From assembly GCF_033100135.1 (NCBI RefSeq), contig NZ_CP136920.1:2227001-2291000 (forward strand): a stretch of 64,000 bases of DNA. The letters are read 5' to 3'. Positions 1 through 64,000 of the stretch are shown one piece after another. Within the stretch, counting starts at the first letter, position 1; each line of letters starts with the position of its first letter. This DNA is from Rubellicoccus peritrichatus. GTDB lineage: Bacteria > Verrucomicrobiota > Verrucomicrobiia > Opitutales > Cerasicoccaceae. The notes under the pieces are model-generated. The model ran no database searches. It worked only from the letters and a program-made list of their open reading frames with translations, and was not told where the DNA came from. The position numbers were made by a program, and so were the translations under genes.

Positions 1-1133
1 CCTGCGCGAGCGGCGCCGATTGCGGCGGGCGCACCTCCTGTTCCGCCACCGGCAACAATGACATCAAAGCTCCCCAGGACGGGAACCTTATTTGGCGTGA
101 AGGAGATTGTACTGCAGGCTTTCGTATTAGGGCGTAGTGCGTCATGCAGCGTGCGGATTTCTCCTTCGTTTATTTCCTCAGCACCATGGCAGTAGACTTG
201 AGCGTTACTTGAGTATTCAGATATCGGAATATCATTTGCGGCCTGCTTGCCCAGTTGATCGCCGAGCTCCATCGCGACGGATGGTTGCGTAAATGCAAAC
301 TCAGCACCATTGGGGAGCCGGGTTGCTTCGGAGAGAGCGAGCAGGCCTGGCCAGACTAACAAATTCTGATATGATGGAAGTGCTTGGGTTGGTCTTAGGC
401 ACGGTGAGATGGCAGATTGCCTGCGATATTCATCAGGAACCCAGTAGCGTTCGGCCAGTTGGCTTTGAGCTTGCGCGATGGAAGTTGGGCTGCCGTTGCC
501 AAAGTCGACTTCAGTGGTGTAACGTCTGGCACTAAGGGAATACTCATCTGTTTGAAATCCTGGGAGTTTCTGTGGCGCTTCGACATCAGTTGCATCCCTG
601 CCTTCACCATTGCAGAATGTAGTGTACTCAACCTTTTGCGGTCCCTTTTTTTGCCTCAGCTCTTTATGGCCCGACTGTTGCAGGACCAAGCCCTCCATCG
701 TTGCATCGACTACCAGGTGAGCCCGGACCGCTTGGCGCCCGGAGCGGTTGGCAATGACAGCTCCGCATACTTTTTCTGATTGATCGGTCAGGACTCCAGC
801 GGTCAGGCAGTTAAATAAAAACGGTATTCCGGCCTTCACCATCTGCTGTTCCAATGTTACTTTTACATGCAGTGGAGTTGGGGGCATTTTGCCGCTGAAG
901 AAGATGTCCCGGGCCAACTTGGAATCACTTTGGAATGCTTCATCAGGCCAGAATCGAAAAGCGGCGCAGATATCCTCGCCGAGGTATGGGCGGGAGGCGA
1001 TGAGATAAACTTTCTTCCCGGCATTCCTTGCTGACAAGGCAAGGGCAACGCCTGCCGTGGTTCCGCCAACAACGAGAATGTCAACGTCTGCTACGACGGG
1101 CAATTCATGCAGGGAATTTGGATTTACTTCCAT
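1..1133 (-). CDS. FAD-dependent oxidoreductase, tandem FAD motifs (3' part outside window)
   Basis: Reading the minus strand from 1133 gives one unbroken frame to the window edge, so the C-terminus is missing. After about 20 residues there is a dinucleotide-binding stretch, DVDILVVGGTTAGVALAL, followed by KVYLIASRPYLGED. This is typical of the FAD_oxidored-type flavoproteins common in Planctomycetes and Verrucomicrobia. Near the left edge a second one appears (SFDVIVAGGGTGGAPAA), so the protein seems to carry two FAD-type nucleotide-binding folds in series. The substrate cannot be inferred. The ATG at 1133 is preferred because it lies just before the first fold. The same frame stays open upstream through another ATG at 1217 to a TAG near 1280, so a longer N-terminus is possible. 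No clear Shine-Dalgarno sequence precedes either start. Family call is fairly secure; role unknown. Confidence 0.75.
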   Translation of the reverse strand, partial: MEVNPNSLHELPVVADVDILVVGGTTAGVALALSARNAGKKVYLIASRPYLGEDICAAFRFWPDEAFQSDSKLARDIFFSGKMPPTPLHVKVTLEQQMVKAGIPFLFNCLTAGVLTDQSEKVCGAVIANRSGRQAVRAHLVVDATMEGLVLQQSGHKELRQKKGPQKVEYTTFCNGEGRDATDVEAPQKLPGFQTDEYSLSARRYTTEVDFGNGSPTSIAQAQSQLAERYWVPDEYRRQSAISPCLRPTQALPSYQNLLVWPGLLALSEATRLPNGAEFAFTQPSVAMELGDQLGKQAANDIPISEYSSNAQVYCHGAEEINEGEIRTLHDALRPNTKACSTISFTPNKVPVLGSFDVIVAGGGTGGAPAAIGAARA

Positions 1134-1753
1134 CCCTATAGATTTTGGAGATACAAACTGGCTCAACAATCTGAAACGCCTCCACGATACACGCAAACTG
1201 TTGTATAATTTGCGCATGTCGCGGATTGCTACTATGACGCCCCGTTTTTCCTTGGGGCTTCTAAGTTCAACGACAGAACCCTAGCGCGCGTGGTGCCATT
1301 TAAAACGTGAATCCAGCTTCTCAGTCCAAGAGGAAGCTCTTTGCAACTTAAGACCTATCATCAAAGCGCCTCGCTACACAGTCCCTCCTCATCCAGTGGA
1401 TTTGCCGCTGAACCCTGCCTCGTGGATATCTTGAGGCGTAAAACATACGGCTAGAGTGCGCGACTAAACCCGCTATGTCAGTAATTAGCTATTACACAAA
1501 TCCTAACGAATGCAATAACGATACGTTGGGCATTCGTGCTCATTCGCGTAATTCGTATTTAGTAACACTTAGTAAGGCAAGACGGCAACGGGAATCTCGT
1601 GGGCTGGAGCGACACTAGCCTACGCAGCCAGACTCTGGTAAGGTGCCTGATGACACGTTTACTAAAGATCTGCCGCTTGGTTAGCCATACAAAAAAACGA
1701 CGGCAATCCCCACTGCCGCCGTTTTGTTTGATTTGATTTCTTTGCGTTTTGAT
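1134..1753. other. Intergenic region without a recognised gene
   Basis: About 600 bases between two minus-strand genes. Apart from the terminator at 1694-1725 and a weak hairpin at 1602-1620, I see no gene, RNA or repeat I can name. Reading frames here are short and lack protein character, apart from the open extension upstream of the oxidoreductase start. Confidence 0.5.
1691..1725 (-). terminator. Rho-independent terminator of the esterase gene
   Basis: Arms 1694-1705 and 1714-1725 pair over 12 positions with one central A-C mismatch and an 8-base loop. Read on the minus strand the hairpin is followed by a run of seven T. It lies 28 bases past the stop codon of the gene at 1754-6025, so it probably ends that transcript. 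Confidence 0.8.
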
Positions 1754-4700
1754 CTAAAGGGAATCAGAAATCGTAATGTTATCGAACTGGAATGTGGCTG
1801 GTTGCGATGTTGTGCATCGGAAGTAGAGGTCCGTCAGGCTGCTGTTGCTGAAATTGGCAAAGCGCACCGTGTTATCGAACAGCAGGGTGGTGTCGCACCA
1901 GAGGGAGTTCGAGAGGTGGTCCACATCGTAAGGATTACCATCGGGTCCGATGTAAGTCTGGGTCACGCCTGAGGTATTCAAATACCAGGTGACGCGGACG
2001 AAGGTGCCATCCGCCGCATAGGTGCTGGTGTTGACGCCATTGATTCTGAACCGGAATAGACCCGTGCCGCCGCCCTTTATGACCATATCATAGGTGGTGG
2101 AAACATTGGGCGTGGCGGTTGAGTAATCCCGCTGGCTGGCAAAGTCGCCGATACGAAGGACTGCCAGATCGGAAAACGTATTCAGGTTCTGAATCGCTAG
2201 ATCGTATTCGATTTTGAGCAGATTAGGTGTGCCAGGGAAGTCCGTGTAACGCATGAAGCCGGAGCCTGCGTCGTTGCCGGAGAGGCCGGATCTAACAATT
2301 TGCAACGCGCCATTGTTGATAGACCATGTGCCGCCATCGACTTCCGCACTGATGTCATTGAACTGATTGGCGGTGGGAGCCGCGGCATCATAGTAATCGG
2401 TCACGAGCGTTGTGCTGTCAAAAGTCTGCGTAAAGACTGCAGAGCTAATCGTCAGCTCAAAGTCGTCGAAGGTTGCTATTGCGTTTTCACTCGCACTGCC
2501 ACTGCTTGAGAATAGTCCTACGTTTACAATGGCACCCAAACCACTGAGGGTGAAGTTGTCGACTTGGGTGAAGCTTTGCCCATCTGATGAAACGGCGACG
2601 TTGATCATGTCGCCAACACGTTCGAGCATTAACCATCCATCGGGATAAGTGTAGGATTCCGTCGTTGTCGTTTCTGTGGCTGAGCCGGCAACGGCGGTGC
2701 GCGAAGTGACAGCATAGTTGGTTGATGGTGTCGTTGCGATGGCAACCATGCGGGCGCCGGCATTATTGCTTTCTCTTACCATAAGGCCTGCGCGTGGATT
2801 CAGCCCATTGCTTTGCAAATCAACCACGCGGGCGATAGCCATGAAGTCGCCCTCCACGCCAGTCTCTTCAAAGTAGATATTGTCTGCTGTTCCGGATAGA
2901 CCGACACCGGAGCCGGTGACTTCCCATTCATTCGTCAGAATGATTCGACTGGAGCCACTGCTATTTGACCCAATGGTAACGCCGGTTAATCCTTCACTGA
3001 TTAAGGTATTACTGAGTGTATCATCAGCCTCGTCGATTATCTGGTCGATCAACTGCAAGTCATCAAAGCGCATGGTGACAGCCTGACTGGTTCCCGATTT
3101 AAACCGGAAACCGCTGATCTCGCTTGCGGTGTAAACCGTTCGGCGAGCGATGTCGTCAAGCACCAGCTGGTTGTCAACCCAGAGATCACCGGCATCATTG
3201 ACGACCGTGTTGGTTGAGTTGTCCGGACCGGTATAGGTTTGAGTCTGGCCTGACATGTTTGCATACCAGACAACGCTGACCGGAGTCGTTCCTGTCGTTA
3301 AGTCCGGAGCAGCAATGCCATTTAGGCGCAGATAATATTTGCCCGCTCCCCGTCCTTTGACCGTCATTTCAAAGGCTTTGGCCACGCTGGCTCCGCCACT
3401 TGAATTAGCTATCGCTGTTGTCCAGTTACCAAGACTGAGGATTGCCAGGTCGGTGAAGCCGGTTGTGTTTTCGACTGACAGTTCGAACTCAAGGCGGGAA
3501 AAGGTGATGTCTTGTAGTCCGAAACGCTGGAATGCAGCGCTGCCATTGCCACCGTTGCGAACATGCTCCAGTTGTCCCGATGCATTGATTGCCCAGGTGC
3601 CGCCGTTTGTGTCGGCACTGATATCGTTGAACTCTCCGCTATCGGGCGAAACGCTATCCACATAATCAGCGACAATAGTCGAGGACTCGAAGTCTTGGCT
3701 GAAGGCAACCGCATTGCTGGGCGGATTTGTTTCCTGTGTGACAGCGATAACTAGCGTATCGTTCGCCGTTGCAGCGGTGTCATCGGCCGTGAGTCGTAAT
3801 GTATAGCTGCCTTCTGCATCGAAGGTAACCGATGTTCCTAAAGCACTTGCATCAGCGATGATCGGGGTCGAGCCTGCTGGTGAATCAGTAATTTCCCACA
3901 GAGTCGTCAAGGTGGAAGCGGGCAGGCCATCGTCCATCACTACACCGGAAAGCGTCGCCGTGATGGTCCCGCCGTTCGGTATTTGCAAACTCTGGTCACT
4001 GCCAGCCATGACGGTTGGTGCTGTGTTGGGAAATGAAACGGTCACTATGACTGTATCACTGCCAATCTTTTCTGAATCATCAGCCGTAAGCTGCAATATG
4101 TAAGTACCTGCTGTGTCGACTGTCAGCGAGGTTTGCAATGCGCTGGCATTTGCAATCACAGGGGTAGAGCCTGCCGGACTGTCAGTGACTTGCCAAAGGG
4201 TTGTCAATGTATTCGATGGCAGACCATCGTCTGATGCCGTCCCGGATAGTGATGCAACCGCAGTGGCGGCATTTAGAGTCGTAGCGATGTCGATGCCTGC
4301 ATTCACTTGAGGTGTTGCATTGCCGGAAGCACTTCCATCGGAAACAATCACGATTGATCCAAGGTAAGCATGGCCGGTATGATTGTCGCGTTCAACTGAA
4401 ATGATCGCCTGCCCCTGTGCATCGGGTGACACATTGGCGATCGTTGCTGTATTCGATGTGTTGTCTGATGCTTCGAGTGTCGCTGTCAGCCCGTTGACAG
4501 TGTACTTCGCTGGGCGGACTCCGCTGGCAGCGCGCGAAGCAAAGAAGGTGAAGTCGTAATCCTGAGCGGGATTGAGACCACTGACTGTGATCTCGCCATA
4601 GTCGTTGCTGCTATCGATGTAGAAGTTGTCACGCTGGACGTTTTCAGGATAGACATTATTTGCCAGTTCTCCGTCTGTTCTTATGCCGAAGAATGCATCC

Positions 4701-6025
4701 GTCACTTCGAGTCGAATCGCAGTTGAGATACTGTTTGTACTGACCGCGTTTTCTATGATACTACCCGGATAACCAATTCGGCGATCGGTCAGGTCGTTCC
4801 ATCCTGGAGATAGGTAGCTGGAAGAGCCTACGTCAATCTGAGCAGTGAAGGCATCGTCATAGACAACGGTAACTGTCACCGATTCCCGGCCCAGGCGATA
4901 GCTCGTGTCTGTCGCCGAGCAGGATATTGTATGGACACCTCGGCTGAGGTTTTGAGCGGTTAAGGTTGCTCCTGTTCCCAAGAATCCATCAAGATCACTT
5001 TCCCAGGAAATATCAGAACCTGTGATGGCTGTTGAGTTCTTATCAGCAGCGGTTGCCTGGAGGCTCAAGCTGTCGCCTTCAACAATCAGTGTGTTCGCAC
5101 TTGGCGAGGTGATGGTAACATCCGGCTTTTGCTGGGCAAAAAGCCATGACCACATGTTGGCATTGTTATACGTAATGCCCCAGCTGTTATGGCTGGTTCC
5201 GGGAAACAAAGTCACCCTGATGTTTTTGTCGGCATTGACCGGGACATCACTTTCCCAAGCCCATGTGCCCAGCACTGGATCAAACGAGGCGGTGTGGGTC
5301 ACCGTTTTGTTACCGGGATAGCTTGCTCGCACATCAGTAGGTGCAGTCCCGAGGTTGAAACCTGCGAGATTGTTGACCGACTCTTCTGATAGTCCACGTT
5401 CATTGCCACCCGCATCAACTCTGACTAGCGTCCAGTAGGGAGCGCGCTTTCCCAGATAATCTCCCTCGGCTAGCTTGACCTTTCCGCGAACAGCACAAGC
5501 AACAAAGGCAGTTACCTGGTCGGCATGGGAATCGGTGTTCATAAAGGAATGAAGACCTGAGCTGCCAGCACTCAACCCTGTCAGGTAAATGCGGCGTTCA
5601 TCTATGCGGTAGTGAGTGAGGACAAAATCAAGAAATTCACGAATTGGCCCCTGACTCCACCAGGTGGTGTATTGGGGGGACAAAACGATCATGTCATTTT
5701 GCTCGAACAGGTCGTACAACGGATGTCCAGGAGAATCAAGAATGTCGGGCGGCCCGTTTTGCAGCACATCCTGCAGTTTCCCATTTGGGCCTACTCCGGG
5801 AGCGGCAAGCAAGCCATCTCCTGTTTCCCCAAGTCCATGCAGGAAAATCACAACAGGATAATCCTGAGTTGGGTTTTCATGGTAGGCAGAAGGGAGGAAT
5901 TCATAGTATCCTCGAGGGTTGCCTATTGTATTGATTTCGATTGGGACGAAGGTTCGCTCAGCTGCAGAAGCAGCCAGAACGGCAAAGACCATAGAGGTCG
6001 CTATTAGGGTTTTTTTTAGGGTCAT
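1754..6025 (-). CDS. Large secreted esterase with PKD-like and repeat domains
   Basis: The 1423-residue protein opens with a signal peptide (about residues 1-22, ending ASAAERT). An alpha/beta-hydrolase domain of the secreted phospholipase/PHB-depolymerase type follows (about 25-300): oxyanion region VVIFLHGLGETGDG, nucleophile motif GLSAGSSG, late catalytic histidine near TSHNSWG. Then come an Ig-like domain (about 300-390), a beta-sandwich (395-565), two PKD-like domains containing DDGLPSNTLTTLW or a close copy (570-763), a 225-residue repeat module (771-995), a DUF1349-like laminin-G-type domain (1000-1195) and a second repeat module that ends exactly at the C-terminus. The likely role is removing ester groups from an extracellular polysaccharide; the substrate is not readable. 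It is a paralogue of 23389-26292. The start has a weak GGAAAA upstream and a run of eight A at codons 3-6. No PEP-CTERM or other known sorting tail is visible. Confidence 0.75.
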   Translation of the reverse strand: MTLKKTLIATSMVFAVLAASAAERTFVPIEINTIGNPRGYYEFLPSAYHENPTQDYPVVIFLHGLGETGDGLLAAPGVGPNGKLQDVLQNGPPDILDSPGHPLYDLFEQNDMIVLSPQYTTWWSQGPIREFLDFVLTHYRIDERRIYLTGLSAGSSGLHSFMNTDSHADQVTAFVACAVRGKVKLAEGDYLGKRAPYWTLVRVDAGGNERGLSEESVNNLAGFNLGTAPTDVRASYPGNKTVTHTASFDPVLGTWAWESDVPVNADKNIRVTLFPGTSHNSWGITYNNANMWSWLFAQQKPDVTITSPSANTLIVEGDSLSLQATAADKNSTAITGSDISWESDLDGFLGTGATLTAQNLSRGVHTISCSATDTSYRLGRESVTVTVVYDDAFTAQIDVGSSSYLSPGWNDLTDRRIGYPGSIIENAVSTNSISTAIRLEVTDAFFGIRTDGELANNVYPENVQRDNFYIDSSNDYGEITVSGLNPAQDYDFTFFASRAASGVRPAKYTVNGLTATLEASDNTSNTATIANVSPDAQGQAIISVERDNHTGHAYLGSIVIVSDGSASGNATPQVNAGIDIATTLNAATAVASLSGTASDDGLPSNTLTTLWQVTDSPAGSTPVIANASALQTSLTVDTAGTYILQLTADDSEKIGSDTVIVTVSFPNTAPTVMAGSDQSLQIPNGGTITATLSGVVMDDGLPASTLTTLWEITDSPAGSTPIIADASALGTSVTFDAEGSYTLRLTADDTAATANDTLVIAVTQETNPPSNAVAFSQDFESSTIVADYVDSVSPDSGEFNDISADTNGGTWAINASGQLEHVRNGGNGSAAFQRFGLQDITFSRLEFELSVENTTGFTDLAILSLGNWTTAIANSSGGASVAKAFEMTVKGRGAGKYYLRLNGIAAPDLTTGTTPVSVVWYANMSGQTQTYTGPDNSTNTVVNDAGDLWVDNQLVLDDIARRTVYTASEISGFRFKSGTSQAVTMRFDDLQLIDQIIDEADDTLSNTLISEGLTGVTIGSNSSGSSRIILTNEWEVTGSGVGLSGTADNIYFEETGVEGDFMAIARVVDLQSNGLNPRAGLMVRESNNAGARMVAIATTPSTNYAVTSRTAVAGSATETTTTESYTYPDGWLMLERVGDMINVAVSSDGQSFTQVDNFTLSGLGAIVNVGLFSSSGSASENAIATFDDFELTISSAVFTQTFDSTTLVTDYYDAAAPTANQFNDISAEVDGGTWSINNGALQIVRSGLSGNDAGSGFMRYTDFPGTPNLLKIEYDLAIQNLNTFSDLAVLRIGDFASQRDYSTATPNVSTTYDMVIKGGGTGLFRFRINGVNTSTYAADGTFVRVTWYLNTSGVTQTYIGPDGNPYDVDHLSNSLWCDTTLLFDNTVRFANFSNSSLTDLYFRCTTSQPATFQFDNITISDSL

Positions 6026-6108
6026 TGATTTTTCCGTGATTGGAGTGAATCATGTATTCGTCAGTGTTGCGTTATGGAGGTGCCTTGCATGATCCTCATG
6101 CAAAGCCC

Positions 6109-6166
6109 CTAAGACCCTAAGTGCAAAAGGATGAAAGAGGACATCTTCGCGACTTAGGGCCTTAAG
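6109..6166. repeat. Inverted repeat between two giant genes
   Basis: Arms 6109-6122 and 6152-6166 (CTAAGACCCTAAGT and ACTTAGGGCCTTAAG) are complementary apart from one bulge and one mismatch, with a loop of about 29 bases. No T-run follows on either side, so it does not look like a standard terminator. It sits between two minus-strand genes and could be an RNA-processing hairpin or a protein-binding site. Confidence 0.5.
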
Positions 6167-6209
6167 CGGCGAGGTATGCTTCCTGTCAAGCAACCTCCAA
6201 AATGCCGCA

Positions 6210-9200
6210 CTAGAAAGTGTCGGAAATCACCAGGTTATCAAATTGCAGTACGGCGCTTTGAGTGGTTGGACATCTGAAATAGATATCCGTCAAATTCGTG
6301 TTGAGGTGGTTTTGAAAACGGACTCTGTTGTCGATCAACAGTGTCGTTCCGCACCAAAGTGAATTTGAAAGATGATCAACCGTGTGGGAAAGCCCATCCG
6401 GTCCGATGTAGGTTTGGGTGGTTCCGGATGCATTCATATACCACACAACATGAACGAACGAACCATCGGCTGGATACTTGATGGTATTCATGCCATTGAT
6501 ACGGAATCGGAATAGGTTTGTGCCTCCGCCTTTGATTATTAATTCAAAGGTCGTGGAAACACTTGCCGTAGTTCCGGAGTAATCGCTCTGGTAGCTGTAA
6601 TCTCCAAGCCTGAAAGAGGCCAAATCGGTATAGGTGTCTATGTTATTAACTGATACATCGAATTCAACTTTCATGACTGAAGGTGAACCGGCAAAGTCTG
6701 TGTAGCGCATGAAACCAGAACCGGCATTACTGCCACCCAGACCTGATCTGACAATCTGCAATGCGCCATTGTTGATGGACCATGTGCCGCCATCGACTTC
6801 CGCACTGATGTCATTGAACTGATTAGCAGAAGGATTTGTGATATCAAAGTAACTCGAGACGGCGCTGGAGCTGTTGAAGTCCTGAACAAAGATGGCCGAG
6901 CTGATCGTAAGATCAAAGTCATCAAAGGTCGCATAGGTTGTTTCATTGACCGACCCACTACTGGAGAAGAGTCCGACGTTCACACTTGTGCCCAGCCCGG
7001 TTAAGGTGACGCTATCGATTTGTATGAAACTCAACCCGTCTGCTGAAACAGCGATATTGATAATATCGCCGACACGTTCGAGCATCAACCATCCGTTGGG
7101 GTAAGTGTATGATTCCGTCGCTATCGTCTCACTGCTGGAGCCCCCTGTCGTGGTGCGTGAAATGATTGCGTAGTTCGTTGCCAGGGTAGTGGCGAGAGCA
7201 ACCATGCGTGCATCGGCGTTGTTGTTTTCTCGCACCATAATGCCAGCACGTGGAGCAGAACCATTGCTTTGCAAATCTGTTACGCGAACGACGATGGAAA
7301 AGTCTCCATCGACTGTGTCTTCTTCGAAATGAAAACTGTCAACTGTCCCCGAGAGTCCTGATCCTGAACCAGAGACTTCCCAATCTGTCGTTTGTAATAC
7401 ACGACTGGAGCCGTTACTATTGGAACCGATATTGATTCCAGTTAAGCCTTCGCTGGTCAAGGTATTGCTCAGCGTATTGCTGTTAACCGTTACGGTGACA
7501 AGACCCCAGTCCTGCTCAACTCCATCGGTTACCAAGTAGGTGAATTCGTCGACACCATAGAAACCAGGATCTGGTGTGTAGGTTATATTCGAACCAAGTA
7601 AGCTGACCGAGCCATGATGCGCATCACCGATACTGTAAATCGAAAGCGGGGCAGGCTGTGAGTCGCTATCGGTATCGTTGGCCAAGACATTGATTGTTGC
7701 TGTGGTGCGTTCATTGGTTACGGCTGAATCATCGGCTGCCACTGGCGGATCGTTGACAAGGAAGCTGTTTTCGATCTTCAGATTATCGAGCGTAATAGTA
7801 ACGGGCAGATGGGTTGCCATGCTGAACCGGAAGTTCTCGATAGCATTGACCGCATAGGCATTGGAACGCTGGATGTTATCCAACAGGAGCGTGCCATTTA
7901 CCCAGAGTGAGGATGCTTCATCATCAAGTGTGTGCGAAAGGGCATCGGGGCCTGTGTAAGTGAGGGATGCTCCTGAGGTGTTGACATACCAGACCGCACT
8001 GACGGGAGTTCCGTCATCGGGAAATCTGTCACTATTTTGTCCTTTTATCTGGAAACGGAATTGACCCGGACCACCGCCTTTGATGACAAGTGAGTTCGCG
8101 ATGTCTGATGAGGCACCTCCAGAATTGTAGTCAAAATGACTACTCCAATTTCCAAGATCGAAAGCCGCAATATTTGTATAGGCTGTTACATTTTCAACGG
8201 AAACATTGAAGGATACTTTCACGATGCTTGGTGGATTCTCAAAGTCGGTCAGGCGGTAGAATCCTGCACCGTTACTCTCACTATTGATTCCGGTCCGAAT
8301 GAGTTTCAGTGCCCCTGAATCAATCGACCATGTGCCACCATCACTTTCTGCACTGATATCAGTGAAAAGGTTTCGTTCTGGCAGAAGTGTATTGATGTAA
8401 TCGGCTACTACTGTTGATTGCGAGAAGTCCTGCTGGAACAGTGCTTCCTGCGCCGGAACAATTTCAAGGTCGGCGGCGATCATTCGTGCCTGGGCGGCAA
8501 AAAGACCGACGTGAACCGTTTCTTTCAATCCGTTTATCGTCGTTGTATCAATTTCTGTGAAGCTGATTCCGTCCTCCGAAACAAGGTAGATTATCGTGTC
8601 TTCGAAACGAATCATCCTTAGCCAGGCACCAGGATAATTATAGGAGATGCCGGTATTGAACTCGATTAAGTTGCTGCCAATTGAAGTGCGCGCTGCATAA
8701 CGATACTCTGAGTCAGTGCTTGTTGTAAGCATCGCAGTGCGGGCATTATCTTCGGTATCTTCGCGAATCATAATGCCTCCACGCGGAGCCGCGCCCATCG
8801 CAATAAGATTTGCTACTCGCAGTTGGACTGAGAAGTTGCCACTGAAAGTCATTTGTTCGAGTTGAACGCCGTCGCTTGTGCCACCGAGACCTGAGCCGCT
8901 GCTGTTGACTTCAAGGTCTCCTCCTGAAAGCAGTCGACTGTAACCACTTGAGCCGCCGATATTGATACCAGTAAGGCCAAGGCTGCTCAGATTGCTGAAA
9001 AGAGAAGTATCATTGACCGTGATGTTGACTGTCGCGGTATCAGAATCTTCGCCATCAAGTATCGTGTAATCGAAGGAGTCCTGACCGAAGAAGCCAAGCT
9101 CTGGCGTATAAACCAATTCATTGCCATATTGCTCGACAGTTCCATTGGATGGAGCAGTGAAGCTGTTCAGTATTAAACCATCAGGCCCGTTATCCGGATC

Positions 9201-12200
9201 GATATCATTTGCCACTGGTGCTATCAGTAGTGGCTCGCCTTCGTTTACGGCAACCGAATCATCAATTGCATTGGGCGCAAGATTCGTGTTCGGGTCCTGG
9301 CTGATTGGGAAGGTATTTTCTATAATGATGTTATCGAAACCTATGGTTGAAGCATCATTTGCCTGAACTTTAACACGGAATGTTTTGAGGCCTGTGGCAT
9401 TGTAGGTTGCCGGGCGCGTATGGTTTGCAACAAGTAACTCACCATTGAGCCAATAGGATGACTTCAGGTTTTCGATTTGGTGGAGGTTGCCATCGGGCCC
9501 TTCATAGGTTTGTGTTTGGCCTGAGTCGTTCAGATAAATGACAATCGTACTTGGTTCACCATTCGCGAGTGAATCTCCATACTTGGAGCCGCCAATGGAA
9601 AAGTGATAGAGGCCTACACCTTTCCCTTTGATAGCCAATTCACCAAACTTATGGGCTGATACACCGCCACTACTATAGTCAGAGACAGAATCAAAGTCAC
9701 CATGAGTAACCACGACTGAGATGCCACTTGTCGATGCATTAGAAACAGAGTAGTCAAAGCTGAATTTCATAACACTGGGTGGTCCCGCAAAGTCGACTAG
9801 ACGTGCAAAGCCCGCGCCAGAGTCTGCTGTGCTAATACCCGTACGTTCAATTTGCAGAACACCGTCTTCTATTGACCAGGTTCCGCCATCCGCTTCTGCA
9901 ACTGCTTCGCTGAGTTGGTTTTGCGATGGTGATGGATTGAAGTAGGTTTGTAAGTCCGATCCGTCTGAAAAGGATTGCGCGAAGAGAACGTTACTACCCA
10001 GGCTTTGATTCGTAACGGAGAAGTTTTGCAGATTTCCGCTGACATGATTATTTACATTGCCGCCTGTTAAGAAAACTCCCGCCTCAATCTTGACCGGTAG
10101 GCCTGGCAGCACACGCCGACCGATTGTTGTGTAACTTACGTTGTCGGCTGACACCTGCATCTCAATGATCGTGCCTGTACGAACGAGACGCAACCATCCA
10201 CCAGACGTAGTCGTGCTGCCTTTGGTTGAAACACCTCCGGTTTCCTTGCGTGAGAAGTATACATGCTCACCAGATGCATTAAAGCCAAGCGAAACGAAGC
10301 GACTATCTGCACGAAGACCTTGGCGAATCATGACTCCAACTGAGCCATTTCCGAGAGCTGCAAAATCACTGACTTGTGCCGTGAGTGTGAAATTCCCAAG
10401 AATGGATTGACTCTCGAAAAGGGCACTGTCCCGTTCTCCTGCAAAGCCTTTGCCTGTGCCACGCATCTCTGCGGTTACACCATCTGCAAGCACGCGGCTC
10501 CCACCTTCTACAAAGTTACCGATTGGGTTGCGATCCAAGCCCCAGCCAATGAGATCGTTGGCAGTGGCTGTATTATTCACAGTAAAGTAGATTCGGGCAA
10601 TGTCATCGTCTGTGCCATTTGTCACGGTATAGGCAACGGAATCCTGGCCATAAAATCCGGAGTCAGGCACATAGCGAACATTATCACCAACGATTGTGGC
10701 AGTGCCATTGCTTGCTTCTCCAATTGAAACAATACTTAGCGTGCCCGGTCCTGTATCATTGGCACGCACATCAACATCTACGGATGTGCCTTCGTCGAGA
10801 CTGGCAGAGTCGTCGAAAGCCACTGCGCCATCCAGGGTTTGCTTGTCGAGGCGGAAAGCGCGAAGTTGACTTGGATACATTTCAATCGAAATGGAATCAG
10901 TGCTGTTGCTGATCACGTCGCCAGTTGCTGCGTCAACCAGTAGTCCGCGGTCCGGTAGCGTTATTGTAACCGATACATCGTTGCGGGCTGTGTTCACAAC
11001 GCCGAGGTAAGTGCCATAGCCTTCAGTTTCAATAGATCGTACTACGACCGCTGGATCTGAGGATGCTGTCGCCAGAACCGTGCTGGGCAAGGCGGGTAGG
11101 GCAAGAAAGGCCTGATTAAATGCACGGACATAAGCAGGGAAGCCTGGATTGAATCTCCAGGAGCTAAGATAACCGACGTAGCGGGGGTCTCCATTGGCGA
11201 AAGCAAGGGCTTCTTCAAACATGACATAAGGGCCAGTGTATTCACAGTCTGATACAAAGTAACCTAATGGGTCTATTTCATTGGGGCCGTTGAGATCAAT
11301 GGTCATGGCATCTTCATTCAAGCAAAAGTGTCGGACAACTGCGGTACCTGACGGTGTTTTGAAAGCCTCAAGTGCATCGCCATCCGATACTGTGTAAGCG
11401 CGATTGAAAGAATAAGTCAGCATTCCGCCTTCGTTGGCGGTATAGTTGTGGGGGTCATTCTCGACATCTGCATGTTGCCACTCGTAGCCTCCATAAGTGT
11501 CACGAGGTACAGTTAATCCACGAAAGTGTCGATCAACATCGAGCGCGTCCTGCAAGCTGGTGGCTGAATAGCCTGCGGTATTCCATGCTGTAACATCTTC
11601 AGCAACAAGATCGTACTGGCCGGGAGGTAGATCTGATTTTCCTGTCTCTGTTGCATCGGAAGTGTATAGGATATTGGCATCTGAGTTGACCCCTTGTTCG
11701 CGCAAGTGATCCCGTATTTCGTTGATGAAGTCACGGCGTTTCTCAAACCACCAGGACTTATAGTCTTCGTAACGTGCTTCGGAATCTCTTAGTTGCTGAC
11801 GAGTGATTGGAATACCTCCGTTCCTCTCATTTGCGTAATCGGTGAAGTTCTTCTCATTGAAAGACATTGGCATTTGCGAAACGCGTGCCCGGAACCAGGC
11901 CCCGATGAAATTCACTTGGTCTTTATAACGCGATATCGTTGCGTCGAGGAGCAACTTTGCATCAGCAATTGTATCAGAATCTGTTATATCGGCCCGAGAA
12001 GATTCGGCCCAGCTGATATGTGTATAGATGGTTGATCCGTTGAGCGGAGTTGCCCGCTTTTGAGGCCCCAGGCTGTCATCCGCTCCGCCTTTACTGCCAG
12101 AGTACTCATAGTAGGGGAGGACATCAAAATCATAGTTAGTCAGCATATCCAGAACATTGCCCCAGCGTTCTGGCTCACGTGCTACAAAATACCATTCATT

Positions 12201-13109
12201 CCCACCGCCTGGTCCGGAATCAAACCCCTGATTACTGCCGAACTCAAGCAAGTCTGTTGTGTATGTGTTCATGCCAAGGAACTTCATTCGCTTTGCTTTG
12301 TATTCGAACCAGTCGGTCGAATCTGCGACGCCACGTTGCGTTGGGTCTTTGGACCAGATAACACCATCGGCCATTTCTTCACGATAAAAGATATGGCGAC
12401 GTGGCAGGTCGTTTGATGGTAGATTCAATTGAGCGGTGTAGGTTGATTCATCAGGTGCTTCATAGAGACGGATTTTGGAAACAGCCGCACCATTTGAGAG
12501 TGGTGCTTCACGGTTGGCATACTGTGCTATGATAACTTTGAAGCCATCGGCTGGCAAATCAGGATGAGCACCTCCGGACCTTGGGCGAACAACGTCGCTA
12601 AATCGATCATGCAAATGAAAGAGGTTCTGCCAGGTTTCAAACTGTCCGGACATCGGCATATTCAAGGACTCGGGATTTGTGCCTACATAGGGTGCATCAA
12701 GGGCATCTCCGACGGTCTTGCCGGTATGCAGTCCTCGGCTCATCGAGCCCCCCGTATTAATGATGTACATGGTTCTCGACACATCCTCAGGGTATTCAAC
12801 CTGGAGGACATAGGCTTTGCCGGCCTGAAGTCCCTTATTGGCACCGATACGATAGGCAAAGTAGCGTGCTTCTGAGCCCACAGGGTTGGGTATTACGCGA
12901 GTTGCGACACCTGAGATTGTTTGAATCTCACTAACGCCAGACGGGAATTCTTCGAAAGGGTGAGGATCGTTTATGTCACCACAGTCAATTTCATCGACAA
13001 GAACGAGGTTGTCGAAGGGAAGTGTTGGATGTACGGGAGCTGCATTGCTTATAGCTGAAAGGCTGATGAGAGTTAGGTTCATCAATATTAGATGTATTTG
13101 GGCTCTCAT
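6210..13109 (-). CDS. Giant secreted protein: putative novel glycoside hydrolase plus three cadherin/laminin/repeat blocks
   Basis: About 2299 residues. The ATG at 13109 is preferred over one 69 bases upstream because it starts directly with a signal peptide ending SAISNAAPVH. Residues about 20-750 form an enzyme-like region homologous to 19454-22228, sharing FYREEMADGVI, MNT-x3-DLLEFGS, VLPYYEY, RVSQMPMSF and VRHF-x-LNE, and ending in a small beta-domain typical of glycoside hydrolase C-termini. I do not recognise the family; a hydrolase role is inferred from the acidic conserved motifs and context. After this come three tandem units of about 510 residues, each a cadherin-like domain (NEGEPLLIAPVANDIDPD type), a DUF1349-like laminin-G-type domain and a 225-residue repeat module starting near QDF and GGTWSI. 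The last module ends the protein. Probably secreted or surface-attached. Divergent from 13820 across a shared control region. Confidence 0.65.
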   Translation of the reverse strand: MRAQIHLILMNLTLISLSAISNAAPVHPTLPFDNLVLVDEIDCGDINDPHPFEEFPSGVSEIQTISGVATRVIPNPVGSEARYFAYRIGANKGLQAGKAYVLQVEYPEDVSRTMYIINTGGSMSRGLHTGKTVGDALDAPYVGTNPESLNMPMSGQFETWQNLFHLHDRFSDVVRPRSGGAHPDLPADGFKVIIAQYANREAPLSNGAAVSKIRLYEAPDESTYTAQLNLPSNDLPRRHIFYREEMADGVIWSKDPTQRGVADSTDWFEYKAKRMKFLGMNTYTTDLLEFGSNQGFDSGPGGGNEWYFVAREPERWGNVLDMLTNYDFDVLPYYEYSGSKGGADDSLGPQKRATPLNGSTIYTHISWAESSRADITDSDTIADAKLLLDATISRYKDQVNFIGAWFRARVSQMPMSFNEKNFTDYANERNGGIPITRQQLRDSEARYEDYKSWWFEKRRDFINEIRDHLREQGVNSDANILYTSDATETGKSDLPPGQYDLVAEDVTAWNTAGYSATSLQDALDVDRHFRGLTVPRDTYGGYEWQHADVENDPHNYTANEGGMLTYSFNRAYTVSDGDALEAFKTPSGTAVVRHFCLNEDAMTIDLNGPNEIDPLGYFVSDCEYTGPYVMFEEALAFANGDPRYVGYLSSWRFNPGFPAYVRAFNQAFLALPALPSTVLATASSDPAVVVRSIETEGYGTYLGVVNTARNDVSVTITLPDRGLLVDAATGDVISNSTDSISIEMYPSQLRAFRLDKQTLDGAVAFDDSASLDEGTSVDVDVRANDTGPGTLSIVSIGEASNGTATIVGDNVRYVPDSGFYGQDSVAYTVTNGTDDDIARIYFTVNNTATANDLIGWGLDRNPIGNFVEGGSRVLADGVTAEMRGTGKGFAGERDSALFESQSILGNFTLTAQVSDFAALGNGSVGVMIRQGLRADSRFVSLGFNASGEHVYFSRKETGGVSTKGSTTTSGGWLRLVRTGTIIEMQVSADNVSYTTIGRRVLPGLPVKIEAGVFLTGGNVNNHVSGNLQNFSVTNQSLGSNVLFAQSFSDGSDLQTYFNPSPSQNQLSEAVAEADGGTWSIEDGVLQIERTGISTADSGAGFARLVDFAGPPSVMKFSFDYSVSNASTSGISVVVTHGDFDSVSDYSSGGVSAHKFGELAIKGKGVGLYHFSIGGSKYGDSLANGEPSTIVIYLNDSGQTQTYEGPDGNLHQIENLKSSYWLNGELLVANHTRPATYNATGLKTFRVKVQANDASTIGFDNIIIENTFPISQDPNTNLAPNAIDDSVAVNEGEPLLIAPVANDIDPDNGPDGLILNSFTAPSNGTVEQYGNELVYTPELGFFGQDSFDYTILDGEDSDTATVNITVNDTSLFSNLSSLGLTGINIGGSSGYSRLLSGGDLEVNSSGSGLGGTSDGVQLEQMTFSGNFSVQLRVANLIAMGAAPRGGIMIREDTEDNARTAMLTTSTDSEYRYAARTSIGSNLIEFNTGISYNYPGAWLRMIRFEDTIIYLVSEDGISFTEIDTTTINGLKETVHVGLFAAQARMIAADLEIVPAQEALFQQDFSQSTVVADYINTLLPERNLFTDISAESDGGTWSIDSGALKLIRTGINSESNGAGFYRLTDFENPPSIVKVSFNVSVENVTAYTNIAAFDLGNWSSHFDYNSGGASSDIANSLVIKGGGPGQFRFQIKGQNSDRFPDDGTPVSAVWYVNTSGASLTYTGPDALSHTLDDEASSLWVNGTLLLDNIQRSNAYAVNAIENFRFSMATHLPVTITLDNLKIENSFLVNDPPVAADDSAVTNERTTATINVLANDTDSDSQPAPLSIYSIGDAHHGSVSLLGSNITYTPDPGFYGVDEFTYLVTDGVEQDWGLVTVTVNSNTLSNTLTSEGLTGINIGSNSNGSSRVLQTTDWEVSGSGSGLSGTVDSFHFEEDTVDGDFSIVVRVTDLQSNGSAPRAGIMVRENNNADARMVALATTLATNYAIISRTTTGGSSSETIATESYTYPNGWLMLERVGDIINIAVSADGLSFIQIDSVTLTGLGTSVNVGLFSSSGSVNETTYATFDDFDLTISSAIFVQDFNSSSAVSSYFDITNPSANQFNDISAEVDGGTWSINNGALQIVRSGLGGSNAGSGFMRYTDFAGSPSVMKVEFDVSVNNIDTYTDLASFRLGDYSYQSDYSGTTASVSTTFELIIKGGGTNLFRFRINGMNTIKYPADGSFVHVVWYMNASGTTQTYIGPDGLSHTVDHLSNSLWCGTTLLIDNRVRFQNHLNTNLTDIYFRCPTTQSAVLQFDNLVISDTF

Positions 13110-13254
13110 GGTATAATAGGGGCGATGTAGATGAAGGCTTTTTGCCATCACGGATATGTTCGAGACAATCTGAGTCATAGGGTACTAGGGTTCAGGGTTT
13201 AAGGAGCTTTATGTAGAATCTTCTTAAGGGAAATAGACTGGATTTTTAATTTTT

Positions 13255-13268
13255 CTATAACATTATAG
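13255..13268. promoter_or_regulatory. Operator-like palindrome (degenerate copy)
   Basis: CTATAACATTATAG is a 14-base palindrome with only the central pair unmatched. It resembles the AACGTTATAG sites nearby but has CA in place of the central CG. It lies about 145 bases upstream of the leftward start at 13109 and contains TATAAT on the minus strand, so it may overlap a -10 box. Confidence 0.4.
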
Positions 13269-13476
13269 TAATATGTTGTTGAATTGCTGATGCTCTCAGC
13301 TTTTGAAAATCGAAAAGAAATTAGTCCTGGTTTGCCTCTTTGAGGCCTTATTTAAATGGGGTATTTAGCTTATGGGCGATTTTAAAGAGATAAGTTTCTC
13401 TGAGTATCATAAGCTATGTAAGCCTTCTGGTGGCGCAGATAATGATAAATAAGATATAGAATTCAAGTAAAAAGTA

Positions 13477-13486
13477 AACGTTATAG
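13477..13486 (+). promoter_or_regulatory. Operator-like site AACGTTATAG
   Basis: Within the context GTAAACGTTATAGT. The same core occurs at 13674 (reverse), 18349 and 19437, always between genes of this locus. The central CG and partial dyad symmetry fit a LacI-family operator; TATAGT could alternatively be a -10 box. Confidence 0.5.
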
Positions 13487-13673
13487 TGGTGTGCTTTAAG
13501 GCTGATTATTCTGGTTTCTGCTCTGGTATCCTGCTTGCGGAAGGATTTGCTGCCGATTATTATGGGCAAAAGTGAGCTTTTTATGGTTCATCGACTGATT
13601 GTCTCGCTGAACATGATTTATGGAGATGGACGATCGATTTGCTTTGCTCTGGTTAAAGGATTGACAGAGTTGA

Positions 13674-13683
13674 CTATAACGTT
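13674..13683 (-). promoter_or_regulatory. Operator-like site AACGTTATAG, reverse orientation
   Basis: CTATAACGTT on the plus strand, inside a perfect 10-base palindrome ATAACGTTAT (13676-13685). It starts eight bases after TTGACA at 13661-13666, where a repressor would block RNA polymerase at a promoter for the gene starting at 13820. Confidence 0.5.
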
Positions 13684-13819
13684 ATCAATATTGGTCATAT
13701 TATCTAAAAAACCCCATTGAATACGTAAATGAAAAATCAGTTTAAATGCTTATGTTATAGATGCTTAAAGACTTTTTTTATAGCCCTCATTAGTGCTCTA
13801 TAATGTTTTCTTTATCTTG

Positions 13820-16800
13820 ATGAAGAAGTCTTTTTCAAATCATGACAGTGGTTTTGCGCTTATTGTAGCAATATCGTTAATGGCATTCATCATTCTTATG
13901 CTCTTGAGTTTGTCTGCTCTTGTTAGTTTGGAGTTAGCCTCTACGACAACGGATCGAGACCGGATTCGCGCAGAAGAAAATGCACTTCTAGGGCTGAATG
14001 TTGCATTGGGTAATATACAGCGTTTATTGGGGAAGGATCAGCGGGTTAGTGCTTCTCCATTATTGCTGGATAGAAACATTTCAGCTGGTGATCCACGGGA
14101 GAATTGGACTGGTGTTTGGGATAGTGCAGAATTTCTTTCTGATGGCATTACTCCAAATCCTAATTTTGGGCAGCATCTTGGTTGGTTGATCTCAGGTTTT
14201 GATGACGCTGGTTTTGCAGGTGGCGTGCCTGCTTTTTCTTCATCATTCAATGGTGATGGTGAGCTGAGTGATGTAAGTAATGCCAAGTTAATTGGCGGGG
14301 GTACGGTTGATCATGGAGCTGGCAGCAATTTGGTAGACTATATTGCTGCACCTCGAATCGAAATTGATGGTACTTCCAGCTACGCATATTGGGTCTCTGA
14401 TGAAGGGCGTAAAGCTCAAGTCAATCTCGCAAGTCGAGATGATCTTGGTGAAACTTATACTGGTACCACGGATAATATTAAATCTCGCTTCTATCTTAGT
14501 AGTCCTGCTCGTTTTAATGCGAGTGCTTTGTCTGGTCTTGAAGATTTGCAGTTGGAAGGGGATGAGGGTCTGGCCAGGGCGGTTTTTAGATCTAATAGTA
14601 GTAGGGATCTAATTCTTGGTGAACCTGGCGATGTGATTGACTCTAAATGGAGCGATGCACTTCCTTCTTTCCATCACGACCTCAACTACGGCTCAATAAC
14701 TCTTCAGACGGATGTCAGAAATGGAGGATTGAAGAGAGATCTAAGCCTTTTGTTTGAATTGGATGATGCTGATTTTGCGAGAACTCCTTATTCTGGCGAG
14801 GCAACAGATTCAGTTTTTGATAATTGGGCTGGGAGTGAGCTTCCGTTGACAGATGGTAGTGATTATGTTGACCCAGCTACTGGGGATCAGGTCAGTTACT
14901 TGTTTAAGGAGCCTGTTCCTGAGTATGTTGGAAAGGATGCATATCTAAGGGGCCCAACATGGCATTACTTGCGAGATTTTTACCGACTATATAAAGATGT
15001 TGATGGTAATAGTACCCGGCCTGTGATCAATACCAGGCCTTTTGCTCCAAATGCGGGTGATTTTGCAAGTAAAGGAGGTGAGCGTGGTTATATTTGGACA
15101 ATGGAGTCGGATAACGGTGGAGATATACAGAATAAGGATAGCTATGTGAATACAGTGGTGCAGACGAAGCATGATCCAAATGAGAAAGTGACTCGCCTTA
15201 CCGGGCATGAAATTATGCCAATGCTTAACAGAATTGTATTTATTTTTTCTTTATACGAAGATCGTTCGGTTGATGAATGGGTTTTGCGTGCACCTGGGGA
15301 AACGACAAGTGATGGTAGTGTTGCTAAGGAGTACATGTTCGATACTACAGGCGGCATTACTAATGCGATTGCTCTAGTTGTTGACCCAATTGTTTATCTT
15401 TGGAATCCATATAATGTAGCGATTGAATTTGATGGTGGGTTCAAGGTGCATTCGACCTCATTCCCATTTATGATTTCGATTGCTCCTCCTGGCACTGATA
15501 TTTTGCCGCCTATTTCGGACCCTACAATTCCTCAAATGACTGGGCACATCGCAACTTTTGGGCGAATGAATTCGAGTAACTTCGGTAAGCTTGATATTGT
15601 TGTTGGTGGCTCTGGTGATATCATTCGGATGGAGCCGGGGGAGGTGAAAGTGTTCTCATCGGCAGAAAAAGCACCAATTCCTTTGGCTGATTTACCTAAG
15701 GTTAACACGGAAAATTCATCGGTTTCTTCGCCGATGTTTCGAGTGATTGAGGGTTTTAATCAGGACGGTGGTGTTTTGTTAGGGCGCCGTGAAAACACTA
15801 AAGAGTCTTTTCCAGATGAAGGAGTATTGCATCAACTTAAGACGTCAAGTTCGCAAAGCTTGGAGGTGAATGTATTCCCTTGGGGATCTGGTTTCTTTTC
15901 TGATAACAATAATGACGGTATAAATGATAAGGATTTTAGATCTCGCACTTCGGTTGGCTCGGTTAATGAATTCGCCTATGTTCCGAGTAATGTGCTGAGT
16001 CAGGGGGGTAGCTTAGTTGAAACTGATACTTACCTGCAGCGCCTTTTTCTTCAGCTGTATGGCCCATCAAATGCCACTGGTGCTCGTGAGCCGGTTATGG
16101 ATCTGCTTTATGGTGACTCTGGGACAGGTGGGGACTTTCCGCTTGTTGTGAAGCCCTCTGAAATTGACAATCAACCGAATCGTAAGTGGCCGTTTTTATT
16201 TTACGGAACTTATCAGAATCCAGTTGAACCTGACTTAGATAGAGTAGAGTCACCTGCTGAGTTCGTTGGGACAATGTCTCCATTTGCGCCAAATGTGGAT
16301 GCGCAGTTTTCAAACTTTCGTGTATCGAATCCACCGTTCTCTGTGCAATTGGGGCATGCTGATAGTTACGACGAGATTCAAGAGTTGGATGGTCGCGGGT
16401 TTTTTGGAACGGGTTACTCTGCATCTGGGGAAACTCACTTGGTGATTTCGGAAATACCTACTTATCCATTGCGCTCTTTGGCTTCACTGCAGCATGCTCG
16501 TATTTCACCATCCAGTTATATGCCAGGGCAGGCGATTGGGAATTCCTGGGCTACAGGTTTTGTTGGTCGCGACCAGAAGTATGATCGGGATGGTAGGTAT
16601 ACGCAGTATGATATTTCGTATTTAAGTAATGAAGCGCTTTTTGATTCATATTTCTTTTCCTCATTGACCCCTACGATGGATCTCACGGGAGATGTTCGTG
16701 AGGCAATGGATTTGAAGGCAACATTATCAGCGCTTGTTCAGGCAGTTTCAAGCGAGGGGCGCATGCCGGAATTAAGTAATGAGCGATTTGAGTACGTTGG

Positions 16801-17638
16801 TGGGACTGACGCTCTTGATATTAGTAGTGGCGTATCTACTTTTACAGATAATCTTTCGGGTGTAGATGGTTTTAGTAAGACTGCCAGCTATTTCGGTGTT
16901 AGGGGAGGTTTTAATATTAATAGCCTTTCAGTTAATGCATGGGATGCTTTCCTGGCGTCTACACTTGGGACTGATTACGATTACCTTGATCCAGTGAGTG
17001 GTTTTTCAACGAAAGCGAATAGTGATCTAACTATTCTGCCTAGGTCTACGTTGCCTAATGCGGATTCTAGTAATGAATGGTTGGGGCCTAAGGGATTGAC
17101 GGGTATTCAGCGTCGTCAATTGGCCGAGGCGATTGTTGCTCAGGTCGAGCTGCGAGGTCCGTTTTTGAGTCTTTCTGATTTTGTAAATCGTGAATTGGCG
17201 ATTGCAGATGAAGGGAAGGTTGGTCCTATTCAGGCAGCTATTGATAGTTTGGATATTAATGACGGCCAACAGTATGAAAATGCCTATATTAAAGGTGTTT
17301 CTAACGATTTTCATGTTGATAATGTCACGGCAAAGACTGGTGTGGGGACTCCGCAGTACCTGGCCCAGGCGGATGTCCTGACTCCGCTTGCGCCATATCT
17401 TTCTGCACGCTCAGACACTTTTGTTGTGCGTTCTTATGGAGATGTTGAAGACCCGTTCACGAATGAGATTAAATCCAGGGCATGGTGCGAGGCTGTAGTT
17501 CAGCGTATTCCGAAATTCGTGGATGAGAGTGAAGCGCCAGATACCCAACTTCCTAATTTGACGCAGTTTGATAACCAGAATCTCGGTCGACAGTTTCGTG
17601 TGATTTCTTTCCGCTGGCTTAATGAAGATGAAGTTTAA
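13820..17638 (+). CDS. Pseudopilin-anchored giant protein, Verru_Chthon cassette A-like
   Basis: About 1272 residues from the ATG at 13820. An upstream ATG at 13793 is less likely because the prepilin-like N-terminus begins MKKSFSNHDSGFALIVA. A short basic leader, G-F junction and one long hydrophobic helix (ALIVAISLMAFIILMLLSL) are followed by a charged heptad-like stretch (RIRAEENALLGLNVALG). This pattern matches type IV pilin/type II secretion minor pseudopilins and the Verru_Chthon cassette A family as I know it. The rest is a large extracytoplasmic region. Near the C-terminus FLSLSDFVNR, RAWCEAVV and GRQFRVISFRW are shared with 53025-56552, and their layout recalls GspK. It overlaps the next gene by 17 bases. 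Third codon positions look more A/T-rich than in the housekeeping genes, a possible sign of transfer or relaxed selection. Confidence 0.65.
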   Translation: MKKSFSNHDSGFALIVAISLMAFIILMLLSLSALVSLELASTTTDRDRIRAEENALLGLNVALGNIQRLLGKDQRVSASPLLLDRNISAGDPRENWTGVWDSAEFLSDGITPNPNFGQHLGWLISGFDDAGFAGGVPAFSSSFNGDGELSDVSNAKLIGGGTVDHGAGSNLVDYIAAPRIEIDGTSSYAYWVSDEGRKAQVNLASRDDLGETYTGTTDNIKSRFYLSSPARFNASALSGLEDLQLEGDEGLARAVFRSNSSRDLILGEPGDVIDSKWSDALPSFHHDLNYGSITLQTDVRNGGLKRDLSLLFELDDADFARTPYSGEATDSVFDNWAGSELPLTDGSDYVDPATGDQVSYLFKEPVPEYVGKDAYLRGPTWHYLRDFYRLYKDVDGNSTRPVINTRPFAPNAGDFASKGGERGYIWTMESDNGGDIQNKDSYVNTVVQTKHDPNEKVTRLTGHEIMPMLNRIVFIFSLYEDRSVDEWVLRAPGETTSDGSVAKEYMFDTTGGITNAIALVVDPIVYLWNPYNVAIEFDGGFKVHSTSFPFMISIAPPGTDILPPISDPTIPQMTGHIATFGRMNSSNFGKLDIVVGGSGDIIRMEPGEVKVFSSAEKAPIPLADLPKVNTENSSVSSPMFRVIEGFNQDGGVLLGRRENTKESFPDEGVLHQLKTSSSQSLEVNVFPWGSGFFSDNNNDGINDKDFRSRTSVGSVNEFAYVPSNVLSQGGSLVETDTYLQRLFLQLYGPSNATGAREPVMDLLYGDSGTGGDFPLVVKPSEIDNQPNRKWPFLFYGTYQNPVEPDLDRVESPAEFVGTMSPFAPNVDAQFSNFRVSNPPFSVQLGHADSYDEIQELDGRGFFGTGYSASGETHLVISEIPTYPLRSLASLQHARISPSSYMPGQAIGNSWATGFVGRDQKYDRDGRYTQYDISYLSNEALFDSYFFSSLTPTMDLTGDVREAMDLKATLSALVQAVSSEGRMPELSNERFEYVGGTDALDISSGVSTFTDNLSGVDGFSKTASYFGVRGGFNINSLSVNAWDAFLASTLGTDYDYLDPVSGFSTKANSDLTILPRSTLPNADSSNEWLGPKGLTGIQRRQLAEAIVAQVELRGPFLSLSDFVNRELAIADEGKVGPIQAAIDSLDINDGQQYENAYIKGVSNDFHVDNVTAKTGVGTPQYLAQADVLTPLAPYLSARSDTFVVRSYGDVEDPFTNEIKSRAWCEAVVQRIPKFVDESEAPDTQLPNLTQFDNQNLGRQFRVISFRWLNEDEV

Positions 17639-18323
17639 TATTAAAAGTCATATTTACCTGAGCACTGTTTTTCTTGCATGCTCAGTTTTGTGTGCGTCAG
17701 CGCAGCTTGAAGATGCAGTCAATATCACTTTTAGGTGTATCTCGCTGGATTCTCCAATTAGGGTCAATCTTTACACTCAGTTGGAGGGGGGGGAGCCGAT
17801 TCGAATCTACGCCAACTCAAGGACTAATTGGATTAAGTATTCTGGCCCTAATCCAATTGTCTTTTATCGAGACTCGAATCCAACTGGTGAGCAGAATGTT
17901 CGTGTCCCGGTTGGACAGTTTGCGTTCTCCAAGGGAATGGATACTCCTCTCCTTTTGTTTACACAATCTGAAGTAAAGGGGCACTATAGGATCACTTCTA
18001 TTGATGATGACCTTGAAGTTGCGCCAGCCGGTAGCTACCGTATATTTAACTTTACGCAAAAAGATATTGCGGGAATTGTAGGGTCGCAGAGATTTCGAGC
18101 TACTCCGGGAGATAGCGCACTAGTAAGAAATGCTGAAGACGAAGCTGTTGAAGTTTCTGTTCGTTTGGCTGAGAATGCAGAAGACGGTCCTGAGCGTCTT
18201 TATGCGGCGACATGGACTTATTCGCCTGATTTTCGTTATTTGATCTTCATTGTTCCAACTGGCGATCGTACTCGCGGCAACATCAAGATTCGTAAAATCA
18301 CTGACATTGTTGCTGAAAGCTAA
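17622..18323 (+). CDS. Small secreted partner of the pseudopilin-like giant
   Basis: A 233-residue protein with a signal peptide (about 1-27, SVLCASAQLED). It has no domain I recognise. It contains PIVFYRD, a VPVGQF stretch, a GSYRIFNFTQKDI segment and a C-terminal RYLIFIVPTGDR. The gene at 56554-57306 has the same plan (PMVFYRK, LPIGEC, GSVRFVNLTP, MRMLFIGYA) and also directly follows a giant pseudopilin-like gene, so the two are paralogous partners. The 17-base overlap with 13820-17638 implies translational coupling. A periplasmic or surface-exposed beta-rich partner is the simplest reading; the biochemical role is unknown. ATG at 17622 is followed by another at 17628; either is possible. 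Confidence 0.55.
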   Translation: MKMKFNIKSHIYLSTVFLACSVLCASAQLEDAVNITFRCISLDSPIRVNLYTQLEGGEPIRIYANSRTNWIKYSGPNPIVFYRDSNPTGEQNVRVPVGQFAFSKGMDTPLLLFTQSEVKGHYRITSIDDDLEVAPAGSYRIFNFTQKDIAGIVGSQRFRATPGDSALVRNAEDEAVEVSVRLAENAEDGPERLYAATWTYSPDFRYLIFIVPTGDRTRGNIKIRKITDIVAES

Positions 18324-18348
18324 TTTTTTCCTTGGCATGGGTAACGTA

Positions 18349-18358
18349 AACGTTATAG
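18349..18358 (+). promoter_or_regulatory. Operator-like site AACGTTATAG with possible promoter
   Basis: Context GTAAACGTTATAGTT, 25 bases past the preceding stop and about 140 bases before the PEP-CTERM gene. TTGGCA at 18332-18337 and TATAGT at 18354-18359 are 16 bases apart, a plausible sigma-70 promoter whose -10 box overlaps the motif. Confidence 0.5.
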
Positions 18359-18499
18359 TTTTATGAAAATGTGATCTCCAGCTTCTTACATTGCGAGTCT
18401 GAAACCCCTCACAGGAGTCGCCATGATGCGTGATGCTTAGATGAAATTATCACCACTAACCCCAAATTGAATAATATGAATCCACTCAATCTTATCGCT

Positions 18500-19369
18500 A
18501 TGAAGAAAAATATATCCATGAAATCCTCATTGGTAGCGGCTGCGGCCGTTGCGGTGGGCACATTATCCACTGAGGTGCACGCGATACTCATTGCCTACGA
18601 GGGTTTCTCCACTCCGGCAGCGTATACAGCAGGCACAGACCTTGCAACGCAAACAGGTGATGGAATTGGCTGGACCAGTAACTGGTCAAACACGCTTGCT
18701 AATGGTAGCTCTGGTGTTGTTACGAGTGAATCTTCGAGCCTTACATATAGCACATTGCCTACGACTGCAGGGTCTGCAGTAGGGCCTACATCGGGTAACA
18801 CGCGAGTTGATACATACACACGCTCATTCAGCCTCGGTTTCTCTCCAACAGATGGTGACGAAGTATGGATGAGTGCATTAGTTGATCTCACCACAGATGG
18901 TGATCGGGGCTGGCAAGTCGCACTTTCTAATACAAATACTTTTGGTAGTGGTGTCGGATTTGGTGCTTCAAATGGTAATGCTCAGACGGTTGCAGCTAGA
19001 ATACAGGGACAGTCAGGCAGTGTTGTTGCTAATAATGTTGGAGTGAATTTCTACGTAGCCAGAACAAGCTTTACTTCTGGAAACCCTGTAGTGGACGTTT
19101 GGGTAAATCCTGCTCTGACTGAGGATTTAGCTTCTGTTGCTGTTGGAGGCGGTGATTCAACATTTACGCGTAGTTACGGAGCGGTTGGTAGTATCAGTAA
19201 TGTTGTTTTTTATTCACATCAGGATAATCGGATTGTATACGACGAAATCCGTATTGGCACGACGCAGCAAGATGTTGGCATTACTGCGATTCCAGAGCCT
19301 TCCGTTTATGCCGCCGCTTTTGCAATCGGTGCTCTAGGGGTTGTTATGATCCGTCGCCATAAGATTTAA
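18500..19369 (+). CDS. PEP-CTERM sorting domain protein
   Basis: About 289 residues from the ATG at 18500; upstream starts at 18467 (TTG) and 18476 (ATG) are possible. A signal peptide (ending STEVHA) is followed by a serine/threonine/glycine-rich beta-type domain and a classic C-terminal tail: IPEPSVY, a hydrophobic helix and the basic end RRHKI. Such tails are cleaved and processed by an exosortase, which is not in this window. The middle domain resembles the lectin-like/laminin-type domains of verrucomicrobial PEP-CTERM proteins but has no family I can name. It is preceded by an operator-like site at 18349 and followed by a good terminator, so it is probably a single-gene unit of the same regulon. 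Likely destined for the outer surface or exopolysaccharide layer. Confidence 0.75.
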   Translation: MKKNISMKSSLVAAAAVAVGTLSTEVHAILIAYEGFSTPAAYTAGTDLATQTGDGIGWTSNWSNTLANGSSGVVTSESSSLTYSTLPTTAGSAVGPTSGNTRVDTYTRSFSLGFSPTDGDEVWMSALVDLTTDGDRGWQVALSNTNTFGSGVGFGASNGNAQTVAARIQGQSGSVVANNVGVNFYVARTSFTSGNPVVDVWVNPALTEDLASVAVGGGDSTFTRSYGAVGSISNVVFYSHQDNRIVYDEIRIGTTQQDVGITAIPEPSVYAAAFAIGALGVVMIRRHKI

Positions 19370-19389
19370 TTGGAATACGACAATTTCTA

Positions 19390-19425
19390 TGGTCCACAGT
19401 TTATATGCTGCGGGCCATTTTTTTT
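19390..19425 (+). terminator. Rho-independent terminator after the PEP-CTERM gene
   Basis: Arms 19390-19399 and 19408-19417 pair at nine of ten positions, counting one G-U pair, around an eight-base loop. Eight T follow (19418-19425). It ends the PEP-CTERM transcript 20 bases past its stop codon and leaves only 28 bases before the next start. Confidence 0.8.
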
Positions 19426-19436
19426 AATTAAAGTAA

Positions 19437-19446
19437 AACGTTATAG
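19437..19446 (+). promoter_or_regulatory. Operator-like site AACGTTATAG directly before a start codon
   Basis: Context GTAAAACGTTATAGTC; it ends seven bases before the ATG at 19454 and follows the upstream terminator. If TATAGT (19442-19447) is a -10 box, transcription would begin at or next to the start codon. If it is an operator it would cover the promoter. Confidence 0.5.
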
Positions 19447-19453
19447 TCTAGCC

Positions 19454-22228
19454 ATGTTGATTCCCTCATCATTTAAAAAGAGCTCATTGTTAAAATTCTC
19501 TGCCTTTGCTGCAATGGTCACGGTGGCAAACGCTCAAGGTGTATCAAATGTCATCGACACACAAATTGTTATTACGCCTGAAATGGTGTCTCCAGGTAAG
19601 CAAGCGAGTGGATTGTTCGACGAGCAGGGGATAGGAGAAAATCCTTTCATGCTCGCGGCTAAAACTGAGTGGAATTCGGGGACCAAGGCACCACAAGAGT
19701 TCATTGTTGATTTGGGCAGCGAACGTCATATTTCGAGGATCATGTTTTGGGATTTGAATGGCCGCGCAGATGTCATTGTGTCAGCTGGGACCCCTGGTAA
19801 TTGGTCAGAAATGCTGACTGAGGATGGTGTTGGCTATAAGACCTGGAAACCGCATGAAGATCTCGATACCAAGACTCGCTATCTTCATGTGAAAAAACTT
19901 TCTGATGGTGGCGCTTTTAGTGAAATGCTTGTTTATGAGTACACTCCCGAAGGAGCTATTGCTATTTCTGCTGCCAAGCAAGAAGCCGCTGAGCGCGAGG
20001 CAATGATTAGCACTGCATTAGCCGAAAAAGATAAGCGCCCAAGCGTTGATACAGGAACTCTTTTTGGCGAACTACCTTTAGTTGATGAGATTGTAACTGC
20101 CACAGATTCCAACCATACGTTCAAAGAATTGCCTGAAGGTATTAGTGTCGTAGAGAGTATATTAGGAGAAAAAGCACGAGTGCTTCCCAATGTGGGAGAT
20201 GGGGTGAAATACTTTGCTTACAAAATTGGTGAGGGTAAATATCTGGAACCGGGCAAAGCGTATTTACTAACCGTTGAATTTCCAGATGATAAGCCACGCT
20301 CTTTTCATATTGCCAATCGAGGGGCAGACATGACTCGTGGTATCCAGACGGGGCAGGCTTTAGGAGATACTATTTTTACATACACAAGCACGAATCTTGA
20401 ATCGCTCAACGTTCCTCTTTCACAGGAGTATATGACATTTCAGCAGCTCTTTTGGCTGAATGATACTTTTGATGGAATCAAGCAGGCCCGTGGAGCTTCT
20501 GAAGATCGGACATTTTCGCCGGTAGGAGGGTTCTTTGTTGTTATTGGGCAGCCAGGTGCAAAGCAGGCACCTTTATCTGCGGGTGCTGCGATTTCGAAGA
20601 TTCGATTGTTTGAAGTGCCTGACCCTGATGCATTCGCTGTAAATCTTCGTTTGCCCGAAGGCTTACCTCAACGGCATTTGTTTTATCGTGAGGAAATGGC
20701 CGATGGTGTCATTAACTCAAAGGAGCAGGCTGAGCGTTCGGTTGATAACCCAGCCGATTGGTATGAATACCATATGCGTTTGATGAATTTTCTCGGGATG
20801 AATACTTTTTCAAAGGACTTGCTTGAGTTTGGTTCCGTTCAGCATTGGGACGTGGAAAATCCATCATGGTATGTCCCGCATAAATTTCCTCACCTTTGGG
20901 ATGAAATTGTAACCACTGCAAATGAGCATAACTTGAATGTTCTACCATATTATGAATATGGAGGTAGCACAGGCAAACAGGGCATGGCCAAACATGCTTT
21001 GGAGAATAAGCTGGTTATGCCTCTTAAGAACAAAAACTACACACATGTTAAATGGGTTGAAAATAAGCGTGCGGATTTAACTGATCCAGCAGTGCTCAAG
21101 GAATTCAAGCATATGCTCGATCTTACTATTGGTAAGCACAAGGATAAGGCGGAATTTGTCGGTGTATGGCTACGCCCGCGTGTTTCACAAATGCCGATGA
21201 GTTTTTCCGATGCGACCTTAGAGCGTTTTACCAGCCAGACAGGGCGAGATCCAATGGTTAGAAAAGACTTGGCTGAAGATCCCGAAGCTCTGGATGCTTA
21301 CTACACGTGGTGGTTTGGTAAGCGCAAAGAATTTCTTACTGCGCTTCAAGGTCATCTGAAGGAAATGGGAGTCGGTGTTGATGGTGATCCAACCGTTCTT
21401 TTTATGGCCGTTCCCAGTGAACCTGTTCCGACCTTTAGAATCAAGGGGCAAAATCGCCCTGTCGTTACAGATGATGTTGCCCTTTGGGAGGATGTTGCCA
21501 CACGACATGAAGATTACGATACATTCCGCGTGATCGATGTTGAGGAAGTTCCGCAAAGCCAGATGTACTTGGAGGCTATTATCAATCCTTACAAAACATG
21601 GGGTTCGTGGGAATGGCATCATGGCGCTCCTCAATCAGATCCGCAGAATTATAAAGATGTCGAAGGCGTAATGATGGTATATCCATACAATCGTAAGTTT
21701 ACAGTTAATGACCCTGACGCACTCGACTACTTCAGGAATGATTCTGGATTGGCAATGGTTCGGCATTTTCCCTTGAATGAGAATACACTTGATCATGTGA
21801 CGGGGTATTTTGTGGCAGATTTTGAGCGTGCCGGACCTTACCAGATGTTGCCGGAGGCTTTGGCTGTTGCCAATGGAGATCCATGGTATCTCGGTTATAC
21901 TGCAGGCCATACATTTAACCGTGCATTTCCTGAATACGCTCGCCGCTTTAACGCAAACTATTTGGCTCTCCCTGCTTTGCCAAGCGAAGTTGTCGATGAT
22001 GCCGCAAGTGAGGACGATGTTGTCGTTCGTAAAATTGAGACAGATGGTAAGGGCACTTACGTTGCCATTGTGAACACTGGCCTGGAGCCTTTGAAAGATG
22101 TTAAAGTGAAATTGCCTGAAACCGGATATGTCGTGGCTGCTGCCACTGGAAATGTTGTTTCTCAAAACGCATCATCAATCACACTTGATCTCGATCCTGC
22201 AGAATTGAAAAGCATTCATATCCAGTAG
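19454..22228 (+). CDS. Putative novel glycoside hydrolase with N-terminal F5/8-type domain
   Basis: 924 residues from the ATG at 19454, chosen because it starts the signal peptide (ending TVANAQGV); the frame is open further upstream but runs through the terminator. Residues about 35-180 look like a discoidin/F5/8 type C sugar-binding domain (EFIVDLGSERHISRIMFWDL). The remaining ~740 residues are homologous to the N-terminal third of 6210-13109: RVLPN, YFAYKIG, GAAISKIRLFEVPD, FYREEMADGVI, DLLEFGS, VLPYYEYGGS, RVSQMPMSF, GSWEWHH, VRHFPLNE and a C-terminal beta-domain with VAIVNTG. I know no named family with this set. Alternating strands and conserved acidic residues suggest a TIM-barrel hydrolase; EE in FYREEM and E in WEWHH are candidate catalytic residues (inference). 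It lies 21 bases upstream of a mutarotase-fold gene, so the two are probably cotranscribed. Confidence 0.6.
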   Translation: MLIPSSFKKSSLLKFSAFAAMVTVANAQGVSNVIDTQIVITPEMVSPGKQASGLFDEQGIGENPFMLAAKTEWNSGTKAPQEFIVDLGSERHISRIMFWDLNGRADVIVSAGTPGNWSEMLTEDGVGYKTWKPHEDLDTKTRYLHVKKLSDGGAFSEMLVYEYTPEGAIAISAAKQEAAEREAMISTALAEKDKRPSVDTGTLFGELPLVDEIVTATDSNHTFKELPEGISVVESILGEKARVLPNVGDGVKYFAYKIGEGKYLEPGKAYLLTVEFPDDKPRSFHIANRGADMTRGIQTGQALGDTIFTYTSTNLESLNVPLSQEYMTFQQLFWLNDTFDGIKQARGASEDRTFSPVGGFFVVIGQPGAKQAPLSAGAAISKIRLFEVPDPDAFAVNLRLPEGLPQRHLFYREEMADGVINSKEQAERSVDNPADWYEYHMRLMNFLGMNTFSKDLLEFGSVQHWDVENPSWYVPHKFPHLWDEIVTTANEHNLNVLPYYEYGGSTGKQGMAKHALENKLVMPLKNKNYTHVKWVENKRADLTDPAVLKEFKHMLDLTIGKHKDKAEFVGVWLRPRVSQMPMSFSDATLERFTSQTGRDPMVRKDLAEDPEALDAYYTWWFGKRKEFLTALQGHLKEMGVGVDGDPTVLFMAVPSEPVPTFRIKGQNRPVVTDDVALWEDVATRHEDYDTFRVIDVEEVPQSQMYLEAIINPYKTWGSWEWHHGAPQSDPQNYKDVEGVMMVYPYNRKFTVNDPDALDYFRNDSGLAMVRHFPLNENTLDHVTGYFVADFERAGPYQMLPEALAVANGDPWYLGYTAGHTFNRAFPEYARRFNANYLALPALPSEVVDDAASEDDVVVRKIETDGKGTYVAIVNTGLEPLKDVKVKLPETGYVVAAATGNVVSQNASSITLDLDPAELKSIHIQ

Positions 22229-22249
22229 ATCGAATCCTCAAACTAGTAA

Positions 22250-23242
22250 ATGGCCTTATCTCATTACCTCGCAGTAGTATTGGCCTGCTTGCCGCTCTTA
22301 TTGAGTGGGGCAGAGCGCTATGTGCGTGATCAGAATGGAATTGAAGTCCTTGGCCTGAAGAATGAATATTGGAATGTAGAGGTCGCTCCTTTACTCGGAG
22401 GAAAGATTTACTCACTGTTCGATCGACAGTCCGGGCGTGAATGGATGTGGTCACGCTTTGAGGACCGAGCAATTGCTAAATCAGACGGTGAGGCTTTCGG
22501 TAATGCCTGTCTGATTGGGTGGGATGAAATTCTTCCAACGTTGGAGGCTTCGACATGGAAGGGTAATGATCTCCCGGGGCACGGAGAGTTGTGGTCGAGT
22601 GAACTTGATGTCGATCATGTTGCGTGGAGCGACGGAGTTATTCAGACAATGCTTGATCTTGATTCGCTTCCATTGAGGTATTCACGAGAGGTTTCACTTG
22701 ATCACAATATAATCAGTTTCCGTTATTCATTGGAGAACATTAGTGATGAATCAATTCCCTTTTTATGGGCGTTGCATCCGTTGTTCTCTATTGAGCCGGG
22801 TGATCAAATTGAGGCTGATTTTGGAGAAGGTATTATGCAGGTAGTGGCTGCGGCTGGTCTTAAGCCTCTGAAGGCTGGTGACCAACTGTCCTGGCCGGGG
22901 AAAGAAAGGGGACTCGATCTCACTCGGTTTTCATTGGGCGATGTGCCCAAAGCCGGAATGAAGTTTTTTTTAGCGTCACCCCGCGATGGGAAGATTACGT
23001 TGTTAAATGATCAGAGTGGAGATAAATTGGAGATCCGTTATGATACGACAGCGCTTCCTTGGTTAGGCTTCTGGTTAGCCAGAGGCGTTTGGGGTGGCGC
23101 TCATCATTTTGCGCTAGAGCCCACTAATCGTCTCGGCGAGGCGATTGCTGAAGGTGATGTGCATAAAGACTCAGCTGGATGGCTTCAACCGGGAGAGATC
23201 CGCGAGTGGTGGCTTGTTCTTGAGTCGAAAAGTAATGTTTGA
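22250..23242 (+). CDS. Secreted aldose-1-epimerase-fold protein (DUF4380-like)
   Basis: A 330-residue protein with a signal peptide (about 1-20, PLLLSGAERY). The body matches the galactose mutarotase superfamily layout: LGGKIYSLFDRQSGREW near the N-terminus, GWDEILPT, a histidine in LPGHGELWS, a second in WALHPLF and a late glutamate in FALEPTNRLGEAI. These are the places where mutarotases carry substrate-binding histidines and the catalytic base. Such proteins either interconvert sugar anomers or bind carbohydrate. The 21-base gap after 19454-22228 suggests they act on the same sugar, perhaps releasing and equilibrating a product in the periplasm. The exact sugar cannot be read from the sequence. 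Confidence 0.7.
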   Translation: MALSHYLAVVLACLPLLLSGAERYVRDQNGIEVLGLKNEYWNVEVAPLLGGKIYSLFDRQSGREWMWSRFEDRAIAKSDGEAFGNACLIGWDEILPTLEASTWKGNDLPGHGELWSSELDVDHVAWSDGVIQTMLDLDSLPLRYSREVSLDHNIISFRYSLENISDESIPFLWALHPLFSIEPGDQIEADFGEGIMQVVAAAGLKPLKAGDQLSWPGKERGLDLTRFSLGDVPKAGMKFFLASPRDGKITLLNDQSGDKLEIRYDTTALPWLGFWLARGVWGGAHHFALEPTNRLGEAIAEGDVHKDSAGWLQPGEIREWWLVLESKSNV

Positions 23243-23388
23243 AGCATTAGCTTTTTATACCTCTTACATATGATAAAGATATCTTAGTGTCATGTTTTTT
23301 AACTTCTCTGCTCAGTTGTGATTTCTGATTCACTATGAGTCAGGAGATGTGGACTGGTGCCGGCTCATAACTAATAATCTTACCCCCT

Positions 23389-26292
23389 ATGCATGAAGCA
23401 AATACTCCCTCTCCTTCATCATCAAAGTTTCTACGTTATGTAGTGCTTTCGCTTTCCCTGTTGGGCTTTGGGAATTTGCTCTATGGAGTTGATGCCGATG
23501 ATCTGGAAGTCGTCAACTACGACTATCGTAGCGATGGCAATATTGAGCTTCGCGGGCGATTATTCGTTCCAGATAATTATGACGCTCAACAGTCTTATCC
23601 GATTGTAGTGTTTTTTCATGGAGCAGGAGAACGAGGCACGAATAACGTTACACAGGTTGAGAAGAATATCGATAATCTCATTACGGCTGCAACATCCCGG
23701 GAGTTCTTCGTCTATGCACCACAGTTGCCTCCGAATCAAGCTTGGAATAGCGGCTGGGTGCGGGACGCTTTTCGTGTCGTTGGTAATATTACCGGTGATT
23801 ACAACATCGATATTAGTAAGATTTATGCGACCGGTTTGTCCCTTGGAGGTGGGGGAGTCTGGAATGCTCTTGATCTCTTTTCTGGTATTCTTGCTGGCAG
23901 TGTTCCACTTGCTGGTGTGTCCGGAGGCGTTGTCATGGGAGCTAATACAATCAATGAGCCCATCTGGGTTTATCACGCTGTGAATGATGGCACTGTTGGC
24001 GTTGGGGCATCGCGAACTCATGTTAATGAGATTCTTGCGGCCAATGGGCAACCGACAGTTAGTTTTCCATTGGTTGGCAATGATGGTTCACCATACTATT
24101 CAGATGGAACAACATACCTGGAGAACGGTGCTTTGCGCTACTCGGAATATTCCTTTGGCAATCATGGCATCTGGAACCGTGTTTATGGAGAATCTCAGAT
24201 GTATGACTGGATGCTTGCGCAGGAGTCGACTGATACAGATTGGGCGATCGGCGATTCTGTACTTATCGATTTAGGCAATCGCAGCAATGTCACAGTTGAT
24301 TCCCAAAGCCGGCATTGGAATGCGACTAGTTTTGGCTTCCACGATACACTTGGGACAGTGATTCCGTTTGCGAAATTATCGGATGGGGGGCAGAGCACGC
24401 TGTCTGTTTCGGTTGTTGATGCCTTCTCTTTCCATTCCTTAGTAACTTATAATGCCGGATCTTTGTTCGATGAAGAGATTTCCAATGACGGATGGGGAAC
24501 TGTGATCAACGCAACAGAAACTGTTGGTGCTGGTTCTCTTGCTTTCACAGGACTTTTGCCTGGTGGAAAATATAAGGTGGAGATTTATGCTTACCAATCG
24601 AATGACGATGGTGGTCGCGGTCGTATGACTCGTTACAAAATAGGCACCGAAACACGTGACCTGGAGCCTCATGCCAATTTAACCAATACGGCCGTTTTTG
24701 CAGAAGTTACAGCGGATATTACCGGCCAGCTTGATCTCAAAGTCTTTCCAACTCCAACCAGTGGTTCTCGCTATGGTCATATTAGTACGATTCAATTGAC
24801 TTTGGTTTCCGGCCCTAACGGCCCGATCAATGCTCCACCGGTTGTTTTTGCTGGTGATGATCAGGCGATCGTAATTGCCCAAGGTGGTACCGTGTCAGCC
24901 AATCTTTCAGGCTCTGTTACTGATGATGGTTTACCATCAAATTCATTAATGACACTTTGGGCTGTAGTCGATTCTCCACTTGGTTCTTCACCCGCCATTG
25001 CTGATACCGCTATGGCGCAAACTTCAGTGACATTCGATGCGCCCGGTGATTATACTTTGCAACTTACGGGGAATGATACTGAAGCAACTCGCAACGATGT
25101 TATTGTAATTACGGTGAAGTTGGAAGGAGGTCCTTTAGGTGGAGAAACAGTCTTTAGTCAGGACTTTGAATCTTCCTCTGTTCTCACTGATTACATTGAT
25201 ACCCTATCGCCATCAATTGGAGATTTTGAAGATATTGGTGCGGATACGGGTGGTGGCACATGGGCAATAAGCGCGTTAGGGAAACTGGAGCATGTCCGCG
25301 ATGGCGGAACTGGCGCTGCTGGTTTCCAGCGTGTATCCGGCTTGGGAGAATTGACTTTCACGCGTATTGAATTCGAGTTGTATGTGGATGGGACCAGTAA
25401 CTTTCAGGATTTCGGCGAAATCATTCTTGGTAATTGGACTTCATTGTTTGCCAACTCGGCTTCCGGTAGTAATGCGCAGCGCACCTTTTCCTTGACCATG
25501 AAATCAAGAGGGGCGGGTAAGTATTATCTTCGGATGAATAATGATGCCGGTAACTTTGATACTCCGGATATGAGCGCGGGTAGCGCGCCGATTAAAGTGA
25601 TTTGGTACACCAACATGAGTGGTGAAAGTAAAACATACAATGGTCCCGATGGTTTTGGACATACACTTGTCAATGATAGCAGTGACCTCTGGGTGGATGA
25701 TGTGCTTGTGCTGGATGGTATTGCGAGACGCAGTCAATATACTGGGACGTCGAGTAGTGCCTTTCGTTTTCGTTCATCAAGCAGCCAACCACTGACTTTG
25801 CGTTTTGACGATTTTCGAGTTATTGACCAGTCGGTTGAGGTTGTCACACCCATGCCTTTCCAGGAATGGCTTGAGCAGTATTTCACGGAATCAGAACGGA
25901 ATGATGTTCTGATTTCCGGTGATGATGCCGATCCTGACCTGGATGGTATTTCCAACCTGCTTGAATATGCTTTTCAGGGACTGCCATTGCAGGCTGCCCA
26001 GCGAGGGACTGGCCTGGTCTTTTCCGCAGTTGATGGACAACTGAATTTAATTCGCAGGCCTTCACTGAATGATTTGACGATTGAGCTTTGGGGCACTGAA
26101 GACCTTTCGAATTGGGAGTTGCTGGCCACCAGCACAGGTGGAGCTGCCTTTGTGACTTCAGGAGCTCAGCCTATCCTTATTACGGACGATGCTGGAGATC
26201 CGGCAAATGTATCTATTGAGGACCCACGAGTGAATACAGATACGAACCCAATACCGGTATTTTATCGTTTGGATGTTTCGCGGACTCCGTAG
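23389..26292 (+). CDS. Secreted esterase with PKD-like domain, repeat module and verrucomicrobial tail
   Basis: 967 residues, N-terminal hydrophobic signal (about 15-35). An alpha/beta-hydrolase domain spans about 40-285, with VVFFHGAGERGTNN, nucleophile motif TGLSLGGGGVWN and a late histidine in FGNHGIWNR. A beta-sandwich follows, then a PKD-like domain (DDGLPSNSLMTLW), one copy of the 225-residue repeat module (from 25141: SQDFESSSVLTDYID, later GGGTWAIS), and a C-terminal segment DPDLDGISNLLEYAFQGLP of the kind that ends many verrucomicrobial exoproteins. Paralogue of 1754-6025, which lacks this tail. Probable carbohydrate or aryl esterase working outside the cell with the neighbouring hydrolase-like proteins. 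It begins 146 bases after the mutarotase gene; a separate promoter is possible. Confidence 0.75.
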   Translation: MHEANTPSPSSSKFLRYVVLSLSLLGFGNLLYGVDADDLEVVNYDYRSDGNIELRGRLFVPDNYDAQQSYPIVVFFHGAGERGTNNVTQVEKNIDNLITAATSREFFVYAPQLPPNQAWNSGWVRDAFRVVGNITGDYNIDISKIYATGLSLGGGGVWNALDLFSGILAGSVPLAGVSGGVVMGANTINEPIWVYHAVNDGTVGVGASRTHVNEILAANGQPTVSFPLVGNDGSPYYSDGTTYLENGALRYSEYSFGNHGIWNRVYGESQMYDWMLAQESTDTDWAIGDSVLIDLGNRSNVTVDSQSRHWNATSFGFHDTLGTVIPFAKLSDGGQSTLSVSVVDAFSFHSLVTYNAGSLFDEEISNDGWGTVINATETVGAGSLAFTGLLPGGKYKVEIYAYQSNDDGGRGRMTRYKIGTETRDLEPHANLTNTAVFAEVTADITGQLDLKVFPTPTSGSRYGHISTIQLTLVSGPNGPINAPPVVFAGDDQAIVIAQGGTVSANLSGSVTDDGLPSNSLMTLWAVVDSPLGSSPAIADTAMAQTSVTFDAPGDYTLQLTGNDTEATRNDVIVITVKLEGGPLGGETVFSQDFESSSVLTDYIDTLSPSIGDFEDIGADTGGGTWAISALGKLEHVRDGGTGAAGFQRVSGLGELTFTRIEFELYVDGTSNFQDFGEIILGNWTSLFANSASGSNAQRTFSLTMKSRGAGKYYLRMNNDAGNFDTPDMSAGSAPIKVIWYTNMSGESKTYNGPDGFGHTLVNDSSDLWVDDVLVLDGIARRSQYTGTSSSAFRFRSSSSQPLTLRFDDFRVIDQSVEVVTPMPFQEWLEQYFTESERNDVLISGDDADPDLDGISNLLEYAFQGLPLQAAQRGTGLVFSAVDGQLNLIRRPSLNDLTIELWGTEDLSNWELLATSTGGAAFVTSGAQPILITDDAGDPANVSIEDPRVNTDTNPIPVFYRLDVSRTP

Positions 26293-26317
26293 GTGTGTAG
26301 CGATGGATTAAGTAGGG

Positions 26318-26336
26318 GGCTGTCTCCAGACAAGCC
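26318..26336. repeat. Small hairpin, REP-like candidate
   Basis: GGCTGTCTCCAGACAAGCC folds into a short stem (TGTCT/AGACA plus GGC/GCC, one bulge) in a GC-rich patch after an AT-rich gene end. No T-run follows. A weaker hairpin of similar size and ends lies at 1602-1620 (GGCT...AGCC). Both may be members of a dispersed intergenic repeat; this window alone cannot show that. Confidence 0.3.
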
Positions 26337-26514
26337 GCCACCCTGACGTTCGGCGCCCCACCAAGTTATCTTAATCTTCCATAAAAATAGGTAAAACTCC
26401 GTTATTGCCACGAAGCGTCTTTACGAAACAAGATGCCTTATCAGAATTATCGGCATCAAGATTTATCTAACAACGTTTCTCATCGTTTGTGCATCACTTG
26501 GATTCATCCATCCA

Positions 26515-27174
26515 TTGAATGCGGAAGTCGCTGATGAGCCCATAGAGGAAGGCTCGATTGAGATTCCCAGCTTACCTCATGTGCGTCTGAACCTTGAGGA
26601 ACGCTCTGTTGATGTTGATGCCGTTGTTTGTCTGAATGATGGCATGCTCGAATTAATTGCGTGCACCAAGGGCACCAAGGAGCATGAATCCATTCTCGCA
26701 ATAGAAGCAAAGGCCAGGGATGTGCACATGATGCTGTTACTGCTTGGAGCCAAAGCGGGAAGCCCGCCTCGTCTTGTTCCGATTGATGAGGCTAAGACGC
26801 GTTTCCGGGATTATCCGGCTCGAGGTTCAGCGATTGATGTCTCACTTATTGTGACCGGTGAGGATGGTGAATCCACTGAGAGGCCAATCAGTGATTTTAT
26901 TCGCCATAAGGATGGTGACGCTTTTCCTGAGCAAGCATTTGTCTTTGCTGGTTCAGCTATTGTGCCGAATCCAAATGAAGAGGCATCTCTCTATGTTGCG
27001 GACCAGACGGGGCACGTTATTACGCTTGCCAGTTTTGGTGACGAGTTACTGGCTCAGGCTAAAAGTGCCAGTCACGCCAATGAGCATCTGACTTGGGAGG
27101 TGAATCCCGAGATACTTCCCGATGTTGGTGAGGAGATCATCTTGCGGCTCAGACCAAGAGCGCTTGAGCCTTAG
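26515..27174 (+). CDS. YdjY-domain-like secreted protein
   Basis: About 219 residues from TTG at 26515. The body (IEIPSLPHVRLNLEERSVDVDA, then LELIACTKGTKEHESI, KARDVHMMLLLLGAKAG) matches the YdjY-type domain found in many planctomycete and verrucomicrobial secreted or lipoproteins; function unknown. The same frame is open upstream to a stop at 26392-26394 and encodes an obvious signal peptide (IKIYLTTFLIVCASLGFIHP then LNAEVADEP). However, it contains no ATG, GTG or TTG before the one at 26515, which would remove the signal. So the true start is either a rare codon (ATT at 26446 or ATC nearby) or the sequence carries a small indel near the out-of-frame ATG at 26433. Genes on both sides are independent. 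Confidence 0.6.
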   Translation: MNAEVADEPIEEGSIEIPSLPHVRLNLEERSVDVDAVVCLNDGMLELIACTKGTKEHESILAIEAKARDVHMMLLLLGAKAGSPPRLVPIDEAKTRFRDYPARGSAIDVSLIVTGEDGESTERPISDFIRHKDGDAFPEQAFVFAGSAIVPNPNEEASLYVADQTGHVITLASFGDELLAQAKSASHANEHLTWEVNPEILPDVGEEIILRLRPRALEP

Positions 27175-27243
27175 GTATAGGGCTGGCTAAATTACGATTG
27201 ATTATCCCATCGGCTAATTACTTGAGAGTGCTCAGCTTGCAGA

Positions 27244-28950
27244 TTATTTTTCAGAATCACTAAGATAGCTTTTGAGGGCGACGCATAGGCGTTTTCCAAA
27301 TGCTCTTGCTGAGTCCTGATCCACAACTGTACCTTCGGCGTTTGCATAAGGAAACTCAAACGTTGTCACCAGACAGTCAAAATGAGATGCGCTCCAGGTA
27401 GAAAATTTAGTCGATAGCTCGCTCTTGTGATTCCAACCTTCTCCTTTGGCCATATCATTGTTCGCTTTATAGGGTAGTTTGTTGTCGTTTTCCGCTTTCT
27501 CTAGAGCCTTAGCAAATTTTACCTGCTCTTGCCAATGCAATGGACTTTCCTGACCAACCTGAAAGATCAGTTCATGTCCTCTGCCATAAAGTCCCGGACA
27601 ATGAATATCAATCAAGGCACACACTTCTTTTTTAGGTAAACTCAATAGAAGTTCCTGAATCGCTGCGATTTCCAGATAGGTGTTTGCTTTGTTTGTCGTG
27701 TAATCCTGGTTATGGTCCCGAGGGCTTCTCCCTTTGCCCTGATCTCCTGCTTCAACTCCGTCAATATCCACCAATGGGATGCAGATACAAGTAGTGTTTG
27801 ATTGGAACCAATGACCGACTTGAGTTTGAGAGAGAAAAGCTTCCATGAAACCTTCTAAGACGTAACTCCCCATCGATTCAGAAGCATGCTGCCGGGCTAC
27901 AATAACAATTTTCTTTGTGTGCTCCTCCATCTTTCGCCCCAATGTTATCATTGGAACAGGAGTTCCCTTTTTAGTATGTGCTAAGGTCGATATATCGAGG
28001 TTCTTGTCCGGCCTGTGATCTTCCAGGAACTCATCCAGGTTTTTCTTCACATAAGGTATCGCATTGGAAAAGAAAACAAGATCCTCTCCCTGTTCAAAAG
28101 AATAACTGAATTCTCCATACTCGTCAGGTTGGGAAAGGCCCAGCCATTTCCATTTTGAAAAATCAGTAGAGATCGCGGGGCCATGTACTCCAATGGCACG
28201 AGTCCCAGTAAACTTGAATGTCAGTTTTTTGCCACTTGCTCCGCGAACTCGAAAGCACCAATAAAACCAATCCATCATATTATCGCGTAAATCCTGTCTT
28301 ATAAAGAAAGTGTTTTGCTCTCGACCGGATACAATAATATTACCTCCAGGGAAGTTCGCATCAATAGTGATGCCGTCATTAAATAGTGGTGTTTCGTTGG
28401 CTGTATTTCCCTTATTAAGGTGCCTGATATTTTCTTCGCCTCCTTTACCTTCTGGAGTATAAATCAGCTCTGTCGTCAGCATTATTTTGTCGATCCTGGC
28501 CCAGAAGCTACTGGTATCAATTACGTCAATCTGACATTCTCCCGCACTGAGCTCAAACTCTCCGCCTGATTGCCATTCAAGTCCATATTTTCCATGGGTT
28601 CCAAATGCAATATTCGAAGTTTGGCCATTGATTCCTACCCTGAAATGTCGCTTGCCTGGACTATTGCCAGCGGCATCAAACCCTCTAACCCACAGTCTGT
28701 AATTCCCGGGTTTCTCGATCGATATAATCGTTGAATCAGTGGCGTCTGCTAAATCTCTCTTCCGGCCGTCTTGTGCTCCTGACAAACAATCAACCGATGC
28801 TTGTCGGCTCATTTTCCAATGTCGTAGCATTGGGAAGTTTTCCGGTTCAATCCATAAGGTTTCTGCAGACATCGTATTCATTAATAAATGATTACATGGC
28901 ATAGTGATTACAACAAATAGTGCTGTTCTAAAAAAAAATATTAATCTCAT
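27244..28950 (-). CDS. Secreted M14-family zinc carboxypeptidase-like protein
   Basis: About 568 residues from the ATG at 28950, which begins a signal peptide (MRLIFFFRTALFVVITM); the frame is open further upstream without likely coding. The N-terminal ~250 residues form beta-type domains (GNYRLWVRGFD, then FPGGNIIVSGREQN). The C-terminal part carries the M14 signature: zinc ligands H and E in RQHASES (about 354/357), the RDHNQDY stretch where substrate-binding arginine and asparagine lie, a third ligand in DIHCPGLYG (about 449) and the catalytic glutamate in TTFEFPY (about 531). The arrangement resembles cytosolic-carboxypeptidase/M14-like enzymes with a beta-sandwich front domain. It may trim peptides or amide-linked groups on glycans or cell wall. 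It lies 121 bases downstream of an AraC regulator on the same strand. Confidence 0.75.
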   Translation of the reverse strand: MRLIFFFRTALFVVITMPCNHLLMNTMSAETLWIEPENFPMLRHWKMSRQASVDCLSGAQDGRKRDLADATDSTIISIEKPGNYRLWVRGFDAAGNSPGKRHFRVGINGQTSNIAFGTHGKYGLEWQSGGEFELSAGECQIDVIDTSSFWARIDKIMLTTELIYTPEGKGGEENIRHLNKGNTANETPLFNDGITIDANFPGGNIIVSGREQNTFFIRQDLRDNMMDWFYWCFRVRGASGKKLTFKFTGTRAIGVHGPAISTDFSKWKWLGLSQPDEYGEFSYSFEQGEDLVFFSNAIPYVKKNLDEFLEDHRPDKNLDISTLAHTKKGTPVPMITLGRKMEEHTKKIVIVARQHASESMGSYVLEGFMEAFLSQTQVGHWFQSNTTCICIPLVDIDGVEAGDQGKGRSPRDHNQDYTTNKANTYLEIAAIQELLLSLPKKEVCALIDIHCPGLYGRGHELIFQVGQESPLHWQEQVKFAKALEKAENDNKLPYKANNDMAKGEGWNHKSELSTKFSTWSASHFDCLVTTFEFPYANAEGTVVDQDSARAFGKRLCVALKSYLSDSEK

Positions 28951-29071
28951 TTTACGAATTTCAGTTTCAAATAGCATTTGCGATGTGACCTTGTGATGCT
29001 TTGGTCTGGCTTGCGTTATACTTCCATTTCGAATGGAGCTTGCTCTCAGCCTTCTTCGAAAATACCCCGTA

Positions 29072-30034
29072 TTATTCCGCTTCCATGGACTTCGAATCGC
29101 TGTCAGCACTGATTGGTCCATCAATATAAGGTCCTAACTCAGAGATGGCTTCACGATAAGCCTTTGGCGATTTGTCTGCTTGGTTTTTAAACCAAATACT
29201 GAAGGACGATGCCTGAGGAAAACCCAGTAAGTAAGAGATTTCTTTGATGGGAGTATCTCTCAATTTAAGTAAGCGCTTTGCCTCCCGAAATCTTCGCCGC
29301 TGGATAAACTCGTTGGGACTCATTTCAAAAGCTTCAATAAATATCTGTTCCAATCTCCTCCAGCTCAATTGCATCTGATTTTCAATATGGCGCTTATCGA
29401 GTGGAGTGCTGAAAGAAATATTTTCGAGTATCTGAATGAACCTCAAACTTCGGGGACTGGTTGAACCGATAATCGTAGATGCTGCTCCTAAAGCTTCGAG
29501 TCGATCAACCAAGCTCGCAATCCATTCCTGAAATACATGACGAAACCGCAAGTGAGCTTGTAAGCTGCATTTCTTCTTTTGCATCGCTTCAACAAAAGAA
29601 ACACTCACTTGGTTTTCTCCATGCAATTGATGAAACAGTTTTTTTGATATCTCATAAAGGCGATCATTCGCCTGTTTGGCATCCTGCAAGTTCAATGAGT
29701 TAAATAGAGGTTTTCCGGTCAACCATTCCGCCTCATAGCCAATCGACAGAATGTTGGTTTGAGGATGGATACGCTGCAAGCGAATGCCAGGCTCAACAAA
29801 AAACCAATTTCCCGGAAAACAGGAATAGACGCTCTCTCCAAACTTCAAATCAACCTGCCCTTCATGAACCAGAAATGCACTGCTGAGCCCTTCAAAGGGA
29901 CCATCCCAAGTTTGATGGTTTCCAGCCGGACTTGTCGGTGATTCCCGTACTTGTGCCCAATAAACCCAAAGGAACTCGGTTCTTAGTAGATCCCAAGTGT
30001 CTTCGCATTGCATTTTGAACTGGAGCTTATCCAT
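29072..30034 (-). CDS. AraC-family transcriptional regulator
   Basis: About 320 residues from the ATG at 30034 (a TTG two codons upstream is the alternative). The N-terminal part looks like a cupin-type sensing domain (FLVHEGQVDLKFG, CFPGNWFFVEPG). The C-terminal ~100 residues hold the paired helix-turn-helix of AraC/XylS proteins: RRLEQIFIEAFEMSPNEFIQ followed by EAKRLLKLRDTPIKEISYLLGF split across the second helix pair and FSIWFKNQADKSPKAYR at the end. It is predicted to bind a small ligand, probably a sugar, and activate nearby genes such as the M14 peptidase downstream or the PEP-CTERM gene upstream. Target sites were not identified. Confidence 0.85.
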   Translation of the reverse strand: MDKLQFKMQCEDTWDLLRTEFLWVYWAQVRESPTSPAGNHQTWDGPFEGLSSAFLVHEGQVDLKFGESVYSCFPGNWFFVEPGIRLQRIHPQTNILSIGYEAEWLTGKPLFNSLNLQDAKQANDRLYEISKKLFHQLHGENQVSVSFVEAMQKKKCSLQAHLRFRHVFQEWIASLVDRLEALGAASTIIGSTSPRSLRFIQILENISFSTPLDKRHIENQMQLSWRRLEQIFIEAFEMSPNEFIQRRRFREAKRLLKLRDTPIKEISYLLGFPQASSFSIWFKNQADKSPKAYREAISELGPYIDGPISADSDSKSMEAE

Positions 30035-30148
30035 TGGCAAATACCGTATCCAAGCATTACACTGCTTTTAACGGATTTGTCCAATCTTATCAGGAAAGCT
30101 TACTTCTCTTACCCACAGTTGAGAAAGTGTTTATAATTCAAAAAAGAA

Positions 30149-30964
30149 TCATACCTCCTTTTCTTTACGACGACAGAAACAGCTGTAAAATAAAACTGTC
30201 AAACCAGTGCCAAGACCTATCATTGAAGGTTCTGGTATTGGAGAAACTGTTCCTTCCAATCGGATATTATCAAGATTGATTGCTTTACGTGTATTGGAAT
30301 CAGCAAAAGCAGCGCTTGATGAGCTATTATCAGACAAAGCGATACGGACTAATGTGCTTTGAGTGATGTTTGACAAGCTGATGCTGTGCGTATCTAATGT
30401 GTTGTGAAAACCAGCCGATGAGACAGATGTAGAATCATCACCTTCCATAGTCCAGTTGGTGCCGCCATCTGTCGAAAAGTAAACAGCACTCTCTACGCTT
30501 AACCCTCCTGTGGTGTCAGAGCCAGTAAGAATGCGCACATCATACGACAAGTTGGCACTTAGAATCTGATTCCCGGAATCAGGGCTGACCTCAAACTCGA
30601 GATAGTCATCATCAAAGACGGCATCAGGGGTCGGCCATACGCCTTGAATCAAAAAGGGGCTGAATTGCAATTCAATATCACCTAGGGCGACAGAACCACC
30701 TGCGTTTGTTACGTCAGAAACTGATAGCGTCTTACGTGAATTAGTTCCTGAAAGGGTGCTTGGGATATCAATCCGGTTTGCCCCAGCGACTGGTGCGTTG
30801 ATCGTGACTCCAGAGGCAGGAGTCGTCGTCGCAGTGCTGAATGTCTGGTTGGTTCCCGGATCTGATGCATTTTCAAAATCCCATTCTACAAGTATGTTTG
30901 CACTTGCCGTGAGGGTACAAAGCGAAATCAACGGCAGGAGATGATGTGTCTTTATTTTGATCAT
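30149..30964 (-). CDS. PEP-CTERM sorting domain protein
   Basis: 271 residues: signal peptide ending LTASANI, a beta-rich middle of unknown family (VEWDFENASDPG, YFSTDGGTNW) and the C-terminal signal IPEPSMIG, hydrophobic helix, then CRRKEKE. The middle starts with the VEWDFEN pattern frequent in verrucomicrobial PEP-CTERM proteins and could bind carbohydrate. Processing needs an exosortase encoded elsewhere. It lies 114 bases upstream of the AraC gene on the same strand, so a shared transcript is possible. Two cysteines in the tail (YSCFCRR) are unusual for this signal. Confidence 0.75.
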   Translation of the reverse strand: MIKIKTHHLLPLISLCTLTASANILVEWDFENASDPGTNQTFSTATTTPASGVTINAPVAGANRIDIPSTLSGTNSRKTLSVSDVTNAGGSVALGDIELQFSPFLIQGVWPTPDAVFDDDYLEFEVSPDSGNQILSANLSYDVRILTGSDTTGGLSVESAVYFSTDGGTNWTMEGDDSTSVSSAGFHNTLDTHSISLSNITQSTLVRIALSDNSSSSAAFADSNTRKAINLDNIRLEGTVSPIPEPSMIGLGTGLTVLFYSCFCRRKEKEV

Positions 30965-31918
30965 ATTGTATCGTCTGGAGGTTTACGCAATTGTCATGTG
31001 CTCGTAATGCTGGCTATTGAAGCTATAAGTATTCTAAACCATAAGAGTCCCAATCAGGCTGATCGCCGTAAGGTAATCCGATTGAGGCAGGTCCAACGAC
31101 CGTAGGCTGATGCCTTAATAGAATGACCCACTTCATAGGATTGTTATCAATTTAGAAGGGAGTGATGTAAGCTATAGAAAAATTATCCTAAATGTGCTGT
31201 GGATGTATGGTTTATGGCTTTGTAGGGCATTGAAAAGAACAAGTGATGATATCTATTACAACTGTCCTTTGAAGAGTACACCATGTAAAGTCGGTTCAGT
31301 TGTATAAAAATGAAAAAAGATTTATCTAAACGAAACTGATGCAGCTTGCTGATGAAACGCTCTTTCGGAGGTTTACATCGAACGCTTCATGTCGAGATTC
31401 TTGATTTAAGGAACAAAGGACCAAAATTATGAATTTGAATGTCCGTTAGTCCTGGCTGTTGTCATTCCGCCTGGAATGTCATTCACAATGATCTGTAGGC
31501 CCAGTGATGCTGTTCACTAACACTTCTATTTTCGGCTGTGTTGGATGATAACGATCCAGATGTCAGGGCAAGCTACTTATTTCAATGTTCTGCGATTTTC
31601 TGGGGGGCTGGAATGTCAAGGATTGTGTTCCTTCTAGATGATGCATCGACCGTCTTTGGGGCATTCATATGCTCCATATTTGTTTGATGTAGCCCTCCCG
31701 AGAAAGACGTATGTGGCCTCAGGGGCATTTTGCGGGTAAGATGGCATTGAGTCTGCAGTATCAGGCTTCTAAGAGTTATTAGAGAAATGCAAATTGGCAT
31801 TAGAAATGTGAAATACATGTAATTAGGGTTATTTATGTTTGCGGGATGGCGGGGGAGGCGATTGAGATTGGCGACGATGGGTAACACTACAGCGACAGAT
31901 CACTGCTAACTTCGCACT
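30965..31918. other. Long intergenic region without a recognised gene
   Basis: About 950 bases between a leftward PEP-CTERM gene and cydA. Frames are short; a 101-codon minus frame at 31582-31887 has no protein character. I see no tRNA, terminator or palindrome I can support. It must hold the promoters for both flanking genes, but no convincing -35/-10 pair stands out. Confidence 0.45.
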
Positions 31919-33544
31919 ATGGACGTCGAAATTCTATCGCGCATCCAATTCGCATTCACCGTTGCGTTTCACTTTCTTTTTCCACCTTTGACGATTGGCC
32001 TTGGCCTGAATCTGGTAGTCATGTCGGCCCTTTGGCTGAAGACGCGGAATCCGCTTTACCACAACATGGCGCGGTTTTGGACGCGTATTTTTGGGCTGAT
32101 TTTCGCGATAGGGGTGGCCACTGGCATCGTGATGGAGTTCGAGTTTGGCACTAATTGGGCCACTTACTCGCGTTTCGTGGGAGATGTATTTGGTTCTCCT
32201 CTGGCGATTGAAGGGATTTACGCGTTCTTCCTGGAATCCGGATTTTTGGCCATTCTGCTCTTTGGTTGGGACAAAGTTGGTCCGAAAACTCACTTTTTTG
32301 CCACTTGTATGGTGTCATTGGGGGCTCATTTTAGCGCAATTTGGATTCTGGTGGCCAATTCCTGGATGCAGACTCCGGCCGGTTTTCACTTGGCCAAGAA
32401 AGTCAAGGTCACTCCTGACGGAGTTGAGCATCCTTACAGTGCCCAACTGGAGCCTGGCACATTCGAGCTCAAGGAAGTGGCGCTTCCTGATGGTTATATT
32501 TTGCAGACTGAGGATCTCGACAGTATCCGGGCCGTTATCACGGACTTTTGGGAGATGGTCTTCAATCCCTCATCAATGGATCGCCTGGCCCACACCATCA
32601 TCGCCTGCTGGATCACGGGCACCTTTCTGGTTATCAGCATCAGTGCCTACTATTTGCTCAAGAGACGCCATATTCCTTTTGCCAAGGCCAGTATGAAGAT
32701 CGGGCTAACCATCGGTACGATTGCGGTGCTTCTGCAATTGTGGAGTGCTGACTCGACGGCAAGGGGCGTTTCTGAGAATCAACCAGTCAAGCTCGCGGCG
32801 ATTGAAGGTCTGGCTGAGTCCACCACCGAAGCACCATTGGGCATCGTAGGCATGGTGACCTGGGATAAGGACGAAGAGGGTACGATTATAGGGATCAACG
32901 AGCATTCCATTAAGGTCAAGGGGCTTCTCAGTATTCTGGTTTCGGGAGATTTTCTAAATCCAGTAGAGGCGAGCAAGACGGAGGTGAAAGGCCTGAACCA
33001 ATTGCCGCCTGACGAATTCCTCTTGGCCCGCTATCCTGGGGCAACTCCAGAGGAGTTGAAGAAGATCCGGCCCGAGTATTGGCCGAACGTACCCGTTGTT
33101 TTTCAGACCTATCACATCATGATCGCCTGCGGAATGGCCCTGATCGGTATTTCGCTGTTGGGGTGTTTCATGTGGATGACGGGGAAGCTTTGGCAGCTCG
33201 ATTGGAAGCTCACGCGCTGGTTCCTGGTCATTTTGGTCTTTTCGGTTTTTCTTCCGCAGATTGCGAACCAGGCCGGCTGGTTTACTGCTGAGATGGGACG
33301 ACAACCATGGGTGGTTTATGAGCATTTGAAAACCAGTCAGGGCTTATCCGAGGCAGTTCGCGCTGGGCAGGTACTTTTCTCGCTTATTCTTTTTGCGGCG
33401 ATTTACTTCCTGCTTTTCCTCGTCTTCATTTTCACTTTAAACAATAAAATTCAGCATGGCCCCAGTGATGATATCACTGGCAAGAATTTACCTGAGCGCT
33501 GGCGCGCAATAATGATGAAAGGTGGTCGCCAAACCGAATCCTGA
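31919..33544 (+). CDS. cydA: Cytochrome bd ubiquinol oxidase subunit I
   Basis: 541 residues, multi-pass membrane protein. The first helix FAFTVAFHFLFPPLTIGLG contains the haem-ligand histidine near residue 18. A second ligand histidine lies in SMDRLAHTIIACW, and the quinol-site region ends with the diagnostic GRQPWVVYEHLKT. The length is that of the longer CydA forms, with an extended Q-loop region between these points. With subunit II, three bases downstream, it forms a high-affinity terminal oxidase that reduces oxygen to water with quinol and works at low oxygen. No cydX-like or cydDC genes are seen beside it. Confidence 0.97.
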   Translation: MDVEILSRIQFAFTVAFHFLFPPLTIGLGLNLVVMSALWLKTRNPLYHNMARFWTRIFGLIFAIGVATGIVMEFEFGTNWATYSRFVGDVFGSPLAIEGIYAFFLESGFLAILLFGWDKVGPKTHFFATCMVSLGAHFSAIWILVANSWMQTPAGFHLAKKVKVTPDGVEHPYSAQLEPGTFELKEVALPDGYILQTEDLDSIRAVITDFWEMVFNPSSMDRLAHTIIACWITGTFLVISISAYYLLKRRHIPFAKASMKIGLTIGTIAVLLQLWSADSTARGVSENQPVKLAAIEGLAESTTEAPLGIVGMVTWDKDEEGTIIGINEHSIKVKGLLSILVSGDFLNPVEASKTEVKGLNQLPPDEFLLARYPGATPEELKKIRPEYWPNVPVVFQTYHIMIACGMALIGISLLGCFMWMTGKLWQLDWKLTRWFLVILVFSVFLPQIANQAGWFTAEMGRQPWVVYEHLKTSQGLSEAVRAGQVLFSLILFAAIYFLLFLVFIFTLNNKIQHGPSDDITGKNLPERWRAIMMKGGRQTES

Positions 33545-33547
33545 CCC

Positions 33548-34567
33548 ATGGATCTCAATACGATATGGTTCATTCTTGTCGGTGTTTTATTCACCGGCTA
33601 TGTCATGCTGGATGGGTTCGACCTTGGAGTTGGTGCTCTGCATCTCTTCACCAAGGGGGACACAGAACGGCGCACAATGCTCAATGCGATTGGTCCGGTT
33701 TGGGACGGAAATGAGGTCTGGCTGGTGACAGGTGGTGGCGCACTGTTTGCCGCCTTTCCTGAGGTTTATGCCACAGTTTTTTCCGGATTTTACGAAGCAT
33801 TCTTCCTGTTGCTTTTTGGTCTGATTTTCCGCGCTGTCGCAATTGAGTTCCGCAGCAAACACCCTCATTCGATGTGGCGAAAGGGATGGGATATCAGTTT
33901 TGCCTGTGGCAGTATTGCATCTGCATTTCTAATAGGTGTTGCGATGGGAAATGTGGTCTGGGGTATTCCACTTGATACCAACCATGAGTACACTGGCACT
34001 TTTTTGACTCAGTTAAATCCCTATTCACTCTTTATGGGCGTGAGCACTGTGGCGTTGTTCGCCATGCACGGGAATATCTACCTGATCATGAAAACAGAGG
34101 GCGAGCTACAGGAGAAGTTGCGGCGCTGGGTCAAAATCACGATCCCCATCTTCGTTGTTTGTTTTCTGATTTTTGGCATACTGACACCTTTCGTTTGCCC
34201 GCAAATCAAAGCGGCTTTCATCGATCGACCGATACCGCTTATCATTACATTTACACTGGCCTTGCTGGTGGTGGCCAACATTCCAAGGGAAATTCACAAA
34301 GGCCGTGAGTTTAATGCGTTCCTCAGTTCATGTGGTTGCATGACCTTTTTGATGATGACTTTTGGGATCAGCGTTTATCCCAACATGGTTTTTTCCAATC
34401 CCGATCTGGCCAATAGCCTGACCATTTACAACGGCTCATCGACTGACAAGACACTTGGATTTATGCTTATCATAGCAATCATCGGTGTTCCAATCGTCCT
34501 GACTTACACCGCATGCGTTTATTACATCTTCCGTGGCAAAGTCGTGCTGACGGATGAGAGCTACTAG
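33548..34567 (+). CDS. cydB: Cytochrome bd ubiquinol oxidase subunit II
   Basis: 339 residues, typical CydB length. N-terminal helix with GYVMLDGFDLGVGALHLF and the following GPVWDGNEVWLVTGGGALF, both hallmark sequences of subunit II, then further transmembrane segments to a basic C-terminus. It starts three bases after cydA and must be cotranslated with it. Membrane partner of CydA in the bd-type quinol oxidase. A large perfect inverted repeat follows 34 bases after the stop. Confidence 0.97.
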   Translation: MDLNTIWFILVGVLFTGYVMLDGFDLGVGALHLFTKGDTERRTMLNAIGPVWDGNEVWLVTGGGALFAAFPEVYATVFSGFYEAFFLLLFGLIFRAVAIEFRSKHPHSMWRKGWDISFACGSIASAFLIGVAMGNVVWGIPLDTNHEYTGTFLTQLNPYSLFMGVSTVALFAMHGNIYLIMKTEGELQEKLRRWVKITIPIFVVCFLIFGILTPFVCPQIKAAFIDRPIPLIITFTLALLVVANIPREIHKGREFNAFLSSCGCMTFLMMTFGISVYPNMVFSNPDLANSLTIYNGSSTDKTLGFMLIIAIIGVPIVLTYTACVYYIFRGKVVLTDESY

Positions 34568-34601
34568 CACTGTTTCGTTAAACGACATGTGTACGGTAGA
34601 G

Positions 34602-34674
34602 TTTTTGACAGAATTAACGGAATTTATAGAATTGGGTTACTAAATTTCCTTAATTCCGTTAATTCTGTCAAAAA
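34602..34674. repeat. Perfect 23-bp inverted repeat
   Basis: Arms 34602-34624 and 34652-34674 are perfectly complementary over 23 bases (starting TTTTTGACAGAATTAACGG), with a 27-base loop that holds a further partial self-complement (GGAATTTA/TAAATTTCC). No T-run follows the right arm, but the arm ends are T5 and A5, so it could act as a bidirectional transcription end or be a MITE-like or palindromic dispersed element. Confidence 0.7.
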
Positions 34675-34722
34675 TAGCGTCACGATGTTGTTCTTAGATT
34701 CTGAATCTAATGTTTTAAAATC

Positions 34723-35313
34723 ATGTTTACCGGATTAGTAGAAGAGACAGGTAAAGTCGTTGCCTTTGAGGAAGGGGCGAACTCATGGAAACTCACCCTT
34801 GAAGCAACGCTGGTTCTGGGCGATCTGGCTATTGGAGACAGTCTGGCGTGCAATGGCTGCTGTCTGACAGTGACTGAGATTCATGGAAATCACCTTGTTT
34901 TCGATTTACTGGATGAAACGGTCCGTTTGACCTCATTTCATCGCTATGGTGTTGGTGATCTGATTAATTTGGAGCGTAGTCTGGCAGTTGGAGCTCGGAT
35001 GGGGGGACACTTTGTGTCGGGCCACGTTGATACTAAAGGCCAGGTCGAAGTCTTTGAAGAGCGCGGAAAAAGCACCTATCTTAAGGTTCAGTCACCTTCT
35101 GAGTTCCTAAAGTATCTGGCCTACAAGGGCAGCATTACAATCGATGGCATATCACTGACCGTAGCTGAAGTTCATGAAGATGGCTTTAGTGTTTGGCTTA
35201 TACCGCATACCATTGCAGTGACAAACCTGCATCAGCGACAAGTAAAAGACCCCGTCAATCTTGAGTTTGATCTCTTGGCGAAGTACGTCGAACGCATTGT
35301 TCAGAAGGGCTAA
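34723..35313 (+). CDS. ribE: Riboflavin synthase, alpha chain
   Basis: 196 residues, the usual size, built from two similar lumazine-binding halves. The first starts MFTGLVEETGKV and contains LACNGCCLTV; the second contains GGHFVSGHVDTKG and ITIDGISLTVAEV. It converts two molecules of 6,7-dimethyl-8-ribityllumazine to riboflavin and the pyrimidinedione. It stands alone here, without other rib genes and without an FMN riboswitch that I can recognise in its short 5' region. The ATG gives the canonical MFTG start. Confidence 0.95.
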   Translation: MFTGLVEETGKVVAFEEGANSWKLTLEATLVLGDLAIGDSLACNGCCLTVTEIHGNHLVFDLLDETVRLTSFHRYGVGDLINLERSLAVGARMGGHFVSGHVDTKGQVEVFEERGKSTYLKVQSPSEFLKYLAYKGSITIDGISLTVAEVHEDGFSVWLIPHTIAVTNLHQRQVKDPVNLEFDLLAKYVERIVQKG

Positions 35314-35525
35314 CTTCGAGCTTTTACCGCTTCTTTAGGCCTAATCAACGCTCTTGGACGTAAGCTCTCTGTTAAAATAGGATATTTGGAGCGAATTGAT
35401 TAAGAAAGTGTTGAATCTTCCGTTTTCATTTTCACCTTGCTCGGTAGGGGAGAAGGATCATTGTTCCAGTTACCCTTCAGACTTATATTTCAACTTATCA
35501 ACCCTGTAAAATTCACGATTACACC

Positions 35526-36707
35526 GTGGGCGCGAAGAAAACGGCAAACATACTGGTAGTAGACGACCAGCCTATTAATATTAAACTGCTTCAACGTAAG
35601 TTGGAGCGCGAAGGCTATGACGTTTCCACTGCCTATAATGGCTTGGAGTGTCTTCAAGTCGTGAAGGAAAGAAAGCCGGATCTCATCCTCCTGGACGTAA
35701 TGATGCCTGAAATGGATGGCATCGAGGCCTGTGCCAAGCTCAAGGAGAGTGAGGAAACGGAGACGATTCCAATTATTTTCATCACCGCTAAGTCGTCCAA
35801 AGAAGGAAAACTCGAGGGCTTGGAGGTCGGAGCAGTCGACTACATCACCAAGCCTATTGATTTAGAGGAAACATTGGCCCGGGTTAGAACTCAGCTGCGC
35901 TTTCAGGAAATCCACCGCGAGAATCTGGAACTGCAAATGCGTTTGGCTGAATCACGCCGGACTGCAGCTGTTGGTGCGATCACTCAGGGAATTGCTCATA
36001 ATCTCAACAATTTGCTTGGAGTCGTCGTTGGGTACCTCGATTTACTTAAGAACGGTTTTGACAGTCCGGATATGGTCAAGCGTAGTGTTTCCCTGATGGA
36101 TCAGGCTATCTCGCGTATGGTCAACATTATCCGTCAGTTGAGCACTATTGCGACCCATGAGAAAATCCAGCTTGCGCCAGCTAATCTCCGCGCATTGCTT
36201 GAGTCGACGATTGAACGTTTTAAGTCCGAATATGGGATTGAGGCAAATGTCACGATCAACAACGAACTGGCTCCGGATTTTGAACTGCCAGCAAATGTTG
36301 AGGTTTTTGAAAGCCTTATTGGTAAGCTCCTAATCAACGCCTGGGAGGCTTATCCAAAGAATGAACCGAACGAAAGTCGTGATGTTTGGATCGACGTCAG
36401 CTCGGATAAGGTCGGCGATGCCGAGTACCTCTACATTCGTATTCACGATGATGGTGAAGGTATCGATGAATCTGTCGCCGATAACTTGTTTGAACCATTT
36501 ATTACCACAAAGACCTCGGTAGGTCGTGGATTGGGACTGACGATGGCACGCCACACCATTCGTAACATTCATGGTGAGCTGGAGGTTGAGGATAAGGAAG
36601 ACGGTGGAGTCGTTGCCACGCTTTCATGCCTTTTAAGTGAGCCGCCAGCTGAAGAAGATGATGAAGCCTTTACGGCCGACTCTGATGGGATGGTTGTTCA
36701 GCAGTAA
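35526..36707 (+). CDS. Soluble response regulator-histidine kinase hybrid
   Basis: 393 residues from a GTG start (GTGGGCGCG). Residues about 8-125 form a receiver domain: acidic pair in VVDDQP, phospho-accepting aspartate in LILLDVMMPEMDG, lysine in YITKPID. A short coiled link (QEIHRENLELQMRLAES) leads to a histidine kinase part with the phospho-histidine in GIAHNLNNLLGVV and an ATPase domain with LINAWEAYP, HDDGEGID and GRGLGLTMARHTI. There are no membrane segments, so the protein is cytosolic and takes its input through the receiver from another kinase. Its stop overlaps the ATG of proC by one base. What it signals to is not evident; no response regulator lies beside it. Confidence 0.9.
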   Translation: MGAKKTANILVVDDQPINIKLLQRKLEREGYDVSTAYNGLECLQVVKERKPDLILLDVMMPEMDGIEACAKLKESEETETIPIIFITAKSSKEGKLEGLEVGAVDYITKPIDLEETLARVRTQLRFQEIHRENLELQMRLAESRRTAAVGAITQGIAHNLNNLLGVVVGYLDLLKNGFDSPDMVKRSVSLMDQAISRMVNIIRQLSTIATHEKIQLAPANLRALLESTIERFKSEYGIEANVTINNELAPDFELPANVEVFESLIGKLLINAWEAYPKNEPNESRDVWIDVSSDKVGDAEYLYIRIHDDGEGIDESVADNLFEPFITTKTSVGRGLGLTMARHTIRNIHGELEVEDKEDGGVVATLSCLLSEPPAEEDDEAFTADSDGMVVQQ

Positions 36708-37510
36708 TGAGCCAGATTGGATTTATTGGAGCCGGACGCATGGCCTCTGCCATGGTCGAAGGAATTTTACGCGACCAGGTTTTTCAAGCTAATGAAGTCG
36801 CCTGCACTTGTGGTGACGATCCGACCGGGCCCGATCTCGCGGCGAGGACTGGCATCAGCTACCAGGCTGATCTCAATGCGCTGGTAACTGAGTCAGATGT
36901 CATCGTTCTTGCATGCAAACCGCAACAATTCGCCGGTTTGGATGAAAGTTTGAATGCGGCAGCAGAGGGTAAGCTGGTGATATCGATTTTGGCAGGGACA
37001 ACATTGGAGCGTCTGAATAAGAAATTTCCTCTGGCGAGAAATATTGTCCGTTCGATGCCAAATACGCCTGGTCAAATAGGAGCAGGCATTACCGGATTTG
37101 CGTCGTTCAGTGAATTATCTGCACAAGATGGATCTACTGTCACAAAAATTCTGGAGTCTTTGGGCACTGTGGTTTCGCTCGAAGAAAAGCAGCTGGATGC
37201 CGTCACGGCTGTTAGCGGCAGTGGTCCTGCTTACATCTTTGAGTTTACCGCAGGTTTGCGTGAAGCAGCTGAGAAATCTGGTTTGGATTCAGTGACAGCT
37301 GATGCATTAGCCCGCGAAACTCTAATTGGGGCGGCTTTGCTCATGCAGCAAAGCAAGATTGATCCTGTGGAGTTGCGGAAAATGGTGACTTCGCCTGGTG
37401 GGACAACGCAAGCGGCCTTAGAGTCTTTTGAGGAGGATGGTTTACGGAACATCATTAGTCGTGCCGTCGAAGCCGCCTGTAAGCGTTCGGTCGAGTTGGC
37501 TAAAGCTTGA
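36707..37510 (+). CDS. proC: Pyrroline-5-carboxylate reductase
   Basis: 267 residues, normal length. It begins with the Rossmann motif IGFIGAGRMASAMVEG, carries VRSMPNTPGQIGAG in the middle and the ProC-specific TAVSGSGPAYIFEF and TSPGGTTQAALE near the end. It catalyses the last step of proline synthesis, NAD(P)H-dependent reduction of pyrroline-5-carboxylate. The start codon overlaps the stop of the upstream signalling gene (TAATG), indicating translational coupling. Confidence 0.95.
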   Translation: MSQIGFIGAGRMASAMVEGILRDQVFQANEVACTCGDDPTGPDLAARTGISYQADLNALVTESDVIVLACKPQQFAGLDESLNAAAEGKLVISILAGTTLERLNKKFPLARNIVRSMPNTPGQIGAGITGFASFSELSAQDGSTVTKILESLGTVVSLEEKQLDAVTAVSGSGPAYIFEFTAGLREAAEKSGLDSVTADALARETLIGAALLMQQSKIDPVELRKMVTSPGGTTQAALESFEEDGLRNIISRAVEAACKRSVELAKA

Positions 37511-37564
37511 TTACACTAGCAGCGGCAAACTACATTTTAAAGAACCATAACTGATTGAAGACTG

Positions 37565-38548
37565 ATGTCATTGGACAAAAAGATAATCGTAACTGGAGGT
37601 GCCGGTTTTATTGGGAGCGCTTTGATTTGGGCACTGAACCAACGGGGCATCGATAATATACTAGTCACCGATGTGCTTGGTTCGGATGAGAAATGGAAGA
37701 ACCTGGTGCCCTTGAAGTTTGATGATTACGTCGAAGCGGATCGTTTGCGGCAGGTGCTACCCGTGCTTGAATCTGAAGTCTCTGCTATTTTTCATCTCGG
37801 TGCTTGTTCGGCGACTACTGAACGTGATTGTCGTTACCTCATTGAGAACAACTACGAATACACGAAGATTCTAGCTCACTGGGCTCTGGAGAATGACTCA
37901 CGTTTTGTTTATGCTTCATCTGCTGCAACCTATGGCGATGGTGCCGAAGGGATGGATGACAAGGATGATGACCTTAACCGGCTCCGTCCTTTGAACATGT
38001 ATGGCTATTCCAAGCATATGTTCGATCTTTATGCGCAAAAGCATGGATTCCTCGATAAAATCGTCGGACTCAAATACTTCAATGTATACGGGCCGAACGA
38101 GGATCATAAAGGCGATATGCGTAGTGTGGTTCATAAAGCTTACGGTCAGATTCGCGAAACGGGATCGGTCAATCTTTTCAAAAGCTATCATCCCGACTAC
38201 AAAGATGGTGAGCAAATGCGTGATTTCTATTACGTTAAGGACGCAGTTGCTGCTACGATTCATTTAGCAGAGACCTCATCCGCTGGTGGTCTTTTTAACC
38301 TCGGATCGGGAGAGGCGAATACCTGGCTCTCTCTCGTTAAGCCGATCTTCGCAGCACTTGAAATTCCGGAGAAGATTGATTTCATCGAAATGCCTGAACA
38401 ATTGCGCGGAAAGTATCAATATTATACTAAAGCCGATACCACCAAGCTGGATGCAACAGGTTTTGAAGGACTTCAATATTCGCTCGCCGAAGCGGTTACC
38501 GATTATGTCAAAGGTTACCTGGTCACGAGGAATCGTCTTGGCGATTGA
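37565..38548 (+). CDS. hldD: ADP-glyceromanno-heptose 6-epimerase
   Basis: 327 residues of the extended short-chain dehydrogenase type. NAD-binding GGAGFIGSALIW at the N-terminus, active-site Tyr-Lys in NMYGYSKHMFDLYA, and HldD-type sequences HLGACSATTE, KYFNVYGPNE and DYKDGEQMRDFYYVKD. It makes ADP-L-glycero-D-manno-heptose for the lipopolysaccharide inner core, consistent with a Gram-negative-type envelope. It follows proC after 54 bases and could share its transcript. Confidence 0.93.
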   Translation: MSLDKKIIVTGGAGFIGSALIWALNQRGIDNILVTDVLGSDEKWKNLVPLKFDDYVEADRLRQVLPVLESEVSAIFHLGACSATTERDCRYLIENNYEYTKILAHWALENDSRFVYASSAATYGDGAEGMDDKDDDLNRLRPLNMYGYSKHMFDLYAQKHGFLDKIVGLKYFNVYGPNEDHKGDMRSVVHKAYGQIRETGSVNLFKSYHPDYKDGEQMRDFYYVKDAVAATIHLAETSSAGGLFNLGSGEANTWLSLVKPIFAALEIPEKIDFIEMPEQLRGKYQYYTKADTTKLDATGFEGLQYSLAEAVTDYVKGYLVTRNRLGD

Positions 38549-38770
38549 TTTCTGACGCGAATCTCTAGCTTACGGGGCATATGAGTGTTGGTGATGCAAT
38601 TAATGCGTTTTTCTCCGCGCGTTAAGAACTTATATTATCAGCAGAACTGATTGATCGATAAGTCGTGAGACTGATTCACTGATAAGCGGCTTTATTAGCG
38701 AGTTTTCTACGGTTTTACTTCCATCGATTGATTAAATTGACTTAATCCATGGTCTGAAGAGGAAAACACC

Positions 38771-41700
38771 ATGAATCTTAAAACTGCCATAGGAATCACG
38801 CCGGGAAAACGGGAAACACCTTCGAGGGATCCGTTTCTTCTGGAATATGCCAATCTGAAACTTGCTGCTCTGGGGCAACCCATCTTTGGCGAAAGCAAAG
38901 ACTATCCTTTCATGGATTTGACAACCTCTCTCTTGAGAGATTATCAGGAGAAAAACCGCCTGTTGTCAGGTTATCTTTGCCCGGTTGACTCCCGAATTCA
39001 GAGTTTTATCGATGGCTATCTGGCAGATTTGCCCTCCAGCGAGCCGCGCCCAAGGCTGCCCTCCGATACTTTCGCGGTTGATCGTCACGGTCTCTCCCGC
39101 ATGCTTTCCTTGCCGCCTGATCATGACAAGTTTTCGTCGGATATTGTTGAGAGTTATCGCATACATCAAGGTGTGCTTCACAATCCAAAGAGCGACCGAC
39201 GAACGACCAAGGGGGTTTTCCATGTGGCCGAAGGTGGTTTGCCAATTCCGGCAGACAAACGTGCTGTGCCAAAGGCCACATTTGCGCGTCTTCTCGAAAA
39301 AGCACTGCAACCACCACCTGAGTTGATGCGTTTGCCATTCACGGACAGCCAGGAAGAGAAGGCCGAGCTCTGGGTGAGTCTGCTTCTTCGTCCAGTCGTC
39401 TGCCCTGAAGTGCCAGGTGCGATTGATGAAAAGCGCTATGAAGTCCGTTTTTTTGCTCCTGGTAATTTAGTCAGTAATCTGGACTTTGTTGAAACTATTT
39501 TTGGCAACGCAGGTGATCCATTTCTACCAGAGAACGACTCCGCTCTCGATTCCAAAGGATGGACTGGTCACAGCGGTTGTGTCATCCTTGCTCCGCATCT
39601 CATTACACTGACCAAGAAGGAGCTTGGTCTGCCGAACATTGCAGATGCAACGGATCGTCAAAAGCGGGATGGCATGTGCTGGGAGTCGGAAGATGAACTC
39701 TATAATGGAGGAACTGCTTTTAAGGTAACGGCTCGCACCGCGGAAGGTGTTGTTGTCACCGTGATTGCCGACAACTATTTTGGCTACTGCAAGAAGGAGG
39801 TCAAAACGCAGATCAGTTTTTCAGCGAATCTTTATGGCATGGTTGAGGAGGAGCATTCGGGTGGTGCAATTGCTTTCCGTAGCTATGACCTCGGTGAGGA
39901 TTTCCGGTTACCACATAATCTGATCGATAACGAGTATACATTTGAGGAGCTTGTAAGCCTTCACGGTGAACGTATGACTGTTCACCCGGAAGGGTATGCT
40001 GTTGATAAGCAGTATGACGATATTATTTACGTTCCACAAGACGCTCATTTTTCCCTTCAGGAACAATTGGTTTCCTGGGGCGGTGAGGATGACAAGCATA
40101 CCATACACCTCAAGCCGAGAGTCACCTATGTTTTGCCAAGTGGTTACAAAGTTGAAATGGCCCGCAAGCACAGTGGCCAGCGTTGGCGCTTGATTGGTAC
40201 GGTTGCCGAAGGCACCTATTGTCACAAGCCATGTACCGTTTCCGGTGGTGGTAAAAGTGAGATCTCGAAGTCGATTGCGGATGCGATGATTTACGGTCCG
40301 GCAATTGTAGCGGATTTTCAGAAGGACTTTGATCGTGTTGAAGAGATTATCAGAAAAGATTACGCTGATCGATTTGCGATCAAGATGGATAACCCGGCTC
40401 CAAGTCGCTCCATCCTCAGTGACGAGCGGACTCTGGGTTCCGTTGTCAAGTTGCTTACACCATCAAGCGAATACACGGAGGAGTATAATCAATGGTTGGA
40501 AGCGATTCCTTTTTATATCAAAGAGCTTGTCTTTATCGTAAAGCGCTTCTGGAAGCCTGACTGGGGCGAAAGCTGGCGCGAACGATTCCGGGTCGATCTG
40601 GTTAATGGTGCTTATGGCAATGAGCTAAAGTATCTGGATAATAAGTTGGTTTCGCAATACCTTCGCGTTGGTTATACCAAGGACGGATCATGGCGGACTT
40701 TTGGTTTACGTAAGGACTTTGCGCCTGCATTCAAAATCCAGATGGAGGATGATATCACAGCCTCTGTAATTCTGCCACGTGAAGATGTTCAAGGTTTGTC
40801 TTCTAGTTGGGATAATCCGTCGGTTAAGATTTCGGAAAACTGTGAGTTCCGGCTTTTTCAGAGACCTGATGATGCAATACATCGCGGTTATGATCGGAGA
40901 ACAGAGGAAGACATGTCGTTGCCAGGCAACTTCCTTTCCAACTACGCGCCTTTGTCGAAGCAGGATGCTGCTGAAATCCTTGAGGACACAATTCGTTTCG
41001 AACAATACACCGATCCAATCAAAGGCTTGATAAAGGATTTTGTGGCTGACGAAAAAGCGACTTATCTCTCGCTGCCTTCGCATCCGCGTGTTGTCGATGG
41101 CAAGCCAACGAAAAATCCACGATACTTACAAGATCGTGATGATTTGGTTGACCCGCGACATTTATACCTCGGTCAGTTGGGGCTGCGTTTATTCCGTCGC
41201 TTTACGATGGATGCTCCCGTACCGATGCCCGTGAACGCAGTTCTACCAGGTCGTCGTAATAATCCACCTGAGCCAGGTATTCGTTCGCTCGCGGTTTTTA
41301 ATCCAATCCACTATTTGCCGCTTCCTGAGTTTTTCATGGAAGTCATCTCCAGCATGACGGGTAAGAGCCCATCGACGACAGGTGCTGGTAGTGAAGGTGC
41401 ATTGACGAAAGGGCCATTCAACGCGTTGCCGCCGATTGTTGACCTGAACAATGCATTGGTTTCATTTCTACTCACTGATTATGCGCCGTTTATTTCGGCT
41501 GCAGGTTATGTTGGTCCAAGCTGTCGAGTGGATCATGATGTGAGTTTGCTCGTGCCGGAAATCTGGTGCCGCTTACGTAAGGAAGAGCGTGATCCAAAAT
41601 GGCTGATTGAGAATGACATGCTCGAAAAGTGTGAAGACATTGAGCATGATGGAAAGACAATCCCTGGCAGTGTACTTGGATATCGGATCACCGAAAAATT

Positions 41701-42226
41701 CGTTACAAGAATTTTCGGAAGGATGTTTGCCAATCCAGCCGCTGTCTTTACGCCAGAGATGCTACGTCCGGAAACCCAGGATCTCGATGTCTTTGCTGAT
41801 GGCATGGATAATATCATGGCTACGCACAAACGCGTATCGCAGCTTTACTTTGATGATGGTTCAGTCGAGGGAGCTTGTCCACCGCTCAAGGCATTGCTTC
41901 ATATCATGCGAGATGGCGAATACGAAGGGAAGGGGATCAATCATCCAGATATTCGGAAGCTCTTTGATCGGCAGACGATGATCGAGAGTGATTGGTATGC
42001 AGAACGTATTGCTTGTCGTCAAACGGTTGAGGAAAAGCTGACTCAACGCCATATTGACGATTTGCAGAAGTTTGCTGACCAACCAACTCACGCCAGTGAA
42101 GTTTCACGACTTGATATCTCAGGTCGTATCGCAGAGACTAAAGCAGAGTTGGAGAAGCAGCGTGCGGCTGGTTTTGTGGAAAGCCTTAAGGGTACACTCG
42201 GAACCGATCCGTATCTCTACCGCTGA
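38771..42226 (+). CDS. Probable diphosphate-type phosphoenolpyruvate carboxykinase
   Basis: 1151 residues, no signal peptide or membrane segment, so cytosolic. It matches my memory of the large (about 1150-residue) PPi-dependent PEP carboxykinases known from Entamoeba and Propionibacterium. Sequences that point this way include a glycine-rich P-loop-like element CTVSGGGKSEISKS (about residues 487-500) and ADNYFGYCKKEVKTQISF (about 337-354). Such enzymes interconvert PEP, CO2 and phosphate with oxaloacetate and diphosphate, EC 4.1.1.38. The N-terminal ATG at 38771 follows an AGAGGAAA stretch that can serve as ribosome-binding site. It stands as a single gene; a hairpin with arms 42257-42264/42286-42293 follows. 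Alternative: a related uncharacterised large protein sharing only the fold. Confidence 0.6.
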   Translation: MNLKTAIGITPGKRETPSRDPFLLEYANLKLAALGQPIFGESKDYPFMDLTTSLLRDYQEKNRLLSGYLCPVDSRIQSFIDGYLADLPSSEPRPRLPSDTFAVDRHGLSRMLSLPPDHDKFSSDIVESYRIHQGVLHNPKSDRRTTKGVFHVAEGGLPIPADKRAVPKATFARLLEKALQPPPELMRLPFTDSQEEKAELWVSLLLRPVVCPEVPGAIDEKRYEVRFFAPGNLVSNLDFVETIFGNAGDPFLPENDSALDSKGWTGHSGCVILAPHLITLTKKELGLPNIADATDRQKRDGMCWESEDELYNGGTAFKVTARTAEGVVVTVIADNYFGYCKKEVKTQISFSANLYGMVEEEHSGGAIAFRSYDLGEDFRLPHNLIDNEYTFEELVSLHGERMTVHPEGYAVDKQYDDIIYVPQDAHFSLQEQLVSWGGEDDKHTIHLKPRVTYVLPSGYKVEMARKHSGQRWRLIGTVAEGTYCHKPCTVSGGGKSEISKSIADAMIYGPAIVADFQKDFDRVEEIIRKDYADRFAIKMDNPAPSRSILSDERTLGSVVKLLTPSSEYTEEYNQWLEAIPFYIKELVFIVKRFWKPDWGESWRERFRVDLVNGAYGNELKYLDNKLVSQYLRVGYTKDGSWRTFGLRKDFAPAFKIQMEDDITASVILPREDVQGLSSSWDNPSVKISENCEFRLFQRPDDAIHRGYDRRTEEDMSLPGNFLSNYAPLSKQDAAEILEDTIRFEQYTDPIKGLIKDFVADEKATYLSLPSHPRVVDGKPTKNPRYLQDRDDLVDPRHLYLGQLGLRLFRRFTMDAPVPMPVNAVLPGRRNNPPEPGIRSLAVFNPIHYLPLPEFFMEVISSMTGKSPSTTGAGSEGALTKGPFNALPPIVDLNNALVSFLLTDYAPFISAAGYVGPSCRVDHDVSLLVPEIWCRLRKEERDPKWLIENDMLEKCEDIEHDGKTIPGSVLGYRITEKFVTRIFGRMFANPAAVFTPEMLRPETQDLDVFADGMDNIMATHKRVSQLYFDDGSVEGACPPLKALLHIMRDGEYEGKGINHPDIRKLFDRQTMIESDWYAERIACRQTVEEKLTQRHIDDLQKFADQPTHASEVSRLDISGRIAETKAELEKQRAAGFVESLKGTLGTDPYLYR

Positions 42227-42256
42227 AATTTTGAATAATCTCTCAAAGGATACAGC

Positions 42257-42293
42257 GCGCACGGAGGTTTTTGGTTAAAGCCTCACCGTGCGC
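42257..42293. other. Hairpin after the putative carboxykinase gene
   Basis: Arms GCGCACGG (42257-42264) and CCGTGCGC (42286-42293) pair perfectly, with AGG/CCT extending inside. No clear T-run follows on the plus strand, so termination is uncertain; it may stabilise the mRNA end. Confidence 0.45.
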
Positions 42294-42359
42294 TCCATAC
42301 CTTTGTCAGAGAAAATACGGCTTTCAGTTTTTAGGCCTTTAGTTCATCCTGGTGTGACT

Positions 42360-42728
42360 ATGAAAATAGCACCGGATAGCTTGGTGGGAAAGAGTATTGA
42401 ATGGACCGGGGTTCATCATTCGGGTGATGGCGACTTTACGGATCTATCGACGCATACTGTCAGTTATGAAACTGAAAATACATGTTATGTGACAGCGGAT
42501 GGGAAGCTGGTCGGAGAGGCCAAGTACGTCTATAGAAAGTTTGATGACCAGATGGCGGCATTGATCTACTATCCTCAAAGCTATCAGGGCAGGTCCGATG
42601 TTGTTTTGAATGCCATGCTGAATTTCGAAGAAGGTACTGATCGCGCCGTAATCCTTGCCGACGGGAAGCCATTTGCTATCGCTAATGGCAAGATGCATGA
42701 AGTGCCGACACCAGCCAGGCCTGAATAG
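42360..42728 (+). CDS. Small MoaF-like/calycin-type protein
   Basis: 122 residues from the ATG at 42360; an ATG 72 bases upstream would add a non-conserved tail. The sequence begins APDSLVGKSIEWTGVHHSG and continues as a set of short strands (YETENTCYVTADGKLVGEA, YVYRKFDDQMAALIYYPQ). This resembles the small MoaF/calycin-like beta-barrel proteins that bind small molecules. No catalytic residues are evident and no signal peptide is present. Neighbours give no clear hint to its role. The family assignment is tentative. Confidence 0.45.
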   Translation: MKIAPDSLVGKSIEWTGVHHSGDGDFTDLSTHTVSYETENTCYVTADGKLVGEAKYVYRKFDDQMAALIYYPQSYQGRSDVVLNAMLNFEEGTDRAVILADGKPFAIANGKMHEVPTPARPE

Positions 42729-42918
42729 CCAAGCTCCTGAGGTTTGCCATGAGTGAATTACAATTTCAGTGGCGTAAATTAGTTGTGAAAAAATGGCGAG
42801 TATGCAGCTTTTGTGAGCCTTAAGGCCATTTGCTAAAAAAACATTAATGGTGCCAGGCTCTTTCATATCGGATTGCCAGGTATACTCGTATTTCGTATCT
42901 TTTATCGCTTTTCCTACC

Positions 42919-44379
42919 ATGAAAAAGCTACTGGATAACTTCACCCGTTGTGGTTCAAGCCGTGGGCTGCGCGTATACTCAACTTCATTGTTCTTGATAG
43001 TTACTGCGTCGTTTTGTTCCGCATTTACCTTTGAGGATGTCTTTTTTGATGTCCCTCAATCACTTTTGCCAAATCCGATTCCTGAGCCAACTGCCCAGCT
43101 ATTGGCTCTGCAGAATTACCCGGATGATGATCAACGTCTGACCCTGGTTGGTCGGCTCTATTTACCAGATGCCAATGTCTATGGCCCGGGTCCCTATCCT
43201 GCGGTTGTTGTGATGCATGGTTCAGGGGGTGTCTGGTCAAATGACCTGATTGCGAATGGGTTGAGTTCTCAATTTCGGAAATGGGGAGAATTGTTATCGG
43301 GGATGGGCTATGCATGCCTTTGCCCGGATAGCTATAATCCACGTGGCATTCCAGGGAATTTCAGTAGCAGGCGTCCGCATTATGATCCGGCAATCGACGA
43401 CGACTTGTGCTCGCCAAATTATGAGCGTCCCAAAGATGTCATTGCCGCATTAACTTACCTCCAGTCCCGTGCTGATATTGATTCAGAGAATACTGCTTTG
43501 ATTGGTTTTTCTCATGGTGCTCAAACCTGCATCAATGCCATTCTGGATGTTTCCGTAGACCTTGGTGTCTATGATGTTTCTTACATCGATTACGTTCAGG
43601 ATGAAGAGACAGAATTATGGGAAGAGGTCTCGACAGACAAAGTCGTGGATAGTCCGGTTCGCATTCCTTCGGATATTCCTTTTCCAAAATTATGTGCTCT
43701 ATATTACGGGGGCGGTTCTCATTATGGTTACCATGGATCAGCGAATGACACAGGCGCAGGCCGTTACATGTTTGATCGCCGCACCAATGTGCTGATGTTT
43801 CATGGAACCGATGATTTTCTAATGGACGTCGACGATCCTGAAGTCACACCAATGACGGGAAATCTATATCCGATAAAACAGGCGTTGGCTTCATCGGCTC
43901 AAGCGGCAGCACTGGGTGTGGATGATCCATTGAAGCATCATTTCTTACTCGATTTGGTTGATCACTCTTTTGACGGTGAAACGATTGCAGACGAACAGGA
44001 TTGGAACACCAATGCAGAATCTGCCGACCAGAAAGCTAAACGCCTATGTCGTGAAGAGGTTTTGAAATGGCTGGAAGCATTGCTTCAAGCGGTTCCTCAA
44101 CTGACTATCGAGAATGATCCTTTGGTTCTTGGAGATGTGGACCTGTCAAGCCCGACAAATACCCGGTTGAACTATCAATGGTCCTACAGCGATGATCTCT
44201 TGAACTGGCATAGCTTGGGCTCTGCTTTTGATGGAGATGGTTCCCTTATGACAGAATCGACAGACCTGGGACAGCCCGGACAGCGTTTCTTTCGTCTGGA
44301 TTATGCTGCAATTGAGCCGCCTATTGATGATCCGGATAATGACGGCTTCTTTCGGAGTTACGCCGATTTCAGTTATTAG
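42919..44379 (+). CDS. Secreted dienelactone-hydrolase-like esterase
   Basis: 486 residues from the ATG at 42919, which precedes a signal peptide (SLFLIVTASFCSAFTFED); the earlier start at 42847 adds an unlikely extension. An alpha/beta-hydrolase core follows: oxyanion region VVVMHGSGGVWSND, nucleophile motif GFSHGAQT, aspartate in FHGTDDFLMD and histidine in LVDHSFDG. Together these form a complete Ser-Asp-His triad in dienelactone-hydrolase order. A C-terminal beta-segment (SYSDDLLNWHSLGS) and an acidic end (PDNDGFFRSYADFSY) resemble verrucomicrobial exoprotein tails. Probable periplasmic or extracellular carboxylesterase; substrate unknown. Confidence 0.75.
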   Translation: MKKLLDNFTRCGSSRGLRVYSTSLFLIVTASFCSAFTFEDVFFDVPQSLLPNPIPEPTAQLLALQNYPDDDQRLTLVGRLYLPDANVYGPGPYPAVVVMHGSGGVWSNDLIANGLSSQFRKWGELLSGMGYACLCPDSYNPRGIPGNFSSRRPHYDPAIDDDLCSPNYERPKDVIAALTYLQSRADIDSENTALIGFSHGAQTCINAILDVSVDLGVYDVSYIDYVQDEETELWEEVSTDKVVDSPVRIPSDIPFPKLCALYYGGGSHYGYHGSANDTGAGRYMFDRRTNVLMFHGTDDFLMDVDDPEVTPMTGNLYPIKQALASSAQAAALGVDDPLKHHFLLDLVDHSFDGETIADEQDWNTNAESADQKAKRLCREEVLKWLEALLQAVPQLTIENDPLVLGDVDLSSPTNTRLNYQWSYSDDLLNWHSLGSAFDGDGSLMTESTDLGQPGQRFFRLDYAAIEPPIDDPDNDGFFRSYADFSY

Positions 44380-44535
44380 TGGATTCTGCCAATGTCACCT
44401 TTGGGAGATGTTGATGTTTGGGCTGTAGTAATCATCTTGATCTAGACCATATCTGTTTTCATTGTAATTCAAAGAATGGGTGTTCTTTTCGAATCATTCG
44501 GAATAGAAGTCCATTGTTTGAACTCCCAACCCTCT

Positions 44536-45327
44536 ATGAAGCTCACTATGAAAACAACAATTTCGACACTACTCATCCTTACGTCAGCTACGGCGCTTAA
44601 TGCAGATATGCTTGAACTCCGCAACGGCCAAGTCCTTCAGGGAACTTATGCAGGTGGAACTATCGCAACGGTTCGCTTTGAATCGAATAACGACATCAAG
44701 AGTTACCCGGTTTCCGAAGTGGCCGCGATTTCCTTTGATCAGAAAGATGGTGCCAATCCTTTGCCTTCCGCTACTACAGGTGTGGCCAGGCCGATGGCAG
44801 TTGAGGCTTCTGCGGGAACAACTGCTGCTTCCATATCAGTTCCTGCGGGAACTCCGTTGTTGGTATCGCTTCAGCAGGAGCTGGACTCCGGCAAGTCAAA
44901 GAAAGGGCAGGAATTTAGCGCAACTCTGGCGGCGAACTTGATGTCGGGTAATACTGTAGTGGCTCCGGCAGGTTCAATTGTCAAAGGGCGTATCGATGAA
45001 GTGAAGTCAGCTGGTCGCTTGCGGAAGGAGGCCTCAATTGCTTTTTCTCTGACCGAAATCATCATCAACGGTAAAACTTATCCAATCAATACAACTGAGC
45101 AGTCGCAGTCCGACAAAGAACGTGGTGGTATGCTCAAGGGAGCTGCTGGTGGCGCTGCCCGTGGTTCAATCTTTGGTGCGATTACTGACAACGATGTTGG
45201 TGATTCCGCTGCTGGTGGTGCTGCCGCTGGCGCTGCAGGAGGTCTTCTTCGCAAAGGAAATCAGGTTGTCTACCAAAAAGGGACGGTCCTCAGCTTTAAC
45301 CTGACTCAGCCGTTGTCAGTGAATTAA
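44536..45327 (+). CDS. Secreted glycine-zipper protein
   Basis: 263 residues from the ATG at 44536 (another at 44548), then a signal peptide ending ATALNADM. A small N-terminal domain (ELRNGQVLQGTYAGGTIA) resembles SH3-like barrels that read DNA- or peptide-type ligands. A middle beta-domain (VPAGTPLLVSLQQELDSGKS, then VVAPAGSIVKGRI) is similar to the TrbI/VirB10-like barrel fold. The end has a glycine zipper (GGAAAGAAGGLL) likely to insert in or associate with the outer membrane. Role unknown; the same combination occurs in envelope-stress or outer-membrane proteins. A terminator follows inside the next gene's 3' end. Confidence 0.5.
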   Translation: MKLTMKTTISTLLILTSATALNADMLELRNGQVLQGTYAGGTIATVRFESNNDIKSYPVSEVAAISFDQKDGANPLPSATTGVARPMAVEASAGTTAASISVPAGTPLLVSLQQELDSGKSKKGQEFSATLAANLMSGNTVVAPAGSIVKGRIDEVKSAGRLRKEASIAFSLTEIIINGKTYPINTTEQSQSDKERGGMLKGAAGGAARGSIFGAITDNDVGDSAAGGAAAGAAGGLLRKGNQVVYQKGTVLSFNLTQPLSVN

Positions 45328-45352
45328 GCAGTAGGTCGATAAAGCGATTACA

Positions 45353-47743
45353 CTACGAACCGAAGGTCGGCTTGATGAGTTCGGCCTTCTTGGTTTTTTG
45401 TTCAAGTATAGTATCCTCATAGCGAATGCGTACAGGAGATCCATGGATGGACTGAATGCTTACGTCCGTTAATCGACCATTTGCCCATGAAAGATCTATT
45501 TCAAAACCACCTCTGGCGCATAAGCCAGTGATTGAGCCTTCCGGCCATGCTTCTGGAAGTGCGGGCAATAAATGGATTTCGTAAGCACCATTTACCTGGC
45601 GGTGTGATTGCAGAAGCATTTCTGTAATTCCTGAGGTGACTCCGAAATTGCCATCAATCATGAGTGGTGGGCAACAGCCAAAGAGATTAGGGTAGGTGCC
45701 TCCCGCGTCCAGTGTTTCGCAGGCATCTTCAATCTTAACAGGTCGAGCCAATTTCAATTGTTGTGCAATAAGATCGGCTGCTCGGTTTCCATCACGTAAG
45801 CGAGCCCACATGCATACTTTCCATGCCATTGACCATCCGGTTCCTGCGTCACCCCGTAATTCCAGGGACTTGCGTACGGCTTCTGTCAGTTCCGGTTCAT
45901 CATCCGGAGTAATCTGACGTCCAGGATAAAATCCAATCAAATGGGAAAGGTGGCGATGGTTTGGCTCATGTTCTTCATATTCTTTGTCCCACTCAAGTAG
46001 CTGTCCTTTAGAACCGATGCGATAAGGTAAGAGCTTTTCTCGAAAAGTGATCAGGGTTTCGCGAAACGCTTTGTCGATTCCAAGGTGCTCACTGCTCCAG
46101 ATAAGGTTGGTGACCAAATCCCACGCAAGCGCGGTATCCTGAGTTGATCCTGCACAGACTTCGCCTACGCCTCCGTCTTCAGGTCGAATAAATGTGTTCT
46201 CTGGTGAGCTTGAAGGTGCTACGACCAGATACCCATCGGGATTTGGAACGAACCAATCGAGACAGAATTCAGCCGCGTCACGCATTAGGGGATAAGCAAC
46301 TTCGCGAAGAAACGTCTCATCCAAAGTGAAACTGTAATACTCCCAAAGGTCCATACAGTGCCACACCCCGCCAAAAGCCCATTGTGACCAACATGGAGCA
46401 CCATGACCAAAGTCTCCAACCGGAGAAGTCTGTTTCCAGATGTCTGTGTTATGATGTGCGACCCATCCTTTCGCTCCGTAATGAATCTTCGCAGTTTCTT
46501 TTCCTGTGATAGAGAGGTCTTTGATGAAATCTAATATTGGCCGATGGCATTCACTGAGATTGGTGGATTGAGCCGGCCAGTAGTTCATCGTGCTATTGAT
46601 GTTCAATGTCCAGTTGTCACTCCAGGGTGGTCGTATATCCATACTCCAGATGCCTTGTAGATGAGCCGGTTGAGTGCCTTCCCGTGAACTTGCAATAAGA
46701 AGGTAGCGCCCGAAATCATAGAGTAGGGCAACAAGCCCGGGATCATTTTTCGTTGTATAGGAATGAATACGTTTAGGTGTTTCTACATCAGATCGTGAGG
46801 GCGATAGTGTCAGTCGTGACCGATAGAATAGCGATTGGTGATCCTTAATATGATCTTCGATTAATTGATTGTCTGATCTTAGAGTAGCGGTGTGTAAGTG
46901 TGCCAGAGCTTCAATATCAGGATCGACACCTTGTCGTGATGGCGATTTATCAAAGCCGTTAAAACTGCTGTCTGCTGAAAATATTAGTGTCGCACTGTCA
47001 GCGTTTTTTACACTGATCACACCTTCATTGGTCGCCGTTGTTTCACCCCCGACTGTTTTGGCATGGAGTATGCCGGTAAATCGCATGCCACTGTTCTCAA
47101 AATAACTAACCGGCGAATTGCCACTGTCATAATAATTGGGATCTACATGACTTGGTAATAGCCCACGCAGAGCGATACTTCTTTGGTTTTCCTGACTGAT
47201 TGTGTTAGGATGTGGACTGCTGAGTTTGGCTTCAAAGTTAAGGCTTCCAGGTTTCGAAGTATGTAAGCGAACAATTATAACTTGATCAGGATGGCTGGAA
47301 AAGACTTCCCGCCTAAATACGGTTTCGCCAACTCTGAAAGTGGTAAGAACAACTGCTCGCGAAAGATCTAACTCGCGGTAATAGTCTTTAGCATCTTGTT
47401 CAAAATCGAATTCCAGATGCAGGCTGCCAAAAGGTTGATAGGATTGATTGTAAGCTCCCTGCATTTTCTTGCAGTGCTCAATTGCCTCGCGGTGACGTCC
47501 TTCGAAAACAGCAGCGCGTGCTTTAGATAACCAGTTGATAGCCTCATGGTTATTGCAATCCTTTGGCTCTCCTGACCAGAGAGTGTCCTCATTTAGCCTG
47601 ATCTTTTCATTCTTAATCCCACCATAGACCATCGCCCCAAGGCGACCATTGCCAACTGGTAGTGCTTCAATCCAGGATGCGGCCGGAGTTCGATACCAAA
47701 GTTTATTATTATCTTTTGTAATGCTGTTATCCGGGGAGGTCAT
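45353..47743 (-). CDS. GH95 family alpha-L-fucosidase
   Basis: 796 residues, close to the usual GH95 length, without a signal peptide, so probably cytoplasmic. The N-terminal domain starts with the GH95 hallmark LWYRTPAASWIEALPVGNGR and has KIRLNEDTLWSG. The catalytic (alpha/alpha)6 barrel carries INSTMNYWPAQ, where asparagines assist the base, APSSSPENTF with the likely general acid, and MIDGNFGVTSGITEM, where the conserved aspartate lies. It removes alpha-1,2-linked L-fucose (or, in some members, L-galactose) from oligosaccharides by inversion. It is transcribed away from the ASRT-like gene, and with GH78 next door indicates use of fucose/rhamnose-containing glycans. Confidence 0.93.
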   Translation of the reverse strand: MTSPDNSITKDNNKLWYRTPAASWIEALPVGNGRLGAMVYGGIKNEKIRLNEDTLWSGEPKDCNNHEAINWLSKARAAVFEGRHREAIEHCKKMQGAYNQSYQPFGSLHLEFDFEQDAKDYYRELDLSRAVVLTTFRVGETVFRREVFSSHPDQVIIVRLHTSKPGSLNFEAKLSSPHPNTISQENQRSIALRGLLPSHVDPNYYDSGNSPVSYFENSGMRFTGILHAKTVGGETTATNEGVISVKNADSATLIFSADSSFNGFDKSPSRQGVDPDIEALAHLHTATLRSDNQLIEDHIKDHQSLFYRSRLTLSPSRSDVETPKRIHSYTTKNDPGLVALLYDFGRYLLIASSREGTQPAHLQGIWSMDIRPPWSDNWTLNINSTMNYWPAQSTNLSECHRPILDFIKDLSITGKETAKIHYGAKGWVAHHNTDIWKQTSPVGDFGHGAPCWSQWAFGGVWHCMDLWEYYSFTLDETFLREVAYPLMRDAAEFCLDWFVPNPDGYLVVAPSSSPENTFIRPEDGGVGEVCAGSTQDTALAWDLVTNLIWSSEHLGIDKAFRETLITFREKLLPYRIGSKGQLLEWDKEYEEHEPNHRHLSHLIGFYPGRQITPDDEPELTEAVRKSLELRGDAGTGWSMAWKVCMWARLRDGNRAADLIAQQLKLARPVKIEDACETLDAGGTYPNLFGCCPPLMIDGNFGVTSGITEMLLQSHRQVNGAYEIHLLPALPEAWPEGSITGLCARGGFEIDLSWANGRLTDVSIQSIHGSPVRIRYEDTILEQKTKKAELIKPTFGS
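45362..45399 (+). terminator. Rho-independent terminator overlapping the GH95 3' end
   Basis: Arms GAAGGTCG (45362-45369) and CGGCCTTC (45382-45389) pair with one G-U, loop of 12, then TTGG and six T (45394-45399). It would end the plus-strand transcript of the glycine-zipper gene while lying inside the last codons of the convergent GH95 gene. Confidence 0.6.
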
Positions 47744-47975
47744 CTCGCCAAATTCAAGATGGGATGAGAATGAGTCAAGATATATTTATGGTAAAATAAC
47801 ACATTTCCGTCGCATTGGGTTTTCATAATCAATTACTTGATCTCAACATTATGTTTCTAATTTTGAACTAAATAGTATCTACGCAGATAAGCTATTTTTT
47901 GAAATGCCAGTCAGTTGTCTCTTGAGATGTGAAAGTGATATGCGTATGATTTTATTGTAGTTCAATGAAAGACTT

Positions 47976-48350
47976 ATGAAAGCAAATCCCGGAAAGAAAT
48001 CTTGGTATATTCCTGATGCTTATCTGCCCAGTTCTGGTTTGGGTGAAAAATGGGAAGGGCATGAATCCGTTTGCGTACTCAACGTCGGCGAACAGGATGC
48101 CATACTTACATTTATACTCTACTTTGAGGATCGGGAACCCATTACGATCAGGGACCTGCGATTGGCGGCTCGGTCGAATCGTCATATTGGCATGCATAAG
48201 CCCGAGCAACTATGTGGAGTGGAAGTGCCACGTGATGTGCCTTATGGGATCGCAGTTGAGAGCGATCAGCCAATCATTGTGCAGTATTCGCGTCTCGATG
48301 TGACTCAGCCGAACTTCAGTCTCATGACGACGACTCCCTATTCGGAGTGA
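47976..48350 (+). CDS. Anabaena sensory rhodopsin transducer (ASRT)-like protein
   Basis: 124 residues, matching the ASRT family over nearly its full length: KSWYIPDAYLPSSG, EGHESVCVLNVG, TIRDLRLAARSNRHIGMHK and VPYGIAVESDQPIIVQYSRLD. ASRT proteins are small beta-sandwich tetramers; published comparative work on the family proposed that they bind small molecules, often sugars, in carbohydrate-use gene clusters. No rhodopsin is seen in this window. Lying between the fucosidase and the rhamnosidase genes, it may bind a deoxysugar released by them, or act as an isomerase-like or sensing protein. Its 3' end overlaps the convergent GH78 gene by 13 bases. Confidence 0.85.
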   Translation: MKANPGKKSWYIPDAYLPSSGLGEKWEGHESVCVLNVGEQDAILTFILYFEDREPITIRDLRLAARSNRHIGMHKPEQLCGVEVPRDVPYGIAVESDQPIIVQYSRLDVTQPNFSLMTTTPYSE

Positions 48351-50701
48351 AGCTGACCAAGGTTGGCTATTACGACATTCTTCTTAGGAACTACGATTTC
48401 GTAACTGCCCGGTTTGAGAGTAGCGCTTGGAAAACGTCCGTTCTGATAGGGCTCTATGGCAGGGGTACGACTGACTGACTTACCATTGACTTGCACTGTT
48501 CTCCATGACTTGGCTGGAATTGAGACTCGTGATTTCGCTCCTTTGGGAATATCGATTTTCAGTTTTAGGCCTTGGCTGTTGAGTTTCCAGCCACAGGCCA
48601 GTTTACCTTGCTTGATCATTAGGCTGGCAGAGGCACTTTTCAAACTGTTGCCAGGGCGTGGTGAAAAGCTAACGATTGGTTGTTCGGTTGAGTTATCGAC
48701 ATTCAGGCCAGCTACTGTTGCATAGAGCCATTCGCCGATGGCGCCATAAGCGTAATGATTGAATGAGTTCATTTCCACCGGACCGAAACCATGTTCTCGT
48801 GTCCAGCTGTTCCAGCGCTCCCACATGGTTGTGGCACCGTTCAAGATGGGGTAAAGCCATCCAGGGTAAGTTTCCTGCTCAAGGACTTTATAGGCGACAT
48901 CGGTGCGGCCGATTTTGGTTAATACAGGGTTTAGCAAAGGAGTACCCAGGAATCCAGTGGAGAGGTGCCAGTCACGTGCCTTTAGTTTTTCGATTAGTCG
49001 TTCCCCTGCAGCAGAGACTAGATTTTCTGGCACAAGGTCGAAGGCGAGGGCAAGCAGGTAACTTGTTTGTGTGTCTCCTAGGACAAGCCCTTCAGGTGTA
49101 ATATACCGCTTCTGGAAAGCACGTTGAACATTGGTCTGTAACGTGGCGTAGCGATTTGCTTCAGTTAACTTACCTATTGCCTGTGCCATTTCGGATATTA
49201 ACCCAGCATCGCGGGCAAAGTAAGCAGTGCCGATAAGGTCTTTAGGTGTTGGGCCCCATTCCGGACGTTGAGCATCGACTGCCAGCCAGTCACCATAAAC
49301 GGTTTCGGGTTGGATGTATTCGTTGCCACGCTCGATAAGAAAGCTGAGATAACTTTCCATCGCTGACCAATTCTCTGCGACGATGGAAGTGTTCCCATAA
49401 AACTGCCAGACGGCGTGGGGTACGATGATACCTGCATCACCCCAACCGGCATTGCCATGCCATCCGAGTACGTCCGGGGCGAGGTCCGGGAAGGCTCCAT
49501 CGGTTCGTTGCCCGTCGCGCATGGCGTCCATCCACTGACGATAAAAATCCTCGCAGTCGTAATTGAAGCAGGCAGTTTTGACGAAGACTTGAGCGTCACC
49601 CGACCAGCCTAAGCGTTCATCACGTTGCGGGCAGTCTGTGGGAGCTTCTAGGAAATTACCTCGCTGTCCCCAGACAATGCAGCGCTGCAATTGGTTGATG
49701 AGCGTATTGGAGGTCTTGAAGTTGCCTGTTGGTTTGAGATCGTTGTGGAGAACCTGCGCGCTGATTTCCTCAGGCTTTGGTGGATGGGAAAGGCCATCAA
49801 TTTCGGCATAACGGAAGCCATGAAAAGTCCAGCGTGGAGAGATCGTTTCTTTTCCATTTCCGCTGCAGATATAGATATCCGTTGCACGTGCGCCGCGTAG
49901 ATTTTCGGTATAAAGCTGGCCGTCATCTTGTAGCATTTCGGCAAAGCGAAGTTTGATTTTTTGTCCGGATTTCTCCTTCACTTGCAGGCGGACAACTCCA
50001 ACTAGGTTTTGTCCGAAGTCGACCAGCCAGTGACCATTCGAACCTTTCCAGATTTTTTCCGGAGCCAGTTGTTCGGTAACTCGAACAGGAGGACATTTAC
50101 GTGGGGTCAATTCGATTTGAGGTGCGCTTACGGCCTTACCAGTTTTCCAACGGCGTTTATCAAAATTTGGAGTTGTCCAGTCAGTCAGTTTTTTGCGGGC
50201 ATCATAATGCTCACCATGATATAGGGATTGCGAGGTGACTGGTCCTTGCGCCCATCGCCAATCTGGTGTGGATACAAAACTGGCCTTTGTGCCATCTGTA
50301 TATTCCACACTAAGTTCTGCTGATAATGCAGTGAAATCAACGAGACATTTTGCATGTTCCCACGGCCCATAGGTAAAACCTGCCCAACCATTACCAAGAA
50401 TGAAACCGAGTATGTTTGAGCCTTTCTTCAGGACATGTCCTACAGGTTTTTTAACCACATAAACACGTTTGCGGTAGTCACTCCAGCCAGGGAGAAAACG
50501 ATCGTCATTAAGTGGTTGGCCATTGAGCCAGGGTTCGACTATGCCAAAGGCTGTGTATTGTAGGGATGCAGATGCGATAGTTTTAGGCAGCTCAAGATTT
50601 GTGCGTGCGTAGCATGCTGGCGGTGAGTCGCCTTTCATCAGTTGCGACGGCCGTATGAAATGTTTACGTAAATCAACGCATTGCTGTTCGGATGTTTTCA
50701 T
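48338..50701 (-). CDS. GH78 family alpha-L-rhamnosidase
   Basis: 787 residues without a signal peptide. N-terminal beta-sandwich domains carry ARTNLELPKTIASASLQYTA, LNGQPLNDDRFLPGW and LGFILGNGWAG. The catalytic (alpha/alpha)6 barrel contains PTDCPQRDERLGWSGDAQ, whose aspartates and glutamate surround the acid residue in GH78, and the later FNHYAYGAIGEWLY with the second key glutamate. It hydrolyses terminal alpha-L-rhamnose by inversion. It starts 14 bases after the stop of the DUF5722-like gene upstream and is surely cotranscribed. The absence of a signal suggests that imported oligosaccharides are processed inside the cell. Confidence 0.93.
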   Translation of the reverse strand: MKTSEQQCVDLRKHFIRPSQLMKGDSPPACYARTNLELPKTIASASLQYTAFGIVEPWLNGQPLNDDRFLPGWSDYRKRVYVVKKPVGHVLKKGSNILGFILGNGWAGFTYGPWEHAKCLVDFTALSAELSVEYTDGTKASFVSTPDWRWAQGPVTSQSLYHGEHYDARKKLTDWTTPNFDKRRWKTGKAVSAPQIELTPRKCPPVRVTEQLAPEKIWKGSNGHWLVDFGQNLVGVVRLQVKEKSGQKIKLRFAEMLQDDGQLYTENLRGARATDIYICSGNGKETISPRWTFHGFRYAEIDGLSHPPKPEEISAQVLHNDLKPTGNFKTSNTLINQLQRCIVWGQRGNFLEAPTDCPQRDERLGWSGDAQVFVKTACFNYDCEDFYRQWMDAMRDGQRTDGAFPDLAPDVLGWHGNAGWGDAGIIVPHAVWQFYGNTSIVAENWSAMESYLSFLIERGNEYIQPETVYGDWLAVDAQRPEWGPTPKDLIGTAYFARDAGLISEMAQAIGKLTEANRYATLQTNVQRAFQKRYITPEGLVLGDTQTSYLLALAFDLVPENLVSAAGERLIEKLKARDWHLSTGFLGTPLLNPVLTKIGRTDVAYKVLEQETYPGWLYPILNGATTMWERWNSWTREHGFGPVEMNSFNHYAYGAIGEWLYATVAGLNVDNSTEQPIVSFSPRPGNSLKSASASLMIKQGKLACGWKLNSQGLKLKIDIPKGAKSRVSIPAKSWRTVQVNGKSVSRTPAIEPYQNGRFPSATLKPGSYEIVVPKKNVVIANLGQLHSE

Positions 50702-50715
50702 GCACTTATCTGATC

Positions 50716-52842
50716 CTAATTTGAAAGGACATTATTTGTATTTTCCTTTGTTATGCTATCTGTTGAGATGAGCACATCGCTCCAATCGCTTATGCCGATG
50801 TAATCAAGGATCGACTCAAGGGTTTCTTCTTGTTCATCGGTCTCCAAAGCTGCAAAAACCGAAAAGGCGGGTTCCTTTCGCTCTCCGTAGGGCTTGCCGG
50901 GCGAGGGCAGCGTTCGCAGCCCTAGCTTAAGCCCTCCTTCTTTCGGGTGATCTACCCAACGGTGATAGTGAAAACTTTCCACTGATTCGAGTGGCATGAT
51001 TTTCGCCCAGGTGTAGGCGATGGCGGCTGCCTTGTCTTGCATGGATGCATCATCGTAATCAGGTGTATGAAATCCCTGCTCAGATAGGAGCACCGTGCGT
51101 GGGCTACCGTCATATAAAAATTCTGGCTGATTCAAATAGCTATCGAGTACCTCGATGTTTTGAGGAGTGATGTATGGTGTATCAAATGATGCTGTGGGGG
51201 AACGATCCTCCCAAGTGCGTGGGTAGAACAGTCTTTGTGGATAAGGGTGGTAAGCGACTCCCCATTGGTAGTCTCCTTCTTGAGATGAATAAGTGGCTAG
51301 CCGATCGAGTAAACTACGTGGAGGATAACTTCGAAAGGAATCTGCCGGGCCATAATCCCAGTGGTGAGTAAGTGAGATGAAGACTTCTGAAGTGGGGTTA
51401 AAGCGTCGAGTTTCCAGCCATGTAAGCCGGAGGGCTTTTTGATAAGTATCAAAGTAAATGGCCTCGGGCTGTTCACCCATATTTGTCCAGACCCAGCCGA
51501 AGTCGACTTCATTAAAGACAATCCAGTGCGTCACCCAGCCATACTTCTTGTCAGGTCTTGAATAGCGTTCGGCCAGAAAAGCAACTGCCGCGCGATATGC
51601 GTCTGTTCCTTCTTCGATGGTGAAGTTGGCAATTGAATAGATGCCAGCGTCAATATAATCAGGATGTAGTAAGGGCGTTTGCTTTGGTCCAATAAGGAGG
51701 ATTGCGCTGACGACAATATCATGATCGCTCATCAGGCGAATGGTATTGTCCCAGTTTTGAACTGTAGCCTTGTTGAAATCCCATGTTCTTCCTTGATGTT
51801 CAAAGCTGATTGTTGGTTCTCCTTTGGGTAGATTAAATAGTCCGCTGATATCGAGATTGATTGTTCCGGCACTGATGCCAAGATCTGTGACATCTTGTGA
51901 AAATATTCCCTTTTTGTTTTCCATTCCACCGATGCCTTTTTTGTTGATTGGTCGCAGACGCGGCATGTTTCGCTCGGCAGCTGCGTTTACATCAGTGGCC
52001 CAAACAGCGGGGGTGAAGCGGTTTTGAGTTTCTCCACGTGGCGCGGCCAGAGCCCAACGCTGAGCTATGCGATCTCGGCCTTCCACGAATCGAGGCAAGA
52101 CGATACTAAACTCATGGTCTAGCATTTCGTCTTCCAATATCGTTCCGCTGTTTGGCTCCCAGGGGTTTTCGTGAGGTGCATATTCTATCAGGTGTCGAGG
52201 TGGTTCTACGTTTTCTGCGATTTTACCTGTGATCGCAACAGTGTCTGGTCCGACAAGTACACTTTCAATGTCTCCCCAGGGATATTCTGCAGCAAGGTAG
52301 TCATCAACAAGCTGGGCAATTTCAAGTTTTTCCTGGCGCTTACGAGCCAGAGCTTCTGCTCCGGCTGCTTCCTCTACTGTTGGTGGTCGCAAGCGAACAT
52401 TTCTCAGTTGTATCTTAGTGCCAGCATCACGTCCAAAGTCGATCCTCAAGAGACGATCCTTATTGGTCCATTTGCCTTTCGATAGAGTGTGCAGGTCTGC
52501 GGAGAAAGGTTGCCATGTTTCGGCTTTGGGCATGCGCCCAGCCTCGATTTTTCGAGTGCTGCTCCACTGTTGACTCTTATTGCTTTTATAAAACACTTCG
52601 ACCCAGCCAACGCCGTCAGGGCAGAAATAGTCGAAACTCAGAACAGTATTCGTTTTGTTGATTGTCTTTGCCTCAAAGACCACTTGAGGGTCTTCATCCG
52701 TGGTTTCCAATTCATAAACGCCGGTTTCCAGTTTCGTTACTTTGACGCCGAAGTTTCCAGCCGGTACCAGAGTCATTTTATTGGCTGCGATCAAAGGTGC
52801 TGCCATCAGTATGAGCAATGTGGTTATGCGGGTAAGGTGCAT
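50716..52842 (-). CDS. DUF5722-like secreted protein, probable glycoside hydrolase
   Basis: 708 residues with a signal peptide (LLILMAAPLIAANK). A beta-type N-terminal domain (LSFDYFCPDGVGWVEVFY) precedes a region matching the DUF5722 proteins of Verrucomicrobia and Bacteroidetes. That region reads like a clan-A TIM barrel: WIVFNEVDFGWVW has an asparagine-glutamate pair in the place of the acid/base, VAYHPYPQ follows, and VLLSEQGFHTP has a glutamate at the nucleophile position, with WVDHP later. I infer a retaining glycoside hydrolase; specificity unknown. The 14-base gap to the GH78 gene suggests action on the same polysaccharide, this protein outside the cell and GH78 inside. Confidence 0.7.
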   Translation of the reverse strand: MHLTRITTLLILMAAPLIAANKMTLVPAGNFGVKVTKLETGVYELETTDEDPQVVFEAKTINKTNTVLSFDYFCPDGVGWVEVFYKSNKSQQWSSTRKIEAGRMPKAETWQPFSADLHTLSKGKWTNKDRLLRIDFGRDAGTKIQLRNVRLRPPTVEEAAGAEALARKRQEKLEIAQLVDDYLAAEYPWGDIESVLVGPDTVAITGKIAENVEPPRHLIEYAPHENPWEPNSGTILEDEMLDHEFSIVLPRFVEGRDRIAQRWALAAPRGETQNRFTPAVWATDVNAAAERNMPRLRPINKKGIGGMENKKGIFSQDVTDLGISAGTINLDISGLFNLPKGEPTISFEHQGRTWDFNKATVQNWDNTIRLMSDHDIVVSAILLIGPKQTPLLHPDYIDAGIYSIANFTIEEGTDAYRAAVAFLAERYSRPDKKYGWVTHWIVFNEVDFGWVWTNMGEQPEAIYFDTYQKALRLTWLETRRFNPTSEVFISLTHHWDYGPADSFRSYPPRSLLDRLATYSSQEGDYQWGVAYHPYPQRLFYPRTWEDRSPTASFDTPYITPQNIEVLDSYLNQPEFLYDGSPRTVLLSEQGFHTPDYDDASMQDKAAAIAYTWAKIMPLESVESFHYHRWVDHPKEGGLKLGLRTLPSPGKPYGERKEPAFSVFAALETDEQEETLESILDYIGISDWSDVLISTDSITKENTNNVLSN

Positions 52843-52918
52843 GGGAAAACTAGCTTAAGTTGGTTTTGGGGTAGGGATTTTTGATTTTTCCAAGGAGATA
52901 TTATTGAGTTTTTCAGTC

Positions 52919-52951
52919 TTGACAAGAAAGGATTCTTAAGAAAGTTTCTAC
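52919..52951 (+). promoter_or_regulatory. Promoter-like element before the pseudopilin-giant gene
   Basis: TTGACA at 52919-52924 followed by ATTCTTAAGAAAGTTTCTAC at 52932-52951. A similar block (TTGACA, ATTCTTAAGAATGGTTTCTTAT) precedes the pseudopilin gene at 59014, and a diverged form lies at 13213-13228 on the minus strand. Spacing does not fit a simple sigma-70 promoter. Confidence 0.35.
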
Positions 52952-53024
52952 TAACGTCAATACGGATTTTACCGAAAGACAAAGTCTTCACCTTTTTGCC
53001 CCCTTGAAGTCCTCCAAAACAAAG

Positions 53025-56000
53025 ATGTCCAACCCCCGTGGCTTTGCCCTCGTTATAGCCATCGCTTTGATGGCGTTTATCCTGCTTGTTGTGGTTTCGA
53101 TGTCGGTTCTGGTGACACTGGAGACGGGGGTAGCCACTCAAAAGAAGGCAGAAATCGAGGCCAGGCAGAACGCCCTCTTTGGAGTTCAAGTGGCTTTAGG
53201 CGAGTTGCAAAGAACTGCTGGACCTGATAGCCGAGTGATGGCGCGTGCTGAGATTTTTGACGCAGATCCAGCGACCGATGTAATGGAAGGTGTGGCCAAT
53301 CCCCATTGGCTTGCTGTCTTCAAGACGGTTGAGCCGGGATCAGAGACTCAAAGTTTGGAAAATCTGCGAGCCTGGTCTCTTGATCAAGGGCAAGCAGGTC
53401 GTGTCGACTGGCTCGTGTCTTCACGCAATTCGCTCAACGATGGCATTTTGAATCCTGTCAGTACTAATGCGGTCAGCTTGAATGACGGGGACAATGATCT
53501 AGTCGTTAGTTTGGCTCAGTATGAGAATGCGAGTGGTGGAACTGATATTGTTGAGGCTGGCAAGGTTGATGTGCAAAGGGATGGTAGCATAGTCGGGCGA
53601 TACTCCTGGTGGGTTGCAGATGAGAATGCAAAGTTTCGTCTCAACGTAAGTAAGCCTGACGAAGTTCTGGGGCAACCTTTTGTTCCTGAGCGTGGGCTGA
53701 TGGCTCCGCATCGTGCAAACGGTACCATTTTGAGTGAGTTGTCGAACTTCGATGTCGAAAGCTCTTCGCAGCAGTTTGCCTTGGGGCAGGCTGAGTTGAT
53801 TGGCGATCTATCTTTGGTCGATGAGGCTTGGGAGGATTGGGGCAGAGACCATGGTGATGATGTTTCACTTGTTTCTTCAAGTATTCCAGTCGATGTGACG
53901 CAGGGTAAACTGAAGGAGGATCTGAGTGTCTACCTTGGGGGTAGTAACAGCGGACTTTCCGACGACGATTTTATTGTAAGAGATAATGATGACAGTGATT
54001 ATAATGGTCGTCTGAGCGAGAGTGTTTTTGACTTTGACTATGCGGATGCTGAAATTCCACGCTTTGGTTTATTAAAAAACTGGTATCAGACCGGAACAGC
54101 GATCAGTGGCCTGGCTGGCGGTTCTGCTGGAAGTCCACGATCACATGAGGTTTCTCAATACGGCTTACATCCGGTCATAATGCGGACTGCGCTTTATTTT
54201 ACCCCTTCCTTCTGGACGGATGCCGCAGGCAAAGTACATTCCGCTTTTTTAGTATATCCAAAGTTCGTATTATGGAATCCGCATAATGTTCCTCTGGCTC
54301 CAGCCAAGTATGCCATCCAGGTGCGTGCGTTTACGTCTCTCAATACTCAGATTAATGTGGGTGGGGAAAACTTTGTGGCTTACAACAATACGAAAGGATT
54401 TGGTTATAAAAATGTGAACAACTCGGGGCTTGGTCATTTTAATATGGCGAACCCACCACATCCGCAGGCTCTTGCTCGTGATCCAATAGATGATTATCCG
54501 TATTTTACTTTTGTCATCGATAACGATGGGTTTGCACCTGGCGAGACGCTGCTCTACACGGCATCATTGAAACACCCTAACAGTGAGTATGTGAATCACG
54601 ATATTACAGATTTGGAAAACTCGGTCGTCAACTTGGCTAACTACAACGAGTTGGAAAATGAGAATACTGCGGAGCTTGGTTTTTTCACCCTTAAGCTCAC
54701 AAATACCAATAGCGAATTTGTTCCTGTTCCGAATGCGGCAAACCCTTCACCCGTCACAAGTACTTCGGACATAATAGAGACAACACTTTTCTTCCGTGAT
54801 GTTACGGTTGCTTCTCCTGATGGGCAGGCTGAGCCCAGCTTATCCACCAAGCTGTATTTGCTGACAGACAGTGTTGCTGAGCTTATTCAATTCATCGACC
54901 TCCGTGGGGATACACTGGCAAATACTGTCATAGACTGGGAGAAGAATGACGAGGAAGGCTGGAGTGCTATGCCAAGTAACAATCCGTTTAATCGGGCTGG
55001 TGAGTTTGCAAGTATTGAGTCGTTGATGAATGATCCCTTCCTTGCTACTCATCATCGTGGGCATGGCTATTTCTTAGCACCTATGGGTTCAACACACGGA
55101 GGTAACCGGCCACGTCTCTTTAATCGCTTCAATCCTCTGGCACTGAATTATTCTCAGATCGATCCCTTATTCACCACTTCCGGTCAAACGGGCCAGGGTA
55201 GAGCTTACAGTGACGCGATACCGACAGAGAATTGGTTCAATGGGTCTCCGTTTCCTACAGAGATTCCCGCTGATTCGCACTATGCCGGCACCACGCTTGA
55301 TGGCTACGATACACCTGGTGGCTTTGGTCTGACTGAAAATAACACTTTCCTTGATGCCAGTACGGTTTACCCAATTTATGATTTTCCCCGGGGGGAAACT
55401 GATCTGCTATCTTTGGGCTACCTCACCAACGTGAGTTTTGGGCAGTATCATTGGCAGCCAGCATTTCCTTTTGGTAATAGTGAGGTGCCGACCCATGTCG
55501 GGCGAGCATCCGTTAATCAAACTCATGGGAATACGAACTACTACGATCTTTCCTATCTTTTAAACGAATCGCTTTGGGACCGTTTTTATCTCTCTACCAT
55601 TCCACAGGATACTTCTGTTGCTTTGAGTACGGAGACCATCCTGCCGAATACCCGGAATCGACTCGTAGCAGATGAAGATGGTGTTTTGCCTCCGGATAAT
55701 GAGCTGAGAGATTCAGTCACTGCATTTCAACAGTCCGCTGCAAACGTGATTATTGAAGGCGGCTTCAATGTTAATTCCACATCGGTTGAAGCCTGGAAAC
55801 TTCTCCTGGCCTCAACGCTTGGAGAGAGTGTTACTGCTGCTAACAGTGTGGATAGCAATGCATTGAATGAAGCACCAATCAGCGCTCGAGCATATCCGAT
55901 CCTTCCAGAAAGCGGAGGCGACATCAGCGTTCCTGAAGTTTGGTCAGCTCTACGCTCTCTTGATCAGAATGAGATCGACATACTTGCCAATGCGATTGTG

Positions 56001-56552
56001 GCAGAGGTTAAACGGCGTGGACCTTTCTTATCGCTTGCCGATTTTGTCAATCGTCGTCTCGTCGCCAATAGTGATGGCAATGTCGATCAGGATTGGCTGG
56101 GATTGAAGGGAACATTGCAGGCCGCAATTGATCGGGTCACACTTGAAGAAGGAATTATTAATGATGCGTTTCATAGTGATAATGCTGCGCTTTCGACTGC
56201 TCAAGCACCGCCTAATCCACTTTACCCTGAACATGAAACAGGTGTGCCGACTGGCTTGAATGGGTCGCGCATGTTTGGTGTGCCTGGTTATTTGACCCAA
56301 GGTGATGTCCTTTCTGTCCTGGCGCCCCTGCTCACCGTGCGGGGTGATACCTTTCTGGTGCGGGCCTATGGAGAAAGCTTGAGTCCGCTCAATGGGGAAC
56401 CACTGGCAAAGGCATGGTGCGAAGCAGTTGTTAAGCGTCGCGCTGAGCCCGTAGTTGCAGGGGATTCCATTGTGCAACCCACTGGCGAGTTTGGACGTCA
56501 GTTCGAGATCGTATCCATACGCTGGGTGAATGAGGAGGATTTTAATTTGTAA
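53025..56552 (+). CDS. Pseudopilin-anchored giant protein, Verru_Chthon cassette A-like
   Basis: About 1175 residues from the ATG at 53025; an upstream TTG at 53004 would only lengthen the leader. It begins MSNPRGFALVIAIALMAFIL, a prepilin-like leader with G-F junction and one long hydrophobic helix, followed by KKAEIEARQNALFGVQVALG. The body is extracytoplasmic and largely of unknown fold. FLSLADFVNR, KAWCEAVV and GRQFEIVSIRW near the end match the paralogue at 13820-17638 and recall the order of elements in GspK. It stops one base before the next gene's start and leads an apparent operon with its partner and a sulfatase. Likely located at the inner membrane with the body in the periplasm, as a tip-type pseudopilin or scaffold. 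Confidence 0.65.
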   Translation: MSNPRGFALVIAIALMAFILLVVVSMSVLVTLETGVATQKKAEIEARQNALFGVQVALGELQRTAGPDSRVMARAEIFDADPATDVMEGVANPHWLAVFKTVEPGSETQSLENLRAWSLDQGQAGRVDWLVSSRNSLNDGILNPVSTNAVSLNDGDNDLVVSLAQYENASGGTDIVEAGKVDVQRDGSIVGRYSWWVADENAKFRLNVSKPDEVLGQPFVPERGLMAPHRANGTILSELSNFDVESSSQQFALGQAELIGDLSLVDEAWEDWGRDHGDDVSLVSSSIPVDVTQGKLKEDLSVYLGGSNSGLSDDDFIVRDNDDSDYNGRLSESVFDFDYADAEIPRFGLLKNWYQTGTAISGLAGGSAGSPRSHEVSQYGLHPVIMRTALYFTPSFWTDAAGKVHSAFLVYPKFVLWNPHNVPLAPAKYAIQVRAFTSLNTQINVGGENFVAYNNTKGFGYKNVNNSGLGHFNMANPPHPQALARDPIDDYPYFTFVIDNDGFAPGETLLYTASLKHPNSEYVNHDITDLENSVVNLANYNELENENTAELGFFTLKLTNTNSEFVPVPNAANPSPVTSTSDIIETTLFFRDVTVASPDGQAEPSLSTKLYLLTDSVAELIQFIDLRGDTLANTVIDWEKNDEEGWSAMPSNNPFNRAGEFASIESLMNDPFLATHHRGHGYFLAPMGSTHGGNRPRLFNRFNPLALNYSQIDPLFTTSGQTGQGRAYSDAIPTENWFNGSPFPTEIPADSHYAGTTLDGYDTPGGFGLTENNTFLDASTVYPIYDFPRGETDLLSLGYLTNVSFGQYHWQPAFPFGNSEVPTHVGRASVNQTHGNTNYYDLSYLLNESLWDRFYLSTIPQDTSVALSTETILPNTRNRLVADEDGVLPPDNELRDSVTAFQQSAANVIIEGGFNVNSTSVEAWKLLLASTLGESVTAANSVDSNALNEAPISARAYPILPESGGDISVPEVWSALRSLDQNEIDILANAIVAEVKRRGPFLSLADFVNRRLVANSDGNVDQDWLGLKGTLQAAIDRVTLEEGIINDAFHSDNAALSTAQAPPNPLYPEHETGVPTGLNGSRMFGVPGYLTQGDVLSVLAPLLTVRGDTFLVRAYGESLSPLNGEPLAKAWCEAVVKRRAEPVVAGDSIVQPTGEFGRQFEIVSIRWVNEEDFNL

Positions 56553-56553
56553 C

Positions 56554-57306
56554 ATGAAGCCACTCTTAGTGCTTTCTATTTTATTATGCCATTCGGTGCT
56601 GTACTTGCTTCAGGCACAGATGGATCCGGCGGAAATGGATTCCATTGAGTTTTCAGATTTTCCTTATCCTGCCTCGGCGGAGGATCTGTCTTTCCGGCTT
56701 TTTGCAAACCAGCGGCTGGAGCAGCCTGTTTATATTCGCCAGGTAGGTGCTTATCGCCGTTTGCAGCCAATACCCGACGGGCTTAGCCGTGAACATTATT
56801 ACTCGGGGCGCAGCCCAATGGTTTTCTATCGTAAGACAGTAAATGAAAAAGGTGAGGAGATTTTTCTGCCGATAGGAGAGTGCAAGTTGCCCTCGAGATC
56901 ACGTCATTTGATTATCAGCCTACGGATGGAAAACGGGCGACTTTCCGGGTTTCCCATCGATCTCAGTTTAAAAGCACAACCCCTCGGGTCAGTGCGCTTT
57001 GTCAATCTCACGCCGGCCGGCCTTATTGTTCTCCTGAATGACCAACGGGCGTTATTGAGTTCAGGCGAGGAGATGACGAGTGAATTGGAGAATGAAAAAC
57101 TCACTTTCTTTAACTTCAAAATTGCTGTTATGCATCAGGATACACCGCGTGCCATCTTTTCAAATCGTTACCCCTTTCGCGGTTCGATGCGTATGCTGTT
57201 TATTGGTTATGCCAGCAATAACGCTTCCGATGGTGATGTCGCTTTTCAGGTTGTTAGTCACCGCGATACGGGTCCGGAACCTGTGCCTTTTGCTGCCAGT
57301 AAGTGA
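56554..57306 (+). CDS. Small secreted partner of the pseudopilin-like giant
   Basis: 250 residues from the ATG at 56554; an ATG at 56530 lies inside the AGGAGG that probably serves as ribosome-binding site, so it is not the start. Signal peptide ends LLQAQMDP. The middle (PMVFYRKTVNEKGEE, FLPIGECKL, GSVRFVNLTPAGL, MRMLFIGYASNN) parallels the partner at 17622-18323. No known domain. It follows the giant gene after one base and precedes a sulfatase after 36 bases, with a short hairpin GCCC/GGGC then TTTT (57309-57327) that could partly terminate in between. Confidence 0.55.
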   Translation: MKPLLVLSILLCHSVLYLLQAQMDPAEMDSIEFSDFPYPASAEDLSFRLFANQRLEQPVYIRQVGAYRRLQPIPDGLSREHYYSGRSPMVFYRKTVNEKGEEIFLPIGECKLPSRSRHLIISLRMENGRLSGFPIDLSLKAQPLGSVRFVNLTPAGLIVLLNDQRALLSSGEEMTSELENEKLTFFNFKIAVMHQDTPRAIFSNRYPFRGSMRMLFIGYASNNASDGDVAFQVVSHRDTGPEPVPFAASK

Positions 57307-57342
57307 CGCCCCAAGTCAGGGCTTTTAACATTAGGTGTTGAA

Positions 57343-58866
57343 ATGACTGTAAGTACAAAAACTCTTTTGTTAGATCTCGGAGCGTCGAATATTTTTATTC
57401 GTTACCTTGCTTTGGCAGTTTTTAGCATTGCCGGTGTGGCAAGCGCTCAGATGGTCGAAGATCGTCCACCGAATATCATTGTTGTATTTACTGATGATCA
57501 TGGATGGGCGGACCTTGGTGTGCATGGTGTGGTCGATGATATTCTTACGCCTAATCTTGATGCATTGGCGAGAGATGGTGTTCGTTTCAATGCCGGTTAT
57601 ATTACAGCACCGCAGTGCATTCCGTCGCGGGCTGGGATTATCTCAGGACGCTATCAGCAGAGTTTTGGTGTCGATGATAACCGTTATTCGCCGATGCCAG
57701 TAGAAGAGGTGACCATTGCTGAACGATTGCGCGATGCGGGTTATACTACGGGAATGGTAGGGAAGTGGCATCTGGACCCAAATGTCGCTTCGCAGGAATG
57801 GCTGGCAAAAAACACGTATGCAGGCAAGGTAATGCCTGCTCAAGATAAGCGGAGGATTCCTTTGTCCGACTTATTGCCATTTCGCCCAGGCAATCAGGGC
57901 TTTGATGAATACTTCTGTGGGTATATCTGGGACTACTGGGCGAATTATGATTTATCAGGAAATGGCTTGAAACAAAGCGGTGAGCGTTTGCGCGTAGAGG
58001 AAACGGATCGATTGGATGTGCAAACTGATGCTGCATTGGCTTTCATTAAACGCAATCACGATGACCCGTTCTTTCTGTATTTAGCTTATTATGCACCGCA
58101 TGTGCCATTGGAGTCTTCTGAGAAGTATCTCAGCCGGTTTCCAGGCGAGATGCCGGAGCGCCGCCGCTACGCCCTTGCGATGATATCGGCGGTTGATGAG
58201 GGAGTTGGCCTTATTCGCGAGCAGCTCGGGGACTATGGGATTCTTGATAATACAATTATTTTCTTTATCGGAGACAATGGAGCGCCTTTAAAAATAACGA
58301 TGGAGGATATCCCCGTGACATTCAAGGGAGGCGCATGGGATGGGTCTCTCAATACGCCATTGCGTGGAGAAAAAGGGATGTTAAGCGAAGGCGGTATTCG
58401 CGTGCCTTTCTTGATGTCCTGGCCGGCAAAGCTTCGTCCGGGGCAAGTGTCTGATATTCCGGTTTCCTCGCTTGATGTTGCTGCAACTGCGGTGAAGGCT
58501 GCGGGTTTGGGTGAGATGCCTGAATTGCCGGGTGAAGACATTCTTGCCTTGATGAGGGATCCACTGAAGGCGCAGGAGCGTCCGCTCTATTGGCGTTTTT
58601 GGAACCAGGCAGCCATTAGGGTTGGGGATTGGAAGTATCTGCGAGCTGGAGATGAAGAGTTCCTTTTTCATATTTCGGATGACATGACTGAATCTGAAAA
58701 TCGAATTGCAGCTGAGCTTGAACTTGCTGCTCAGCTACGGCAGCGATGGAAAGATTGGAATGCGACGCTGCAGCGACCTTTCGATGGAGAGGCTGGTTTG
58801 CTTAACAATCAGGAGGCCAAATGGTATGCCTATTACTTTGGGACTGGAACTGCCAGTGACAAATGA
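57343..58866 (+). CDS. Secreted S1-family sulfatase
   Basis: 507 residues with an N-terminal signal (LALAVFSIAGVASAQMV). Metal-binding start NIIVVFTDDHGWADLG; formylglycine motif CIPSR with the active cysteine at residue 92; GKWHLDP, a late IGDNGAP and LRGEKGMLSEGGIRVPF complete the S1 arylsulfatase pattern. After maturation it hydrolyses sulfate esters, here probably on a polysaccharide. It is the third gene of the apparent operon begun by the pseudopilin-like giant at 53025, an unusual coupling. It ends at a terminator. Confidence 0.92.
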   Translation: MTVSTKTLLLDLGASNIFIRYLALAVFSIAGVASAQMVEDRPPNIIVVFTDDHGWADLGVHGVVDDILTPNLDALARDGVRFNAGYITAPQCIPSRAGIISGRYQQSFGVDDNRYSPMPVEEVTIAERLRDAGYTTGMVGKWHLDPNVASQEWLAKNTYAGKVMPAQDKRRIPLSDLLPFRPGNQGFDEYFCGYIWDYWANYDLSGNGLKQSGERLRVEETDRLDVQTDAALAFIKRNHDDPFFLYLAYYAPHVPLESSEKYLSRFPGEMPERRRYALAMISAVDEGVGLIREQLGDYGILDNTIIFFIGDNGAPLKITMEDIPVTFKGGAWDGSLNTPLRGEKGMLSEGGIRVPFLMSWPAKLRPGQVSDIPVSSLDVAATAVKAAGLGEMPELPGEDILALMRDPLKAQERPLYWRFWNQAAIRVGDWKYLRAGDEEFLFHISDDMTESENRIAAELELAAQLRQRWKDWNATLQRPFDGEAGLLNNQEAKWYAYYFGTGTASDK

Positions 58867-58886
58867 TGAATCCCTTTGTCAATTGA

Positions 58887-58917
58887 GCTTTGAAAAGCAG
58901 GCAAAGCATTCGTTTTT
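58887..58917 (+). terminator. Rho-independent terminator after the first sulfatase
   Basis: Arms GCTTTG (58887-58892) and CAAAGC (58902-58907), nine-base loop, then ATTCG and five T (58913-58917). It separates the 53025-58866 operon from the pseudopilin operon that follows. Confidence 0.55.
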
Positions 58918-58968
58918 CCCCTTTGAGACTCACTGAGAGTGGTGTGACTCGAAATTTATCATCAGAAG

Positions 58969-58998
58969 TTGACAAATTCTTAAGAATGGTTTCTTATG
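58969..58998 (+). promoter_or_regulatory. Promoter-like element before the pseudopilin gene
   Basis: TTGACA (58969-58974) then the palindrome ATTCTTAAGAAT (58976-58987) and GGTTTCTTATG, ending about 15 bases before the ATG at 59014. It shares the TTGACA/ATTCTTAAGAA/TTTCT arrangement with 52919-52951. Confidence 0.4.
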
Positions 58999-59013
58999 GT
59001 TTGAGATCACCCC

Positions 59014-59697
59014 ATGAAAACCAAAAAACAAACTGCTTTCACTCTCATAGAATTGTTAACTGTTATAGCCATAATTGGGACTCTGTCGGCGATTCTGATT
59101 CCGGTGATAGGCTCGATGCGGCATAGCGCGGATAGTTCCAAAAGCGTATCGAATCTTCGTCAGATTGGGAATGCCGTTTTGGTCTACACTTCTTCGCATG
59201 GTGGTGCTTTCCCGTTCCTGAATCGTCCCGCCAATAATCCGGATGCCGATTCTCAATATTTCTGGCCCCAGGCGTTGGAAGAATCCGTCTTCGGATGGGA
59301 TCGCGCCACACAGGGAAAGCATCCTGTATTCGTCGATCCCACAGCACTATCGAGTCACGGAATCAGTGATTATGGTGGCAGCACCTATATTTTTCTAGAC
59401 GCCAATGGCGCAAATCCTAATCGGGCGGAAAACACACTCAGTGTTAATAGCCTTGAGGACCCTTCACGAACATTGGTGGTTTGTACCTCTTATGCGGAAA
59501 ATAGTGGGAAAGCTTCATGGTATGTCCAAGGTGATTTCGGTAGAGGTGGGAGTCCGGTCAATATCCCGGAAGCACGTTTAAACCAGCAAGAGATTGGGGT
59601 CGTTTTCGCCGATGGGCATGTCGAGTTAATTGAGAAGTCCCAAATGTATGACGATCTCGAATACCGTCGCAGTATTTTTGATGTTATCGCAAATTAG
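59014..59697 (+). CDS. Prepilin-type N-terminal cleavage/methylation protein (pseudopilin)
   Basis: 227 residues with a classical type III signal: basic leader MKTKKQTA, then FTLIELLTVIAIIGTLSAIL with the conserved glutamate at position five after the cleavage site. The body has the short beta-strands of GspG-like and DUF1559-like proteins, and the end GVVFADGHVELIEKS is a common ending of verrucomicrobial and planctomycete pseudopilins. A prepilin peptidase would process it; it would join a type II secretion-like or adhesive pilus. Twelve bases separate it from the next sulfatase, so the two are cotranscribed. Confidence 0.88.
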   Translation: MKTKKQTAFTLIELLTVIAIIGTLSAILIPVIGSMRHSADSSKSVSNLRQIGNAVLVYTSSHGGAFPFLNRPANNPDADSQYFWPQALEESVFGWDRATQGKHPVFVDPTALSSHGISDYGGSTYIFLDANGANPNRAENTLSVNSLEDPSRTLVVCTSYAENSGKASWYVQGDFGRGGSPVNIPEARLNQQEIGVVFADGHVELIEKSQMYDDLEYRRSIFDVIAN

Positions 59698-59708
59698 CAA
59701 ATAATATT

Positions 59709-61556
59709 ATGTGTAAACGATTTCGGATTATGAGCGTCCTGTGGACGCTCTTTTGCGCACTTGCAGTGCAATCAGCACTTTCGGCACGTCAGCCTAATAT
59801 CATTCTTATCGTGGCTGATGATCTTGGCTGGATGGATAGCTCTGCTTATGGAAGTGAGTTTTACCAAACGTCGGGTATCGACCGACTGGCACGGGAGGGA
59901 GTTCTTTTTACCGATGCGTATTCTGCCAACCCGCTTTGCTCACCGACACGAGCCAGCATTCTGACGGGACAGTATCCCAGTCGCCTCAGGTTCACGGCGG
60001 CTTCGGGGCATAGTGAGAAAGAGATGCTGGACCCTAAAATGGGTACAAGCGCGACACCGGATAAGCCCGCAATTATCCCACAATCCCGCAGTCGTCTACC
60101 CAATGAGTATCTTACTTACGCTGAGATTTTACAGAAGGCTGGTTACGCCACCGCCTTCATGGGGAAATGGCATTTAGGCAAAGGCATTTACATTCCGGAA
60201 AAGCAGGGCTTTGAGAAAGTAGTGGGCGGACGCCATCACCCGGGACCACCGCCGCCAGGTCATTTTTTCGCTCCGTGGAATATTGATACAATTCCAGATG
60301 CACCTGAAGGCACTCACATTGCCGATGTTCTGACTGATGAGGCTATCAGTTTTATTAAAGACCATCGCAGGGAACCGTTTTTGCTGAACTTATGGTACTA
60401 TGACGTCCATGCGCCTTTTCAAGGGAAGCCTGAACTGATTGATAAGTATGAACAGCAAGTTGATCCGAGTTACGCCCAGAAATCAGCAACGATGGGTGCC
60501 ATGATTGAGGCCATGGATCAGAATATTGAACGACTCCTGGATGAGTTGGACAAGCTCGGTATACGGAATGATACGATCATTATTTTTTCCTCCGACAATG
60601 GTGGCAATATGTATGACATCGTCGATAACACGACTCCGACAAACAACGCGCCGCTCCGTAGTGGCAAAGGTAATAACTATGAAGGCGGTGTTCGGGTTCC
60701 TTTGATTGTCAGTTGGCCGGGTGTTTCACATCCCGGGACGAGTAGCGACGCGATCATTTCATCAGTTGATTTTTACCCTACGATCCTCCATATGGCAGGT
60801 CTTCCCCAGGAGCCCGATCACCATATTGACGGAGTCGATTTTACTTCAGCCATCGAAGGAAAGCCATTTGATCGTGGTCCAACGATTTCTCATTTTCCTC
60901 ATTATGTGCCTGCCACCGATAACCTGCCCAATACCAGTGTGAGAGTAGGGGACTATAAGTTCTATCGTTTTTACCACGATGGCGAGAATCAAAAGCATCG
61001 CTACGAGCTCTACAACCTGAAGAATGATATTGGAGAAACAAAGAATCTCGCTGATGCCATGCCGGATAAGGTGGCAGAAATGGATGCCATCATTGATCGT
61101 CACATTAAGGAAGCCGATGTGCTTTACCCGATCAAGAACCCTGCCTTCAACGCCAAACCCGTTCTCGGTTGGCAAGCGACCGGAGATGTTGTTCTTGAGG
61201 CGAATGGCAGCACGCTCGATATTACTAGCGAAGGTGGTGACCCACGTTTTTCCACAAAGCAATTCAATGGTATCATCGGACCGGTGACCGCCAAGTTTTC
61301 CATGCGCTCGGATAGCTCAGGCGAAGGACAGTTTTTCTGGGTCAATAAAGCCGGGCGCAATTTCCATCGTGACCAATCAGCTACATTCAAACCCAAGCAT
61401 GATGGCAGATGGCATGAATACACCGTAGAACTGCCTTTCTCCGGCAAACTGAAAAACCTTCGATTGGACCCATCGCGAGGCCTTGGTAGGATCGAGATCA
61501 AAGACCTCAAGCTCGTTGACGCATCGGGGGAGAGCATATCCTCAAATGAGAGTTGA
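59709..61556 (+). CDS. Secreted S1-family sulfatase with extra C-terminal domain
   Basis: 615 residues, signal peptide ending VQSALSARQ. NIILIVADDLGWMDSSAYG, formylglycine motif CSPTR (cysteine at residue 77), AFMGKWHLGKG, IFSSDNGGNMYD and GKGNNYEGGVRVPLIVSW define an S1 arylsulfatase of the S1_16/S1_20-like long group. Residues from about 485 form an added ~120-residue beta-sandwich (TAKFSMRSDSSGEGQFFW, HEYTVELPF) probably for carbohydrate binding. Preceded by a pseudopilin gene after 11 bases and followed by another sulfatase after 19 bases. An internal ATG at 59730 could be the start. Confidence 0.92.
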   Translation: MCKRFRIMSVLWTLFCALAVQSALSARQPNIILIVADDLGWMDSSAYGSEFYQTSGIDRLAREGVLFTDAYSANPLCSPTRASILTGQYPSRLRFTAASGHSEKEMLDPKMGTSATPDKPAIIPQSRSRLPNEYLTYAEILQKAGYATAFMGKWHLGKGIYIPEKQGFEKVVGGRHHPGPPPPGHFFAPWNIDTIPDAPEGTHIADVLTDEAISFIKDHRREPFLLNLWYYDVHAPFQGKPELIDKYEQQVDPSYAQKSATMGAMIEAMDQNIERLLDELDKLGIRNDTIIIFSSDNGGNMYDIVDNTTPTNNAPLRSGKGNNYEGGVRVPLIVSWPGVSHPGTSSDAIISSVDFYPTILHMAGLPQEPDHHIDGVDFTSAIEGKPFDRGPTISHFPHYVPATDNLPNTSVRVGDYKFYRFYHDGENQKHRYELYNLKNDIGETKNLADAMPDKVAEMDAIIDRHIKEADVLYPIKNPAFNAKPVLGWQATGDVVLEANGSTLDITSEGGDPRFSTKQFNGIIGPVTAKFSMRSDSSGEGQFFWVNKAGRNFHRDQSATFKPKHDGRWHEYTVELPFSGKLKNLRLDPSRGLGRIEIKDLKLVDASGESISSNES

Positions 61557-61575
61557 ACTGAGATAGTTGATTGAA

Positions 61576-63027
61576 ATGAGATTAAACCTCCTGTCATTGA
61601 TTTTCATCTTAGTTATCTGCTCTTTACAGGCGTTGAAGGCTAAGCCAAACGTTGTTCTTATTCTGGCTGATGACATGAGCCCAACGCTCTCCTTGCTTGG
61701 CACACCCGGGATTGAAACACCCAATATTGATGCCTTGGCTACCCAAGGTGTTTACTTCGAGAATGCTTTCGCGGCTTCAGCCTCATGTTCGCCTTCACGT
61801 ACTGCCATTCTTACTGGTATGTGGCCACACAGCAATGGCAACTGGCGCAATGTTCATACACCGCGACTTGATTTGCCAGACAAAGCTTTCTCAAAACAGA
61901 CCGATATACGGGACAAGGTTGGCATCGGAAACAACGTTCCAACCTTGCCTGAGTTAATGCAGGCGAATGGTTACTTCACTGCGATCACTCAAAAGCTGCA
62001 CTTAAGCCCAGCCTGGCGTTATCCTTTTGATGCACGAAATCCTGTGCAGTCCAACCCGGTACAATTCCATTCGGCTATTTCTTCTTTCATTCAGAAGTCA
62101 GGAGAGAAGCCGTTTTTCATTATGGCTAATGTGGCGGCGCCGCATCGTCCTTATCGCACGCATCTGAAACAGAACCCCGGCCAGGAACTGCCAGCGGCGG
62201 ATACGATTGAAGTACCACCTTTCCTGCCTGATTTGCCTGGAGTGCGCCGTGATATGCAGGAGTATTATGCCTGTGTCGAAATCGCTGACGCATGTGCAGG
62301 TGCCATTCTCGAAGCGCTTGAAGACTCAGGTGAACTCGATAATACTCTCGTCATCTTTACTTCTGATCAGGGAATGCCCATTCATCACGCCAAGGCCTCA
62401 GCTTATCCGGCTGGTATTCAAATTCCTTTGGTTATTGCCGGGCCTGGAGTCAAGGGAGGGCGCGAAGTCGGGCTACCTGTTTCTCAAGTGGATTACGCTC
62501 CAACGATACTCAATTACTGCAAAATTTCTGTGCCAGCCAACATGCAGGGACAAAGCCTTATGCCAGTGCTTGATGGAGGCGATTCTCTGCCGGGGCGCGA
62601 GTATGTCTTTGCAGAGCACAACTCACATGGACCCGATCCACGCGAGTTTTTCCCTCAACGAGTAGTAACCGACGGCACGTGGTATTACATACTCAATCTT
62701 GATCCGAGAAAGCCCCAGCGTTTGCCTGACGATTTGCGTGGGGTTGAGGTTTGGGGTAACTATGCTTATGCGGATATTCTTGCAGCGCAGGATACACATG
62801 CTGAGCAAGCCCTGTTCCTGACTCAGTTTGACTCACCTCGTGCCAGGGAGCATCTTTATCGACTTGATCAAGATCCTTGGGGCGTAGACGATTTGGTAGG
62901 TGATTCGATGGTTAGCAGTCAGTTGCGTAAGTTGCGCGAAGTTATGGAAAACTGGCGGCGCGAAACCAATGACATCAAACGAAGCCCTTTGGAGATACCA
63001 GAGCATGCGGTTACCGCAACGAATTGA
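61576..63027 (+). CDS. Secreted S1-family sulfatase, sulfamidase-like
   Basis: 483 residues from the ATG at 61576; an earlier TTG at 61567 is unlikely. Signal peptide ends QALKAKPN. VVLILADDMSPTLSLLG begins the metal site and CSPSR gives the formylglycine (cysteine at residue 71). The common GKWH is replaced by TQKLHLSP, and the middle (FIMANVAAPHRPYRTH, IFTSDQGMPIHHAKAS) resembles N-sulfoglucosamine sulfohydrolase-like S1_8 sulfatases. Substrate uncertain. Part of the pseudopilin-sulfatase operon, 15 bases before the next sulfatase. Confidence 0.88.
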   Translation: MRLNLLSLIFILVICSLQALKAKPNVVLILADDMSPTLSLLGTPGIETPNIDALATQGVYFENAFAASASCSPSRTAILTGMWPHSNGNWRNVHTPRLDLPDKAFSKQTDIRDKVGIGNNVPTLPELMQANGYFTAITQKLHLSPAWRYPFDARNPVQSNPVQFHSAISSFIQKSGEKPFFIMANVAAPHRPYRTHLKQNPGQELPAADTIEVPPFLPDLPGVRRDMQEYYACVEIADACAGAILEALEDSGELDNTLVIFTSDQGMPIHHAKASAYPAGIQIPLVIAGPGVKGGREVGLPVSQVDYAPTILNYCKISVPANMQGQSLMPVLDGGDSLPGREYVFAEHNSHGPDPREFFPQRVVTDGTWYYILNLDPRKPQRLPDDLRGVEVWGNYAYADILAAQDTHAEQALFLTQFDSPRAREHLYRLDQDPWGVDDLVGDSMVSSQLRKLREVMENWRRETNDIKRSPLEIPEHAVTATN

Positions 63028-63042
63028 TGCGGATAAATTGTC

Positions 63043-64000
63043 ATGAGACGTAGCCTGTCCATCGTTATCGCAATTTTTGTTAGCGGTTGTTTTGGACCGG
63101 TTGTTTGGGGCATGGCGGAAGAGCAGCCCAATATCCTGCTCATAATGGCTGACGATTTGGGTTATGCTGATCTGGGTTGTTATGGTGGCGAGATCGACAC
63201 GCCCAATCTTGACCGTTTAGCAGAAAATGGTGTGCGCTTCAGTCACTTTAGGGTAACTCCCATGTGCACGACGACAAGGGTAGCACTCATGGCTGGGATG
63301 TCTTATCAAGCGGCAGGCGAGGGGAGTTATAAACATGCGATACCATTGCCAACCTTGTTGCAGGAAGCAGGTTACCGCACCATGATGACGGGTAAGTGGC
63401 ATGCGGGAAAAGCGGACCCGCGTTCGCCAGAGGTCTTTGATCGCTTTTTTGGTTTTCTCGGAGGGATGACTGATTGCTATGCAGGAGGGAATGATTGGTT
63501 CCTCGGGGAGGAACCATTTAATGACTTTGGTAGTGATTTCGACGCCACGACTGCCATAACCGACGAGGCTATTGTCTTTATGGATGAAGCGATCGATGAC
63601 GAAGAACCTTTCTTTATGTTCGTCTCTTACAATGCGCCTCATCATCCACTTCAGGCCAGGCGTGATACAGTTGAGAAATATCGCGGGCACTATGCCGATG
63701 GATACGAAGCTGTTCGTGAGGCTCGTTATGAACGTCAGCTTGAGATGGGCCTGGTGGATCCTGACTGGACTCCGTCGCCACCCGGTGTTGAAGTTCGTCG
63801 ATGGGATGACCTCCCGGAGGATAGGCGCGAGATTGAAGATTTTCGTATGGCTGCTTATGCAGCCATGGTAGACGAGATGGATGCCGGAATTGGTCGTCTA
63901 TTGGATCTTCTCAAAGAGTCTGGTCAATATGATGATACCCTCGTCATTTTCTTCTCAGACAATGGTGGCGATTATGGCAATGGTTCCATCCTGACTGATG
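63043..64000 (+). CDS. S1-family sulfatase with unusual CTTTR motif (C-terminus outside window)
   Basis: The first 319 residues are visible; the gene runs off the right edge. The N-terminus MRRSLSIVIAIFVSGCFG offers a lipobox-like VSGC at residues 13-16 (possible lipoprotein) or a longer signal peptide ending WGMAEEQ. Then NILLIMADDLGYADLGCYGG, GKWHAGK, FVSYNAPHHPLQ and IFFSDNGGDYG follow the arylsulfatase order. The formylglycine motif reads CTTTR (cysteine at residue 75), with threonine where proline is usual. Fifteen bases after the previous sulfatase, so last visible member of the operon. Confidence 0.88.
   Translation, partial: MRRSLSIVIAIFVSGCFGPVVWGMAEEQPNILLIMADDLGYADLGCYGGEIDTPNLDRLAENGVRFSHFRVTPMCTTTRVALMAGMSYQAAGEGSYKHAIPLPTLLQEAGYRTMMTGKWHAGKADPRSPEVFDRFFGFLGGMTDCYAGGNDWFLGEEPFNDFGSDFDATTAITDEAIVFMDEAIDDEEPFFMFVSYNAPHHPLQARRDTVEKYRGHYADGYEAVREARYERQLEMGLVDPDWTPSPPGVEVRRWDDLPEDRREIEDFRMAAYAAMVDEMDAGIGRLLDLLKESGQYDDTLVIFFSDNGGDYGNGSILTD

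Follow-up and report, generated by a model that had tools for sequence, protein, structure and literature searches.

Three described groups lie closest to the proteins considered here: GH42, which shares clan GH-A with GH35; GHL10 (PF02638), represented by Cwp19 (5oq2, 5oq3); and GH153, which hydrolyses deacetylated PNAG and is represented by the C-terminal domain of PgaB (6au1, 4p7n). In clan GH-A the acid/base Glu follows strand beta4 and the beta7 position is that of the nucleophile, and in GH42 the region after beta4 carries Asn-Glu. GHL10 has an Asp-Asp-Tyr motif after beta4 (Asp196 of Cwp19), and D164, D165 and Y166 are invariant in an alignment of 10 GHL10 sequences. For GH153, PMC5933820 gives D474 of B. 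bronchiseptica PgaB as the probable catalytic acid and as the residue that mutagenesis singles out, and the beta7 Glu of PgaB is not shown there to be catalytic. At the C-terminus of beta7, E. coli PgaB carries Glu607; a further residue used below is Gly328 of Cwp19 (both from PMC5765458).

Here we follow up a preliminary description of a 64,000-nucleotide stretch of the Rubellicoccus peritrichatus genome (hereafter the window), which had picked out two of its genes as a possible new enzyme family.

Two related proteins and their shared core

The two genes encode the proteins which we call P0001 and P0002:

19454..22228, + strand: P0001, 924 aa; signal peptide (by eye), weak discoidin-like domain at ~70-150, family core at 197-924
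6210..13109, - strand: P0002; signal peptide, family core, then three Big_9/cadherin and three DUF1349 stretches

The preliminary description had reported that they share about 740 residues, and BLASTP bears this out: P0001 204-923 aligns with P0002 55-777 with 312 of 742 positions identical (42%, E = 0.0), and every motif that had been quoted lies inside this alignment. The gene at 6210-13109 is indeed coding, but on the minus strand, which is open, while the plus strand is full of stops. The longer ORF there (13178) contains 13109 as an internal ATG, and a start at 13109 gives the better-looking signal peptide (by eye). The family had also been thought to occur twice, but the organism's own genome (one contig, 5.8 Mb) holds three copies, the third (G000:C1:4418872-4421031) being ~2.2 Mb from the window, inside a 2474-aa ORF.

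The flanking domains differ between the two proteins. The discoidin-type domain proposed for P0001 is sub-threshold in Pfam (F5_F8_type_C, E 0.045), but the segment itself is found again, at 28-40% identity, in further proteins from related genomes. The adhesion-like blocks proposed for P0002 are recovered by Pfam as three Big_9/cadherin-like and three DUF1349 stretches, and these adhesion-type repeats make up about two thirds of the protein.

Neither core has a convincing match in Pfam or NCBIfam (release of June 2026), and the good matches of both proteins fall in the flanking domains. Fifteen core members compared with Pfam also gave no real match, only single chance-level ones in two of them (E 0.05, 0.09). 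Against PDB sequences (2026 copy), phmmer finds none for the core and a profile reaches chance level only (best E 0.1, 0.29). Matches to Kindlin_2_N, Lum_binding and a protein O-mannosyltransferase (E 0.05-0.16) were discarded as chance. The earlier reading that the core belongs to no recognised family therefore holds for Pfam, NCBIfam and PDB sequences, and none of the three gives it a convincing match to a described non-catalytic family. A search of open-licence papers found no description of the family.

Distribution and phylogeny

Within the taxonomic family, 6 of 10 genomes match and 5 contain the core (G004 matches only in the discoidin-like segment). The threshold of E 0.001 is reached by 12 of 286 genomes in the class and by 59 of 387 in the phylum, many through partial or distant matches only. 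In a search of genome contigs, 54 of 70 pattern-matching stretches encode relatives; they come from Verrucomicrobia, Planctomycetes, Lentisphaerae, Kiritimatiellia, Armatimonadetes, Myxococcota and Bacteroidota (Bacteroidales), and also from some unassigned or oddly assigned bins. The family thus occurs in bacterial groups known for polysaccharide breakdown. Some members (e.g., L037, L042, L053 and L066) are ORFs of only ~740-770 aa. Six core copies are found in Cerasicoccus frondis NBRC 105381 (G003), of the same taxonomic family; L035 and L072 are two family members ~12 kb apart on contig 13 of C. frondis.

Our main alignment (A2) contains 53 sequences: both cores from the window plus 51 loci. 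Three of the 54 loci were left out, L084 because it is partial, and L080 and L082 because their match hulls do not stay in one frame. In a quick tree search, P0001 clusters with Cerasicoccus and with one sequence from Phycisphaeraceae; the group of P0002 comprises the third copy and L063. Because they group apart in this quick tree, P0001 and P0002 look like old paralogues, not the result of a recent duplication.

Predicted fold

AlphaFold2, with the 53 sequences of A2 as input, models the 728-residue core with a pLDDT of 94.7 and a pTM of 0.95. In this model we recognise a beta-rich domain at the N-terminus (~1-203), then a (beta/alpha)8 barrel (204-645), and after it a beta domain at the C-terminus. 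A separate model of the barrel reaches a pLDDT of 90.7. The preliminary description had named a TIM barrel with two opposed conserved carboxylates as what would support its proposal, and a (beta/alpha)8 barrel is what both the full-core and barrel-only models contain. The domains map to the window as follows:

20042..20647, + strand: P0001 beta-rich domain, N-terminal to the barrel (DSSP on the model)
20648..21985, + strand: P0001 (beta/alpha)8 barrel (AlphaFold models, fold matches, conservation)
21986..22225, + strand: P0001 C-terminal all-beta domain (DSSP on the model)
11082..12425, - strand: P0002 barrel (column mapping from A2)

When the barrel is compared with solved structures, all 1000 aligned chains reach Z 8, which is typical of barrels; the information lies only in how the top rows are ordered. 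PgaB/GH153 (6au1, Z 22.8, 3.3 A, 326 aligned) and Cwp19/GHL10 (5oq2, Z 22.7, 3.8 A, 316 aligned) are tied at the top, followed by GH42 (5e9a, Z 21.4, 1.4 below the tied pair) and GH35 (~19.5). Foldseek with the barrel ranks Cwp19 first (E 1.9e-9, TM 0.49/0.59). The closest solved folds are mostly hydrolases, with one beta-1,2-glucosyltransferase among the best 50 rows.

With the whole core, Foldseek places 5axh (GH66) on top (E 4.8e-12) and GH13 next, at TM ~0.25-0.35 and rmsd 12-28 A, and the comparison with solved structures includes a few GH13 rows at Z 10-11. We provisionally set GH66 and GH13 aside as nearest relatives: TM is ~0.3, there is no Pfam match, and both are absent from the barrel's best 50 Z rows.

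The family thus shares its barrel fold with PgaB, at ~8% identity, and with the Cwp19 type. Unlike PgaB, it has extra beta domains on either side of the barrel, and Pfam finds no PgaB-type deacetylase domain in P0001 or P0002. When the full core is used, the GH42 structure 5e9a aligns with both the barrel and the beta domain that follows it (Z 13.5, 388 residues), but the P0001 family has an N-terminal beta-rich domain instead of the GH42 arrangement.

Relationship to GHL10

Pfam finds no GH42 match in P0001 or P0002, and no GHL10 (PF02638) match in P0001, P0002 or the 15 core members at E up to 1. Compared directly by profile (hhalign), the core shows no significant similarity to GHL10 (0.3-0.4%), and GH42 gives 0.5% or a weak 7.5% (E 0.0047), the weak similarity running from beta2 to beta4. 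Because these comparisons are weak or not significant, we rejected membership of the core in GHL10 or GH42.

More remote relatives fall into further subfamilies. Subfamily B (same phylum, ~1200-1400 aa) is homologous over the full core, with its four best members at E 8.4e-60 to 6.5e-56, and is 26-28% identical to P0001 over the core (five sequences). Unlike the core family, it has GH2_N-like stretches in front, and E413, E458, D541 and E720 are not conserved. Subfamily C consists of 1200-1500 aa proteins with laminin-G domains, which a profile of subfamilies A and B matches at E 4.7e-36. All four subfamily C proteins scanned match Pfam GHL10 at sub-threshold level (1.1e-3 to 1.9e-5), and hhalign of subfamily C with GHL10 gives a probability of 47% (E 1.9e-4, 204 columns, around beta4-alpha4-beta5). 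The family is not wholly isolated, because this bridging subfamily ties the core to GHL10. It therefore lies near GHL10/GH153 but is no member by curated criteria. L155-L158 (and L163 and L164, by eye) belong to subfamily C, and there the window family's carboxylates seem to have been lost or to have shifted position.

Conserved residues and putative active site

From A2 we picked 32 well-conserved positions by hand, of which 18 are identical in 53/53 rows. These include E413, E414, D417, E501, D541, R574 and R576, and further along the core W619, W620, R624, E656, E720, N775 and E776 (P0001 numbering). The codons that matter most below are:

20693-20695, + strand: E414
20954-20956, + strand: E501
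21173-21181, + strand: R574-x-R576
21779-21781, + strand: E776

In a wider, 15-row alignment (seven subfamily A, six B and two more divergent proteins, D), no row departs from Glu at E414 or E776, and 14 rows have Glu at E501, the remaining one Asp. R576 is kept in 14/15 and R574 in 13/15 (K and T in two D proteins), and E656 becomes D in seven and G in one. E414, E501 (with one D) and E776 thus persist in three of the four subfamilies, the exception being subfamily C, without clear retention of the three.

In the barrel-only model, E776 follows the penultimate barrel strand; strand numbers beyond beta5 are our reading of DSSP, which lists two extra strands. Residues just past it (379-381, 385-388) have a pLDDT <50 in this model and ~87 in the full-core model. 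Gap-free offsets from the ends of the aligned ranges (arithmetic, no superposition) place PgaB Glu607 at model residue 379-381 and Cwp19 Gly328 at 377, and E776 is residue 378. E776 seems to sit at the catalytic position of beta7, roughly where PgaB has Glu607 and where GHL10 probably has a Gly. Strand order in the model suggests an opposed-carboxylate arrangement.

The residues after beta4 set the family apart. R574-x-R576 lies at the beta4 end in 53/53 rows, as placed by the model's DSSP and weak hhalign matches, and probably replaces the usual beta4 acid. Both Arg residues stand where PgaB has its probable catalytic Asp (D474/D466), the Asp-Asp-Tyr motif of GHL10 is missing, and the clan GH-A acid/base Glu is absent. 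A weak hhalign correspondence pairs the Asn-Glu region of GH42 with Arg-x-Arg.

Gene neighbourhood

Both window copies have esterase-like neighbours, and P0001 also has a mutarotase-like one:

1754..6025, - strand: exported esterase-like protein, 1423 aa, with PKD and DUF1349 stretches; next gene after P0002
22250..23242, + strand: aldose-epimerase/mutarotase-like protein, ~20 bp after P0001; kept in L081 (57%)
23389..26292, + strand: exported esterase-like protein, 967 aa, with a PKD-like stretch; kept in L081 and L033 (54%)

The preliminary description had called these neighbours esterases and a mutarotase. Matches of that kind exist, but all are below curated cut-offs: e_dPHAscl_type1 at 4.5e-7 and 7.4e-10 for the esterase-like proteins, and DUF4432 at 0.0015 for the mutarotase-like protein (3e-4 for its L081 homologue). 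The gene order recurs elsewhere. L081 keeps P0001 together with the mutarotase-like and 967-aa esterase-like proteins, no homologue of the mutarotase-like protein was found in L033, and P0002 and the 1423-aa esterase-like protein recur as a pair both next to the third copy (57%) and in L063 (58%).

Some relatives have other carbohydrate-related neighbours. L031 and L035 share a six-gene run (56-74%) upstream of the family gene; it includes genes resembling those of a sugar-acid pathway and encodes a lactonase-like protein, two SDRs, an enolase-type sugar-acid-dehydratase-like protein and two others. Beside the family gene, both also have a gene for DUF2961, which we take to be GH172, and L031 has GH116 and GH94 genes as well. 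A GH94-like match is present in L081 and a partial one at the locus end of L033, which has a DUF2961 gene too. This genome contains two GH94 genes over cut-off, one of them ~6 kb from the third copy, with a pseudopilin-like pair and a LacI-type regulator in between; the window has no GH94 or DUF2961 gene. The subfamily B member L088 adjoins a sialate O-acetylesterase-type gene.

Overall, neighbour families are diverse: among 148 ORFs taken from 40 of the 54 loci, no family is dominant as a partner. Among the first 25 of 74 and of 84 families, SBP_bac_10 (DUF1559) occurs 7 times, Peripla_BP_3 5, LacI 4, AXE1 2, and sulfatase, DUF2961 and GH10 once each.

Elsewhere in the window, an M14-type zinc carboxypeptidase-like protein (Peptidase_M14, 2.9e-8) is encoded at 27244-29124 on the minus strand, near the polysaccharide locus, and two minus-strand ORFs at 45353-50701 look GH95- and GH78 (rhamnosidase)-like by eye.

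A pseudopilin-like cassette

Two further genes lie between P0002 and P0001:

13793..17638, + strand: giant pseudopilin-like protein with a weak Verru_Chthon_A N-terminal match
17622..18323, + strand: its 233-aa partner

The giant protein is kept upstream of P0001 orthologues in L081 (49%) and L033 (52%), and the partner is 56% identical in L081 and 49% in L033 (partner homology was compared for the window pair against L081, L033 and L092 only). The genome has ~27 copies of the cassette (60 matched pieces, grouped by hand), including a second window copy at 53004-57306. After this second cassette, three sulfatase-like ORFs (57343, 59709 and 61567; by eye) occupy 57343-63027, with a smaller ORF between the first two.

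We looked downstream of 25 of the other 26 copies, omitting L190, which is on the wrong side of its cassette and holds the third copy of the family. Each of these 25 stretches has a same-strand ORF of 220-277 aa within ~130 bases of its start. Their 83 further ORFs of at least 200 aa include, by Pfam, six sulfatases, two GH42, two beta-porphyranase domains and one each of GH1, GH43 and GH29, while 81 control ORFs from 20 stretches at round positions include three sulfatases and no glycosidase, both tallies being taken among the first 25 of 95 and of 113 Pfam families. The cassette tends to precede polysaccharide-degrading genes, which fits P0001, and it is possibly a dedicated export or surface system for polysaccharide-degrading enzymes. 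A literature search for 'Verru-Chthon cassette' found no paper containing this term.

Proposed function and alternatives

The two proteins had been put forward as a candidate undescribed polysaccharide-active enzyme, and this is supported by the library negatives, the barrel fold, the glycosidase structural neighbours, the invariant carboxylates and the glycosidase genes near some relatives. We are confident, short of certainty, that the family consists of carbohydrate-active enzymes. Probably, P0001 and P0002 are exported glycan-cleaving enzymes with a rearranged active site, of a family near GHL10/GH153 which is undescribed in Pfam, NCBIfam and PDB sequences.

From the computed family, fold, conservation and context, we infer the following catalysis, residue roles and substrate. 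The GHL10/GH153-like (beta/alpha)8 barrel, flanked by its two beta domains, would bind a glycan across its C-terminal face and cleave glycosidic bonds. E776, after probable beta7 (structurally Glu607 of E. coli PgaB), would be one catalytic carboxylate, paired with either E501, at the end of beta3, or E414, at the end of beta1. Arg574-x-Arg576 may serve as a substrate clamp for an acidic (sulfated or carboxylated) or acylated glycan. The neighbouring esterase-like proteins, and the GH94/DUF2961 enzymes in relatives, would have the same target, perhaps a polysaccharide from algae. We offer these specific residue roles tentatively, at a little under an even chance.

The barrel might instead be a binding module, because the beta4 acid, on which PgaB catalysis most depends, is lost, nor is the beta7 Glu of PgaB shown to take part in catalysis. 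The proteins would then be non-catalytic carbohydrate-binding or scaffold proteins, with a degenerate GHL10-like barrel that binds glycans and linked esterases that do the chemistry. This agrees with the Arg which replaces the beta4 acid of PgaB, Cwp19 and GH42 in all rows of A2, with the adhesion-type repeats that dominate P0002, and with the esterase-like neighbour at each window copy. However, subfamily B retains E414, E776 and E501 (or D there) at only 26-28% identity to P0001, the many polar residues that are identical across rows would be unusual in a module without catalysis, and in some members ORFs of ~740-770 aa leave little room for another domain. We consider the binding role unlikely.

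Slightly less likely still is other chemistry on glycans in the same barrel (lyase, phosphorylase, transglycosylase or esterase). Some members do have a GH94-type phosphorylase gene or esterase-like genes as neighbours, and hydrolases of this fold do not usually carry Arg-x-Arg at beta4, but the nearest solved folds are mostly hydrolases, the beta-1,2-glucosyltransferase notwithstanding, and we found no pointer to such chemistry in the sequence. Recent CAZy families may lack Pfam models, so the family could already be numbered in CAZy without a Pfam, NCBIfam or PDB entry, but the PDB sequence searches (phmmer and profile), the NCBIfam search of both cores and the open-licence literature all speak against this, making it very improbable and a family outside the CAZy numbering very probable.

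The boldest form of the glycan-cleavage reading, which is possible although we lean against it, is that the proteins found a new glycoside hydrolase family in which Arg-x-Arg clamps anionic or acylated glycans and E776 carries out hydrolysis together with E501 or E414; subfamilies A, B, C and D would then make up one large overlooked enzyme superfamily of PVC bacteria and their neighbours. If this were true, the catalytic constellation of the family would have no known counterpart in its superfamily. The link to GHL10/GH153 also gives a place to a group of 1200-1500 aa proteins without known function. If active, P0001, P0002 and their relatives would be an undescribed, widespread family of secreted enzymes.
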